Assembly: GCA_024449915.1 (NCBI GenBank)
Contig: JAMZAV010004581.1
Span: 1-64,000 of the forward strand
Direction: 5' to 3'
Source: Sweltsa coloradensis
Lineage: Eukaryota > Arthropoda > Insecta > Plecoptera > Chloroperlidae
Length of the DNA stretch: 64,000 nt
Positions 1 through 64,000 of the stretch are shown here, one piece after another; position 1 is the stretch's first letter; each line of letters opens with the position of its first letter. Both the position numbers and the translations under genes were made by a program. The notes under the pieces are model-generated. The model made no database searches. It was not told where the DNA came from and saw nothing but the letters and a program-made list of their open reading frames with translations.

Positions 1-687
1 TAAATTTTTTAAAAAAGGGGAAATAAGGTGCGCAACGCTTTCGTATAAGTTTCAAATTTCGCCAAGCAGTACCTGCAAGGTAAATCACTCGAACGATGCC
101 GGGTAAACCGGGTCTGGGGTTAGCCCAGGTCTGAGGCAAATCTGCCGAAGGTGGAAATTTTTTGGGGTTCTGTGTTATATTTGGTGGCCTAAAACACGAT
201 ATGAGGCGACATCTATTCTTTAAAAAAAAAAAAAAAAAAAAAAAAAGGTTAAAAGACGGCTAATATTGCATAACCAACTCCCTACTTCACGTCATTGGAG
301 TAAGAAGTAGGCCTAGGCCTAGGCTAGGACCACAGCACAATGCGAGTTCAAATAGGCTGGCTGGCGTCACACGTTGGTGAATCATGGCCAACATGTGGGC
401 TTTGATTTCAATTATCGATTGTTGCTTGTTAGCATTATTCAAGCATTGATGATGTCGGCGCGAACAGAGTTGTTTGCAGCGCTTTAAGTTTAAAGTCCCC
501 CACTAAAAGTCAGTACTGTAACTGCTGACAGGGTATTCTTAATATGCATTTTTTTAATCAATGCATAGCCGTACATATTTTGATGTCATGAATGTCTTGT
601 TAGATTTTATTTTTCTATGGTTTTGTTTATAGCAGGCCCTTCTATTGCTGTGATTGCAAGTTACATAATACATATGCCAACCTTAGC
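1..687. other. Upstream intron sequence, A-tract at 222-246
   Basis: No coding exon recognised. Positions 30-190 are GC-richer than their surroundings (CGATGCCGGGTAAACCGG, TCTGCCGAAGG) and are followed within ~35 bases by a ~25-base A tract, which could be a retrocopy or SINE. A cluster of CCTAGG/AGGCCT words lies at 308-330. Nothing else identified. Confidence 0.3.
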
Positions 688-1090
688 AATGCAAACAAAA
701 CTCACAACTCATAACCAAACCTGTGGTAGGACCACGCAAGAAGTAAATTCTGCAATGCATGTTGTCATCATCATCAAGGTTACTTGAAACCAAACCATTA
801 AACTGAGCCACACCATCAGCACATCCAGTAAGGGGACTTCCTTCCCAACTTTAATACTCGGGAGACAAAAAAACCATAACCCTGAATTCAAACTAGGACC
901 CTTGGCAATAAGAGAAAAGATACCCCTTCTGTTGTTGCTGAGACAGGGTGCCTCTTCATTCAGCAGCAGCAGAGAAAGGGTTAGAGATAAGAAGGGTGGA
1001 AAGTCACAAAACAGCACAACCAGTGACGGGGCTTCCCTCCTAGACTCTGGTGCTTGGGTGAAAAAACAACCATGTCTTACCCTGGATACC
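688..1090 (-). repeat. Partial, diverged copy of the ~963-bp ribozyme repeat
   Basis: The stretch follows the same order as the array units from the ACTCACAAC..ATAACCAAACCTGTGG segment to the CTTACCCTGGAT T-arm-like segment, with many substitutions. The segment holding the hammerhead motif is absent: the copy begins about 50 bases beyond it. It abuts the acceptor of the first visible exon. Confidence 0.8.
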
Positions 1091-1117
1091 TCTGTGATTA
1101 AAACTGTTTCTTTGCAG

Positions 1118-1242
1118 ATGAAGTTGGACGTCAGCTGAATCATTGCGTGCGCGACGGTCTGATTCGGTTGATTAAAAAGATTGGTTCAAAAGGATCTCAG
1201 GCTGGTGTTGAACAAGAAGGATACGGTCTTCCCCCCGGAACG
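1118..1242 (+). CDS. ZMYND11: ZMYND11 coding exon (N-terminal region), first in window
   Basis: The acceptor is tttgcag at 1117 and the donor cg|gtaaaa at 1243. The exon enters with two bases of a split codon (phase 1 intron before it) and then reads 41 codons, including RQLNHCVRDGLI and SKGSQAGVEQEGYGLP. Human ZMYND11 has the same pattern before its PHD finger (RQL..AVKDGLI and KGSKAGIEQEGYWLP), in the N-terminal winged-helix-like region. It ends on a codon boundary, and the next exon resumes three residues before the HDWYC that opens the PHD finger. The start codon is upstream of the window. The acceptor sits only ~30 bases from the end of a repeat copy at 688-1090, so the upstream intron is eroded to its minimum there. 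Confidence 0.9.
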
Positions 1243-1283
1243 GTAAAATATTATTAATTAGTACCAATTGTAATTTACTCCTA

Positions 1284-1851
1284 CTAGGAAAACGCTAAAG
1301 TCCTGCCGCGTTGATGGATGAGCTTTTTTGTAAGTTTTAGTTTGCGCGGGACCACTTTTTCTTTGCAAGTGCTTTTTGAATGCATTGTAGGTGATTGTTG
1401 TCAAGTTTCTATTGTTACTTGTTAATTGTTATTATAAACCTAAAAAAACTCATATTAAAACCTTTATTCTATGGATTCTGGATAACTTTTTCAACTTTTT
1501 CTTTCAAAAAGCAATACATCACCATTACCTTAATCTCCATGTAAAATATGAACATTGTAGCCCCACCCGTTTGGTCAGAATCGGCCCAAATGTCACGAAA
1601 ATATCACACTTAAAATCGGGAAAAAATCGTAAGTATGATATTTATGTGAAATATTTCTTCGATTGGTAGGCCTACCCAAGATCGTGGCAGGTCTAAGTTA
1701 AGAAGTGAAGTTCGAAGGTCCCCTCCAATGTTCATCAAGATCGCATAGGCCGTTTGCCCGAATTGTGCAACAAACAGACGGGGGAAAAAAAAAACATTGG
1801 AGCTAATTTTTTGAGGGTCGAGGAATTTGAATTCTTCGCTTCGCTCATCCA
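1284..1851 (-). mobile_element. Helentron-like non-autonomous element (variant B)
   Basis: On the minus strand it begins TGGATGAGCGAAGCGAAG at 1851 and ends with CATCAACGCGGCAGGACTTT and then AGCGTTTTCCTAG at 1284, flanked by T. The 3' end carries the AACGC..GCGTT hairpin seen in the other copies. The middle contains a CCACCCGTTTGGTCAGAAT segment shared with 2560-2580, 2735-2750 and 47907-47925. Confidence 0.6.
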
Positions 1852-1977
1852 ACCAGAAGTTTTCCTTCATCCGTATTCAAAGCATGTTTTGTACTATACG
1901 TAGGGTAGGTAAATAAATAGGCCTAGCTACTTATTAAACCCCATGCATTTTGCTTAAAATGTGTAATTTGTGGTAGT

Positions 1978-3028
1978 TGGATGAGCGAAGCAAAGACTTC
2001 AATTTCACTGACTCCCAAAAAATTTAGCTAGGGTGTTTTTTTTTTTTTTTTGTCTGTTCGCTCTCTACCGGGCAAACGGCATATGCGATCTTGATGAAAA
2101 TTTGAGGGGTGCTTCGAAATCTCTGAACTTAGACTTGCTACGTTTTTGGGTACAATCGAAGAAATATTTCTCATGAATATCGTACTTTTATGATTTTCCC
2201 CCGATTTTTAGCGCGATATTTTCGTGACATTTGGGCCTATTCTGACCAAACAGGTTTGGCTACAATGTTCATTGGATGAGCGAAGCGAAGACTTCAATTC
2301 ACTGACCCCCAAAAATTTAGCTCGGGTGTTTTTTTTTTTTTTTTTTTTTTTGTTTGTTTGTTTTCTGTCTGTTTGTTAACTCTTACCAGGCAAACGGCAT
2401 ATCCGATCTTGATGAAATTTGACAGGACCTTCGAAATCTCTGAACTTAGAGGTGTATTGTTTTTGGGTACATCGAAGAAATATTTCTCATGAATATCGTA
2501 CTTAAACGATTTTTTTCGATTTTTAGTGCGATATTTTTCGTGACGTTTGGGCCAATTCTGACCCAAACGGGTGGGGCTACAACGTTCATATTATACATGG
2601 CCATTAAGTTTTAGTGATGTACCTTTTGAAAGAAAAATTGAAAAAGTTAGCCAGAATCCTAGAAATAAAGCTTTTAATATAAGTTTTTTTGATTTTTGTG
2701 TGATATTTTCGTGCCATTTGGGCCAATTCTCACCAAACGGGTGGGGCTACAACGTTCATATTATACATAGCATTAAGTTATGGTGTATGTAGTACCTTTT
2801 GAAAGAAAAAGTTGAAATAGTTAGCCAGAATCCATTGAAATATGCTTTTAATATAAGTTTTTTACAGTAAATAAAACCAATTGACAGGTAACAAAAGAAA
2901 CTTGACAAACAATCACCTACAATGCGTAGGCAGCAAACAAAGCACTTGCAAAAGTACAAGATATCCCATGCAAACTAAAATTTTAAAAGCTCATCCATCA
3001 ACGCGGCGGGACTTTAGCGTTTTCCTAG
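1978..3028 (+). mobile_element. Helentron-like element with duplicated 5' part (variant B)
   Basis: Two 5' ends (TGGATGAGCGAAGC) occur at 1978 and 2273, followed by one 3' end CAACGCGGCGGGACTTTAGC..TTTTCCTAG closing at 3028 before T. Internal tandem segments around GTGGGGCTACAACGTTCATA repeat at 2565, 2740 and similar. Poly-T tracts at 2034-2050 and 2329-2350 interrupt it. No coding capacity. Confidence 0.6.
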
Positions 3029-3289
3029 TATTTCACATGGACATTAAGGCTATGGTGATCTATTGCTTTTTTAAAGAAAAAGTTGAAAAAGTTAGCCAGA
3101 ATCCATAGAATAAAGGTTTTAGGCCTAATATGAGTTTTTTTAAAGCAAAAGGTAAAACTTTTAGTGCCAGTTTCTACTTACTTCCCATAGGGGTATCAAT
3201 TTTATGAAATTCATTATTAAGTCATTGACACAGACCTGTAACAGATCTGCCAAACTCGTGCCTGGTAGATGTATTCATTTTATATTTTT

Positions 3290-4076
3290 TTCATTTTTAC
3301 ATTTATTTATTTATTTGCTTACAGGTATACAAAGTTTTGTATGGTAGCAAGGTCCAATATAATTATTAACATTTAAAAATACTGAAATACACAGTTTCAT
3401 AATACTATTACAAATTTACAAATTTTCCAAAGAACTTTTAAAATGTATTAGCCCATCTTTCTGTACAATGCTCTCAGGTAACAAATTCCATTCAGATACT
3501 GTCCTATTAATACATTAAACTTTCCTACATCTGTCTTAATAATATCTCTTGTAAATTTTCAATCATGATCCCCCCTACCCTTATAAATCCCCCTTTTAAT
3601 GAAACTATTGATTTCTCCACAGCCTGGAAATCTCGTGACCCCTTATACAATTTACAGAGACTGTCTCTTTTTCTCCTCAAATCCAAGGTATCCCATCCTA
3701 AATCATTTGTCAGCTTTCCCATACTTTCATGTCTCCTAATCTTTTTACCATTTAAATCCATTTCTTCTGTCCACCACTTTTTTAATCCCTTAACTTAACC
3801 TTTCTGGCAGCTTTTCTCTGTACCTTTTCCAATTCCATTATTTCACATTCATTGTAAGGATCCCAAATTGCCTCTGCATATTCTAAATCTGGTCTCACAA
3901 GGATTTTATAAGCCTGTACCCGGTACCCTTAATTTCAAATGAGTCTCCTTTCAATATTCACATTACAAAATTTAACACTCGTACACCCTTTCTTAATGAC
4001 CGACTGCACTTGCATCCCCCCAATTTAAACCCTGCTCTAGAATCACTCCTAAATACTTATAGATTTTCTCCCCCAA
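3290..4076 (-). pseudogene. LINE reverse-transcriptase C-terminal fragment (CR1/jockey-like)
   Basis: Minus-strand translation gives KYLGVILEQGLNW, then AYKILVRPDLEYAEAIWDPY, KVQRKAARKVKG and WDTLDLRRKRDSLCKLYK, the usual order after the reverse-transcriptase palm in CR1/jockey-group LINEs, with several frame breaks. The 3' end lies near 3300 beside an ATTT-rich tail. The 5' continuation is not adjacent: it resumes at 10130 because another element inserted here. Confidence 0.75.
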
Positions 4077-4315
4077 CCCATTCCGCCAAGAATACGGAAC
4101 CGTTCCGTATTCCGCGAGTCTTGCCCAAAAACTGACATGTGAACAGTTCCGTTTGTCATTTGAATTTGCGCCAAAAAGAAAAAAAATTCAAAAATAAATT
4201 TTTGACTTCCGAACGCGTCCGTAAGATTAAAAATTTACACGTGCCCCTGGATCACGCTAAACGTTCGGACTCGAAGATGCCAAAGCAAGTTAACAGAAGA
4301 GATAGGAGAGTGGAG

Positions 4316-5014
4316 AAAATGTGTCCTTCTCAGGGCAACGTCACCTTGTTTTATTGGAACGCAGGAGGTCTCTCCGACGATAAATATTTAGAACTTAAGA
4401 AGATAATTAGTGACAAAAATGTAGACGCATTCACAGTGGTGGAAGCAGGATCAATCTCAGACAACGAAAAACTGGACAAAGCCATGATTAACGGCTACAA
4501 AATATATACTCTCCCTAGACAGAGACAAATCTCTTCAGGCATCATAGTTGGTGTGAAAGTAGGTCTGACATCTAAATTTTAAATTTTACACAAAATGGAC
4601 GAAGAAGACAAGATAGAGGTGGTACAACTAGAACTGTGGAAAAATCTCACTAAGACCACATAGGGCCTACATCATTCTCTATAACCCACCAACAAACGAA
4701 ACAAAATTTTTAGATCTAGTCACTGTTGACAGTACGTCAGTAATTGTAGGAGATTTTAATGCACCCAATAAAGCCTGGCATTACAATACAACAACAAAAG
4801 TTGGACACATAGTTGAAGAATACATAGACAGCAACCCGCTGATGCTACTGGAAGCAGCAGATCCATATACCTTCCTCTCATACAGAGGAGGCCTCTCCAG
4901 ACCAGATTTAGCCTTATGCCACACAAACTTATTCAATCACATGAAACAGGACAACCTAGAGTCTCCTTCCGGTGCTGGACACAAAATTTTACTTATAACA
5001 AAACAAGAAATGTA
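4316..5014 (+). pseudogene. LINE APE endonuclease, frameshifted
   Basis: The first frame gives NVTLFYWNAGGLSDDKYLEL (N-terminal strand and the WNAGG substrate-contact motif) up to a stop near 4580. After a shift the domain continues with YIILYNPPTN, SVIVGDFNAPNKAW (the GDFNA motif), RPDLALCH and GAGHKILL (the terminal His motif). The conserved catalytic order of the APE family is recognisable, but at least two frameshifts separate the parts. An upstream Lys/Arg-rich stretch from 4139 could be the end of ORF1. Confidence 0.8.
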
Positions 5015-5286
5015 ACCTGAAGCTAGAGAAACCAAATGCACTTGGAATTTAAAAAGGGTAACTGGAAGGAGTACAGAAGAATTACCGAAGAACTATTCCT
5101 GGAATTTGAATCAAGGGAAAACATTGATTTAGTCAACCAGAAAATTATAGATATCATGCAAACAGCTGCAGAAAAAAACTGTACCTAGAGGAAAACAAAC
5201 AATTACAAACCGTTCTGGAATGAACAACTACAAACTCTGAAACAACAAGAGATCAAGCAAGGAAAACTGCAGAACAAACTCAAGAC

Positions 5287-7026
5287 ATGAAAGACATGAT
5301 TCAACTAAGAAGAGTACAAGCCATGTTAAAAAGACAAATTTTGGAAAGCAAGAGAATAGCATTACAAGAATATGTGGAGCAAATTGATTACAGAAAGGAT
5401 GGTGTCAAAGCACATAGATACTTCTCCAGTCTATGTAACCAAGAAAAGAGGGAAGAACAACAGGAGCCAATAATATATAAAGAAGACCAACTCACCGAAG
5501 ATAAGGATAAAGCAGAGGCGTTCTGTCAGTATATGTCACAACAAACAAGACCAATAAAAAAATAAACATGTAAAAGTAGAGCTACCAAAATACATGATAA
5601 CAAGGACCCTTATAATGCACCATTTAATATCCATGAATTGGGACAAGCATTTAAATAAACTGAAAAACAAGTAGTCACCAGGAGTTGACCTTATCTACCC
5701 TGAATTCTTGAAAAACCTAGGAAAGGAAGGGCAACTGGTATTACTGACACACTTCAATGCCATATGGGAGGGAAACATACCAGATATATGGCAAAAAGCA
5801 GAAGTTATCCCCATAGTGAAGAAAGGAAAATACAGTAGTAAAGTAGAGAGCTATAGGCCTATATCTCTCACAAGTATGATGGCAAAGCTCATGGAATGCA
5901 TGGTAAACCAAAGATAAAAGATCTACCTGGAGACAAATAACCTCATAACAGAACACCAGGTTGAGGCTGGCTTGAGGAAAGCTAGAAGCACTCTTGACCA
6001 AGTGGCATATCTACAGCAGGAGGTGAAGGAAGGCTTCAATAAACAACTAGCAACACTTGTGGTGTATGTTGATTTCCAAACTGCATTTTTTGATGTTGTG
6101 AACAGAAAGATCTTACTTACAAAAATGTTGGATATGAACATCCATATACAGATGGACTAAAAATTTCCTGAGCCAGAGGTATATGAGAGTGAGATATGGA
6201 AACAAAAGATCAAAATACAGAAAAACCAAGGCGGGAGTTCCCCAGGGAGCAGTCATGAGTCCTACCCTTTTCTTGATCTTCATAAATGACCTAGCTGACT
6301 ATATTGAAGAGAGAAGTGAGGTCAAAGTAAAGCTGTTTGCAGATGATGTGGTGCTGTGGTACAGTGGTAGAGATAAAGATAAGATGGAAATTGAAATGAA
6401 TAAAGCCCTTAAAGCTCTGGAAGAATGGACAGAAAAGAATGCAATGATAGTTAACGAAAAGAAGACCGTGTACGACTACCACACTACGGGACGAAGTGTA
6501 CCAACATTTTTACTCAAATACAGAACAAACCCGTACAGAAAGAAGATAACCCAGTATACCTAGGTGTAAACTATGGATCAAAAAATGACAATGACCAAGC
6601 ATATTGAAAAAATGCAAGCAGCAGGAAGGAAGCGATTAACCTGTTAAAAAGAATTGCAGGTGTTACCTGGGGGGCAACAGAGAACACATTATCTACCACA
6701 ATATAAAACCTATGTGAGACCACTGCTTGAATATGGTAATGCAATCATAACAAAAGCCCCTAAAAATGCACTACAATCTCTAAATAGGGTCCAAAATTCT
6801 GCACTCAGAATAGTTACTGGAGGTGTTAAAACCACACCTATAGTAGCTATGGAAGCAAAGGCCAATATTCCACCCCTAGAGGCCAGACAAAATGAAGCTG
6901 CAGGGATCCTATATGAAAAACTGGTAAGACTGGATCAGAACTACTGGGATAATGAACCATTTGAAAAACATAAAACCCATGTAACATTCATAACGAAGGC
7001 AAGACAAATAAATGAGCATTTTAATA
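5287..7026 (+). pseudogene. LINE reverse transcriptase, broken
   Basis: Recognisable pieces: SYRPISLTSMMAKLMECM (motif 2a), DQVAYLQQEVKEGF, VVYVDFQTAFF (motif A with a small disruption), AGVPQGAVMSPTLFLIFIND (motif B), VKLFADDVVLW (motif C catalytic FADD) and an NEKKT motif D. The C-terminal part has YKTYVRPLLEYGNAI and QNSALRIVTGG. Stops at about 5918, 6160 and 6563 and frame changes show it is a pseudogene. The frame stops at 7027 where a TIR transposon inserted and picks up after 8096. Confidence 0.85.
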
Positions 7027-8094
7027 GGGAATATTCCACTTCCGCCACAATACTGTACGAATAGATTTTTTAGAAGAAGTATTTCGTCCCGATTACAAAT
7101 ATGTACTTTTTTTTTTCCGTGAAATAATTTAAACCAGTGATTTATAGCCGTTTTAAAAGCAGCAGTTTTTAAAGCGGCAAAAACGACTGTGACGTCAGAA
7201 CTGTGTTGATCCATCGCCGTCTGGATAAACATACATCCAGACCAAAGATGTTGGAATTAGTATTATAGTAGGATCGAGATATACATCAAGACGGCGTGTT
7301 TTAACAAAGCAGCGCCTAGCGTAGCCTACAGTAATGTAAACAGATGGCGGACATTTTACATTTAACGCCTAGCCAGAAAACGAGAAAAGTTGACATTGCA
7401 ATCAAAAAACAAAACTGGAACAGTCCTGGGTCTAGGCCTAGACGTAGAAAATTATTTATAATACAACAGTCTAGGATAATCGTTCCTGTAGGATATAGGC
7501 ATTGGTATGTGAATACTAAAATTACTCACTTGACAAGCCCTAGGCTTAACTTGCCAACCCTAGGCCTGCACGTTCATGTTCTGACACACATCCCGCACAA
7601 AAACCTTACTTTGATGACTTATTAAAGCCTATTGTAGAAAAAGAATACCATGATAGTCCTAGGCTAAGCAAAAATTCAAGACAAAATGCTCGTTATTCTT
7701 TATCACAATGATCTCGCGAAATCTCCTGTCACACACGAAAAAAGAAAAACAAAAGACGGTGAAAATGTACATCCCTGTGGAGTTGTTTGTGTTGAGCGGA
7801 TGGGCGAGCACCGCCGTCTGTATGTAAATATGTACAAATATACCAATGACGTACATAAGCTTTGCGTAAATATACGTACATTTAGTTTCCAATTGGCCTT
7901 GACTCAACACAGTTATGACGTAGTACCGTCCAAAGATGGCGCACGCTCGTTTTTGGCGCGCAAACTGTGGGTCCAATTTACTTCTTGTTTAAATTACACA
8001 AAAAACATTTTTTTTAAATAAAAAAAAGTGCAGTGACTATTAAGACATGAATAAGAATTAAAATAAAATATAAAATATCAAGTGGAATATTCCC
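7027..8094. mobile_element. TIR DNA transposon (1.07 kb), TA duplication, inside the LINE
   Basis: Ends are GGGAATATTCCACTT and its exact complement at the other end, each flanked by TA (7025-7026 and 8095-8096). Longer imperfect inverted segments lie inside (GTGACGTCAGAACTGTGTTG near 7189 against CAACACAGTTATGACGT near 7905). Removing it with one TA restores the LINE reading frame. TA suggests a Tc1/mariner-type mobiliser. The short open frames inside do not look like a transposase. Confidence 0.75.
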
Positions 8095-8096
8095 TA

Positions 8097-8979
8097 TTGG
8101 GAATGAGGCAATTAACAATAGACAAGACCTCCTACCACCAAACATAAATGTTGCATTGTTAGAAATCCACATGCATTGACAATACCTGACATCGACGGTA
8201 AGAAAAACAACCACTCATTGGTTCAACTATAGAAATTGACATTGGCATACATTCGCCAGAAATACCCAGAAAATGAATGGCTACATCTGTATACAGATGG
8301 ATCAGCATCCCCAGGGGAAGGAAATGCGGGCGCAGGGATATACAGCCGAGAATTTAAGGCTTCCTACCCAGCTGGTGCTAATGGAAGCAATTATGATGGA
8401 GAAATCCGAGCAATAGTTGAAGCACTATTGAAACTATCAAAATCTGAAAACCGGAAAATTGTGATCCTATCCGACTCCAAGACTGCCATTGCAGCCATTG
8501 CAAATAGGGAGGAAACAGAACCCGAAATTAGACAATGTAAACTACAGATTCTACGACTCATGAATGATGGGAACAAAATTGTGCTACAATGGATACCGGC
8601 CCACTGTGGCATATATGGTAATGAGAAGGCCGACTACCTAGCCAAACAAGGTAGCAAAAAGCAACAAGAAAGTAAAAAACTGTCACATAAATCTCTCAAA
8701 TCTCACCTGCATGCGTCGACAGACAAAGCAGTCGGTAAGGAATGGCAAGAGAGGGGGCAGAATAAACTTTGGGAAGATTACACTAGAATGAGGCCGACTG
8801 GTAAACGTAAGTGCTACAGTAGAAAAATAGAGACAGCTCAATTCCGGCTTCAAACAGGACACGACCTACTCGGAAAGCACCTCCATAGATTTGGAATTTT
8901 TGAATCTAGTGTCTGTCGGATGTGTGGAGCTGGGGAACAAGACAGAAAACATCTTTTTCAATGCATATATAAAGCTTGA
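8097..8979 (+). pseudogene. LINE RNase H domain and C-terminal zinc knuckle
   Basis: The longest open stretch (8236-8979) holds a type I RNase H: LYTDGSASPGEG with the first Asp, YDGEIRAIVEAL with the Glu, VILSDSKTAIAA with the second Asp and NEKADYLAKQG with the last Asp, so the DEDD set is complete. A knuckle CRMCGAGEQDRKHLFQC follows. The segment before 8236 continues the reverse-transcriptase C-terminus but has a stop near 8176. The domain itself is well kept despite the decay elsewhere. Confidence 0.88.
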
Positions 8980-9098
8980 ATGCGACAAAATGCCAAATGG
9001 GATGGATCGGAGCGAACAGGAGTCCTATCTCTACTGGCCAACTAGAAAACACATGATGACATGATTAATGTCAATTGTTGGCATATGAAAAGAAGAAT

Positions 9099-9530
9099 TG
9101 TATTTAGGCCTAGAGTCTACCCACTCAGTTATATACGGTAACTGATTTTCAGTGGGGGACACTAAATCAAAGCGACTAAGCCAACCATGTAGGCCCCGAC
9201 GCAATCGACGAGTGAGCGATAATCCGATAACCAACCAAAGATCGATATTTTTAATAGGAAATTTAGAAATCAGTGGTATGGAGTGGACAGTGCGAACACC
9301 CGCGGATCAACGCCAGAATCAACAAGGCCGATTCAGAATAACTCTGAATTTATTATGTGCTTCATTGCTAGGATGGCTCCAAAGTCACCGTTTACAAACT
9401 CCTAAGACACGAACTGAGGGACTTAAGTCCAAATCAGAAGTTAAAAAACTTCTGACTTTGGTGGGAATTGAACCCTGGACCTTCTGCATTGGAAGCAGAT
9501 ATGCTAACAACAAGCACAACGAGCCACCGA
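9099..9530 (-). mobile_element. tRNA-derived SINE, family 1
   Basis: The minus strand starts with a tRNA-like head at about 9527 (GTGGCTCGTTG.., CTGCTTCCAATGCAG anticodon-arm-like hairpin, AGGGTTCAATTCCC T-arm) and ends with a body GTCCCCCACTGAAAATCAG and GAGTGGGTAGACTCTA at about 9105. Related copies: 59113-59534, 63030-63470; fragments at 24200-24315 and 51598-51665. Confidence 0.8.
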
Positions 9531-10120
9531 CGTAGATCAGTCAATCTCACACAGATTGCAGCACTATATGGAGGCTGACTCTTTCACCGACGTGGTTGAG
9601 TTTTTTCCCGATTAATTCTCGAACACGGCCATTTTACGGACGGCTACAAATAAGATGAAGGCCTACAAATTGTCAAGGCGGTGCGCCGTAACAGAAATAG
9701 GCTTTTCAGCTGTGGTTTACTTCGTAAAACTGACGTAAAGCTCCTGAATATTACGAGATGGCGAATCTGAAGGCGATTGTGCTGAATTTCCAATGATATT
9801 GTGAGATTCAGGAAGTGTTGTTGATTAGCTTGCAAATGCAAGCGTTGATAATGATGTGGATGAAGACTAGAGTGCTTCTAACCAAGATAAAATAAGATGA
9901 TGACACAAGTAGAGTTAGGCCTAAGGCTGGCAGGAATATGAAGTGGAAAAGCAAAGCATATGAACTAAAAACAATAGGCCTAGGCCTACATTTTTATGCA
10001 TTCATGCGATTTCGGCCCGTAGGCAGGGTGCGGCGGGGTGCCATGCCCCGTAATACGTTTTTAACTGCTTCCGTACGGGCAAAATAATTAAAATCAACTC
10101 ATGGCTTAATGGGTTAACAC
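9531..10120. other. Unassigned DNA within the 6-kb insertion
   Basis: No convincing coding sequence. Contains TAGGCCT words and, at 10010-10075, a CG-rich patch with CCGTACGGGC-type inverted words near the right end of the insertion. Confidence 0.3.
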
Positions 10121-10129
10121 CTCCCCCAA

Positions 10130-10330
10130 AAGCATATACATTGGATTTCTTACATTAATCTTTCGCCTACTAAAGCTAACAAATTTGCATTTCTCGACAT
10201 TCATACCAATCTTATTAGTTATTTTAGAGTTTAGACCAATCTCCTAACAGTTCTAAATCCCCTTGTAAAATCATTGTATTGCTCTGTTCATAAAAGCAAC
10301 GGATCTTAAACATTTTTTAAGATTGCTTAT
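10130..10330 (-). pseudogene. Detached upstream piece of the LINE at 3290-4076
   Basis: Minus strand reads KITNKIGMNVEKCKFVSFSR and then RKINVRNPMYMLLGE, the post-catalytic segment of a LINE reverse transcriptase. Its last codons run directly into the first codons of the 3290-4076 fragment once the 4077-10120 insertion and one copy of CTCCCCCAA are removed. Confidence 0.65.
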
Positions 10331-10421
10331 TATTACCAGCAGTAGGCCTAATAGGAGAGATAATAAGCTCAACTGATATTTTCATTGGTACTGGGTACAC
10401 TTGCATATAGAACTTAATAGT

Positions 10422-11625
10422 GAGATTTCATTTCATTTCATTTTATTGTCTTGTTTTGTATACTTAATACTAGCATATATTGTTACAATGTTATGACATG
10501 GTAAACAAGTTCTAAACATTACATTATAAGCTAGCTAGCTATTAAACACGTCTTTTCAAAAGAAAAAAATTTACATTAATTACAAAATACACTTTTACAA
10601 CAATACAATAATACACAATAAAAATATATACTTTTACACTAATATAAGATAGGCTACTAGATAATATAAGTCTAGGCATCTATAATATGCAAAATAAATT
10701 GTATTGTCAAGTCATATTATTATTGTCCGCCAAGAACTCCTCAATATCGTAGTATTCTTTTTCAACAAGAAATGTCCTAAGATCCTTTTTAAATGTATCA
10801 GTTGGTTTGTTTTTGATAATGGCAGGTAGCTTATTAAAAAGGATTATTCCTGCATATGTGGGGCTTTTCTCATATACAGCCAGCCTATGGGATGTCACAA
10901 ATATATCATTTTTCCTCCTAGTATTGTAATTATGAATATTGATGTTTTTTTTTATATCTCCCCTATGATTAATTAAAAATAATATTACTTTGTAAATATA
11001 GAGGCATGCAAGAGTAAGAATATTCAACGTTTTGAAATGTCCTCTACATGTATCCCCTTTCTTAATTTTATCTAGTATTCTTAAAGCTTTTTTTTGCATG
11101 ACAAAGATCTTATGAAAATTGTTTTTTGATGTATTACCCCACGCTATTAATCCATAGCTCAAATGTGACTCAATCAGGGCATAGTACACTACTAACAGCA
11201 AACTTCTATCTGCATATATTTTCATTTTACGTAAGACATATATATTGGAGCTTATTTTATTTGCTACATAATCAGTGTGGATGTCCCACGATAAGCACTT
11301 GTCAATATACAGTCCTAAGAACTTTGCTGTGTCTATTTGTTCAATAGGAAGGTCTTCATCACACAACCTGATACAAATATTTTGATCTTCCATATTTTTC
11401 CTTGGGAATATCATACATTTAGTTTTCTTATTATTCATTATTAGGTTATTTGGTTGCAGCCACTGCGCCACTTCGTTAAAACTGATAAAAGCGGTCTTTT
11501 CTAATGTTTCTATAAGTGCATGAGCAAGGGTGGTGGTTGCGTCATCTGCATACAGAAGCATATCCCCTTCACTTATTGCACATGGCATGTCATTTATTAG
11601 TATATTGAATTTGAATATATTGAAA
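10422..11625 (-). mobile_element. 5'-truncated LINE, 3' half
   Basis: Minus-strand element beginning inside the reverse-transcriptase palm at about 11620 and ending at a short ATGAA/TTTCA-type tail at 10425-10445. Between the stop of the coding part (10707) and the tail lies an AT-rich 3' UTR of about 260 bases. It sits wholly within the large intron before the PHD exon. Confidence 0.8.
10707..11620 (-). pseudogene. LINE reverse transcriptase, catalytic motif to C-terminus
   Basis: About 300 residues open without a stop: NILINDMPCAISEGDMLLYA then DDATTT (catalytic YADD), NNKKTKCMIF (motif D), AKFLGLYIDKCLSW, ESHLSYGLIAWGNTSKNNF and QKKALRIL, ending DNNNMT. The order and spacing fit a jockey/CR1-group LINE. 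It lacks the endonuclease and fingers, so it is a dead 5' truncation, but the uninterrupted frame suggests a fairly recent insertion. Confidence 0.85.
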
Positions 11626-11842
11626 TTGATGTGCGCCTTGTGGCTTAATAGCAGCTAACTTCACTCAATTGTTAATTGTTATTTATATTTTCTGTAGGAA
11701 CTCGGCTTGATACGTGAACGAGTTCATTACAATCAAGCCACCTGGCACACATCTCGCATGAATTATGTAATATTTTGCTTTTACTTCATGGTGTTCGTCA
11801 GTGCACGTCGTGTTTATATCCGACTTGTTTCTCTTTGATCAG

Positions 11843-12004
11843 GTGGAGAAGGACGACCACGATTGGTACTGTTCGGAATGTCACAGCGGAGGAGACGTTA
11901 TCTGCTGTACGACTTGCTATCGTGTATATCACTTGGCCTGCATCACCACAGAAGAGTTGCCAGATGAAGACGTTAAGAATACCTTCATTTGTATCATGTG
12001 CAAG
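11843..12004 (+). CDS. ZMYND11: ZMYND11 PHD-finger exon
   Basis: Acceptor gatcag at 11842; 54 codons. The exon is a complete PHD finger: WYCSEC, then GGDVICCTTC, YRVYHLAC, and CIMC at the end, giving the C4HC3 zinc-ligand series. In ZMYND11 this finger precedes the bromodomain and forms part of a PHD-bromo-PWWP cassette that engages chromatin. The 3' boundary is unusual: the sequence is AAG followed by GCAAGT, a classic GC-AG donor, with no GT donor at the right place. Reading on would give an unrelated tail and a stop at 12029-12031, whereas splicing at GC joins in frame to the next exon and matches human spacing. Confidence 0.93.
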
Positions 12005-12010
12005 GCAAGT
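12005..12010 (+). promoter_or_regulatory. GC-AG splice donor of the PHD-exon intron
   Basis: The donor reads AAG|GCAAGT, the consensus for the minor GC-AG class of U2 introns. The intron ends at the normal acceptor at 14588. Use of this donor is required to keep the frame from CIMCK into MCDTKKKD. Confidence 0.85.
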
Positions 12011-12680
12011 TCATTACAGTTTCAATTGTAATGTGCCGTAAAACATTCTGTATGTTTTTTGGATGCTCCATTTGGGTCCGAATTTGATCTATAGCTTACA
12101 TGTCCAAAGGAACAATAAAGCACTCTATGGGTGCTTACGGAAACCTCAAGAATCGATCGGATTCAACCCACTTGATCCTTCTTTTTCAGGGATCACTTAG
12201 ATCCAACCTGATTATGTGGTCTGACGGATCTTTTAAGCTTTTCGAACGCAGATACTTTCAATCGGGCTGGTTTCCGAATTACAGTTTATGTCTGGATCCG
12301 ATCTGGTTAACCAGATCAAGGCTGGTTTCCGTAAACACCCTATACTATCCTAGTGAAACCCTACAGAAACATGAACCGAAAGCAAGTATTACCAGTACTA
12401 ATTTGAAATTTTGACTACCGGTAACTACAAGTAGTACTACTACATAGTCTATTTTCGGAAGCAATTTTAGAGTGAGTTTGTGTTTTATAATTTTGGATGG
12501 GTTCTAGTGGATTGAGGTTGGTGTTGTGATCCCTTGGTCATGTAGGCCTACTGGCCTACTTCTTACCTGTAATAGACTATAGTAGGCCTACACCTTCTTC
12601 AGAAGTAAAAGTCTTGTCACAACTCACAAATTTCATGCTGTATTTTAGGAACAAAACCGTCCACAATGTGTTTTACATTA
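12011..12680. other. Intron sequence without recognised elements
   Basis: Within the GC-AG intron. Contains several GATCCGA / TCGGATC-type words at 12150-12320 (ATCGATCGGATTCAACC, GGTCTGACGGATC, GTCTGGATCCGATC), which look like a degenerate inverted-repeat element. AGGCCTA words at 12545-12590. No exon seen. Confidence 0.3.
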
Positions 12681-12912
12681 ATAGTAGAAGTAGAAATCTT
12701 TATTTAGCATTTTGCTATTTTTACATACACACAATACACATACACAAGCATATAATTTTACAATTTACTTTTACATATTCAAGAAATTCAGTCCTCAATG
12801 GACCAGACTGTACGGCTGGCATTTACATTGAATCATTCAAAGCATTAAAATGGTCACAATTTACATTATAAACTTTTTGACTAACTAGGCCTACACTAAT
12901 ATTAAAATATAA
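12681..12912 (-). mobile_element. LINE 3'-end fragment, family with ACT-type tail
   Basis: Shares AGAAATCTTTATTTAGCATT and the following ~200 bases with 17292-17500, including TTCAGTCCTCAATGGACCAG. The short AGTAGAAGTAGAA run is the tail. Only 3' UTR is present here. Confidence 0.7.
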
Positions 12913-12945
12913 AATCACAAACTACCGCCAAGCTTGGATGCAATA

Positions 12946-13756
12946 TAGGAAGCTTCGCAAACGCTTTTTCATGCGCTTTGTTGGATGAGTCTAATTTTTT
13001 AAAACGAAAAAAGCGTAAAATTGCGATTTTCATGAGAAATAATTTTTCGATTACGCTCAAATTTCACACGAATATATTAATTCATAAAATTAAGGTTATG
13101 TGAAAAAATAATTACAATCTGATAAAGCATGTCGGTGTTATAAGTCGAAGAAATTTTCAAATTTTTTTTTTTTTGTAAAATTGCGATTATCGTGAGAAAT
13201 AATTTTTCTATTTCGCTCAAATTTCACACGAATATATCAATTCATAAAATTAAGGTTCTGTAAAAATATCATAACAATCGGATAAAGCATGTAGGCCGAG
13301 GTGTTATATAAGTCGAAGAAATTAAAATAATTGTAAAACTGTGATTTTCATGAGAAATAATTTTTCGATTACACTCAAATTTCACACGAATATATTAATT
13401 CATAAAATAAAGGTTCTGTGAAGAAAATCATCACAATCGGATAAAGCAAGTAGATGTTATAAAGTCGAAGAAATTTAAATTTTATTATTATTTATTTATT
13501 TATTTTATTTTATTTTATTTTTTATTTTTTAAATTTGTGATTTTTATGAGAAATAAGTTTTCGATTGCGCTAAAAAACGTGGCAGTTCTAAGTTTAGAGA
13601 TTTCAAAGTCCTCCAGAAAATTTCATCGCAATTGGTGTATCGGTTTAGCCGGAATCGTGTTAACAGACAAACAAAAATTAAAAAAAAAAAACATTAGTGA
13701 TTTTTTTCTCCAGTGTAGTGAAATGGAATCTTTGCTTCGCTCGCTACCCTCATCCA
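12946..13756 (-). mobile_element. Helentron-like element with three internal ~155-bp repeats
   Basis: On the minus strand it starts TGGATGAGGGTAGCGAGCG at 13756 and ends near 12946 with a diverged CATCCAACAAAGCGC..AAGCG..CTTCCTA end. Inside are tandem copies, about 150-160 bases each, of the segment with ACGAATATATTAATTCATAA and AATCGGATAAAGCATG (13066, 13232, 13388). AT-rich, non-coding. Confidence 0.7.
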
Positions 13757-13771
13757 ATTATCGGGTATTAC

Positions 13772-14452
13772 TAGAGGTAGTGAGAAATGGTGTTATAAAA
13801 ACCCTAATTTCGTTTTATTCAACCTAAATTTCGCGTTTTTCGCGATTTCATTTAAATAATCAAAAACATCTAAAAAAAAACAATTTTTTTAAAATCAAAA
13901 TTTTGAAAAAAGGGGACCTTTTAGTAGGGATGACATCAATTCCAATGAGTTAGAATCGATCATTGTGACCCACAAATCTATTCAGAATCGATTCCCAAGC
14001 AAAAATAAATATTTGTACGCACCATTATTTTGGTGGACTATTGCCGCGGAGTCCGTGATACGCGTCGTTATTTTGACGGTCTATTTCCGTGGAGCCAGTG
14101 ACGTCACAAAACGATGTACCGCCCGCTGCGCGCATAATGTTTTCGGTCTAGACCGGCACCTCAACCAAAATTCACAAAAATTTTGGACCGGCACCTCCAC
14201 TATCCCCCCACATTTTGAGCACTAAAATGTTTAATTTTCGCGAGTTAATTCGCGTTTTGCCCAGTTTTATACAATTTGGTTCGTTATCTCGCGATATACA
14301 CGAGATTTCGCGAAATTCGCGTTTTCAAAATGTGTTTTTTCCATCTCTAAATGATGTAATTCGTCGACAATATTACCTTTTAGGCAATAAAATGGATATT
14401 TAAAAAAATTCGCGAATTTCGTTATCACCATTTTTCACTACCTCTAGCTCTA
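13772..14452. mobile_element. hAT-type MITE, TSD GGTATTAC
   Basis: Perfect 8-bp duplication GGTATTAC at 13764-13771 and 14453-14460. Ends TAGAGGTAGTGAGAAATGGT and ACCATTTTTCACTACCTCTA are inverted repeats; the right end carries 8 extra bases (GCTCTA..). It inserted 8 bp outside the 5' end of the Helentron-like element at 12946-13756. A hAT fragment TAGGGATGACATCAATTCC lies within it at 13926. Confidence 0.8.
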
Positions 14453-14588
14453 GGTATTACTGTCTTCCTGCAACCAGCATTTAGTAATGCACTGCATCAT
14501 TAGTGACTTTCAGCTTCACCCAGGTAGACTACAAATTTATGTATAGTATTTACAATATTTATCATCCTGGTTTTTGCTATTTTTGCAG

Positions 14589-14678
14589 ATGTGTGACACA
14601 AAGAAGAAGGACATGAAATTGAAGAAGCGCACACTCAATCACCTACTGCGTTTTGCTTGCGCTCGTATGAAGGACAGA
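14589..14678 (+). CDS. ZMYND11: ZMYND11 exon, start of bromodomain
   Basis: Acceptor tttttgcag at 14588, donor aga|gtgagt. Thirty codons reading MCDTKKKDMKLKKRTLNHLL and then RFACARMKDR. Human ZMYND11 has a Lys-rich segment followed by GTYLRFIVSRMKER at this place, which is the first helix of the bromodomain. Both junctions are on codon boundaries. The reading frame stays open after the donor to 14816, but that tail (SVCSLSEGREL onward) has no counterpart in the family and runs into a hAT element at 14770, so it is intronic. Confidence 0.9.
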
Positions 14679-14769
14679 GTGAGTGTTTGTAGTCTGAGTG
14701 AAGGCCGTGAATTGCCTGCAAATAATATTGATTTACAACTTTCCAATACCCTACCTAATAGGCCTACCC

Positions 14770-15541
14770 CAGGGCTGCCACTGACATTTAAAAAAAATCC
14801 TGTTGGAGGACGTTAAAAATCCGCAAAAATCCATAAAAAGTCTAAAAACGTTAATTTCATTGATCAAACTATGAAAATGGCTAAATGTTATGTTTATATT
14901 TGTTACCATCATAAGCTAAAAGTTGCCAAGGGCCTAGGCCTATGCACAGACGAGAATAAATGAGCCAGAAACGCCCGTGGTTGCTTTAATTAAGATTGCA
15001 TAAAAATGTAAAATGTTACTTATTTACAGAAAATCTATTTTAAATCTGACTTGGTTAAAAAATTCTTAGGCCTAGCCCCTAGGCCTAGCCGCCTAGGCCC
15101 TGGGAATGTTGCATCACAATTTTGACCTAGGCCCATGTGTTGTGTTTATTAATAACATTGCAGTCTTGCAGAACTTGTTAATAACATTTTAATCATGTAC
15201 TAATTTTATTTTTCACTTTTATGATCACATAATCTTTACTTTATAAACAAAAACTAAAGAAAACAATTTTGTAGGCTCCAATCTCCATTGTTTGTTCTTG
15301 GCTCCGCCCCAAAGCAACTGTTGGCAAAAGCAGTTCCTACAATGTCTAGGACACGGGGCCTTTGCTCCACCCCCTATCGAAAGTCAAATCGAAATTAGCC
15401 CGCGCAGATTCAAATATACAAAAATAAGCATAGAAAACGTAATTAACGAAATATCCGTAAATAAGACTAAAAATCCGTTTATCCGTTTTGCACCCTAAAT
15501 ATCCGTAAAAACGGATAAAATCCGTTAAAACGGCAGCCCTG
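14770..15541. mobile_element. hAT-type element, TSD GCCTACCC
   Basis: Perfect 8-bp duplication GCCTACCC at 14762-14769 and 15542-15549; ends CAGGGCTGCC and GGCAGCCCTG. The subterminal ATCCGTTTTAACGG-type words match the element at 23782-24518, so the two belong to one family. No transposase. Confidence 0.85.
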
Positions 15542-15549
15542 GCCTACCC

Positions 15550-16125
15550 TATCAACTGTACTAATATTCAGTAAACCTATCTAATCCCTCTTTAATTCAA
15601 ATTTTAAACCATTACCTACATAATTACAGTTTGAATTTAAAAAAATGGGGTAGGTCTTATCATAATTAAGAAAGTTAACATTAGGGGATAGGAGCTACTT
15701 ACTGTATTTATGCTAGTACAGGCCTCAAGTAGGCCTATAGTATTACAAATTATCAAGTTCAAAATGTGGGGTGCAACCATTGTGTGAAGCCGTTTGTCAA
15801 TAGTATTTAATATTGATGTCCTACTCTTCAAAATATGAGTGGTCACAAAAAAGATTCGGCCATTACTCTAGGGCGACCTATAAGCGAGTAAATAGAATAC
15901 CTAATACATATTGGCCTAGGCTTACCTAATGCTCTAAGTTGTACCCCTTGATTGATCAACGACCTTTCTTTCAATTCAACATTCAGTTAAGTAGGTTGTG
16001 TCAAAGGGATTGCTATATCCCGCCGCCCCTCATTTTCCTCAAAGCGTTGTGAAAAATCCCTTTTTCTAGGTAATAATAAACTTTGCACTTACTAAAAATA
16101 CTTCTTTCTCTTGCCTCCTGCCCAG
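15550..16125. other. Intron sequence, nothing identified
   Basis: AT-rich intron with scattered AGGCCT words; ends in the acceptor of the bromodomain exon. Confidence 0.4.
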
Positions 16126-16405
16126 CTTCCCGCGGCGCTGATGGACCGCCAAGTTCCGTCGACCGCCACATACATGTCTGACCGGTCGTCAGCCTCCGGT
16201 CAGTGTCTCTCTCAACGAGCCAGCAGCGACGGCTTGGGCTGGGTGACCGACCAAGACGACGCCTGGCGCAGTCAGTTTCTCATCTACCGACCCATGGATC
16301 TGAAGGCGATCGAGGAGAAGACGGACGGAAACAAGTACAAACTGGTTGAAGAGTTCCAGGCAGACGCGCAGACAATCGTGCACAACGTCGTCATTTACCA
16401 TGGAG
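16126..16405 (+). CDS. ZMYND11: ZMYND11 bromodomain exon
   Basis: Acceptor gcccag at 16125, donor g|gtgaga at 16406 (phase 1). The exon codes 93 residues plus one base. The C-terminal half carries bromodomain sequence: YRPMDLKAIEEKTDGNKYKL, then EEFQADAQTIVHNVVIYHG, matching human [35 protein letters not shown]. The N-terminal half (LPAALMDRQVPS.. through DDAWRSQ) is longer and more polar than the ~20 residues in the human protein, so a lineage-specific insertion lies between the first bromodomain helix and the ZA region. It is notably GC-rich compared with the flanking introns. Confidence 0.92.
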
Positions 16406-16564
16406 GTGAGAGAGATTCGTGTACACGGGTACCAATGTTTCATTATTTTTAACTATAAGTATCAGCTCGCCGGGTGAGACCGTCTCGTATTGGTGGTAGA
16501 GGTTTCTAAGATTCTGGAGTGTGACTCGTTGGTTAATTGGGTATTTATTTATTTATTTATTTGA

Positions 16565-17224
16565 TTAAGGCTGTTGTACCACCTCTGGCCGATAATTTGA
16601 AAGTCGAAGAAACATGTCTGAAAAGTTTGCTGAATGAAAGAAGGCCTTTAAAATAACAAAAAAAAATTGTGAATTTTTGGGGGCGGGACATAACCTCACT
16701 TTTGGAAATTATATTTAGATTTTTGGACAAAAGTGTAATACACAATTGTCTAGTTCAAAATTAAATTTTGAGAATCGGTTTTCTGGACATAGTTTCTAAA
16801 CACCTTTAGCTATAACTTGACTATAGCTAAAATAGTTTTCTGAAAATAATAGTTGGTGTACGATTTTTTTTCAAACGGTACCAATACGAGTTTTTTCCAG
16901 TTTTGTACCGTTTGACAAAAAATTTATACACCAACTGTTATTTTCAGAAAACTATTTTAGCTATAGTCAAGTTATTTATAGCTAAAGGTGTTTAGAAACT
17001 ATGTCCAGAAAACCGATTCTCAAAATTTAATTTTGAACTAGACTTGTATATTACACTTTTGTCCAAAAATCTAAATATAATTTCCAAAAGTGAGGTTATG
17101 TCCCGCCCCAAAAAAATCACAATTTTTTTCTGTTATTTTAAAGGCCTTCTTTCATTCAGCAAACTTTTCAGACATGTTTCTTCGACTTTCAAATTATCGG
17201 CCAGAGGTGGTACAATAGCCTTAA
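16565..17224. mobile_element. 660-bp foldback MITE with TTAA duplication
   Basis: TTAA at both ends (16565-16568, 17221-17224). Arms of about 310 bases are near-perfect inverted repeats from GGCTGTTGTACCACCTCTGG to the central loop at about 16880-16905 (GTACCGTTTG/CAAACGGTAC pairs near the loop). TTAA targets point to piggyBac or Kolobok mobilisation. A related end is seen at 43070-43130. Confidence 0.85.
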
Positions 17225-17236
17225 CGTCTATCCTAC

Positions 17237-17240
17237 CTAT

Positions 17241-17291
<51 letters not shown>
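17237..17291 (+). repeat. (AGT)n microsatellite, tail of a LINE
   Basis: About 17 uninterrupted AGT units immediately next to the 3' end of a minus-strand LINE fragment; on that strand the tail reads (ACT)n. Confidence 0.9.
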
Positions 17292-17662
17292 AAATCTTTA
17301 TTTAGCATTTTGCTATTTTTACATACACATACACAAGCATATAATATACAATTTACTTTTACATTTTCATTAAATTCAGTCCTCAATGGACCAGACTGTG
17401 CTTCTGGCATTTACATTGAATCATTCAAAAAGCATTAAAATGTTCACAATTTACATTATCAACTTTTCAACTAACTATTCCTACACTAATATTAAAATAA
17501 TAAGCAAGTCACTTTCTTAAGATATCCTACAATACTACGTTCTACAGATGTTAGACTTAGAATATAACACTATAATGAACAATTTCTGTCTCATATTAGG
17601 TAATTGAGATGACCACTATAGATAGGTTACCTGTGGCCACCTCACATTTTCATTTTATCACA

Positions 17663-17866
17663 TTAACTTGGTTTAGTCCAGAAATCCTCAGTACCAGTAA
17701 CATCTCTATTCCATCCACATCCTTTAACTATCTTACAGCAATTAACTCTAAATCTGTTTATCTCTTGCACGTTTCTTACTTCTAATGGTAACCTGTTAAA
17801 TATTCTCATCCCTTTTGCAAAAATAGTGTTATTTCCAAATTTAGTGCTATTTCTTTGAATGATCAT
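17663..17866 (-). pseudogene. LINE ORF2 C-terminal fragment
   Basis: Sixty-odd residues ending DFWTKPS with FAKGMRIFNRLPLEVRNVQE, a typical C-terminal signature of CR1/jockey-group polyproteins. No catalytic motif remains. Confidence 0.7.
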
Positions 17867-18296
17867 GTAAAAAACTGATCCTCCAATGATGGCGGTCCCA
17901 ATTTTCTATCATTCCTTCTGACAAAATTTGAACTTCTTTAAAAAATTGTCCATCATTAGGATAGTTATGTATTTAGGTCTGTTAAAAAGTTGTTCCATAT
18001 TATCCTTGTCGATGCATGCATCATCTACAGCTGAATTGTGGCCAACCAATGGTCCTCTTTTTTAATTTTTTAAATATTTATCGCTGGTTGGCATTATTTG
18101 CTCAATGTGCTTGCATTGATAGTGTTAGTTCGTAGACCGTACTTTTTTAGTTTTTTTAGTCCCCCAATGAGAATGAGTTTTTATAGCCAAGTGGGTGGTT
18201 TTGAAATGCAAATAATGTTTTAATTTTAATTTTATTAGACAGTAGACACTGTGCCTTATTCTGAATAGTGACTACAATGTGTTGTGTGTTTATCAG

Positions 18297-18493
18297 TTAA
18301 CAGCGGTCTTGCGGATATAGCCCGTCAGATGCTGCGCGATTGCATCTATGATCTCCAAGAGATGGTCCAGTGTGCAGATTGTTACCGTTACTCAAACGAG
18401 AAGAAAGGCAAGCACTGGTTCTGCCAACTCTGCAAAACTCCACATCAACTGGTCTATGCAAAACAAAAAACATTCCCATTCTGGCCAGCCAAG
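18297..18493 (+). CDS. ZMYND11: ZMYND11 exon: bromodomain end, zinc finger, PWWP start
   Basis: Acceptor tttatcag at 18296; donor aag|gtaatc. Two bases complete the split codon, giving GVNSGLADIARQML, the same length as human GADSEQADIARMLY. Then come CADC and CQLC, the CxxC pair of zinc ligands between bromodomain and PWWP, and the start of PWWP, LVYAKQKTFPFWPAK. The FWPAK motif holds aromatic residues of the methyl-lysine cage in the family. The exon is 65 codons and ends on a codon boundary inside PWWP. Confidence 0.94.
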
Positions 18494-19934
18494 GTAATCA
18501 TAGTCAAACTCTATTTTCACGTTCATTTAGTAGGACGTTTTCACGTCGAACGAGTGGTCCGGTTCACATTGACTACTATATAATATATGATCACTGTGTA
18601 ATGTATATGGATGAGTTCAATATTAATAGAATAGGTATGGTTAGGTATCAGTACCAATAAATAGAGACTATGATATTTTATAGCAACAACAACAAACAAT
18701 TGATTGTTACTTTTCCTCTTGCCGACTCCCATTCCTTGCCATTAAATGTTTTTTTGCTATAAATGCTATAAAAATAACATCGAAGCTATTATGCTATTTT
18801 TACAATAATTAATGCTACCTACATTTCTTAAATAAAAGCAAATTACTAATGAGTAATGAGTAATGAGAATGACATACTCACATACATGACTGAGTAATGA
18901 TTAGGTAGCCTAATGAATAATGATGGGAAAGGGTTTGAAAGCCTAAGATTTTCAAGTCGAACTGAGTATTAAAAAGAAAGCTTGATTTTCGAGTTTTAAA
19001 ATCTTCTTAATTTCTTTCAGTCTTAACACTGGACTCAAGGTTGCAGCAATTTAAAAATACTAATGAAATAGAACCACTAGTACTGCACTGTACAATAATT
19101 CTCTTGATTAAAAGTGACCCACAACATTATTTTACCAATGTTATGTTAAATAAATTGATTACCCTCGCTGTATAAACTTTGTATGTCAAATCCTAATATC
19201 AGTGTGAACTAACTGTGAGTTGCCTTGTATTGTTTACATTATGACTTATGAGATAAGATAAAGAAGTACTACGTACACAGATATCAACAGACAGACAGAG
19301 CTGTAACTTCTCCTTCACTCTGTGCTCATTCTCTTTCTCACACCACTACAGTTACACAAGTAAGGTCAGACTCAGAAGGTGTCGAGTTACACTGAAATTA
19401 CTGATGCAGATAGGCCTAAGGCTCAGGTTTGAGTCTAAAATGAAGAGTCATGAGTCATATTGGTATTTAAACTGACATAAGTAGCTTCTTTTAACTAAAC
19501 TTCACTCATTTAAAGCAGCTATTTATGCCAGTTGAGTTTACCAATAAGACACACAATCACTCTTATTGAGTCTGGCAAGATTAGTATGCACATTTTTATG
19601 CCCTAGATAATGGTGGTTTAACAGTTTCTATTTTTTTATTTACTATAGGATACTGATTTATTTGTATATGTTTGTATTGTTTTAAATTGTGATGAATGTC
19701 TATTATTTGTAATTGTTAAGTTTTAGTTACCTGACACTTGTGAGTTGGTAAGTTAACCTGTTGTTAAAGGATATAGAGAATATAATAAGCTCGGCTTGAG
19801 GCAAAACACACACCCCTAAAAGATAGTCTTGCCTCTTTGGATCTTCTTTTCTTCCGTGTACTTCAAGTAGGCAAACCATCTTGCTGCATGATAATTATGT
19901 AATGTCCCAAATACATTGATGTTCTTTTCTGTAG
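18494..19934. other. Intron inside the PWWP-coding region
   Basis: 1.44 kb; GAGTAATGA short direct repeats at 18848-18900; no recognisable transposon or exon. Confidence 0.4.
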
Positions 19935-20051
19935 GTCATTAAGGTGACTGGTGACGAGTATGATGTTCGATTCTTTGGGGGCCAACACCAGAGGGCTGTG
20001 GTTGATAAAGCTAACATTCGTCCAATATCGGTGAACATTCACACACTTAAG
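19935..20051 (+). CDS. ZMYND11: ZMYND11 PWWP exon
   Basis: Acceptor ctgtag at 19934, donor aag|gtgggt. Thirty-nine codons: VIKVTGDEYDVRFFGGQHQR followed by AVVDKANIRPISVNIHTLK. Human has [29 protein letters not shown]. The Phe residues of VRFF complete the aromatic cage for K36me3. The strong similarity through HQRA and the ISVNIH stretch supports full function of the reader domain. Confidence 0.94.
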
Positions 20052-20462
20052 GTGGGTAGTACAATATCTCATCTCTTTATTTTCATTTAAAGTATTATTT
20101 GAAAAAATAAATAGTGGGCCTACATATGAGAATACAATGAATAGTAGAAGCCTTTACAAAAGAACGATCATGAAGGCAGGGCTCCATGTTTCAGGCAGCC
20201 CATTAATTTCCTATACGAATATAAGACATATAGGCCTACTGTTGGTTATTAAAGTGTAGCTGAAATCAAATTTTTGCTGTCTCACTACTGAGTATTTCAA
20301 ATCAACAAATCTTTAGTTATCAGATTAAATTATTCAGTGTGATACCCACTCCAAATTGAATCGAAGTGTGTGTTGTTGGTTCCATTCCTTGTTGCAGTAG
20401 AGCCATGTTAATTCACTGCTCTAGAACCAGATCCTTTGGCCCGGGTTGAATGCATTTAATTA

Positions 20463-21209
20463 CCGTATTGTTCCGAATATAGCGCGATGTTTTTTTCCGA
20501 AAATACAATCTCAAAAACAGCACTCGCGTTATTTCCGCGCGCTTGCATTTGAAATAGCGCCTGAACATAGGCCACGCCTCTATACAACTCCCGCGCATAG
20601 TCTGCTGCGCTTCGCCCCGCCCACCCACTCGAAGCCACTGAACTCGGCCGAACCTTGGGCGAAACTGTCTGCTAGTCGTCAGAATCCTTAACCGTGATCA
20701 CATCGTGACCTAGCTTGACCTACATAGATTTTGTTTGTCGGGGTTGTCTATCTACGTTGCTAAGAGCTAAGAGTCTACGTAACGTAATAATGAGTGATGA
20801 AGGAGAAGATGAAATGGCTCAAGATGAACAAATGAAGACTGCTGATCGCGTGGAAAAGAAAGATTCCTCTGCCTTACAAATCAGCAAGGGATTGCGAAGG
20901 AGCTAGGCCTAGGCCTACGACCATAGATACTAGGGCCTAGTATAACCCCCACCCCCCACCCCACCCCACGACGTAAACATTGAAGACCAGGAATCAGACT
21001 GGTGAACTGTGGTTGACATGTGAGCTTGTGCTTGGCCCTACCCTGTAAAAAACCATAGGCCTAGGCCCTAACATTGTTCAAAATGTTTTGTTGTAAGTGT
21101 TTCATGTACATTTTAATTTTCTTTGATTTTTTTCTTTTTTCTTGAAATGATTCTGAAAAATTGGGGGTCGTGTTATATTCGAGGTCGTGCTTTATTCGGA
21201 ACAATACGG
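20463..21209. mobile_element. TIR transposon, ends CCGTATTGTTCCGAATA, TA duplication
   Basis: Inverted ends CCGTATTGTTCCGAATA and TATTCGGAACAATACGG, each flanked by TA (20461-20462, 21210-21211). The start CCGTATT and the CG-rich sub-end resemble the larger element at 22966-26215. A 63-codon frame at 20790-20906 (MSDEGEDEMAQDEQ) is not recognised and is probably chance or a relic. Confidence 0.7.
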
Positions 21210-21358
21210 TACAATTTTCCTTTTCTATATTTTCCACTACCTGACCTGTTTGTTTGCATCGACCAATCTATGTGAATGCTTTTCCAGTTTATGTTATCTG
21301 ATTGATGAAAGTATGTTAATTTGACAACTTACTGATAATTTTGTCTTCCCTACCTCAG

Positions 21359-21496
21359 GTGAAGCGAACATCTGCTTGGAACAAAGCTTGTGAAGAATTA
21401 ATGCATCATCAAAAGCTCATTGAAGAAGGAAACAAAAATCCTAAAGTCTTGAAGGCAGGAGAGTCCAGTGCGGATGAGGAGGCCCTCACTTCTGCG
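21359..21496 (+). CDS. ZMYND11: ZMYND11 exon after PWWP
   Basis: Acceptor acctcag at 21358, donor gcg|gtgagt. Forty-six codons starting VKRTSAWNKACEELMHHQKL, which matches human [20 protein letters not shown]; this helix packs behind the PWWP fold. The second half is acidic (ESSADEEALTSA), as in the vertebrate linker. Both junctions are on codon boundaries. Confidence 0.92.
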
Positions 21497-21689
21497 GTGA
21501 GTGTTCTAACCTTACATATTGGATCACACTACAAAATACCGGTTCAACTTGTCAGAATCTGCTGAGCAAAGGAACGGCCGTAGGCCATCTAGCAAGTATG
21601 TCTACTTTCTATAGACCAGCCTGAGGGTTCAATCCTTGTGCACTAGGTTATACTAGTAACTACTAATACACTTTGGATGTGATTGTTAC

Positions 21690-22640
21690 AATTAGGAAAA
21701 GGCCAATCGGCTAGTTTAGTATGATTGGAGAAGGGTTGACAGGTTGGAAAAGCATAGAGAACGTAAAAAACGTAAAACCCAGCCTGAAGGGCTGGGGGTG
21801 ACAAAACTTTTCACCTGCTGATGACAACTGTAGCTAATTTAAAGCTGTTTGTTACCTTAATCCACAACACGTTTCGTCCTTCTGGGACTCGCCAGGCAGA
21901 TGGTGGCCACTAAAAATCAGCTAACTACATGCAAACAAAACTCACAGCACATAACCAAACCTGTGGTAGGGCCACGCAAGAAGTAAATTCTGCATGCATG
22001 TTGTCATCATCAGCAAGGTTACTTCACACACCATTCATACTGGGGCACACAGTCAGCACAGACAGTAAGGGGGCTTCCCTCCCAACTCTGGTGCTCGGGA
22101 GACAAGAAATCCATGACTTACCCTGGATTTGAACCAGGACCCTTGGCAACAAGAGAAAAGCTGCTGCTGCTGGGCAAGGGTGCCTCTTCATTCATTCTAA
22201 GAGAAAAGGTTAGAGATAGGAAGGGTGGAAAGTCACAACACAGCACAACCAGTGAGGGGGCTTCCCTCCTAGACTCTGGTGCTTGGGCGACAAAAGAACC
22301 ATGACTTACCCTGGATTTGAACCAAGACCCGTAGCAACGAGAGAGGCTGCGCTACTAATTGTGACTGGGATTCGAAAACGAAAGGAAACAATACTACAAA
22401 TTGCAAGCTCTTGGCTATAGCACAGGCACACGTGCTATACTAGCTCTTGGCTGCAGGTGAAGAGGTTGAAGGAAAAGACGAGTAGAGTCTAACAGGTTCA
22501 TCACCTGCTAGGCCCCCCCAGCAGGACAAGGAGTCACACTAGTAAGAAACAAGGAAACACGGACCCACCAGAGGGTGTAGAGTAGGCTCGCCCATCTCGA
22601 CCCCATAGGTGAAGAAAGATAGAAAGTGAAAGAGGTGTTA
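21690..22640 (-). repeat. Solo ~950-bp copy of the ribozyme repeat
   Basis: Collinear with one unit of the 30.1-35.6 kb array from CAATTAG..GGCTAGTTTAG to GAAGAAAGATAGAAAGTG. It differs by small indels and shows that a single unit can exist outside the array. Flanks share only a short ATTGTTA word, so a target duplication is uncertain. Confidence 0.85.
21860..21901 (-). ncRNA. Degenerate hammerhead motif in the solo repeat
   Basis: Corresponds to the hammerhead of the array. Stem II GUCC/GGAC and GAAAC are kept, but the core reads CUGGCGA instead of CUGANGA (A6 lost) and the cleavage-site triplet reads GUU instead of GUC. Likely inactive. Confidence 0.7.
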
Positions 22641-22737
22641 TTGTTATTTATGGTTATGGCATTAGTGCTTGAGCAGTGGTTTGCAGTAGGTACCGCAGTG
22701 ATAAATCCGCAAGTTGACAGGACACGTTTTCTTCCAG

Positions 22738-22917
22738 GTGACTGAAGTTGAACAGCCAATGGAACCTCCTCCGCCTGCCAAGAAGAGAGGCCGGAAGAGG
22801 AAGCATCCCATCAAGGAGGAACCCGTTAAGAAGCCGAAGGTCGAGCTGGAGGAATCGATGTCAGTGGACGAAACTAGCTCCGCATCGTCAAACAACATTC
22901 AACCTGTTGAGGCCAAG
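22738..22917 (+). CDS. ZMYND11: ZMYND11 exon, basic linker with AT-hook-like motif
   Basis: Acceptor cttccag at 22737, donor aag|gtaatt. Sixty codons of low-complexity, mostly charged sequence: PPPPAKKRGRKRKHP, KEEPVKKPKVELEE, then a Ser/Glu-rich end. The human protein has the equivalent AKKGRRNQS..KKEEPEPE linker. KRGRKRK is a plausible nuclear localisation signal and resembles an AT-hook core. No folded domain is expected here. Confidence 0.88.
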
Positions 22918-23781
22918 GTAATTTTACTTCATTAATCTTGGAAATTACAAGAGCATAGTTGATTACCGTATTTACGTGCATAAAGGCCGCCCTCGCGTAA
23001 TGGCCGCACCCCAGTTTTGACCATGCAAATTTTAAAAGGTACTTTGCATGTTGTATTGGCCGCACTTGTTATTTTAGCCAGCAAATCCTTTAGGAATGAA
23101 ACAACTCATCGCAAAACAGGCAATGAACATGCAAACGAGCATGTAAATAAATAAACCATTGTATTTTAATGCAATGTTATTCTAGAGTGTTTACTTTCCG
23201 TGTGCAAGGTCGCACGGCTCACACAACGTCAGACACTAACACAGTTGGCATTGCTTGGATTGAAGTGTCGAGAGTGTTTACAATAAAACAGACGGGTTTC
23301 GATATCTAATCTCATTCATTGGATGAGCGTAGCGAGCGAAGCGAAGATTCCATTTCACTACACTGGAGAAAAAAATCCGGAATGTTTTTCTTTCTTTTTT
23401 TTTTTTTTCTGTTTGTATTATTGTGTGTTTGTTAACACGATTCCGGCTAAACCGATACTCCAATTGTGATGAAATTTTATGGAGGCCTTCGAAATCTCTG
23501 AACTTAGAACTGCCACGTTTTTGAGCGCAATCGAAATTTTTTTTCTCATAAAAATCGCAACTTTACGATTTTTTTCGATTTAAAAAATTTCTTAGACTTA
23601 TAACACCTACATGGTTAATCCGATTTTAAAGATTTTTTCACATAACCCTTATTTCATGAATTAAGATATTCGTGTGGAATTTGAGCGCAATCGAAAAACT
23701 ATTTCTCATGAAAATCGACATTTTACATTTTTTTTTTTTACAATTCTTTGACTTATAACACCTACATGCTTTATCCTATTG

Positions 23782-24518
23782 CAGGGTTGCCGTTTTTACG
23801 GATTTTATCCGTTTTAACGGATTTTGAGGGTGCAAAACGGATACACGGATTTTTAGTCCAATTTACGGATTTAAAAAAAAAAAAAAAAAAAAAAAATTTT
23901 TTTTTTTTTTTTTTTTAGTTTTACGCCGTTTTTAATTAGGGCTGGTCAAAAAATCTATATTTCAATGCGATATTGATAAGTGGGAATATTTTCGATGCAT
24001 AAATATCAAAATTTACACCAAAAATGCAAAATTTCGGAATTTTGGTGGAGGTGCCGGGTAGGTAGTCTAAATTAAATTAATCTGGCTGGTGCATATGGTG
24101 GATTTGCCGGGTCATAAAACGCGGTTGTGAGATCGTAAAAATATGCATTTATGGTGATACCTTATCAACCCTATTTGGCTTCGAATCATTTTTTTTTCGA
24201 TTGATTCGGGGTCTACAGGTTGGCTTGGTCGCTTTGATTTACTGTCCCCCACTGAAAATCAGTTATATAACTGAGTGGGTAGACTCTTTATACAATTTAT
24301 TTATTTTTTATTTATTAAAAATAGGCCTACCTACTCTACAAAAAATTATATATTCAATTTTTTACAACAATTACATTATGATATATCGATATTGTATCGA
24401 AATTAATACATTTAGGCATTTTAAGGATTTTTAAGGATTTGGGTGTTTCATTTAAGGATTTCTAAGGATTTTTGATCTGCTCAAACAGGATTTTTATTTT
24501 TTCTTGGTGGCAACCCTG
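23782..24518. mobile_element. hAT-type element, TSD TCCTATTG
   Basis: Perfect 8-bp duplication at 23774-23781 and 24519-24526; ends CAGGGTTGCC and GGCAACCCTG. Shares ACGGATTTTATCCG-type sub-ends with 14770-15541. Contains a long A/T homopolymer stretch (23873-23917) and a SINE 3' fragment. Confidence 0.85.
24200..24315 (+). mobile_element. SINE family 1, 3' fragment
   Basis: GGTTGGCTTGGTCGCTTTGA then ACTGTCCCCCACTGAAAATC and GAGTGGGTAGACTC followed by an ATTT tail; matches the 3' third of the SINE. Confidence 0.75.
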
Positions 24519-24907
24519 TCCTATTGTAATGATTTTTTCACAAAACCTTAATTTTATGAATTAATATATTCGTGTAAAATTTGAGCGCAATCGAATAGAT
24601 ATTTCTTATGAAAATCGCAATTTTACGATTTTTTCTTTTTTTAAAATTACTATTAATAAAAAAATTAAGTAAATTTTTAATTTAATTTAATTTAATTTAA
24701 AAAAAATCTTCGACTTAGTAATAATTTTTTCACAGAACAACAGAAAATCCGCATAACACAATGGCAGCTCAATGCACCAATATTACGCTCATCCAACAAC
24801 GCGGCGGGACTTAAGCGTTTTCCTAGTAACGAAAACAAAACAACACAGCGAGAGTCTTGGCCCGACGCCAATTGATAGTGAGCTAGGCGATACGTATTTA
24901 ATGGCGT

Positions 24908-24929
24908 TGGGGGGGGGGGGGGGGGGGGG
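24908..24929 (+). repeat. Poly-G tract
   Basis: More than 20 consecutive G. The equivalent place in copy 2 has a C run (38473-38482), so the tract is part of the element and has changed length. Confidence 0.9.
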
Positions 24930-24995
24930 ACGGTTATTTATCTCCGCGTCTGTCGGCTCTTGAATGGATGTTTAGTTTCAAGTTCCATTCGCCCA

Positions 24996-25217
24996 TTAAT
25001 CCACTTCTTTGTCGTCGAGCGCATCACAGCCCGGTAGCCGACGTAACACATTCAGAAATGCTTCCGTGTTGGCTAAAGCATTTTCAGTCACCGTCATTGT
25101 CACCCAATACAATGTCCATTTCTTCATAACCATCATGTCGTCTTCAAGGCCATATTTAATCTTTTTCTCTCTCTCTCGTCCGCCGTCTTCGAGCAAGGTC
25201 GCGGCGGCGGCGAGCAC
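24996..25217 (-). pseudogene. Possible transposase C-terminal relic in copy 1
   Basis: Minus strand reads NTEAFLNVLRRLPGCDALDD and then KEVD before a stop. Copy 2 has the equivalent on the + strand (38330-38425) as RRLPGCDALNDKEVDEW. The DEW-type acidic ending resembles the C-terminal tail of Tigger/jerky-type transposases, which would suit the TA target, but the similarity is my recollection and weak. The Ala-rich start comes from a GCGGCGGCGGCG run. Confidence 0.4.
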
Positions 25218-25569
25218 TCACAAAGACGACCGCGCTGTGCAATTCTTACGTCATTGTAGGATGACATTCAGATGTAAAGAACATAACATTTCGGTCCAAT
25301 TAAAACAAGAGAAGCGCGCCTGAAACCAGCTCGGATAGCCTACGATCTTCCATCAGGAAACTGCGACCTTGCACCGGGCGTCGGGTGGATGCGTGACCGG
25401 CTGACGAGGCAGTCATTGCCGCGAGACGGAGAATTCGGCGGGCGGCGGGCGGACATCTTCACTTCCGCGGACGTATTCACACGTTGAACAAGACTTATTT
25501 AATTAATTACTTACCGTTAAAATAAGTTTTTTTTACTCTTGCTCGCATATGTGTACGTAATATTGATAC

Positions 25570-25655
25570 TAGGGATGACATCGGGTACTCGGGTACCCGA
25601 CTCCTACCCGACTCCTATCGGAGTCGACTCCATTTTCAAGGAGTCGACCCCCCCC

Positions 25656-25686
<31 letters not shown>

Positions 25687-25962
25687 ATTTATTTTTTTAA
25701 TGATAAATTGAATGAGATTGCACTTGTTGTCTCGTTAGTCGTTATCTTATCTCAAAACGTAAACATAAAACATCAGCGAGAGTCTTGGCCGGGCCAAGAG
25801 ACAAGCAAGCTAGCGGGTGGAGTTAGTTATTGGATTTTAGGGCACAAAACATTAAAGTTAACAGTGCCCATCGAGGTGGGGGGGGGGGGGGGGGAACGGC
25901 CGGACAGCGTTGTGCAACTAGAGTAGTGGGCTAAAAATAACTTTTGCAAAAAAAAATCAAAA

Positions 25963-25993
<31 letters not shown>

Positions 25994-26076
25994 ATTGCGG
26001 ATCGGGGAGTCGACTCCTACCCGGTTCCAAAGGCTCCGGAGTCGACTCCAATATTTACTACCCGATGTCATCACTA
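25570..26076. mobile_element. hAT-type MITE, TSD ATTGATAC
   Basis: Perfect 8-bp duplication ATTGATAC at 25562-25569 and 26077-26084; ends TAGGGATGACATCGGGTA and TACCCGATGTCATCACTA. GGGTACCCGACTCC-type sub-ends. Contains poly-T, poly-G and poly-A/T tracts. Confidence 0.85.
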
Positions 26077-26358
26077 ATTGATACAATTACATACTATAAT
26101 TTTTTTTTTCGACTTTGTATAAGTCATATAGGCCGCCCTTGCGTAATGGCCGCACCCCTGTTTTTGAACTTCAAAATTTTGAATATACCTGCGGCCTATA
26201 TGCGCGTAAATACGGTATTATTTATTAGTATATATTAGTATATATAATTTGTGTCCTTAGTTATTTGAGTCCCGTAAGTAACTAAGAATTAACTGCAGTC
26301 ATCAGCAGGTAGAGTGCTGTCCCACCCACCAGTTTGAGGTTAAGTTTATGCTGTTTTG

Positions 26359-27958
26359 TAGGGATGTGGGAACGTTCAAAGTTCAAACTAAACTTAAAAA
26401 AGTTTGACGTTAAATAAAGTAAAAAAAATTGTAGTGGTGTGCGGTCACCTGATATTTGAAATTTAAAAAAAATGGATGGTGGAGGGGCCGGTCCAGAAGT
26501 TACATAGGCCTGCTTCCTTGGTGGAGGGGCCGGTCCAGACTTATCACTTTTTTACCTATTATAACTGTTTGATATATCCCTTACCCTTTGTGTTTGGTTC
26601 AAGCTTGAGTTCAGTTGGATTTGAAATTTTTGTGAAGTTTGAAGTTCGATTTTTAAAACTATGGTACAGTCAAAAGTCATTACAACGAACGCCATTATTA
26701 CGAAATTATCATTATACCGAAAAATTACTGTGGTCCCGCCTGATTCCCTATGTTTCTAATGTTAAAGGATAGTCATTACAACGAAAAATAGCATTAACGA
26801 AAAGATCATTTGAACAAACTAATGTTTTCGCCCATGACTATAATGCAACGAAAATATTGTTTTGAATCGAGGGTTTTGTGGAATTCCCAGTCAAAGAATT
26901 GGTTTTTCCGCCGAGCTATCGCCTTTACGCGAGCCTGCAAGAGCTGCACTGACAGTAAACAGAAGCATTACCCCTCACTCGCCGGCCGGCCACTTCACCA
27001 GACCCCTCCCCGCCCGCCGGCAGCTGCCTATGAGACCGGTTACCCCTCTCCTCCCGCTCGCGCTGCCAGTGGCTCGGCCGGCCTGCCAGCTCAGACACTA
27101 CACATTCTCTCTCAGCAGTCCCGTGTTTTTCTTACGCGATAATAATTGCAAGATCATTGTTTTTAATCAATGATGCTGTCAATACAACACTTGTTAAACT
27201 GAGGCGCAAGTATTAAATGAGTTGAGTTGCCGTGTCTTATTCTCTGATATAAAACGCCGCCGCTAGCCGTGTTGCAACAGCTGAGCCGAATTCGACCTTG
27301 GAGATCCCGACCATTCCCTAGGGACTTCAAGGATACAGTTCAATCGTCGGTGCAAGTGCTCTTGTCGCAAGCACGATTCGAATTCGTAGAAAATATCGTT
27401 CACATAGTAAATGAAGAGGTACAGGGAAATCTGATCTTCATGCACGGCATTGATCGATATCAACGTGAAAAATACTTTACATCTTGAAACACAAGTACAG
27501 CGCGGGCGATAGGGGCTCAGCGACCGTGAAAACAGATAACTTGACATTTCATTCACCAAGCACGTGCATGGTCAGCTGTGAGTTCTCGACCCGACGACGA
27601 GTAGATTGTCGTGCCTCCGATTCCCGCGGCTGTCTCTCTCGCTCTCATGGCTTACGCGCCTAGCGAGAGCAGGCCTGCTGCCTGCATCACGCGGATGCAA
27701 TGCGGGTTGCGGGCAGCACGGGCTGCAGGCGCGAAATGACGAGCGCGCTCCCGAGCATGTTACAGGCCTCGCAGTGGCTGCATTGGTAGGCCTATTCTGG
27801 GGATCGAGGATCTTGTTTTAAGCGAAAATAAAATGACTGATCATTTTAACGAAATAATCATTATAACGAAATAATCGCGGGATCCCCTGGCGTTCGTTGT
27901 AATGACTTTTGACTGTAGTTCGAATTTGAAGTAAAAATAGTGGGTTTGCACAACCCTA
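26359..27958. mobile_element. hAT-type element (GTTCGCACA family) with nested pogo-like element
   Basis: Left end TAGGGATGTGGGAACGTTC and right end GTTTGCACAACCCTA are imperfect inverted repeats of the family seen at 42435-42897; both share GGTGGAGGGGCCGGTCCAG-type sequence. The flanking 8-mers (CTGTTTTG, CTATGTTT) match poorly, so the insertion is old or an end is mis-set. Confidence 0.6.
26667..27915. mobile_element. pogo/Tigger-like TIR element, 1.25 kb
   Basis: Ends CAGTCAAAAGTCATTACAAC (then GAACGCC) and the exact complement, both flanked by TA. The CAGTC..TCATTA pattern is typical of pogo-group termini. The centre is GC-rich and non-coding as far as I can read. A related left end lies at 46540. 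Confidence 0.8.
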
Positions 27959-28390
27959 CTATGTTTATGTAGGCCTAGGACTACACCTTTTTGTAGCTAT
28001 TTTTATATCACATCAACAATTCTTCTCCAAACCAACAATTCCCTAAAATACGAAAAGTGTAGGGCCGTAGGCTACCGTGATCATCCATCACCTTGTTAAC
28101 TTTTACACGCACATAACCCACCAATTTTGGGAAAACTCGCCTAAATCCTTGACACGATACGTGGATTGGATTGCCTGTTTGCCATCTCGAGTTACGAGTG
28201 TGGATATATTGCCTTAATGTAGCGCACTACTGGTTTCGCAACAAGTACAAGTAGCATGCTACATGTAGCGCGCTTCTCCCCAAGACTGCCAGTATGCCAC
28301 TTCTTTGGAGCAGTTGCCTGTTTTTTCCTGTAGATTACCTATATTAATGCAAAGGTATTTGATATAGAGTTGTGTTATTTGATGTTCCAG
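27959..28390. other. Intron sequence before the linker exon
   Basis: No repeat or exon recognised. Confidence 0.4.
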
Positions 28391-28528
28391 AAGGAGGGCT
28401 CTTCTCCAGAAGACAATATGGTGTCATCCTCGTGCCAGGAGCCACGTTTTCGATCCATTGCCGTACAGACCACTGCCTTGCCACCGCACGTCCCCAAGAC
28501 TGCCGCAAACAAGGCAGCGTTGGAAAAG
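28391..28528 (+). CDS. ZMYND11: ZMYND11 linker exon
   Basis: Acceptor gttccag at 28390, donor aag|gtaaac. Forty-six codons. The recognisable part is RSIAVQTT, equivalent to the STQT repeats of the human linker (VSVSTQTKK and HRSTQTTND). The rest is poorly conserved. It ends NKAALEK on a codon boundary and leads into the coiled-coil exon. I placed it by frame continuity and by position between the linker and coiled-coil exons. Confidence 0.82.
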
Positions 28529-29377
28529 GTAAACCACTTATTCAACTGCGGGATAACAGACAAGTCTCTTAAGAAGAGAGATTGAATGATGACAAAATTT
28601 CACTTTTTCAGCTTTCCTTCATATCAAATCATCATGTACTAATTTGTGTTCTACTTTTAAATTCACATTTTGGCACAAAATTATTGCAAAAATTTAAAAA
28701 ATGGTCAATGTTGTAAAATTGCTAAATAAAATTATTATTTTAGAATGAATTATTTTAATGCTAACTATACCGATTATTACCAAGTTGTCACCTAGCGACT
28801 GTTGAACATAACAGCTGCCGCGGGACATAGTGATGGGCCACTTCCTAACTCCTCTTTTGCACAATATTGTGTTTGAAGTTTGAATAATGAATAGACAGAA
28901 TCGTACATTATTTGCTAAATTTGCTACATTATTTAAACATTGTCTTATCTTCAAGACACCTTACAAATGATGTGGAGAACCATATTTTGCTTGGTGCCCA
29001 TGTGCATACTTTTTTCTTTGACAAAGGAGCTGGGGGGAGGCTATCATAGCAGAGAAGTGGGGAAGGGTACTGTTTTACTGCAGAAATGCCTACTGCAAAC
29101 CATGGTGGGATATTTCATGTTGAGTATGAACTATGAAGTATGATCAAGCTTCTACATCAGTATTTTTTTAATGTGACGAAAGAATATCTACCTAGACGTA
29201 ACCTTAGGCTAGAATGGTAATTTTCTTTATTTGCACTCAATTGATGGCTTACTTACGCTAACATGTCCACAAAGACACTGTTTTTCTGCTCAGCATCAAA
29301 GTTGAGTTCAAAAAGGGGTTTTAAATTTCTTATGAGCCAGGTCCGGGGTTTGATATACCTGTTTATTTCTCGTACAG
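28529..29377. other. Intron between linker and coiled-coil exons
   Basis: The smallest intron (0.85 kb); no transposon recognised. Confidence 0.5.
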
Positions 29378-29530
29378 ATCATCCAAGACTCTGAGATTGA
29401 TAAGCAGCAGGCGGTTGCAACTGCCGTCAGGGAGCTTCAAGATCATCTCACCAACGAGCACAGTCTGGAGATAAAACAACTCAAGGAGAAGCATCGCACT
29501 GAGTTGGCTGACATAAAGAAGAAACCATGG
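29378..29530 (+). CDS. ZMYND11: ZMYND11 coiled-coil exon
   Basis: Acceptor cgtacag at 29377, donor tgg|gtgagc. Fifty-one codons rich in Glu, Lys and Leu with heptad character (AVATAVRELQDHL, LEIKQLKEKHRTELADIKKK), the counterpart of the long coiled coil before MYND in human ZMYND11, which mediates oligomerisation. It is shorter than the human coiled coil (~100 residues), so a further small exon could exist, but the ending KKKPW lines up directly with KKKQW just before the MYND cysteines. Confidence 0.9.
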
Positions 29531-29749
29531 GTGAGCAATGCTTTCTTTTAATCAATGCAGATAGACCTATTCTTGTCTAGGAATCGTATAGGGGGGTGCA
29601 AGGACATACTAGATTCCTCGAGCTTTTCCGAGATCTTCGCACAGGTCCTAAACATGAGTTGAGTCTGACAAGCCGTAATGGAATGAGTCTCTGCTGCTCT
29701 TTTCTCAAGGATAGGCCTTCTGAGACATACCGTATTTAGGATTTACGCG

Positions 29750-29750
29750 C

Positions 29751-29784
<34 letters not shown>
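29750..29784. repeat. (TA)n microsatellite, left border of a large insertion
   Basis: About 16 TA units followed by further TATA/CATATA sequence to 29828. The matching (TA)n is at 35646-35669; the two together mark the limits of the block inserted into copy 2. Confidence 0.85.
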
Positions 29785-29786
<2 letters not shown>

Positions 29787-29829
29787 ACTATATATATATA
29801 TACATATAATATATGTATATGTATGTGTT

Positions 29830-30085
29830 ACCATCTTTAAATAATTAAATTTACTTCTTTTGGTTTACCACGTTTATTGTTTATTTAATCTGACGTTTCG
29901 ACTGGATTTCACCAATCTTTGTCAAAGACAGTAAAGCACTCAATAAAAAACCCAATATACAAAAACACTTCAAGAGGGAAACGAAACAAAACACAATAAT
30001 AACATAAAAACAAACATAATAAACAAGGCAATGCAAAGAAGTTAACTAACAGGAATATATAACATGTGGAAAGAGTTTAGAAAAC
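29830..30085 (-). mobile_element. Possible Penelope-like element fragment
   Basis: Minus strand holds GACAAAGATTGGTGAAATCC followed by AGTCGAAACGTCAG, the layout of a Penelope-type terminal hammerhead: stem II GAUUGG/CCAGUC, then GAAAC-GUC. The core is degenerate (UUGACAA). No reverse transcriptase is present. The remainder is A-rich and unassigned. Confidence 0.4.
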
Positions 30086-30227
30086 TTGTCATGTTATTGG
30101 TTTAGATTGGGAAGGGTTGACAGGTTGGGAAAGCATAGAGAACATAAAGCCCAGCCTGAAGGGCTGGGGGCGACAAAACTTTTCACCTGCTGATGACAAC
30201 TGTAGCTAATTTAAAGTTGTTACCTTA

Positions 30228-30269
30228 ATCCACGACGCGTTTCGTCCTTCTGGGACTCTTCAGGCGGAT
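30228..30269 (-). ncRNA. Hammerhead ribozyme (type I, minimal stem III), unit 1
   Basis: Read on the minus strand: stem I AUCCGC, core CUGAAGA, stem II GUCC-CAGAA-GGAC, GAAA, stem III AC-GC-GU, cleavage C, stem I GUGGAU. All invariant positions are present (C3 U4 G5 A6 N7 G8 A9, G12 A13 A14, A15.1-U16.1, H17=C). Predicted cut after GUC, between 30234 and 30233. Stem III of two pairs is self-complementary (ACGCGU), as in dimer-active hammerheads of Penelope elements and newt satellite. Confidence 0.88.
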
Positions 30270-31194
30270 GGTGGCCACTAAAAATCAGCTAACTACATGC
30301 AACCAAAACTCACAACACATAACCAAAACCTTGTGGTAGGGCCACGCAAGAAGTAAATTCTGCAAGCATGTTGTCATCATCAGCAAGGTTACTTCACACA
30401 CCATTCATACTGGGGCACACAGTCAGCACAGACAGTAAGGGGGCTTCCCTCCCAACTCTGGTGCTCGGGAGACAAGAAATCCATGACTTACCCTGGATTC
30501 GAACCAGGACCCTTGGCAACAAGAGGAAAGCTGCCCCTCCTGCTGTTGCTGGGCAAGGGTGCCTCTTCATTCATACAAAGAGAAAAGGTTAGAGATAGGA
30601 AGGGTGGAAAGTCACAACACAGCACAACCAGTGAGGGGGCTTCCCTCCTAGACTCTGGTGCTTGGGCGACAAAAGAACCATGTCTTACCCTGGATTTGAA
30701 CCAAGACCCGTGGCAACGAGAGAGGCTGCCCTACTAATTGTGACTGGGATTCGAAAACGAAAGGAAACAAGACTACAAATTGCAAGCTCTTGGCTATAGC
30801 ACAGGTACACGTGCTATATTAGCTCTTGGCTGCAGATGAAGAGGTTGAAGGAAAAGACGAGTAGGGTCTAACAGGTTCATCACCTGCTAGGCCCCCCCAG
30901 CAGACAAGGAGTCACACTTGTTATGAACAAGGAAACACGGACCCACCAGAGGGTGTAGAGTAGGCTCGCCCATCTCGACCCCATAGGTGAAGAAAGATGG
31001 AAAGTGATAGGTGTCAAATGACTTGGTTGTTCAATTAGTTTGGAAAAGGCCAAATGGCTAGTTTAGTTTAGATTGGGGAAGGGTTGACAGGTTGGGAAAG
31101 CATAGAGAACATAAAGCCCAGCCTGAAGGGCTGGGGGCGACAAAACTTTTCACCTGCTGATGACAACTGTAGCTAATTTAAAGTTGTTACCTTA

Positions 31195-31236
31195 ATCCAC
31201 GACGCGTTTCGTCCTTCTGGGACTCTTCAGGCGGAT
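31195..31236 (-). ncRNA. Hammerhead ribozyme, unit 2
   Basis: Identical to the unit 1 motif. Confidence 0.88.
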
Positions 31237-32157
31237 GGTGGCCACTAAAAATCAGCTAACTACATGCAACCAAAACTCACAACACATAACCAAACCTGTG
31301 GTAGGGCCACGCAAGAAGTAAATTCTGAAAGCATGTTGTCATCATCAGCAAGGTTACTTCACACACCATTCATACTGGGGCACACAGTCAGCACAGACAG
31401 TAAGGGGGCTTCCCTCCCAACTCTGGTGCTCGGGAGACAAGAAATCCATGACTTACCCTGGATTCGAACCAGGACCCTTGGCAAACAAGAGAAAACTGCC
31501 CCTCCTGCTGTTGCTGGGCAAGGGTGCCTCTTCATTCATACAAAGAGAAAAGGTTAGAGATAGGAAGGGTGGAAAGTCACAACACAGCACAAACCAGTGA
31601 GGGGGCTTCCCTCCTAGACTCTGGTGCTTGGGCGACAAAAGAATCATGTCTTACCCTGGATTTGAACCAAGACCCGTGGCAACGAGAGAGGCTGCCCTAC
31701 TAATTGTGACTGGGATTCGAAAACGAAAGGAAACAAGACTACAATTGCAAGCTCTTGGCTATAGCACAGGTACACGTGCTTATTAGCTCTTGGCTGCGAT
31801 GAAGAGGTTGAAGGAAAAGACGAGTAGGGTCTAACAGGTTCATCACCTGCTAGGCCCCCCCCAGCAGGACAAGGAGTCACACTTGTTATGAACAAGGAAA
31901 CACGGACCCACCAGAGGGTGTAGAGTACGCTCGCCCATCTTTGACCCATAGGTGAAGAAAGATGGAAAGTGATAGGTGTCAAATGACTTGGTGTTCAAAT
32001 TAGTTTGGAAAAGGCCAAAGGCTAGTTTAGTTTAGATTGGGGAAGGGTTGACAGGTTGGAAAAGCATAGAGACATAAAGCCCAGCCTGAAGGGCTGGGGG
32101 CGACAAAACTTTTCACCTGCTGATGACAACTGTAGCTAATTTAAAGTTGTTACCTTA

Positions 32158-32199
32158 ATCCACGACGCGTTTCGTCCTTCTGGGACTCTTCAGGCGGAT
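32158..32199 (-). ncRNA. Hammerhead ribozyme, unit 3
   Basis: Identical to the unit 1 motif. Confidence 0.88.
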
Positions 32200-33118
32200 G
32201 GTGGCCACTAAAAATCAGCTAACTACATGCAACCAAAACTCACAACACATAACCAAACCTGTGGTAGGGCCACGCAAGAAGTAAATTCTGCAAGCATGTT
32301 GTCATCATCAGCAAGGTTACTTCACACACCATTCATACTGGGGCACACAGTCAGCACAGACAGTAAGGGGGCTTCCCTCCCAACTCTGGTGCTCGGGAGA
32401 CAAGAAATCCATGACTTACCCTGGATTCGAACCAGGACCCTTGGCAACAAGAGAAAAGCTGCCCATCCTGCTTTGCTGGGCAAGGGTGCCTCTTCATTCA
32501 TACAAAGAGAAAAGGTTAGAGATAGGAAGGGTGGAAAGTCACAACACAGCACAACCAGTGAGGGGGCTTCCCTCTAGACTCTGGTGCTTGGGCGACAAAA
32601 AGAACATGTCTTACCCTGGATTTGAACAAGACCCGTGCAACGGAGAGAGGCTGCCCTACTAATTGTGACTGGGATTCGAAAACGAAAGGAAACAAGACTA
32701 CAAATTGCAAGCTCTGGCTATAGCACAGGTACACGTGCTAATATTAGCTCTTGGCTGCAGATGAGAGGTTGAAGGAAAAGACGAGTAGGGTCTAACAGGT
32801 TCATCACCTGCTAGGCCCCCCCAGCAGGACAAGGAGTCACACTTGTTATGAACAAGGAAAACACGGACCCACCAGAGGGTTGTAGAGTAGGCTCGCCCAT
32901 CTCGACCCATAGGTGAAGAAAGATGGAAAGTGATAGGTGTCAAATGACTTGGTTGTTCAATTAGTTTTGGAAAAGGCCAAATGGCTAGTTTAGTTTAGAT
33001 TGGGGAAGGGTTGACAGGTTGGAAAGCATAGAGAACATAAAGCCCAGCCTGAAGGGCTGGGGCGACAAAACTTTTCACCTGCTGATGACAACTGTAGCTA
33101 ATTAAAGTTGTTACCTTA

Positions 33119-33160
33119 ATCCACGACGCGTTTCGTCCTTCTGGGACTCTTCAGGCGGAT
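33119..33160 (-). ncRNA. Hammerhead ribozyme, unit 4
   Basis: Identical to the unit 1 motif. Confidence 0.88.
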
Positions 33161-34082
33161 GGTGGCCACTAAAAATCAGCTACTACATGCAACCAAAACT
33201 CACAACACATAACCAAACCTGTGGTAGGGCCACGCAAGAAGTAAATTCTGAAAGCATGTTGTCATCATCAGCAAGGTTACTTCACACACCATTTATACTG
33301 GGGCACACAGTCAGCACAGACAGTAAGGGGGCTTCCCTCCCAACTCTGGTGCTCGGGAGACAAGAAATCCATGACTTACCCTGGATTCGAACCAGGACCC
33401 TTGGCAACAAGAGAAAAGCTGCCCCTCCTGCTGTTGCTGGGCAAGGGTGCCTCTTCATTCATACAAAGAGAAAAGGTTAGAGATAGGAAGGGTGGAAAGT
33501 CACAACACAGCACAACCAGTGAGGGGGCTTCCCTCCTAGACTCTGGTGCTTGGGCGACAAAAGAACCATGTCTTACCCTGGATTTGAACCAAGACCCGTG
33601 GCAACGAGAGGCTGCCCTACTAATTGTGACTGGGATTCGAAAACGAAAGGAAACAAGACTACAAATTGCAAGCTCTTGGCTATAGCACAGAAACACGTGC
33701 TATATTAGCTCTTGGCTGCAGATGAAGAGGTTGAAGAAAGACGAGTAGGGTCTAACAGGGTTCATCACCTGCTAGGCCCCCCCAGCAGGACAAGGAGTCA
33801 CACTTGTTATGAACAAGGAAACACGGACCCACCAGAGGGTGTAGAGTAGGCTCGCCCATCTCGACCCCATAGGTGGAAGAAAGATGGAAAGTGATAGGTG
33901 TCAAATGACTTGGTTGTTCAATTAGTTTGGAAAAAGGCCAAATGGCTAGTTTAGTTTAGATTGGGGAAGGGTTGACAGGTTGGGAAAGCATAGAGAACAT
34001 AAAGCCCAGCCTGAAGGGCTGGGGGCGACAAAACTTTTCACCTGCTGATGACAACTGTAGCTAATTTAAAGTTGTTACCTTA

Positions 34083-34124
34083 ATCCACGACGCTGTTCGT
34101 CCTTCTGGGACTCTTCAGGCCGAT
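34083..34124 (-). ncRNA. Hammerhead motif, unit 5, core damaged
   Basis: The GAAAC-GC-GUC segment reads GAACAGCGUC and stem I reads AUCGGC, so the A13-A15.1 region and one stem I pair are altered. Probably inactive. Confidence 0.7.
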
Positions 34125-34512
34125 GGTGGCCACTAAAAATCAGCTAACTACATGCAACCAAAACTCACAACACATAACCAAACCTGTGGTAGGGCCACGC
34201 AAGAAGTAAATTCTGCAAGCATGTTGTCATCATCAGCAAGGTTACTTCACACACCATTCATACTGGGGCACACAGTCAGCACAGACAGTAAGGGGGCTTC
34301 CCTCCCAACTCTGGTGCTCGGGAGACAAGAAATCCATGACTTACCCTGGATTCGAACCAGGACCCTTGGCAACAAGAGAAAAGCTGCCCCTCCTGCTGTT
34401 GCTGGGCAAGGGTGCCTCTTCATTCATACAAAGAGAAAAGGTTAGAGATAGGAAGGGTGGAAAGTCACAACACAGCACAACCAGTGAGGGGGCTTCCCTC
34501 CTAGACTCTGGT

Positions 34513-35588
34513 GCCCAGCCCTTCAGGCTGGGCTTTATGTTCTCTATGCTTTCCCAACCTGTCAACCCTTCCCCAATCTAAACTAAACTAGCCATTTGGC
34601 CTTTTCCAAACTAATTGAACAACCAAGTCATTTGACACCTATCACTTTCCATCTTTCTTCACCTATGGGGTCGAGATGGGCGAGCCTACTCTACACCCTC
34701 TGGTGGGTCCGTGTTTCCTTGTTCATAACAAGTGTGACTCCTTGTCCTGCTGGGGGGGCCTAGCAGGTGATGAACCTGTTAGACCCTACTCGTCTTTTCC
34801 TTCAACCTCTTCATCTGCAGCCAAGAGCTAATATAGCACGTGTACCTGTGCTATAGCCAAGAGCTTGCAATTTGTAGTCTTGTTTCCTTTCGTTTTCGAA
34901 TCCCAGTCACAATTAGTAGGGCAGCCTCTCTCGTTGCCACGGGTCTTGGTTCAAATCCAGGGTAAGACATGGTTCTTTTGTCGCCCAAGCACCAGAGTCT
35001 AGGAGGGAAGCCCCCTCACTGGTTGTGCTGTGTTGTGACTTTCCACCCTTCCTATCTCTAACCTTTTCTCTTTGTATGAATGAAGAGGCACCCTTGCCCA
35101 GCAACAGCAGGAGGGGCAGCTTTTCTCTTGTTGCCAAGGGTCCTGGTTCGAATCCAGGGTAAGTCATGGATTTCTTGTCTCCCGAGCACCAGAGTTGGGA
35201 GGGAAGCCCCCTTACTGTCTGTGCTGACTGTGTGCCCCAGTATGAATGGTGTGTGAAGTAACCTTGCTGATGATGACAACATGCTTGCAGAATTTACTTC
35301 TTGCGTGGCCCTACCACAGGTTTGGTTATGTGTTGTGAGTTTTGGTTGCATGTAGTTAGCTGATTTTTTAGTGGCCACCATCCGCCTGAAGAGTCCCAGA
35401 AGGACGAAACGCGTCGTGGATTAAGGTAACAACTTTAAATTAGCTACAGTTGTCATCAGCAGGTGAAAAGTTTTGTCGCCCCCAGCCCTTCAGGCTGGGC
35501 TTTATGTTCTCTATGCTTTCCCAACCTGTCAACCCTTCCCCAATCTAAACTAAACTAGCCATTTGGCCTTTTCCAAACTAATTGAACA
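34513..35588 (+). repeat. Inverted terminal repeat unit of the array
   Basis: Reverse complement of a complete unit plus a second copy of the unit start. Two related segments inside (around 34919-35030 and 35115-35225) each carry a tRNA-like T-arm: CCTGG-TTCGAAT-CCAGG at about 35150 and CTTGG-TTCAAAT-CCAGG at about 34955. In the direct units the same T-arms lie on the minus strand. Confidence 0.85.
35380..35421 (+). ncRNA. Hammerhead ribozyme in the inverted unit, sense to ZMYND11
   Basis: Same intact 42-nt motif but on the + strand: AUCCGC at 35380, CUGAAGA at 35386, GUCC/GGAC stem II, GAAAC at 35406, predicted cleavage after C35415. It is in the transcribed orientation of the ZMYND11 intron. 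Confidence 0.88.
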
Positions 35589-35645
35589 TTGTCATGTTAT
35601 TGATTAGATGAAGTAGGCTAGTCTGCTTGACCAGAACTTGTGGGA

Positions 35646-35669
35646 TATATATATATATATATATATATT
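35646..35669. repeat. (TA)n microsatellite, right border of the inserted block
   Basis: About 11 TA units directly before TGTAAATTTTAAAGTTCAAA, where copy 2 of the TIR transposon resumes. Confidence 0.8.
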
Positions 35670-35767
35670 GTAAATTTTAAAGTTCAAAAACAGGGGCGCG
35701 GCCATTACGCGAGGGCGGCCTATATGACTATACAAAGTCAACAAAAAAAATTATAATATGTAATTGT

Positions 35768-37809
35768 TGGATGAGCGTAGCCAGCGTAGCGAGCGAAGCG
35801 AAGATTCCATTTCACTACACTGGGGAAAAAAATCCGGAATGTTTTTTTTTTTTTTTGTATTTTTGTGTGTCTGTGAACACGATTCCGGCTAAACCAATAC
35901 TCCAATTGCGATGAAATTTTATGGAGGTCTGTGAAATCTCTGAACGAAGAACTGCACGGGGGGAAAAATCGATCAAAAAATTATTTCTCATGAAAATCGC
36001 GATTTTACGATTTTTTTAGATTTTTAAAAAAATTCTTCGACTTATAACATCTACATGCTTTATCCAATTGTAATGATTTTTTCACAGAACCTTAATTTTA
36101 TGAATTAATATATTCGTGTGCAATTTGAGCGAAATCGAAAATTTCTTTCTTGTGAAAATCGCAATTTTATGATTTTTTTCAATTTTTAACATTTCTTCGA
36201 CGAATAAAACCTACATGCTTTATCCGATTGTAATGATTTTTTCACAGAACTTTAATTTTATGAATTAATATATTCGTGGGAAATTTGAGCGTAATCGAAA
36301 AATTATCTACAGTAAGAACTCTCTTATCCGATCTCCGCTTATCCAATGTACCGTGTTAACCGACCTAACGCCGCTTTATCTTCTAGATACGTAGCGCGTT
36401 TAGACATTTATTAGGGCTCACCGCCTGGGTAATCCATTGATTCCTTGATAATTCCTATCAAAATCCTAGCAAAGGCAGTGAGCCCAAGGTCTTGGTAACC
36501 ATGGCAACCAGAGTCGATAAAGAAGTTTCCCCGGTTTATTGTCGGTAATCAACTCAAGGACCAAACAAAGTACAATGTTGAATATACAAATTTGCAGATA
36601 AGTAAGGTATTATTCATTGACAATGGATGTTATAATATATATACATTTTTATATTAGATATTATCATTATTAGGCGTAGGTTCATGCCTCAGGCAAACTA
36701 TTAGAATATATTAAATTGCTTGACATGGATTTGACTACATCCAGTTACATACTTTTGGACGGTGAGAACGCCACATTTCTAGGGCGGTGAGTCCCAGAAA
36801 TTTTTAACACACGAACATCCAAACGCGCTTCTCTATTAACGTAGTTAATAAGATCTAGGTTCTCTAAACCGACCCGCCCCCCCCCCCCAAAAAAAAAAAA
36901 AAAAAATTTAAGTTTTAAATACATAAATAAAATATAAAAATAATTACAGACGCCGCGCCGCACTTTTTTAAATGTACTCGCATACATTTGTAGGCATGCC
37001 TTACGAGTGAGTGCAAAGAAGATAGATCGGCGATATATCTCGACTTTCGAGCAGTGTGCATCAGTGTACTGAGCATATAGAGTTCAGTGGTCAGTGTGCG
37101 TCGGGCGCATCGCCGGTAAGCGTCAGTGTCACCCACTGAGCATATAGAGATCAGTGTGCGTCGCGCGCCTGCGCGTGCGCATACGATCCAGCCATCTCAC
37201 ACACAGCTGTTCAAAGATGGTCGTTGTGGAACTAGATGCAATCATGTTTCAACCAATTCACGAAATTCGTAATCAAAACGCATTGAATTGTTATTCCTGG
37301 GCTTATCTTATTTCTTTCCCAGACTTATCTTGCGTCGTGAGCTTCAGCGCGGGCATAATAGCTGTGATAATAGTGAGAGATTTTCCCACATGAGAAAGAG
37401 AGCTAGGCCTATGTTTGCATTGTAGGCCTAGGCCTACTGCGTCGAGTTTAGGCCTAGACATACGTTTTTATTACGACATGTAGGCCTAATTGTGTACGTG
37501 TGTTTGTGAGCTTGATTTACAAGCTATTAAATCATTTAGTATACCCTGTATGAAGTGTATCGTGTGTATTTTATGTCCCTTTATCCATTACATGTGTCAT
37601 CATTTTACCACATCAGGCTATGCTACGAGAGCAAATAAACAAATGAACCGCGCCATCCGAGTTTTTCGCAAATCCGAGGTGCCCCCGGTCTCATCCAACT
37701 CGGATAAGAGAGTTCTTACTGTATTAAAAAAATCGCAATTTTACGCTTATTTCGTTTAAAAAAAATTACGCTCATCCATCAACGCGGCGGGACTTAAGCG
37801 TTTTCCTAG
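35768..37809 (+). mobile_element. Helentron-like element with nested pogo-like element
   Basis: Starts TGGATGAGCGTAGCCAGCG and ends GGCGGGACTTAAGCGTTTTC then CTAG before T. Interrupted at 36310-37721. Contains the ~155-bp tandem segments (TATGAATTAATATATTCGTG at about 36098 and 36257). Confidence 0.75.
36310..37721. mobile_element. pogo/Tigger-like element A (1.41 kb)
   Basis: Ends CAGTAAGAACTCTCTTATCC and the complement, both flanked by TA (36308-36309, 37722-37723). The motif CAGTA..CTCTCTTATCCGA is typical of pogo-group termini. It shares its right two-thirds with element B (39697-40607) but has about 500 extra bases after the left end, including a C/A homopolymer (36880-36905). Confidence 0.85.
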
Positions 37810-38560
37810 TATCAATATTACGTACACATATGCGAGCAAGAGTCAAAAAAAATTATTTTAACGGTAAGTAATTAATTAAATAAATTTTGATCAAAGTGTG
37901 AATACGTCCGCGGAAGTGAAGATGTCCGCCCGCCGCCCGCCGAATTCTCCGTCTCGCGGCAATGACTGCCTCGTCAGCCGGTCACGCATCCACCCGACGC
38001 CCGGCGCAAGGTCGCAGTTTCCTGATGGAAGATCGTAGGCTATCCGAGCTGGTTTCAGGCGCACTTCTCTTGTTTTAATTGGACCAAAATGTTATGTTCT
38101 TTACATCTGAATGTCATCCTACATACCTACAATGACGTAAGAATTGCACAGCGCGGTCGTCTTTGTTAGTGCTCGCCGCCGCCGCGACCTTGCTCGAAGA
38201 CGGCGGACGAGAGAGAGAAAAAGATTAAATATGGCCTTGAAGACGACATGATAGAGGCTGCCTATGATTATGAAGAAATGGACATTGTATTGGGTGACAA
38301 TAACGGTGACTATATGAAAATGCAATAGCCAACACGGAAGCATTTCTGAATGTGTTACGTCGGCTACCGGGCTGTGATGCGCTCAACGACAAAGAAGTGG
38401 ATGAATGGGCGAATGGAACTTGAAACTCGACATCCATTCAAGAGCTGACAGACGCGGAGATAAATAACCGTCCCCCCCCCCCTCGCCACTAAATACGTAT
38501 CGCCTAGCTCACTATTGGCTTCGGGCCAAGACTCTCGCTGTGTTGTTTTGTTTACGTTAT
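37810..38560 (-). mobile_element. Internal segment of TIR transposon copy 2
   Basis: Matches copy 1 from 24827 to 25561 in inverse orientation, including the CCGCCCGCCGAATTCTCCGT region and the possible transposase relic at 38330-38425. Confidence 0.8.
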
Positions 38561-39336
38561 TGGATGAGCGTAGCGAGCGAAGCGAAGATTCCATTTCACT
38601 ACACTGGAGAAAAAAATCCGGAATGTTTTTTTTTTTTTCTTTCTTTCTCTCTTTCTGTATTTTTGTCTGTTTGTTAGCACGATTCCGGCTAAACCGATAC
38701 TCCAATTGCGATTAAATTTTATGGAGGCCTTCAAAATCTCTGAACTTAGAACTGCCACGTTTTTGAGCGCCATCGAAAAATTATTTCTCATAAAAATCGC
38801 AATTTTACGATTTTTTTTCGATTTTTTGAAAATTTATTTTACTTATAACATCTACATGCTTTATCCGATTTTAATGATTTTTTCACAGAACCTTAATTTT
38901 ATGAATTAAGATATTCGTGTGAAATTTGAGCACAATCGAAAAATTATTTCTAATGAAAATAGAAACTTTGTGTTTTTTTTCTTTTTTAAAACAATTTTTT
39001 TACTTATTACACCTACATGCTTGATCCTATTGTAATAAGTTTTTCACAGAACCTTAATTTTATTAATTTATATATTCGTGTGAAATTTGAGCGCAATCGA
39101 ATAATTATTTCTTATAAAAATCCCAATTTTTTTATTTTTTCTTTTTTTAAAATTACGATTAATTAAAAAAATTTAAAATTTAAGTTTATTTTTTATTAAA
39201 TTTAATTTAATTTTAAAAAAATTTGAACTTAGTAATAATTTTTTCACAGAACAACAGAAAATCCGCATAACACATGGCAGCTCAATGCACCAATACGCTC
39301 ATCCAACAACGCGGCGGGACTTAAGCGTTTTCCTAG
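38561..39336 (+). mobile_element. Helentron-like element (full, uninterrupted)
   Basis: TGGATGAGCGTAGCGAGCG to TTTTCCTAG, inserted between T and T; 776 bases with two to three ~155-bp internal tandem segments. It occupies the same place in copy 2 that the element at 23320 occupies in copy 1, but in the opposite orientation relative to its host. Confidence 0.8.
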
Positions 39337-39696
39337 TGAATTAGATTAGATAACTAAACCCGATACTCAAGTCTGTTTTATTGTAAACACTTGCACACTT
39401 AAATCCAAGCAATGCCAGCTGTGTTAGTGTCTGACGTTGTGTTAGCCGTGCGACCTTGCACACGGAAAGTTAACACTCTAGAATAACATTGCATTAAAAT
39501 AAAATGGTTTATATATTTACTAGAGATGGGACGATTCTTCAAATTGGCCGATCCGATTACCGATTATTCAACCGATTATTAAAATTATGTTTATGCATGG
39601 GCCACACCTAAAATAGGTCCTAGATAATTGAGTAGGGCTAGGCCTTTGCCCACCAGATTATTTCTGCTAGGCCCTAGCCCTAGGGCCTTGTTAATA

Positions 39697-40607
39697 CAGT
39701 AAGATCTCTCTTATCCGATCTCCTCTTATCCGATGTTCCGTGTTAACCGAGCCGCCAAAAAAAAAAAAAAAAAAAAAAAAAAATTAAAGTTTTAAATACG
39801 TAAATAAAACATAAAAATAATTACAGACGCCGCGCCGCACTTTTTTAAATGTACTCGCATACATTTGTAGGCATGCCTTACGAGTGAGTGCAAAGAAGAT
39901 AGATCGGCGATATATCTCGACTTTCGAGCAGTGTGCATCAGTCTACTGAGCATATAGAGTTCAGTGGTCAGTGTGCGTCGGGCGCATCGCCGGTAAGCGT
40001 CAGTGCCACCCACTGAGCATATAGAGGTCAGTGTGCGTCGCGCGCCTGCGCGTGCGCATACGATCCAGCCATCTCACACACAGCTGTTCAAAGATGGTCG
40101 TTGTGGAACTAGATGCAATCATGTTTCAACCGATTCACGAAATTCGTAATCACGACGCATTGAATTGTTATTCCTGGGCTTATCTTATTTCTTTCCCAGA
40201 CTTATTTTGCGTCGTGAGCTTCAGCGCGGGCATAGTAGTGAGAGGTTTTCCCACATGAGAAAGAGAGCTAGGCCTAGGCCTATGTTTGCATTGTAGGCCT
40301 AGGCCTACTGCGTCGAGTTTAGGCCTAGGCCTAGGCCTAGACATACGTTTTTATTACGACATGTAGGCCTAATTGTGTACGTGTGTTCGTGAGCTTGAAT
40401 TACAAGCTATTAAATCATTTAGTATACCCTGTATGAAGTGTATCGTGTGTATTTTATGTTCCTTTATCCATTACATGTGTCATATATCATTTTACCATCA
40501 AGGCTATGCTACGAGAGCAAATAAACAATTGATCCGCGCCATCCGAGTTTTTCGCAAATCCGAGGTGCCCCCGGTCTCATCCAACTCGGATAAGAGAGAT
40601 CTTACTG
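39697..40607. mobile_element. pogo/Tigger-like element B (911 bp)
   Basis: Ends CAGTAAGATCTCTCTTATCC and complement, TA on each side. Nearly the same interior as element A. Dense AGGCCT/CTAGGC cluster at 40267-40345. Confidence 0.85.
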
Positions 40608-41343
40608 TATTTAGTTTAGCCCTAAGCCTAGGCTACATTTAGACCTTTTCAGATCGAGACAATTTTTATAAACCCAACATGGCAGGCTCAAAGGTGGTTT
40701 CTAGGTTTTCGTCAATTTTGTCCCCAACCCCAAAGATGCTTTTTTGCCTCACATAAGCCTAGGCCCTAGGCTAAGCAGAGTTGTATGATACTGATACACT
40801 AGACTAGGCCGAAGCCTAGGACCAAACAGGATCTAGGCCTATAACATACTCTCACTGGGACATGACTTGAAGGCTCAGTATCATTGGGAAAAGCTTTATT
40901 TATCATGGACATGGACCTAGGACCTAAAAACTGAGTCCGGGACTAGGGGCCTAGGCCTAGGTTCAAATCCCGTCGTGACCGGCAAGTTGTATCCTAGCCT
41001 AGCTAGGCCTAGACCCTTTCGCATGGTATGGCCTAGGCTATGCCACACATCCATTTTGACACTTTTTATTGCTTCAAAACACAATTACAGATTAAAACAC
41101 TTATGTATTCAACAAAATAGCAAAGCATTGTATACATCGCGAGCGTAATTTGGCATCTAAGCGGCCATGACAGTGACGTTGAGTGACGTAGTGATGATAA
41201 GTCGATCATGCTTTAGTTCGACTTTCGATATTATTGGTCGACTAGTCGAGCAGGAATCGACCTTGAACTGATGTGTGCTTGCCGCCAACAACCAACAGCG
41301 CATTCACATGTCCACAATATTTAATACCACGCGTTTAAATAAT

Positions 41344-42099
41344 AATAATCAAACACCCGGTTCCAACATAAGTCAGGTCGGGGGGTGACGTATCACCAAT
41401 TTCTCGGGCTGTGGACTTTCAGTGTTTGCTAGCCAGGCTCAACACCTCCTCATCTACTTCGATGTCTTCTATGACAGGCATTTCTACCAGTTCTCTCCAT
41501 TTCTTTCTATCCTCCCAGAGTCTTTCTTCATTAATTCTTTCCCATGATTTTCCTCTTTCTTCAATGTTCCATTTTATTTGGTCCCGCCATCTATCTCTTG
41601 GCCGGCCAACTCTTCGCACTCCCCACATGTACGTTCAAATTCTCGTCTTGGGATTCTGTCTTGCTTCATTCTTCTTACATGTCCATACCACCTGAGTCTT
41701 TCTTTTCCTATTTTATTTCGTAAACTTTCCACTCCTAGTTTGTTTCTTATTGTTTTGCTCCGTACCTTGTCTATTTTTGTTAAGGCTACAGAACTTCTTA
41801 AAAATTTCATCTCTGCTGCTTGTAATCTGCTGTCTTCCTTTCCTCCTATTGTCCATGTCACGGATGCATATGATATTATTGGGAGGAAATACATTTTGTA
41901 CAATAACATCTTGCACCTGGATGATATTTCTTCTTTCCATAATAGTTTACGTACACTTTGGTAAAATTTGTCTGCTAATATAATTCTCCTTGATATTTCA
42001 GCATCTATTTTTGCGTCCTTTGTTAGTATACTTCCGAGGTATTTAAATGCTTCTGCAATGGCCAGCTCTTCACCCCGTAGTATTATCTTCTTTGATTTC
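41344..42099 (-). mobile_element. 5'-truncated LINE with 15-bp target duplication
   Basis: ACGCGTTTAAATAAT occurs at 41329-41343 and 42100-42114. The low-coordinate end carries the short ATT tail expected for the 3' end of a minus-strand LINE. The coding part spans almost the entire insert. Confidence 0.85.
41419..42099 (-). pseudogene. LINE reverse-transcriptase C-terminal half, one frameshift
   Basis: Minus strand: FKYLGSILTKDAKIDAEISR, ADKFYQSVRKLLW, MLLYKMYFLPIISYASVTWT, then RLRWYGHVRRMKQDRIPRRE and, after a shift near 41625, GVRRVGRPRDRWRDQIKWN. The K..LRW.GHV.RM and GRPR.RW motifs are common at the C-terminus of RTE/L1-like LINE polyproteins. One frameshift and loss of the 5' two-thirds make it a pseudogene. 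Confidence 0.8.
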
Positions 42100-42434
42100 A
42101 CGCGTTTAAATAATCGGCAATATTTTACTTAATAATCGGTGAACCGATTATTTGCCGATTCACTCAATAATCGGCAAAACCAATGCATCGGGATCGTAAT
42201 CGTCCCATCTCTAATATTTACATGCTTGTTTGCATGTTCATTGCCTGTTTTGCGATGAGTTGTTTCATTCCTAAAGGATTTGCTGGCTAAAATAACAAGT
42301 GCGGCCAATACAACATGCAAAGTACTTTTTGGTAAAAATTTGCATGGTCAAAACTGGGGTGCGGCCATTACGCGAGGGCGGCCTTTATGCGCGTAAATAC
42401 GGTAATTTGTTATGTTACAAGGACCAGTTTTTAG

Positions 42435-42897
42435 TAGGGTTGTGCGAACCCACTGTTTTTACTTCGAACTCGAACTCGAACTTTTCCAGTTAAAAAAAAC
42501 GAACTTCGAACTTTACAAAAATTTTGAACTGTATCGAACTCGAACCCAACTTAAAGATATATCAAACGGTCATAAAAGTTGATTGATTGATTGATTGGAT
42601 ATTGCTTAACGTCTCATATTTATAGTTAAAATAGTGATAAGTCTGGACCGGCACCTCCACCAAGAAAGTATGTAACTTCTGGTCCGGCACCTCCACCATC
42701 CATTTTTTTTGTTTTAAAATTTGTACCTGTAAACTGAGAACCATTTTTTGACATGTCAAATAATGTGACTGCACTCCACCACAAATAAGTAAAAAAAAAA
42801 AATTTTTTTTCTAACTTGAACTTTTTTTTACGAACTCGAACCGAACTCGAACTTGAAAAAAGTTCGAGTTCGAATTTCGAACGTTCGCACATCCCTA
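42435..42897. mobile_element. hAT-type MITE (GTTCGCACA family)
   Basis: Ends TAGGGTTGTGCGAAC and GTTCGCACATCCCTA; flanking 8-mers GTTTTTAG and GTATTTAG differ at one position. Runs of TCGAACTCGAAC words fill the sub-ends. Same family as 26359-27958. Confidence 0.8.
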
Positions 42898-43253
42898 GTA
42901 TTTAGTATTTACAAAGTACAGTATAACAATGTTTATCATGGAGATCCATTGAGAAGTAACTGAGTGCATTCAAGGCATACAGAAAGTGGTATCCTGTTTG
43001 ACAAAACACATGTTCCGCCCAAAAATTTTAAAACAATATATTGCTGTTATGTACGAGTACCCTTTTCAATCGGCCAACTTTTCAAACATCTTTCTTGGAC
43101 TTTCACAACATAGCGGGTGATACAATAGGTTGAAACTAGGGCTGTGCGAGCAAGGATTTTTTTAGTCGAGCAAGATCGAGCGAGTATTTGGTCTTTTGCT
43201 TGATTTTCGAGCAAGATTCGAGCTAGCAGGCCAAAATTTAAGTATTAATTTAC

Positions 43254-44912
43254 TAGGGATGCCCAACGATATGAAAATCCATTATCGATATAAAAAAAAA
43301 ATGGCCAAACGATATCGATATATCGATATTTTCCCTCCAATTTTTAAATATAGTTTCCATGACAGTTCCCACAACATGTGCGTCTTCCCATCGCCACGCC
43401 CACTGTATGACGCCAGTTCGAACCGTACCGTGCCGAGTGCACTCTCAGCAGACGACGCGATGTCGACTGGATACTGCAGAATTACTCGATGCCGAAGCTA
43501 CACAAAACCGTGCCGTGCTTAGCCGCACCGGGCCGCGACGTGCCGAGTGCACTCTAGGCTAGGGTTGCCAACCGTCCGGAATTTCTCCGGACAGTCAGGA
43601 TTTGAACACAGATGTCCGGATGGAGGAATTGACCCGTTCCGGACGTCATTTGTCCGGAATTTGTAAAAAATACTAATATTCAGTATATTAATAGAATTTG
43701 TGGATGATCGTCTAAAAGCATTTATTGATCCACTCTCTTTTCGATGTAGGTTAGAATCACTCGCAATATGTTTCAACTTGGTAATTTGTTCTCGATCTTT
43801 GCCATTCTGTTGCAATCAGCTGCTCTCTTTGTCTTCAACCGCCGCCCGTACGCGGCCAGCGGCACAGGCACAATCACATTTTGTTTTGTCTGGACAGTCG
43901 GTGATTTGAGCGGTGAACTGTTTTTATTTTGCTTGCAATGTTCATTGTTTACGTTCTGTTCGCATTTTGAATTTTGTATTGCTAGGCCTTTATCTAAATA
44001 TTCTTAACATCATTACAAAAAGTATTCAACGCCTAAGATGTTCATAATTAGGGAAGACGACGGGTACCCGGTTTGACATCTCTAATGTTTTCAATCTGCT
44101 TGAAGCCAAAAGCTATCACCCATGGTGATAACTGAAATAATTATACTCATGGGAATAGAGATACGCTGAGGCTGGCATTTCCTTATTTTGTTACAATTAT
44201 TATCTGAGCGGTAGCATTCCCGCTTTAGCCCCCCCCCCTCACCCTGCGACAATGCAACGTGACCTTGACCTGACTGTGACAAGATAAAGCAGATGCAAGG
44301 AACAGTGTGTTATCTTAATGGCCCGCTGCTGTTCCTCTTTCGTGATTATGAAATACTACTTCATCGGCACGTCAGTGTTTACAGAACAGCATTACATCTG
44401 AGATATTACGATAATTGATGAGCGCGTTTCTTCGCAGTTCATTAGACACCTCGCACAATTTTTTTGTGTTTTTTTGTGTGTGTGGACGGGTCGTAAAAAA
44501 GTTGGGTTTCGTCATTCCTATGATCATAATTCACAACACTCTTAGTTTCTGTAAGTTGATCCTGTGTTCCATAGGCCCTACCCTAAATTTAAAAAAAAGA
44601 TCTTAAGTTGAGTGAAATGGGATGGTTGTAGTAAAATAATGTGGTGTGCCCCCCCCCAATCTTACGAGGCTTTGTCCGGAATTCCATTCCTGTTAAGTTG
44701 GTAACCCTACTCTAGGCAGCAGCAGACGACGCGATGTCGACTGGATACTGTAGAATTACTCATTGCCGAAACCAAATTTTTTTCATTTTTTACGCGTTTT
44801 TAACGCAATTTTGGTACTGTTAAATATCGCGATGTAGAAAACAAATATCGATATCGAAATTTATTGTTTGTATCGAAATATATTGATATATCGATATCAA
44901 TGGGCAACCTTA
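43254..44912. mobile_element. hAT-type element, middle of three, TSD TAATTTAC
   Basis: Perfect duplication at 43246-43253 and 44913-44920; ends TAGGGATGCCCAACGATATG and the matching ..GATATCAATGGGCAACCTTA. ATATCGATAT palindromic words are repeated near both ends. Confidence 0.87.
43560..44709. mobile_element. hAT-type element, inner of three, TSD CTCTAGGC
   Basis: Perfect duplication at 43552-43559 and 44710-44717; ends TAGGGTTGCCAACCGTCCGG and CCGG..AAGTTGGTAACCCTA. A 38-base remnant with both ends of another hAT-like element (TAGGGAAGACGACGGGTACC ..) lies inside at 44051-44084. Confidence 0.87.
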
Positions 44913-45942
44913 TAATTTACTAATTTTGTAGTCACAAATGTTGGTATACGTTTTGGTCACCATGTTATTAACCAAAAAAAATTACATAATATGTTATTAC
45001 AGTGTTGGGCCTGCTAATTATTGATAAAACATGATATAAAATTATTTTTTATCATAGGGCTAGGGCTAGGTCTACTGTTTAGGTAGGCCTATTTATTTCT
45101 TCTCCACTATTTACAATCGTGTTCTTTCTAATTGAAGTTCAAAGAACAATATTATTTTAGGCCCTAGGTGAGGCCTAGCTAGGCCCTAGATGCATTTAAG
45201 ATAAAAGGTGTAGTGGACCTAGCCTTGTAGGGGCTAGCTAGGCTTAGGCCAGCAGCAGTTCAGCCCACATCATTGTGCATTGAATTAATGCTCTTAAGTT
45301 GCTGTGGACCATATTTCACATTGTATTTCAATTGCGCTTTACACTGCAAAATGTACTAAAAATTTAAAACACATATTGGGTCACTAATTTCTCCAAATTA
45401 TACAGAAAGTAAAAAACTATAGGTCCGTCACCTTTATACATACAAAATTTGAGTCGTTCACGGAATGTCAGAAGCTAAACAACTTGCAGCCTGGACGTAA
45501 ATATCTATAGTCGATTTCGAGCCGAGGTCGAACGCGTTTCCACAACTTATCGATATTAGACCAAAGAAGAAGTAGGCTGAGTTCTTTGGAGACATGTGCA
45601 TGGGCACAGCGTCAAAAGCAAGAGCATTGAGTTTGCCTGTGCATTACCAGTCAGCTGTTCGCTGTCAGCGTGAAGACTGCTGAAGAGCGCGTCATAATAT
45701 GTAATATTACGCCTGCCTGACCGATTTTTCGTTCGTTCTTGAACAATTCTCGAAACATCTCGAGTAATTTCCAGACCCGATTTTTCTAGCAGATGTTTTT
45801 CGACATCGAGCGAGATTCGAGCAGAACTTTGTTGTCGATCCCATCTCGAAATTTCGAGTCTTGCACAGCTCTAGTTGAAACATATATCTTTGATTTTACA
45901 CTAGATGACAATCAACAACACAATTCTCTCTAATGTATGAAT

Positions 45943-46953
45943 TAGGGATGTCAATACCCGGAAATTTTCGTACCCGGGTACCCGCTATCGTTACCCGAGA
46001 TACCCGCGGGTAGTAAATGTTCGATTTATCGTCATGGGTGTCAAATGATTCAGAAAAGCATTGGCAGTTGAAAAGTAGTATTGGTAAAAGGCCACGTATG
46101 TTTTAGTGTACGATGACTCAATGGGTTCGGAGCAACTACATCAAGCGGAAAGGAACACTGATTGATTACTACATTCCTTTCATGCGCATATGTACGCAAC
46201 CGAAATCGGATCGTAGGCTGATCAAGGTCAATCCTTGTCTTTATCCCAATGCATGATCTCCCGCTCCCCGCGCACTATTTCCGTATCAGTTCATTCAAAG
46301 TGATCTTCCACTTCACACGAAATTAGGGATGGTACGTGTACACGTTTACTAATTATCCTTGATCAGTAAACTATTTTTATTTTATGCTGTTTTTATCCTG
46401 TGTGCGACCAGCCCAACTGTAGTTTCCCATGAATCACTTTAGTCATTGTTTCATTCATACACGCGAGTAGTGTCCAATTTCAACACCCTTCCCGTCTTCA
46501 CATCGGCAGCTTTGAGTCATCGCAAACTCGTAGGTCTACAGTCAAACGTCATTACAACCGGGCAGATAACACTCATTTTTTAGTGTTTCTGCGCTCCCGA
46601 TTACGAAATTCGGTGCATTGGCATCTGTTTTGTCTTGAGCAACCAAATCGCATAGTTTGCTTCAAGGTCAAGCCTTGTTCGCCGCTATCTCTAAGCCCCC
46701 CATCCCACCCAACCCGTGCCGAATTCCGTATTAGATCATTCAACAATCTCACTCAATCACTCGTCGCTACAATCACAGCAGCCAGCCATGAGCGGTAGGG
46801 GGAGGGGTATAATGACGCGATGTATTGTCTGTTCCGTGAAAAAGATCGCGATGGACAAAGGAAAGAACGGGTAATTCCGGGTAACGGGTAATGGAAAATT
46901 GGACCCGTACCCGCGGGCAACGGGCGGGTAACGGGTACCCGTTGACATCCCTA
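45943..46953. mobile_element. hAT-type element, TSD GTATGAAT
   Basis: Perfect duplication at 45935-45942 and 46954-46961; ends TAGGGATGTCAATACCCGG and GGGTACCCGTTGACATCCCTA-type. CCCGGGTACCCGC words near both ends. Holds a pogo-like left end (CAGTCAAACGTCATTACAAC) at 46541. Confidence 0.87.
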
Positions 46954-47139
46954 GTATGAATATACCCAAAATAATAGTATAGCCTACAACTTTGAAGCCT
47001 TTGGAAAAAAGCCCTCCTCCCTTGATGACATCAAACTGGCGGTCTGCGAGAAGACGTGGTCGGCCGATCCCCGTCGTCTTGGTGTAAACATCCTTCGACC
47101 CGACTTGTGGAAGTGAACTTTAGCTACCATTCACTAGAC

Positions 47140-49219
47140 CGGTGGTTCTCAACCTTTTTCAGCCTAGCACCCCTAAAAGGCATCACAAATTATCACGTAC
47201 CCCTCCATATTTTTCTTTATTATGATACATAAGGCTTGGACCACAGATAATAGAGGACCCCACGTAGTGTAGTCTATTATCTGTGCTTGGACTATGATCA
47301 TCAATCAAACGTATTTCAGTCATATTTAGAACAGGAAGGCATACATAATTTTTAATCTTGAAATTTGTTCAATGTTTCTGTACCAGTACATTGTGTTTTA
47401 TTTATTTTAGTCTTTCATTGATTCAAAATAAAGAATATGCATACATACCGGTACATATCCAAATGACACATTGTCATACTAGAAATGTTACTACATATTA
47501 ATAGCTCGCATTGATTTTTACCTAATGTGAAACTTGAGCCTGTTTTCTCGACATCAATAGGGAAATTCGGGGTTCCAACATGCTTACGGCCATTATCTAG
47601 GTGCCCGTTAGGGCACCGCAGCCAAGCCGCGGTGCGCTACACACTCAGGCACCTTATACAGCAAGCAGAGTTGGGGTGATTTCGAGGTGTCACCCAGCCG
47701 TCATGAAACGTGATGTGAACTTGAAAACTATCAAAATCGAGGGGATTTAGGTATCCGACAACACATGCCAAATTTGGTTTGGGTACGAGCATTCCTTCTT
47801 GGTGAAAAAATGACTTGAAACATGCTCAAAATCACTTTAAGGATATTAGTTACTACTGGCTACTACTACTATCTAATTCGTCAGTTTCAATTGCCCAGCG
47901 ATTATGACCAAACGGGTGGGGCTACAACGTTCATATTTTACATGGACATTAAGGTAATAGTGATGTAATTCCCTTTGAAAGAAAAAGTAAAAAAAAAATG
48001 CTGGAAGGCTTCCAAATAAAGGTTTTAAAATAAGCCTTATACAGGCATACAATCAACAAGTAACTATAGTTACGTGACAATAATCGCCTACATTGTTTAC
48101 AAAAAGCAAGTCTTTAGACCACTATATTTTTTCATTCTATTGTTAATTGGTAATACCATAGCAATTAAATCGACTTTGATAAAATTATTATATTTTAACA
48201 AATAATTTTGCAATGGAACTTGAAAAAGTAATGAGATCCCACACATAACAAAAACTTGTAAAAATACAGCCAAACCTTACACACTCAAAAGAAATGAGAT
48301 CTAAAAAAAGGGCCAAGCTCATCTACCCTTCCACATTTGCGCATTCTTAATTCATAAACGTACAGTGTCCCGTAACAACATTCTTGAAAAGCTTGGCAAA
48401 ATAGAATTTGCATGACCATTACGTTAAAATTAATTAGAAAAAAAGAATTTGGATGAACTATTACGTTTAAATTAATAGTTGCAAATTCTATTTTGCCAAG
48501 CTTTTCAAGGATGTTGTTACGGGACACTGTACGTTTATGAATTAAGAATGCGCAAATGTGGAAGGGTAGATGAGCTTGGCCCTTTTTTTAGATCTCATTT
48601 CTTTTGAGTGCGTAAGGTTTGGCTGTATTTTTACAAGTTTTTGTTATGTGTGGGTGTCTCTTTCTGGGTCCTATCGGTTTCTGTGTTCTGTTTTGTCTTT
48701 ACCACCGTCAATGTTGGGAATGCCACTTCGCATAAGTACGTGGATGCGAAGGGTAGAAGTGACACAGGAATAACACAATTGTTACAATACTTCACACACG
48801 TACACCACTTGTTAAATAACAGAAAATCACGCACACATAAGTTCCGTCGAGGTCAACGCCAAAGACTAAACTGTTCGCTGTCCGAAGTCAAACTACCTGC
48901 TTCCAACTGACACAAACCCACCCTCACAAAGAGTTCGCTGCATTGCCAGGCCGGTAACTCATAGTTGAATGTCCTCTCAAAGGACTTAATACAATGCATT
49001 GATCATCTTTGCTAAAGTGGTGGTGATTGGTGAAGAAAAGTGCATTCAGAAAACAATGATTTAGTTTTAGGATATAAATTTAGTTTTTAAAATTATGTAT
49101 TTTCTACACTGAAGCATTTACAACATTAAAAAAAAAATATATTAATATTTTTCCAAGTACCCCTTTAGAATGTCTTGCGTACCCCCAGGGGTACGCGTAC
49201 CACCGGTTGATAACCACTG
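47140..49219. mobile_element. hAT-type element (Charlie-like ends), TSD CACTAGAC
   Basis: Perfect duplication CACTAGAC at 47132-47139 and 49220-49227. Ends GGTGGTTCTCAACCTTTTTC and ..CACCGGTTGATAACCACTG; the CAGTGGTTCTCAACC form is characteristic of Charlie-type hATs. Holds a long hairpin (48233-48660) and a Helentron-variant-B fragment at 47902-48110. No transposase frame. Confidence 0.85.
48233..48660. repeat. Long hairpin, ~180-bp arms
   Basis: Arms 48233-48412 and 48480-48660 are almost perfect inverted repeats (for example CAAGCTCATCTACCCTTCCA against its complement), with a 67-base loop that itself has weaker inverted words. Confidence 0.9.
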
Positions 49220-50160
49220 CACTAGACCCTACCATAGTTGGGTCAGTTTGGTATGGAATTGGCCTAAGATTCCCCACAGAAAATTAGTTGCCTAAGAGAG
49301 AATAGACTCTAAAGTCTAAACTCAAATTTATTTATTTTGTATAGTATTCATACATAGTATTTTGCTTCCATTTGCTTCTGTTTTTAGGGTAAATAGTAAA
49401 TACCATCTGATTCTAATGTACTACTTAATGTATTTATATTATTTGCAGAATATCCTCATTCCTCTTCCTGATGAAAATTTCCCTGCTTCAATCTTTGATT
49501 AAAAACTAAGTAGGCCTACCTGGTAGGGTAAGTACCTTCACCCATTGCATTGAAATTGTTACAACAATACCTATCCTATACCAACAACCCCTCTAATTTA
49601 TTCCCATTCTGTTGTTACTAATTAATATAATATGTTGTGTGCAGTGGCGGCTTTAGCCCCTGGATATAACCAGGCCAACCCGTAGCTTAATGTGTGTGTA
49701 TGTAGATGCAGTACTATTTTAGATTGCACTTGACAAGAATAAGTGATGCAACACAACATGTACGCCAACATTGACAATTTACACACAACCGATAATAATT
49801 TCATTGACCCATGTTATTGTGATATTAGCACATGAACGTGAAATTGCCATGGGGCACGGAGTTAAAATTATAAATCATGATTTTACAATGATTTTAAGAA
49901 ATGCATTTACAAAACTTTTGTCTTGTTGGTACTACTAATTGTATTAATAAATTCAAGTTCTACTGCATTTCCTGTGCCAACATCGCCAAATGTTCAGTCA
50001 ATGTTTATGAGCTCAGGAAGTTGGAGGGAAATATTGTAGGGCCTACTCAATTCGTAAGATACACAACTCTTGATTTTAAAAGGTGGTGTTCTTCGGAAAA
50101 CGTTTCTAAGGCATGTTTGTTATTTTTTGCCGAATCAGTGGCTAATGGCTACCTATAGGG
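49220..50160. other. Intron sequence with a possible alternative terminal exon
   Basis: No transposon recognised. At 49448 an acceptor-like ATTTGCAG is followed by 17 codons (NILIPLPDENFPASIFD) and a stop at 49500-49502 in the phase that would follow the coiled-coil exon. Confidence 0.3.
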
Positions 50161-50164
50161 AACC

Positions 50165-50796
50165 GCAAGCGAGTTCGGTGCATTGGAAGAGAATGTTCCC
50201 ATAAGAATAGCATTGGGCTATTTTTTAATTGCTTGTAGCTTTTGAATGAGAAGTATTTATGAAATATCACTCACATTACGTCAATCGTTCTTTCCTTCAC
50301 CTATCACATACATAGTAGAATATTAATATGGTGTTTAGAATTTAAATGAGTTAGAGTTTAACAAGATGATGTTTGCATTTTTCATCTGCGTCGTGCGCTG
50401 ATCATCCGTGATTGGCTGTTGAATCGAAGAAACAAACATGTCGGACAGCCGAGCTCGCCATTCACTTGGATGCTGTACGTGCAAAGCTGCTCCTCGTTAG
50501 TCGGCTGTGCGCATGAGTTGGTTCTCTCTCTCGTTTCTACTGTGCGTCTCTTTCTATTGAATCGCCCCAAAATGCGAAACATACATGTGTTTTAACAACG
50601 TTTATTTAAATTCTATTGCGATTTTTATAATTTAACTGCATCAAATTTATCAAGAAAAGAAGGATGATAAACGTAATGTTTATGATATTTCTTAAATACT
50701 TCTTGTTCAAAAGATACAATCGTTTAAAAAATTCCCCAATGCTATTCTTATGGGAAAATTGAAAATTCTCTTCCAATGCACCGAACTCGCTTCCCG
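50165..50796. mobile_element. TIR MITE with ~65-bp ends
   Basis: GCAAGCGAGTTCGGTGCATT and following bases to CATTGGG at the left pair with CCCCAATGCTATTCTTATGG ..CACCGAACTCGCTTCCCGC at the right. About 630 bases, non-coding. I could not settle the target duplication. Confidence 0.75.
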
Positions 50797-51597
50797 CGTT
50801 ACACTTGTGGCTCGCTATGATGTAGGGGGGACAGTGCTGCAATCCCTTGACTTGGCTCAACTGGGATCGTCTATACCCACCAGTAACACCTAAATTGGCA
50901 TGTTTGTGCAGTGACGTATGTACGTATCTACATCATGCAAGGACTGTTTGTTCGTGCTATGTTATTCATATTCTGCTTTCCCACACTGTACCCACATTTT
51001 TTATTTAATAACTACTAACTACTATGTAACTACTACAAAATTGTGAATTAAATAATACTGTTGGGTGAGCTAGAGCAAACCAGTTTTTTACGCAGAATGC
51101 AGAGGTTTAGTCCGGATAACTTGGAAGCTCTATTGTTTGTCCTATCGAATTGGTGTTTGCGCCAAATTGTCAATTAAGAATGCGTGTATGGCACAATCGG
51201 AGCACATTTGCCAAATGCCACTAAGTAGGTACTTTGTAGTAATTTCACAAGCTTGCAAAGGGGACAATTATTTGAAATGTTGAAATGTGCTCTGATCGTG
51301 AAATGCACTCATCCTTCGACCACCCAAGATTTCAAACTTAATAGGGGAAAATTGGTGGTCAAAAAGTGGCCCAAAATTGCAAAATGGTATGCAAAATTTG
51401 TTGGATTTGCCAACTAAATGGAATTTTCATTAGACATTTAACATTGTAAAGAAAGTTGGCCCAAGTTGTTCAAACCGTCTTGGCATGTAGGCCTACCCAC
51501 TACGTAGTACTTTTTGTCATAATAAATTTTTCCATTTCTTACCATCCTTTACAAATTACATTGCATCAGCATAGAATATAACATCATACCAAGATTA
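50797..51597. other. Intron sequence, nothing identified
   Basis: AT-rich, no recognised repeat or exon. Confidence 0.4.
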
Positions 51598-51665
51598 TGT
51601 CCCCCACTGAAAATAAGTTATGTGACTAAGTGGGTAGACTCTAAATACGGATTTATTTATTTATT
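51598..51665 (+). mobile_element. SINE family 1, 3' fragment
   Basis: GTCCCCCACTGAAAATAAGT, GTGGGTAGACTCTAAATACG and an ATTT tail; only the last ~65 bases of the SINE. Confidence 0.75.
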
Positions 51666-51671
51666 CTAAAC

Positions 51672-52392
51672 CAGGGGTCTGCAACGTGTGGCACGTGCCT
51701 CGGCTAAGATGTATCATTCAAAAATCTTTAGTTTATGCAAATTATGGGATAGGTACCATTTCTTCTTTTAAATCAAAATTGTATTTTGAACTGACTCCTA
51801 CAACTGTGTTATTCATCATAAAAAATTGTGTACCAAAATCTCTGATGGTGACTTAAAGAAGTGATGACAACTGGATCAAGATTGTAAATTCTGTCGTTGC
51901 TCAATCTACATTAGTTCATCGGTGCTTTTAAACTCTTGTGGAGAACTGAAATTTCAATATGGCGATTTACTTCTTCAATGCATTTTTCCGTAGCTCGGTC
52001 AAGGGATAGTTTTGGATACGTTTATTGAGTGCCTTCACGCAATTTTCGTTTTTACTGATAGCTAATAATCTTAGCAGACATTATTGGCTATTGGTTGCAC
52101 TTCTCATTGAATTTAAGAAACAGTAAAACTACAACAGTTTTGTGTGTTTGTTAATGGAAGTCATCCTACAAAAAAATTGAATTTTTACAACAGATATCAT
52201 GTCAAAAAAGTTCAAATATTTGCCTCAAAAAATTTAACTGTGGGATATTGCAAATTGCAATAGTAATTTTTTGTGCGGAATTTTCTTACAATCATCAATC
52301 TTCCATTTTGTCACGTAAAATGTGTACTGGCACACAAACATTAAAGTTGACTTAGTTGTGGCACTTACATTTGGAAAGATTGCCTATCCCTG
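51672..52392. mobile_element. hAT-type element, near-perfect TSD
   Basis: Ends CAGGGGTCTGCAACGTGTGG and ..TTGCCTATCCCTG; flanks TTCTAAAC and ATCTAAAC differ at one base. CAGGGGTC.. is a canonical hAT terminus. It sits immediately after the SINE fragment. Confidence 0.8.
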
Positions 52393-52400
52393 ATCTAAAC

Positions 52401-52892
52401 CATTCCAATCTGTAATGTATCTTGGTTTTGTGTATTCTCTTAGCAGTGTTGTTAAGTAGTGGGTCTTCTAGCTGTAGGCCTAGAGTTGCTCCAACTTTTC
52501 AAAAGCAGTAAAATTATTGTTTCAATAATCACTCAGTTAGTTAATGCATTACCATTTGAAATCAAATACACATTACCTTACAATACATAGAATGGGCATT
52601 CTAGTACATATTTTAAGAATCAAGTTTGATTGGTCTACCCCACTTGTACAAAATGTTACTTTAAGTAAGTACGTAGAGGTTTTTGGTAGCTAGTCGTAGT
52701 TGGAACGCGCCCTGAAACCAAAAAATAATATCAAACTGTAGTTGTTCATAGTGAAAAATGAAAAGTAGCTCTAAACTAGTGTCACTAACTAGAACCCACT
52801 TGTAAAATAACAGGTTTAACTGGTAGTTAAGCTTCTTTCAAAGGTGTGATAGATGTAACAATGCTGTTTTTTAAACCTACTTGGTTTTTCAG
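52401..52892. other. Intron end before the MYND exon
   Basis: No repeat recognised; ends in a T-rich tract and the acceptor at 52892. Confidence 0.4.
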
Positions 52893-53015
52893 TGTTTCAA
52901 CTGTGGCAATGAGGCAATTTACCACTGTTGCTGGAACACAGCGTACTGCAGCATCGAATGCCAGCAGAGTCACTGGCATAGAGACCACAAGCGTGTTTGC
53001 CGACGCAAACACTGA
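52893..53015 (+). CDS. ZMYND11: ZMYND11 terminal exon, MYND zinc finger and stop
   Basis: Acceptor gtttttcag at 52892; 40 codons and a TGA stop at 53013-53015. It reads [20 protein letters not shown] and then [20 protein letters not shown]. All MYND zinc ligands are present (CxxC, CC, CxxxC, H, C) and the C-terminus matches human to the last basic residues (CRRKR). MYND docks PxLxP co-repressor and viral partners in vertebrates. It is separated from the coiled-coil exon by a 23-kb intron. Several frames overlap it; only this one carries the domain. Confidence 0.96.
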
Positions 53016-56000
53016 CTGCTCCAAGTACCTGTTCTACAAATGTACCTAGACATTTTCTTGTTGAGAGTTCCTCAGGCTGAAGTACACATCCCATGAGTCA
53101 TTCGTGATTGTAGTTTGGTATTTTGTAATGTATTATGATTGAAACATAGTAATAGTAATACTATTACATCATTCAGATTATAAATAAATAAAACAAACTC
53201 ACCAATTATTTTGATAGAATGAATACAGACCATCGAAATACTGTGTTGATCACAATGCAGTGCCGCCTCAAAAAACATGTATGTATACAAGAGTATGTAC
53301 TTATTTGTAAAAGTTTGTTCAAAAATGTGTTCTTTTTCATATTATACATAATACATACGTAGAAATCATTTGACATTGATAAAACGTAGGTTAACATGAC
53401 TACGGTACCTCTAGTTTACACTAGACAATGTTGGTGGCATCACGCTATCTTTCTTTAACAGCAAGGCATCTTGGTTGGTGAATTGTTTGTTGAAAAAATA
53501 TTTTTATAATTCTTTATGCTTCAAAGCTTCATTCTAGTACAAAAAGCAATAATATTTCCGCCTAGACGTTAAAAAACATTTTATTCTAACAAAAATCAGG
53601 AAGTACAACATGGATTCTTAAGAATTTTCATGTGCAAAACTGTTTGTAATTACCGGTATATGAAAACTCTAAAAAAATCAACCTGAATAAATGCACACCT
53701 AGTGTTAGTACTGTATATAGTTCCTTCTTTGTCACAAGTTTACATGCTTGTGTTTTATGGAAATTGCTTACAATACAAGTTAAAATATTTGCTTAAATTT
53801 GTGGTAATTTCTTGTTGTCTTCTTCCACTGGAGTTTTCATATAGATAGCCTATTCTATTTTGATACTATATGCTACAAAACATATACCTCTCTCTGTTCC
53901 AGTGTAAAGGAGTCACAAGACATATAACATGTATATAGTCGGGTTATGCAGATAGTTATCTTGTTCCATTCGTAGCTGTAAGCTGTTTATAAAGAGGCTC
54001 TAGCAGTTTAAACTACTGTAGTGAAAATGAGTCTTGTTTATTGGTTCAACTGTCTTCTAATTTTGATGGCTCTATATTAGCTTGCCAGAATTTAGCCGTC
54101 GACTTAGCTTTTGTTGGAGTTCGTGAACTTTCCCGAAGTCGAATTGCTTTTTGCGCTGAGCATAGAACTCCTTGCAAGCAAAGTCAGTGAACACTTTTTC
54201 TCTTGACACTATTGCAAGTAGTTTTGAGGCCACTGAATATGGCAGGTGCTTTTAGCCTATATTTGCATTATTTGTTTATTACTTTTTAGACATTGTGCTA
54301 AATTGAATTGAAACAATGAGTTGCAGCAACCTCTCACACTAGGAACTCCTGCCTCTGTCAATCATGGAAACTATATTGAAAACAAAAGTGTTTTGTTTTG
54401 TATTACGTTGGTTGATGTGAGCAGGTGATCCTGTGCTGAAAACTCTTTTGTGAGAAATAATGAAACAAAAGAATTTCATAACTGCTTAATGTCACATTTT
54501 ATAGCCACAAAAGTCCACTTTTTAGTTTTGTACTTCTATTTAGGTTGTCTGGTTCAATGAGTCTGTATTGGCATTGATATTGGGTATACAAGAAATTATG
54601 TGTAGTATGAATCTGCTGTATAACATACTGGTACGACTCTACCCCTAGCTGTCTTGTGCAAAATGAGGAGTTGTTATGCATTTAAAATCAATCTAAACCA
54701 TGCTTACGGGTATTTATGTTGTCGATTGTCGTTATTATTAACTCTGTCAGTGTTAGCATTGTTGTCATCAACTTTCAGAAATTTGTGCAACTTTTTTAAA
54801 TTCCTATATTTTTTTGAGCTGGAAATAGCGTACCTAAGTTTTGAGAACTCTTTAGTTTTTAATTTTTGTATCTGTACACATGAACAAACAAGTTCAATTC
54901 TCACGGAAGCTAATAGCATAGCACAGATAGTTGGTTAGAGCTTAAAGGACTGCTGGGCTAACTTGCTTGTTTTTGTTGCTTGATTAGTTAAGGTTACTTT
55001 AGTATCAAGTGTAGTTGATGGGTCATTTATTATCATCATTTATGTATACATTTATTCTTATCAACATTAAAAAATCACTTAGTGTTCTTAACTTAACATG
55101 TGCAATGGCATCGTACTACATACTGTCCTTGTAAAATGTGAAACCATACCTATTGATTTAATGAACGATTGGTCTGTTGTTTTCCAGACTGTTTGGACCA
55201 TGGGTACATAGGTACATAGAACATTAAATAGTAGTATTAAGATAGGGTAATATGTACTGTGAGTAACTAGTTAGTAGTAAGTGATGTTGATACATATTCA
55301 CTGTATTTAGGTATGTTGCTCTATTGAAGGTTAAGTTGTTGAAGCAATTACCAGAATGGTACATAACAGTTTCATTTAAATATTTGTGAAACCCATGTAA
55401 ATTTTGTACTTTGTTACGAATGTATGATTTTGTCTGGAGAATTCAAATTTATTTAGGTGGTCGTAGCATGTAAATTTCCGCTCAGTAGTAAAACAAAAGA
55501 TTTAAAAATATTACTTATAAATAAACTGCTTCCTTTGGCTAATAATATTACGTTCTACGTTGACGAGTAATGAAAGTTACTCTCTTAAAACACGCTTCCC
55601 TGTAAGTGGGCTCAGCCATATCTATGATATGGAGATACCTTGATGGTTATATTGTTGTCTTGTCTTCATCTTGTTCAATGTCTTCAATAACTTGAGAATG
55701 GAATCAATATTCAATACTGGTATGATTGATTTACAAAATAGTTCCAGTTTTATTTGTAGGGTAGTTGTCAATTGGCATAGTACACTAAAGTTGCTATTGC
55801 AATACATTTTTTATTGTTATGAATGGTTTTTGGCTTTGATGTGTTTTTTTTCTGATTTATACAAGTAAATTTTCATTTTGTTTGGGTATTTTTTTTTCAA
55901 ACAATAATCACTGCAAAGTCACTAGTATTGACTTTGCAACTCATGTTTCAATTTTTTTTACTGTTACAAGAAAGGAAAGTTTCAAATTTGGTGCTCTTGA

Positions 56001-58970
56001 ACACAGTTTAAAATATGAATAAGTCTTCTGATTAGGTATGTAGTTAATTAATTATGTAAGTACTGTAATATTATATGTAGATTCACCAACACCACTGTGG
56101 CTAATATAATTTCTTGCGTGCACCTTCAGGACGAGTTTTCCTGTTTTAGGGGGTTTTGGTAGATACGGGTTACGTATTAGTTTACACTGCGGGATCAATT
56201 TGATCTTGCCATTTGCACTTTTCTGTGCCGATCACTTGCGGTTCACGCGTTTTCACCCAATCACTTGCACTCAAGTCAACTCTGATTTGTCCGTTTTGGC
56301 CAAGGCTTTTGTTTTGTTTGTAGATTTTATGGACAATTTCATTTTTGAAGTAACAAAATTATATTGTTTAATGTTTATTATATATTGTAAAATCGAGAAA
56401 TATAATTGTTTGTGCATAAGAGTAAATTTACCAGAATTATTTTGAAAGAATATTGCATACTTAGTTGAGACTTAGGAAAATTGTTATTTGTTACTCCTTA
56501 GAAAGAAGTTTAATTGTGCTGCAATGTTGTCGGATTGATATTGCGTGCATTTGAGGGAAATCACAGGATATATTAACACCCCCATCCCCACCCTCTCATT
56601 GATGTTGCTTGGCAACCTGAACATTTGTCTAGTATTTTTTTAGTAGCAATTGAAGTGATGTAGGGGCCAATAGATGTTTGAATTTATCTGTTTGTTAAGT
56701 TACCATATGTTTCCAGTAATGGTGTATTGGCCAATGTGTACAATATCTTAATTGACACAGACGTGCATGCAATTCTTACATTTTGTACACAACTCTTTTT
56801 GTCCCTCGTTTGCTTCTTGTTTCATTCCATGTAATTATACTACTAGTACTTGTATTTAGTGCAGTCTTTAGCTGTAAACCCCTTTCGACTTGTTTGCATA
56901 GAGAATTTTGTCGTACAACTCGGGCCAGTAGAATCAAGAGAATGAGTTACAGGGCCAGTAATATGTAGTTTGTGTTTTTCTGTTTAATATTTTTTGTTTT
57001 GTACTTAGGACTTAGTTTTATCGATTATTGGTAATGCAGAAGATTTTTGTCATTTATCAATATCATTAGCCAATCATTCATATCACGTCTTAAGACTTGC
57101 ATTTTTATTTACTGTAAATATTTATGTAGACGTGTTTCAGGCTTTTAAGATCTGTTTGTTATTTTAAAACAAGTCTAAATAAGAAGTTATTTTAAACAAG
57201 TGTTGGGGAAATGGTTTATTAAGTGGCCCAACATTAGTATTGTAGCCTCTAATAATACTAGCTAAATATTAATATGTACTATTATTATTAGGGCCCTGTA
57301 CAATCAAATCAGCCTTCTTTTTCATTCCCAAACAGTGAACATTATATAGCCTATATACGATTCAAAATGCCTGGATCATATTCAACACAAATTATATTTT
57401 ATCATTTAGAGAATAACAATACAGTATTTTAGTTTTGGTGGACATTATCAGTTTATTATTTATTTATAACTGTTTTTTTAATTTTATTTTTACAACAATA
57501 TTAGGAAGGTTGGCAAAAAAGGGCAGAATCAGAATGGCCTAAGCACAAAGGTGTCTGGAAGTATAAGCTATCACACAAAATTTGAGTTTGGTGAAATTAA
57601 GCAAATTACCAATTTTGACCTCATTGTAAACTTTTTAGTTAAACTTATATTATAATAAATAATGATATAAAAATCCTAAATTACTACAGAACTACACACG
57701 ATTAGAACCACAACGCACTCGCCCACTGAAGGATATTTTGACGCGTGGTTACCGGTACAGGTAGCCGAGAAAGACAGCGGATGCTGCCAAAATATCACTC
57801 GGCGGGTGAGTGCGTGGTTGTTTTTTGGTCATTTTAATTTGATATCTGTTTCCTGTCAGCAAGTCCTGGTTTTTATCAAGAAATAATTAATAAAACTGAA
57901 AATGTTCAGTAACTACAAAGTTTCTGAAAAGTTTGAAAACTCCCAACCTGTCAACCCTTCCCCAATGTAATCTTAAAGTAATGAAGGTATCATTACGAGA
58001 TAAAGCTACTTTGTGTATTGAACATTTTATGTGCTATGATAGTAACTTAAAACTAACTAAAATCAAATTTTGTGTGGCATTATGTATCATGATTTCCAAG
58101 TTATAACATGCTGGTATAGTATTTGTTGGAAGTACAAATAGAAATACTTTTCCATCATTTACATATATTTTAGTGGTACTACTATATAAAAAATATAGAA
58201 AATGCATTTTTTTAAACTTTTATACCATTAAAACAACTACATTGTCTGATATATATACTATTGTTTGCTGTGTTTAGTATTTATCACAGGTAATATACTT
58301 TATGTAGATACCATTATAGGTTTATTGCTCACAAATACTGTACATGTAGTATATCTACATACATATTTAGTCATTTACGTACTACATACAAATATAATAC
58401 TATCTATACTATACCCTATCCTTGTGATCAGCCTTAACTTAGCCACAAAGTACAATTGCAAATTAAGCAAAAAATTAGACTTTTTAAAATATTTTTTTAG
58501 ATCTGTCGGTTTCTAATGCAATCGCCAAATTAAAAAATCCAAGGGCTATTCCAGATGTTTTCTATATTTTCCCAAATATGCGTTGAAGGTATGACATTGT
58601 TACCTGGTTGGTTAGGAGTAGATGGCAAATATTTCCCGTTCAACATAGTTTTACTCTTCATATAGCGCATAGATTTTAAAAATGATTGTTAGAGTCGAGG
58701 TTGGTATCAACTTAACAGGTGTTACGCATTTATATATATTTTTTTATATAGCTTATAGTTAACTCATTTATTTATGTTTTGCATCTTGATTGATTTTAAT
58801 TTAATTTAATATTCTAGTTTTTTATGAAAATGTTTTGTTAACTATGTTACGTCATTATTTGAGTAGATTGTAGACTAGCCAATCTTGTTACTCAGGTGAA
58901 ACCCTTTAATACTGTACTAGTATATTTGCTGCATGCACCTTCCCTTTCCAGGAACTATTATTAATGTATG
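53016..58970. other. 3' region of ZMYND11: possible long 3' UTR and intergenic DNA
   Basis: Almost 6 kb with hardly any transposon, in contrast to the introns. UGUANAUA-type words (Pumilio sites) at 53712, 53930, 57113. An inverted repeat of about 30 bases at 57704-57822 and a 26-base relic of the array unit at 57941-57966 are the only repeats noticed. No further coding exon recognised. Confidence 0.4.
53183..53192 (+). terminator. Possible proximal polyadenylation signal
   Basis: Two overlapping AATAAA hexamers lie ~170 bases after the MYND stop codon, followed by a TG-rich stretch. This would make a short 3' UTR. Later AATAAA hexamers exist in the AT-rich downstream region, so a longer UTR is equally possible. 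Confidence 0.4.
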
Positions 58971-59830
58971 AGCATAGAAAGGGCTTCAATTTCACGACCC
59001 TGACAAAAATAGTTGTTTTTATTTGTTTAGGATTTTTTCTGTTTATTTGTTTTGTAGCAGACAATGGCTACTCCAAACTTGATAAAATTTTCAGTTGATC
59101 TTCAAAATCTCTGGCCTTCGTTGGTCTTGTAGTTAGCGTCTCTGCTTCCAATGCAGGGGGTCCAGGGTTCGATTCCCGTAAAAGTCAGAAGTTTTTTAAG
59201 TTCTGATTTGGACTTAAGTCCATCAGTTCTTGTCTTAGGAGTTTGTAAACGATGACTTTGGAGCCGTCCTAGCAACGAGGCACATAATAAATTCAGAGTT
59301 GTTCTGAATCGGCCTTGTTGATTCTGGCGTTGATCCACGGGTGTTTGCACTGTCTATACCACAGATTGCTGTATTTCCTATAAAAATATTGATCTTTGGT
59401 TAGTTATCGCTCACTCCTCGATTGGGTCGGGGCCTACAGGGTTGGCTTGGTCGTTTTGGTTTACTGTCCCCCACTGAAAATCAGTTTATAGCGGAGTGGG
59501 TAGACTCTAAATACAATTTATTTATTTATTTAGACAAACCTTTACGTCAACAAATTTTTCAAGAAACCTAAATCTTCGAAATTAGATATTCTATTTATTT
59601 GGTTACTATCGAATAAATATTTCTCATAAAAAATATACTTTTACGATTATTTAAATTTATCTTTTATTTTTTAATAAGTTAGTCCTGTATGGTACAAACG
59701 GTCTCTTCGTTCTTGATGAAATTTTCAGGTGCATTTGAAACCTTTGAACTTAAATATTATGCTATACATTTTGGTTCATTCAAATAAATATTTCTCACGT
59801 AAATAGCTCTTGTACAATTTTTATCGAAAG
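58971..59830. mobile_element. Decayed Helentron-like element split by a SINE
   Basis: Left part (GGGCTTCAATTTCACGACCC.., TTGATAAAATTTTCAG) and right part (59535-59830, TTGATGAAATTTTCAGGTGC) resemble variant B at 1978-3028. The SINE at 59113-59534 lies between them. Confidence 0.5.
59113..59534 (+). mobile_element. tRNA-derived SINE family 1, complete
   Basis: Head CGTTGGTCTTGTAGTTAGCG, CTGCTTCCAATGCAG, GGGTTCGATTCCC (B box), then the shared body and an ATTT tail. The head keeps A- and B-box-like promoter words for Pol III. Confidence 0.85.
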
Positions 59831-60446
59831 TAGAAATGTAAAGCGATGGCCATATTCGTTTGCAAAGTAGGCTTTATATTAACCTTTACCTTTACAGTTA
59901 CCGATACTTTAAAAGTTAAAACATTTAATTTTGCACTTCAGTTATATAGTAACTAACATATTATACTGTACCGTACATTACAGTATGTGTTCATCTGGAA
60001 ATATCTAAGTAGGTAAAATAAGTTTTTTTATGTGTTATTATGTGTATGCTTCTGTCTGGTGGTACAAATTTGTCAAGAACATACTGGTTAGTGGTTAACT
60101 AAAAATATTGTAGAAAATATGTTGTTAACTACCTATCTCTTTTGGCTTTGAGAATCTATAAGAATGCTAAAGGAATATTAATTTTGCTATAGACCAACTG
60201 AAACTCTCGATCGGCGTTCAATGCTACTGTAAATGGAATTTGTAAACAAACAAAAATTCTGTTGAAGGGTATTTATTTGCTGCATTCCGAATCCAAACGA
60301 AACGTGAAAATCATCCCACCTGGTTTCAATGTTAAAAATGGCTAGAATTGCAATGTTTATGTACTACTCAATTATTAATACTGTTATGCTACATTGTTGT
60401 TACCTAGTGAATAATATTCCATTATTAATTCAAACAATAGTGATTG

Positions 60447-60689
60447 TTAAGATCATGATTTTTTTAGGACTATACACTTCTCAAAATAAAACAAAAATTA
60501 CGATATTTCAAAGGTTAATCAATCTCCTTCATCAGGTTTTTGATGACAGTTGAAAAATTTTCTTTTTTTTAGCTTTTCAACTGTCATTAAAAACCTGATG
60601 AAGGAGGTTGATTAACCTTTGAAATATCGCTATCTTTTGTTTTATTTTAAGTAGTGTATAGTATAGTCCTAAAAAAATCATGATCTTAA
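60447..60689. mobile_element. Foldback MITE, TTAA duplication
   Basis: TTAA at 60447-60450 and 60686-60689; arms of about 105-115 bases (GATCATGATTTTTTTAGGAC.. and complement) around a 17-base T-rich loop. Non-coding. Confidence 0.8.
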
Positions 60690-60956
60690 ACCTGACCTAC
60701 TCTAAAATTGTTTCATCATTGTATTGTAATATAATAGTGATTGTTGTATCTACTTTTCTTGTGCAGGTATTTTTGTAGATTCGACATGGTTATCATTTGT
60801 TTTCATTCAATAATATTTTTATGACATACCGGTACAGAAGATTGTGTTCACTTTCTTTTAAAATTATTTGTTACACGTTTATTATCTACTCTTATTATTA
60901 ACCCAATTGTGAAGAGATTTGCTATGAAATTGAACAGATTATAATTTTAAGTTAAA

Positions 60957-60980
60957 TGTATGACAAGATCTTGTCATACA
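60957..60980. repeat. Perfect 24-bp palindrome
   Basis: TGTATGACAAGA followed by its exact complement, no loop. Confidence 0.85.
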
Positions 60981-61546
60981 ATAGCATTAATATTTTGATA
61001 ATAAGATTCTTGGTTGTTGCAGAATCAGTGCTGGTAGGACTGTTTGTTTTTTGCAGATCTGTCATCTTTTGCCTGTGGAACAAACATGTGTACATTAAAG
61101 CTTTGATTTCAAATGCAGGGAAAATAGTAGAACTCTGATTCAACATCATATTCATAACCCATTATTGCCATATACCTTCTCTTTTCCTCTTCCATTTGAA
61201 ATTCATATAATCCGTTAATTAATAATTTTTGGTTAAATTTGCTATGACAAATATATTCACAGTCATCAGCACCTTATTCTGCTGACTTTTTTTTGGGGGC
61301 GGTCCAACTATCAACACTGTAAAAAAAAAACTAAAAAACAACATTCATCAACTAATAAATAAAAAGTAACTCATTATTAACAATTTATTTCTAACAAACT
61401 GTGAATAAATAAAATTAAGTAATTTAATTAGCCTTAAGTAGTTTATTAATATGGTAAGTGTAGACCTAGACCACGTTAACTCCACACAACTCATAACTTA
61501 CTTTTGTTTATAAATCATAATAAAATAAAACATGTGAGTACATTTT
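60981..61546. other. Intergenic sequence
   Basis: No recognised gene or repeat; AT-rich. Confidence 0.4.
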
Positions 61547-62126
61547 TGGATGAGCGTAGCGAGCGAAGCGAAGATTCCATTTCACTACACTGGAGAAAAA
61601 ATCCGGAATGTTTGTTTTTTTCTGTATTTTTGGCTGTTTCACGATTCCGGCTAAACCGTCCAATTAAAATGACATTTTGTGGAGGCCTTCTTAATCTCTG
61701 AACTTAAAAACTGCCACGTTTTTGACCGCAATCGGAAAAATATTTCTTATGAAAATCGCAATTTTACGATTTTTTTTATTTTTTTATAAATTTCTTCGAC
61801 TTATAACACCTACATGCTTTATCTGATTTTTTCACAGAACCATAATTTTATGAATTAAGATATTCGTTGTGAAATTTGAGCGCAATTGACAAAATATTTA
61901 TCAGAAAAATCGCAATTTTACGATTTTTTTTTTACAATTACGATTAATTAAAAACAAATTTAAAAACATGAAGTTAATTTTTTATTTTATTTTATTTTAT
62001 TTAAAAAAAATCTCAACTAAATAATGATTTTTCCACAGAACAACAGAAAATTCGCATAACACATGGCAGCTCAATGCACCAATTACGCTCATCCAACAAC
62101 GCGGCGGGACTTAAGCGTTTTCCTAG
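61547..62126 (+). mobile_element. Helentron-like element
   Basis: TGGATGAGCGTAGCGAGCG to TTTTCCTAG between T and T, 580 bases; same layout as 38561-39336 with one fewer internal segment. Confidence 0.8.
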
Positions 62127-62381
62127 TTCTATCAATCAAGATCATTTTTGTTGTGCATACTCCGAAAGATGATTGCGGGTCTACCGAGGATCCTAGGTTG
62201 CTTGTTTTTCAATTTTTAGATCTCGCACAATTTTAAATATCGCCCAAAAATTTTGAGGCTGGCACAAAAAATCTTGAGTTAAATGAAAAAAGGGCTATGC
62301 ATGCAAAATAGGTTTTTAGTTACCTATCTGTCTGTGGGTGAACACAGAAAAAGAAAATGTTACAATTTTCCTCCATGTAAT

Positions 62382-62974
62382 TGGATGAGCGTAGCGAGCG
62401 AAGCGAAGATTCCATTTCACTACACTGAAAAAAAAATCCGGAATGTTTTTTTTTTGTATTTTTGTGTGTTTGTCCGCACGATTCCGGCTAAACCGATACT
62501 CCAATTGCAATGAAATTTTATGGAGGCCTTCGAAATCTCTGAACTTAGAACTGCCACGTTTTTGAGCGCAATCGAAAAATTATTTCTCATTAAAATCGCA
62601 ATTTTACGATTTTTTTCGATTTTTGGAAAATTTCTTCTACTTATAACACCTACATGCTTTATCCGATTGTTATGATTTTTTCACAGAACCATAATTTTAT
62701 GAATTAAGATATTCGTGTGAAATTTGAGCGCAATCGAATAATTATTTCTTATGAAAATTGCAGTTTTACGATTTTTTTCTTTTTTAAAATTTCAATTAAC
62801 TAAAAAAATTAAAAATTAAAGTTTATTTTTTATTTAATTTAAATTAATTTTAAAAAAAATCTTCAACAGTAATGATTTTTTCACAGAACAACAGAAAATC
62901 CGCATAACACATGGCAGCTCAATACACCAATTACGCTCATCCAACAACGCGGCGGGACTTAAGCGTTTTCCTAC
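62382..62974 (+). mobile_element. Helentron-like element
   Basis: TGGATGAGCGTAGCGAGCG to TTTTCCTAC (last base changed from G) before T; 593 bases. Only 255 bases after the previous element, in the same orientation. Confidence 0.8.
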
Positions 62975-63029
62975 TTTAAAATGTATGCATGCCTCTTCAG
63001 ATTTGATTTGCTGTTCCTGATTTTTGGCA

Positions 63030-63470
63030 AATCTAAATAAATAAATAAATAAATAAATTTTATTTAGAGTCTACCCACTCAGTTATATAACTGATTTTCA
63101 GTGGGGGACTTTAAATCAAAGCGACTAAGCCAACCCTGCAGGCCCCGACGCAATCGACGAGTGAGCGATAACCAACCAAAGATCGATATTTTTAATAGGA
63201 AATATAGCAATCAGTGGTATGGACAGTGCGAACACCCGCGAATCAACGCCAGAATCAACAAGGCCGATTCAGAACAACTCTGAAATTTATTATGTGCTTC
63301 GTTGCTAGGACGGCTCCAAAGTCACCGTTTACAAACTCCTAAGACAAGAACTGATGGACTTAAGTCCAAATTAGAAGTTAAAAAATTTCTGACTTCAGCG
63401 GGAATCGAACCCTGGACCTTCTGCATTGGAAGCAGATACGCTAACCACAAGACCAACGAGCCACACAAGA
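63030..63470 (-). mobile_element. tRNA-derived SINE family 1, complete, minus strand
   Basis: Minus strand: tRNA-like head at 63470-63400 (GTGGTTAGCGTATCTGCTTC, GGTTCGATTCCC), shared body, and an (ATTT)n tail at 63035-63060. Confidence 0.85.
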
Positions 63471-63541
63471 CCAACGAGCCACACAAAGACCAACGAGCCA
63501 CACAAGACCAACGAGCCACACAAGACCAACGAGCCACACAA
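63445..63541. repeat. 18-19-bp minisatellite at the SINE head
   Basis: Five tandem copies of CACAAGACCAACGAGCCA (one with an extra A), derived from the first 18 bases of the SINE tRNA-like head. Confidence 0.9.
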
Positions 63542-64000
63542 TCTCATATTTGTTTGGAGTGGGATCATCTAATAAATCAATTCACCGTCTGGGCCCGGAG
63601 TAGAATTGGCCCAGACCATGGAACTGCTAATCGTACAAGGCGATTCAAGAGAAAAAGTCCACCTCGCAAACATCAGCTAGAATGAAGGGTAGTATTTTAC
63701 TTCCCGAAACTAGAGGCGAGCTCTGGCAATCGTCGTCGGGGACCTTGCCCCCTTCCCTTGACGACCCCTTGACGACGATGACGACAATAACACCACGAAC
63801 GATGACGAAGACAATAATGACCGCAACATGAGAACCCCCTTACCCGTGGCTGGTTCAGCATGGGCCCCTCCTCCCCCCCCACCCTAGGTTAGAGTGGTGC
63901 ATTATGACTTTACGGTTGACGCAAAGATTATGAAGGCTGTAACAGCCTTCATAATCTTTGGTTGACGCATCCTTAATCCAAATAAACCCTAATAAATCAG
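63542..64000. other. Window end, intergenic
   Basis: No gene recognised. A short hairpin with 19-base arms lies at 63922-63960, flanked by GGTTGACGC on each side. Confidence 0.4.

Follow-up and report, generated by a model that had tools for sequence, protein, structure and literature searches.

A 966-nt hammerhead ribozyme repeat in the plecopteran Sweltsa coloradensis with a probable Penelope-like insertion footprint

The systems closest to the locus described here are Penelope-like elements (PLEs) and the hammerhead-bearing repeats known as retrozymes. A typical Penelope insert, according to the available part of its description, contains direct pLTRs and an inverted pLTR, with an optional 31-bp tail on the inverted pLTR and a 9-bp duplication (PMC3846280). 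The Penelope-like enzyme PAc from a lizard cuts and extends both target strands, favours AT-rich ATT targets, and begins synthesis within an internal AC-rich stem-loop, using alternative start positions that match the 30-40-bp tail (PMC11167929). PLE help for the spread of retrozymes has already been proposed, on indirect grounds (PMC7229834, as far as its available text goes; PMC8969392).

We analysed 64,000 nucleotides of S. coloradensis (GCA_024449915.1, contig JAMZAV010004581.1, positions 1 to 64,000 of the forward strand; hereafter the window) and found that positions 30100-35588 form a block built of a 966-nt repeat unit (consensus taken as the majority of five units). Alignment of the pieces with the consensus revealed a direct part (30100..34514, sense strand minus) of 4.57 tandem units, composed of 30168-31134, 31135-32097, 32098-33060 and 33061-34022 plus the partial pieces 30100-30167 and 34023-34514. 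At the 5' end of the block, an inverted part of about 1.11 units (34515..35588, plus strand), comprising a full unit (34515-35481) and a further 107 nt (35482-35588), lies head-to-head against the direct part. The inversion junction falls at 34514..34515, and the inverted part starts with a 17-nt hairpin, CCAGCC-CTTCA-GGCTGG (34515-34531). The earlier note on this DNA had read 30101..35588 as a tandem array with a unit of ~963 bp. The repeat array is real, and distances of 964, 961, 963 and 967 nt between consecutive cut sites, measured over five anchors in the direct part, confirm hammerheads at unit-length intervals; however, the block starts at 30100, its consensus is 966 nt long, and with 1.11 units inverted it is not a simple tandem array. 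The inverted part, a 14-bp duplication and the paired outer ends had all been overlooked. Compared with the consensus, the block pieces showed 56 differences (14 substitutions, 17 insertions and 25 deletions), with two variants common to two units. The inner units u1-u3 carried 13, 16 and 18 differences, mostly 1-base indels, and u4, u5p and the inverted unit carried 4, 3 and 1. One substitution, G773T, was common to direct units 1 and 3, the array order at this site being G,T,G,T,G.

We next compared the block with all Rfam families using cmscan, and five of its six hammerhead copies reached the gathering level of RF00163 (Hammerhead_1; cut-off 34 bits), each with 42.2 bits (E = 2e-7). These intact type I motifs lie at 30228..30269, 31195..31236, 32158..32199 and 33119..33160 on the minus strand and at 35380..35421 on the plus strand, the last with a predicted cut at 35415/35416; in the unit, the predicted cut site is position 900/901. 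The sixth copy (34083..34124, minus strand) is degenerate, scoring 23.8 bits, and lacks A15.1 and one stem I pair, with substitutions at unit positions 868, 894 and 895. The hammerhead motif proposed in the earlier note, which had asked for an Infernal/Rfam check, is therefore real, five of its six 42-nt copies being intact. Type I was the best Rfam model, and the type III of plant LTR retrozymes was not matched. Helix III is A(CGCG)U, a single pair closing a palindromic tetraloop, and the monomer is therefore expected to be weak. A control search using just the core pattern and this palindrome matched 21 viral-contig stretches; there, stem I had at most 3 consecutive pairs and stem II at most 2, compared with 6 and 4 in the block, and none of the 21 stretches matching this looser pattern had a full stem I or II, and the block hammerhead pattern itself had no matches in the viral contigs or in the prokaryote genomes.

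The coding content of the unit is slight: the longest frame spans 126 codons in the circular consensus and up to 146 in single units, no RT-endonuclease frame (RT + GIY-YIG) was found, and none of the four unit frames matched Pfam. These results bear out the claim that the unit has no reverse transcriptase and, together with hammerheads at unit spacing, support the retrozyme-like reading offered previously. Elsewhere in the window, two frames matched the general RVT_1 model (one under its cut-off), and the RT (RVT_1) and RNase H frames present there are probably LINE-like. No Penelope-like RT-endonuclease was identified among the 24 frames tested of the 99 with at least 85 codons in the window, none of 10 flanking frames matched Pfam, and a crude GIY-YIG pattern matched nowhere in the six frames of the window, which is weak evidence of absence.

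Animal retrozymes, as described in the available part of PMC7229834, resemble the block in carrying a type I hammerhead in each unit, in forming tandem copies from dimers up, in having no ORF and an expected unit-length RNA, and in duplications longer than 4 bp when these are present (14 bp in the block). The same text gives RNAs of 170-400 nt and repeats of 150-450 bp, well short of the 966-nt unit, but its discussion also mentions circles from 150 to over 1000 nt, so that the claim of a unit beyond known animal retrozymes stands against the former sizes and is tempered by the latter. For animal retrozyme GC content it gives an upper limit of 50% in the text and of 45% in Figure 1, the block unit having 48.6%, and what is available of it describes no inverted unit or paired ends, unlike the block. 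The Schistosoma SMalpha/W-elements likewise combine a type I hammerhead with tandem satellite-like and dispersed SINE-like repeats, with a possible duplication around one element; their W29/W27.2 hammerhead unit, however, measures 403 bp, and an inverted unit or paired ends are absent from the available description (PMC8490949). Plant LTR retrozymes share hammerhead circles of 600-1000 nt but differ in having a type III hammerhead within LTRs, 4-bp duplications, and a PBS and PPT (PMC4918200, PMC7761336, PMC7229834 and PMC6155905, each in its available part). Newt-type hammerheads, as in the block, also have a minimal helix III.

The whole block lies within an exact 14-bp target-site duplication, TTGTCATGTTATTG, whose left (30086..30099) and right (35589..35602) copies are 14/14 identical. 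This 14-mer occurs only twice in the window on either strand, at the two outer edges of the block, and 0.00085 of random pairs reach its score, chance flank matches being commoner than letter odds suggest because of repeats in the window. Given this duplication, a single insertion event is the most likely origin of the whole block. The target, TTATTG^ATTAG, is reminiscent of PAc. The outer ends fall at unit positions 69 (direct) and 107 (inverted), 38 nt apart and 135 and 173 nt past the hammerhead cut, and the 38 nt at unit positions 70-107 form a 'tail'-like extension at the inverted end (35551..35588, plus strand) that is missing from the direct end. In A+C content, the 30-nt stretch up to position 69 ranks in the top 0.5% of the unit, which recalls the AC-rich start of PAc; no such enrichment is seen at the 107 end (A+C 0.57, rank 0.20). 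No poly-A or simple 3' tail was found at 30100.

Further copies in the window bear on these ends. An older dispersed single-unit copy (21689..22632, minus strand; 93-94% identical to the array units) has a 3' end near unit position 103 (between 103 and 111, by alignment method) and is flanked by an imperfect 11-bp repeat (10/11, chance 0.01); if gaps are allowed in the alignment, its start can move 39 nt earlier, and it contains a seventh, hammerhead-like site with a damaged core (21860-21901, minus strand; 27.8 bits). A 36-nt relic (57941..57976, plus strand; unit positions 38-73, exact over 38-63; E = 1.7e-8) ends at unit position 63-76 by alignment, near the direct array end. An older internal fragment (689..1087, minus strand; unit positions 441-837; about 86% identical) ends at unit position 837, outside the shared end zone; its extension to 895 appeared in lenient alignment only, no better than shuffles (P 0.88), and was rejected. 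Neither this fragment nor the relic has a clear flanking duplication. If ends were uniform over the 966 nt, the chance of four falling inside a 38-48-nt interval would be 0.0003-0.0005, or 0.005-0.007 if three independent insertions are assumed. No copy end at the cut site 900/901 was present among the ends found at the four loci, and the template would therefore have been uncut or ligated there.

This anatomy recalls PLEs, in which tandem copies and a head-to-head inverted 5' copy are described in the available texts (PMC3846280, PMC11167929, PMC7761336). An optional 30-40-nt tail (PMC3846280, in its available part; PMC11167929) corresponds to the 38 nt between the block ends, and a palindrome at the inversion junction is a reported Penelope trait. 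Short duplications are common to both, although those in the available rotifer descriptions are 8, 9 and 10 bp compared with 14 bp here. According to the accessible literature, PLE hammerheads also nearly lack helix III and may act as dimers, the dimer here being a fold prediction. The block differs from available PLE descriptions in having no RT-endonuclease ORF (usually 800-900 codons) and in repeating the whole unit more than four times in one insert. No hammerhead array of this length with a Penelope footprint was described among the literature matches listed, as judged from titles and abstract starts. The suggestion of an undescribed class was nevertheless too strong, because the insertion anatomy is already published for PLEs (PMC3846280, in part; PMC11167929) and PLE help for retrozymes had been put forward (PMC7229834, in part). 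Overall, the block is probably one insertion of a non-coding, hammerhead-bearing, retrozyme-like 966-nt element through the machinery of a PLE.

The 'tRNA-like arms' reported earlier correspond to T-arm/B-box sequences. One B-box-like sequence, GGTTCAAATCC (34948..34958, plus strand; one mismatch), lies in a 113-nt internal duplication, and the exact B-box consensus, GGTTCGAATCC (35145..35155, plus strand), lies in its second copy, compared with 0.038 per shuffle; an A-box match with one mismatch is found 34 nt ahead of the near B-box. A real tRNA structure became less credible: no tRNA was detected by ARAGORN on the window or by Rfam at E up to 5. Loosening ARAGORN to 70% yielded 8 candidates in the doubled unit (60 dinucleotide shuffles: mean 6.1, with 18/60 reaching 8), and these were left unused because they were no more numerous than in shuffles, although two of the four candidates in each unit span the B-boxes. 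Both B-boxes are on the sense strand and are followed by T-runs at unit positions 462, 826 and 850, the last just before the hammerhead, and Pol III transcription through the hammerhead is therefore unlikely. Rfam rows for miRNA, MIAT and snoRNA inside the unit were under their cut-offs and were taken as chance.

Several other explanations were weighed against this reading. The unit may instead be an internal-deletion derivative of one autonomous PLE (a mini-PLE, mostly pLTR) outside the retrozyme group, an origin that we regard as a serious possibility, if a somewhat doubtful one. It would account for the nearly missing helix III, the tail and the inverted copy, and cargo unrelated to the element is known between the pLTRs of PLEs (available part of PMC3846280), but Pfam recognised no coding remnant in the unit frames and stem II of the block has no ATG, whereas the PAc ORF begins at stem II (PMC11167929). 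In mechanism this origin overlaps the Penelope-like insertion of a retrozyme-like element. Twin priming is known to produce 5' inversions in L1, and a LINE enzyme could have inserted the block, with the head-to-head segment as a twin-priming inversion and the 14 bp as an ordinary LINE duplication. Both features fit, as do the probably LINE-like frames in the window; we consider this unlikely, given that position 30100 has no poly-A or simple tail and that twin priming explains neither why the inverted part stops no more than 38 nt from the 3' start zone (chance about 0.08) nor why the ends of other copies lie near that zone.

Errors of assembly affecting the array copy number or the inversion appear very unlikely. 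The differences in u1-u3 resemble those expected from unpolished long reads, but a fold-back from a missed adapter would mirror the flank, and the only sequence common to the two flanks is the direct 14-bp repeat. The tandem, nearly identical units might also suggest satellite DNA expanded in place by unequal exchange with the hammerhead as a passenger, and satellites with hammerheads have been described from newts and cave crickets (PMC7229834 and PMC2837043, in their available parts); enclosure of the whole block in an exact duplication, the inverted unit and the dispersed single-unit copy all argue against it and make it very unlikely indeed.

For the Penelope-like insertion of a retrozyme-like element, we propose that the unit would be transcribed as a multimer, in which hammerhead pairs would dock via the self-complementary ACGCGU of helix III and then cut weakly. 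In cofold predictions, flanks of 0-8 or 30 nt gave as the optimum a double hammerhead joined by a 6-bp intermolecular helix III, and flanks of 10-10 and 15-20 nt gave a dimer other than the double hammerhead. A Penelope-like RT-endonuclease acting in trans would then take up the released or uncut RNA, possibly circularised, and cut both strands of an AT-rich target 14 bp apart. Reverse transcription, primed from both 3' ends, would begin in the zone 135-173 nt past the hammerhead cut and give one cDNA of 4.57 units and another of 1.11 that would meet head-to-head at the hairpin. Since insertion by PAc in vitro persists when the hammerhead is mutated, and its main substrate is unprocessed RNA (PMC11167929), the ribozyme may, by analogy, not be needed for insertion. 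A more specific version, tentative and rather doubtful, holds that the block preserves the outcome of reverse transcription around a hammerhead RNA circle: a Penelope-like enzyme would have primed from both strands of one target, making 4.57 turns on one side and 1.11 on the other, and the two cDNAs would have been joined. In the predicted circular fold of the unit, stem I formed and the active core did not. The unit variants are too error-prone to choose between a circle and a linear multimer; the alternation at position 773 would fit a two-unit circle, but this is one site only in error-prone units.

The available texts do not settle which enzyme is responsible for the spread of animal retrozymes. 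With its exact duplication, two start-zone ends and inverted arm, the block provides a testable footprint of retrozyme mobilisation, which predicts the same ends in other copies and a partner sharing the 135-173-nt start zone. The block would also roughly double the unit size reported for such animal elements, and the circular-template version, if true, would mean that one locus records both the circular template used by a retrozyme-like element and, through its footprint, the enzyme. The block is thus a usable test case for the movement of non-coding hammerhead elements.

Across 30100-35588 a 966-nt unit recurs in two opposed arrangements. The direct part (34514-30100) lies on the minus strand, which is the sense (hammerhead) strand, and comprises four full units preceded by a 492-nt and followed by a 68-nt partial unit; the inverted part (34515-35588) carries 967 + 107 nt of the same unit on the plus strand. 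Read in the sense direction of this layout, one copy of a duplication is followed by 1.11 inverted units, then by 4.57 direct units and the second copy. The target-site duplication, TTGTCATGTTATTG, is 14 bp long and identical at both outer edges of the block, and this 14-mer occurs exactly twice within the window, both times at these edges. Edges moved by 100 or 200 bases scored 3-4 versus 14 at the true edges; among random flank pairs (n = 20,000), a fraction of 0.00085 scored 14, which we put down to repeats within the window. The simplest account of this arrangement would be that the whole block is the product of one insertion.

The surroundings contain several further features. On the plus strand, 11771-18583 encodes successively a PHD finger, a bromodomain and, matched weakly and under its Pfam cut-off, a PWWP start. 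This is the domain order of a ZMYND11-like gene, and the array may be located in or after that gene. Retroelement remains occupy 4136-8979 (plus), with an RT frame at 6138-6563 and an RNase H frame at 8233-8979. A ~160-bp tandem motif is present at 13015-13489, 35972-36306 and 38762-39152, one of its arrays beginning ~370 bp from the insert's right edge, and an 860-bp direct duplication (93.7% identity) links 36889-37725 and 39766-40611. The near-perfect inverted repeat at 60509-60621, which scored against several miRNA families, in all cases below cut-offs, is probably a foldback element.

An earlier note had placed a hammerhead in every unit and suggested a run of the Rfam models. The type I model bore this out for five copies above the curated cut-off, at 42.2 bits each (30228-30269, 31195-31236, 32158-32199 and 33119-33160, minus; 35380-35421, plus), but the sixth motif (34083-34124, minus), in the 492-nt partial that adjoins the inversion junction, reached 23.8 bits and is damaged by that partial's three substitutions, every one of which falls within the motif. 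In the direct part, successive cut-site anchors (five in all) are 964, 961, 963 and 967 nt apart. A seventh hammerhead-like site (21860-21901), in a dispersed copy, scored 27.8 bits, with core and cleavage triplet altered. As a chance control, the bare core pattern matched 21 stretches of viral contigs (L001-L021), in which stem I paired over at most 3 consecutive positions and stem II over at most 2, compared with 6 and 4 in the block hammerhead; lacking full stems, these were judged chance matches.

With unit position 1 set at the first base of the inverted part, the direct and inverted parts end at 69 and 107, at distances of 135 and 173 nt past the predicted cut (900/901), leaving a 38-nt tail between them. 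The dispersed single copy (21689-22632) stops at ~103 (111 if gaps are allowed in the alignment), and a 36-nt relic (57941-57976), matching exactly up to position 63, stops at 73, which a gap would extend to 76. Were ends distributed uniformly, four of them would fall within 38-48 nt with a probability of 0.0003-0.0005, which rises to 0.005-0.007 when the block contributes a single count. An internal fragment at a fourth locus (689-1087) ends at 837, outside the shared zone; its extension to 895 under lenient alignment was rejected, the added stretch being no better than shuffles (P 0.88). Among the ends of these four loci, none coincides with the cut site. An imperfect repeat (10/11, chance 0.01) flanks the dispersed copy, whose left edge is uncertain because the gapped alignment permits a start 39 nt earlier; no clear duplication was found flanking the relic or the 689-1087 fragment.

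Relative to the consensus, a majority of five units that include the indel-rich inner ones, the inner units (u1-u3) show 13, 16 and 18 differences, chiefly single-base indels, and the fourth unit, the 492-nt partial and the inverted unit show 4, 3 and 1. The indel pattern looks like poorly polished long-read sequence, and the real units may therefore be almost identical. The unit also contains a 113-nt internal duplication (84% identity) with one exact and one near B-box (0.038 expected per shuffle, both grades together; 1000 shuffles). The near B-box is preceded, 34 nt upstream, by an A-box match carrying one mismatch, and T-runs lie downstream of both B-boxes. The tRNA-like arms described earlier correspond to these B-box sequences. 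No tRNA was found by ARAGORN on the window or by Rfam, and loosened ARAGORN thresholds gave a candidate number within the shuffle range (2 of 4 candidates per unit span the B-boxes). The duplication may represent an old SINE-like passenger.

Helix III consists of one A-U pair closing CGCG, within the palindrome ACGCGU, and an alternative fold of the single 42-mer is predicted to be favoured by ~1 kcal/mol. Two copies are predicted to fold best as a double hammerhead joined by an intermolecular helix III of 6 bp when the flanks measure 0-8 nt and again when they measure 30 nt, helix I in the latter case turning into a long hairpin; flanks of 10-10 and 15-20 nt are predicted to favour a different dimer. 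The predicted 966-nt circle retains stem I without forming the catalytic core. Its fold energy is -309.9 kcal/mol, and that of the linear form -314.9, against a mean of -282.9 (sd 8.9) when the latter was put through 20 mononucleotide shuffles. Such weak monomer and better dimer action, as modelled, would agree with newt, axolotl and Penelope hammerheads, described as weak singly and better paired (PMC7229834; PMC7761336; PMC6155905).

Among Penelope-like enzymes, the lizard RT-endonuclease PAc cuts and extends both DNA strands, prefers AT-rich targets and starts reverse transcription internally on its RNA, at an AC-rich stem-loop with two sites accounting for the tail (PMC11167929). The insertion target here is TTATTG^ATTAG and the 38-nt tail parallels the PAc tail; in A+C content the zone at unit position 69 ranks among the top 0.5%, whereas that at 107 lacks such enrichment. 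The inversion starts at a hairpin, comparable to the palindromes at inverted junctions that PMC3846280 describes, along with host genes carried between Penelope terminal repeats. The claim that the unit has no reverse transcriptase held: the longest frame is 126 codons in the circular consensus, individual units having frames of up to 146, and none of four unit frames matched Pfam, which was applied to 24 of the window's 99 frames of at least 85 codons.

The nearest non-autonomous group is that of animal retrozymes. Their reported size in PMC7229834 is 170-400 nt, which the 966-nt unit exceeds, as the note had stressed, but the same paper mentions circles from 150 to over 1000 nt. A circular template would draw on unit identity and uncut junctions, features that suit an uncut linear multimer equally, and the PAc data favour the latter as template (PMC11167929). 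Penelope help for animal retrozymes has been proposed on indirect grounds (PMC7229834; PMC8969392). Having no visible reverse transcriptase, the present insert is not an autonomous Penelope-like element, yet it looks to have been inserted by one.
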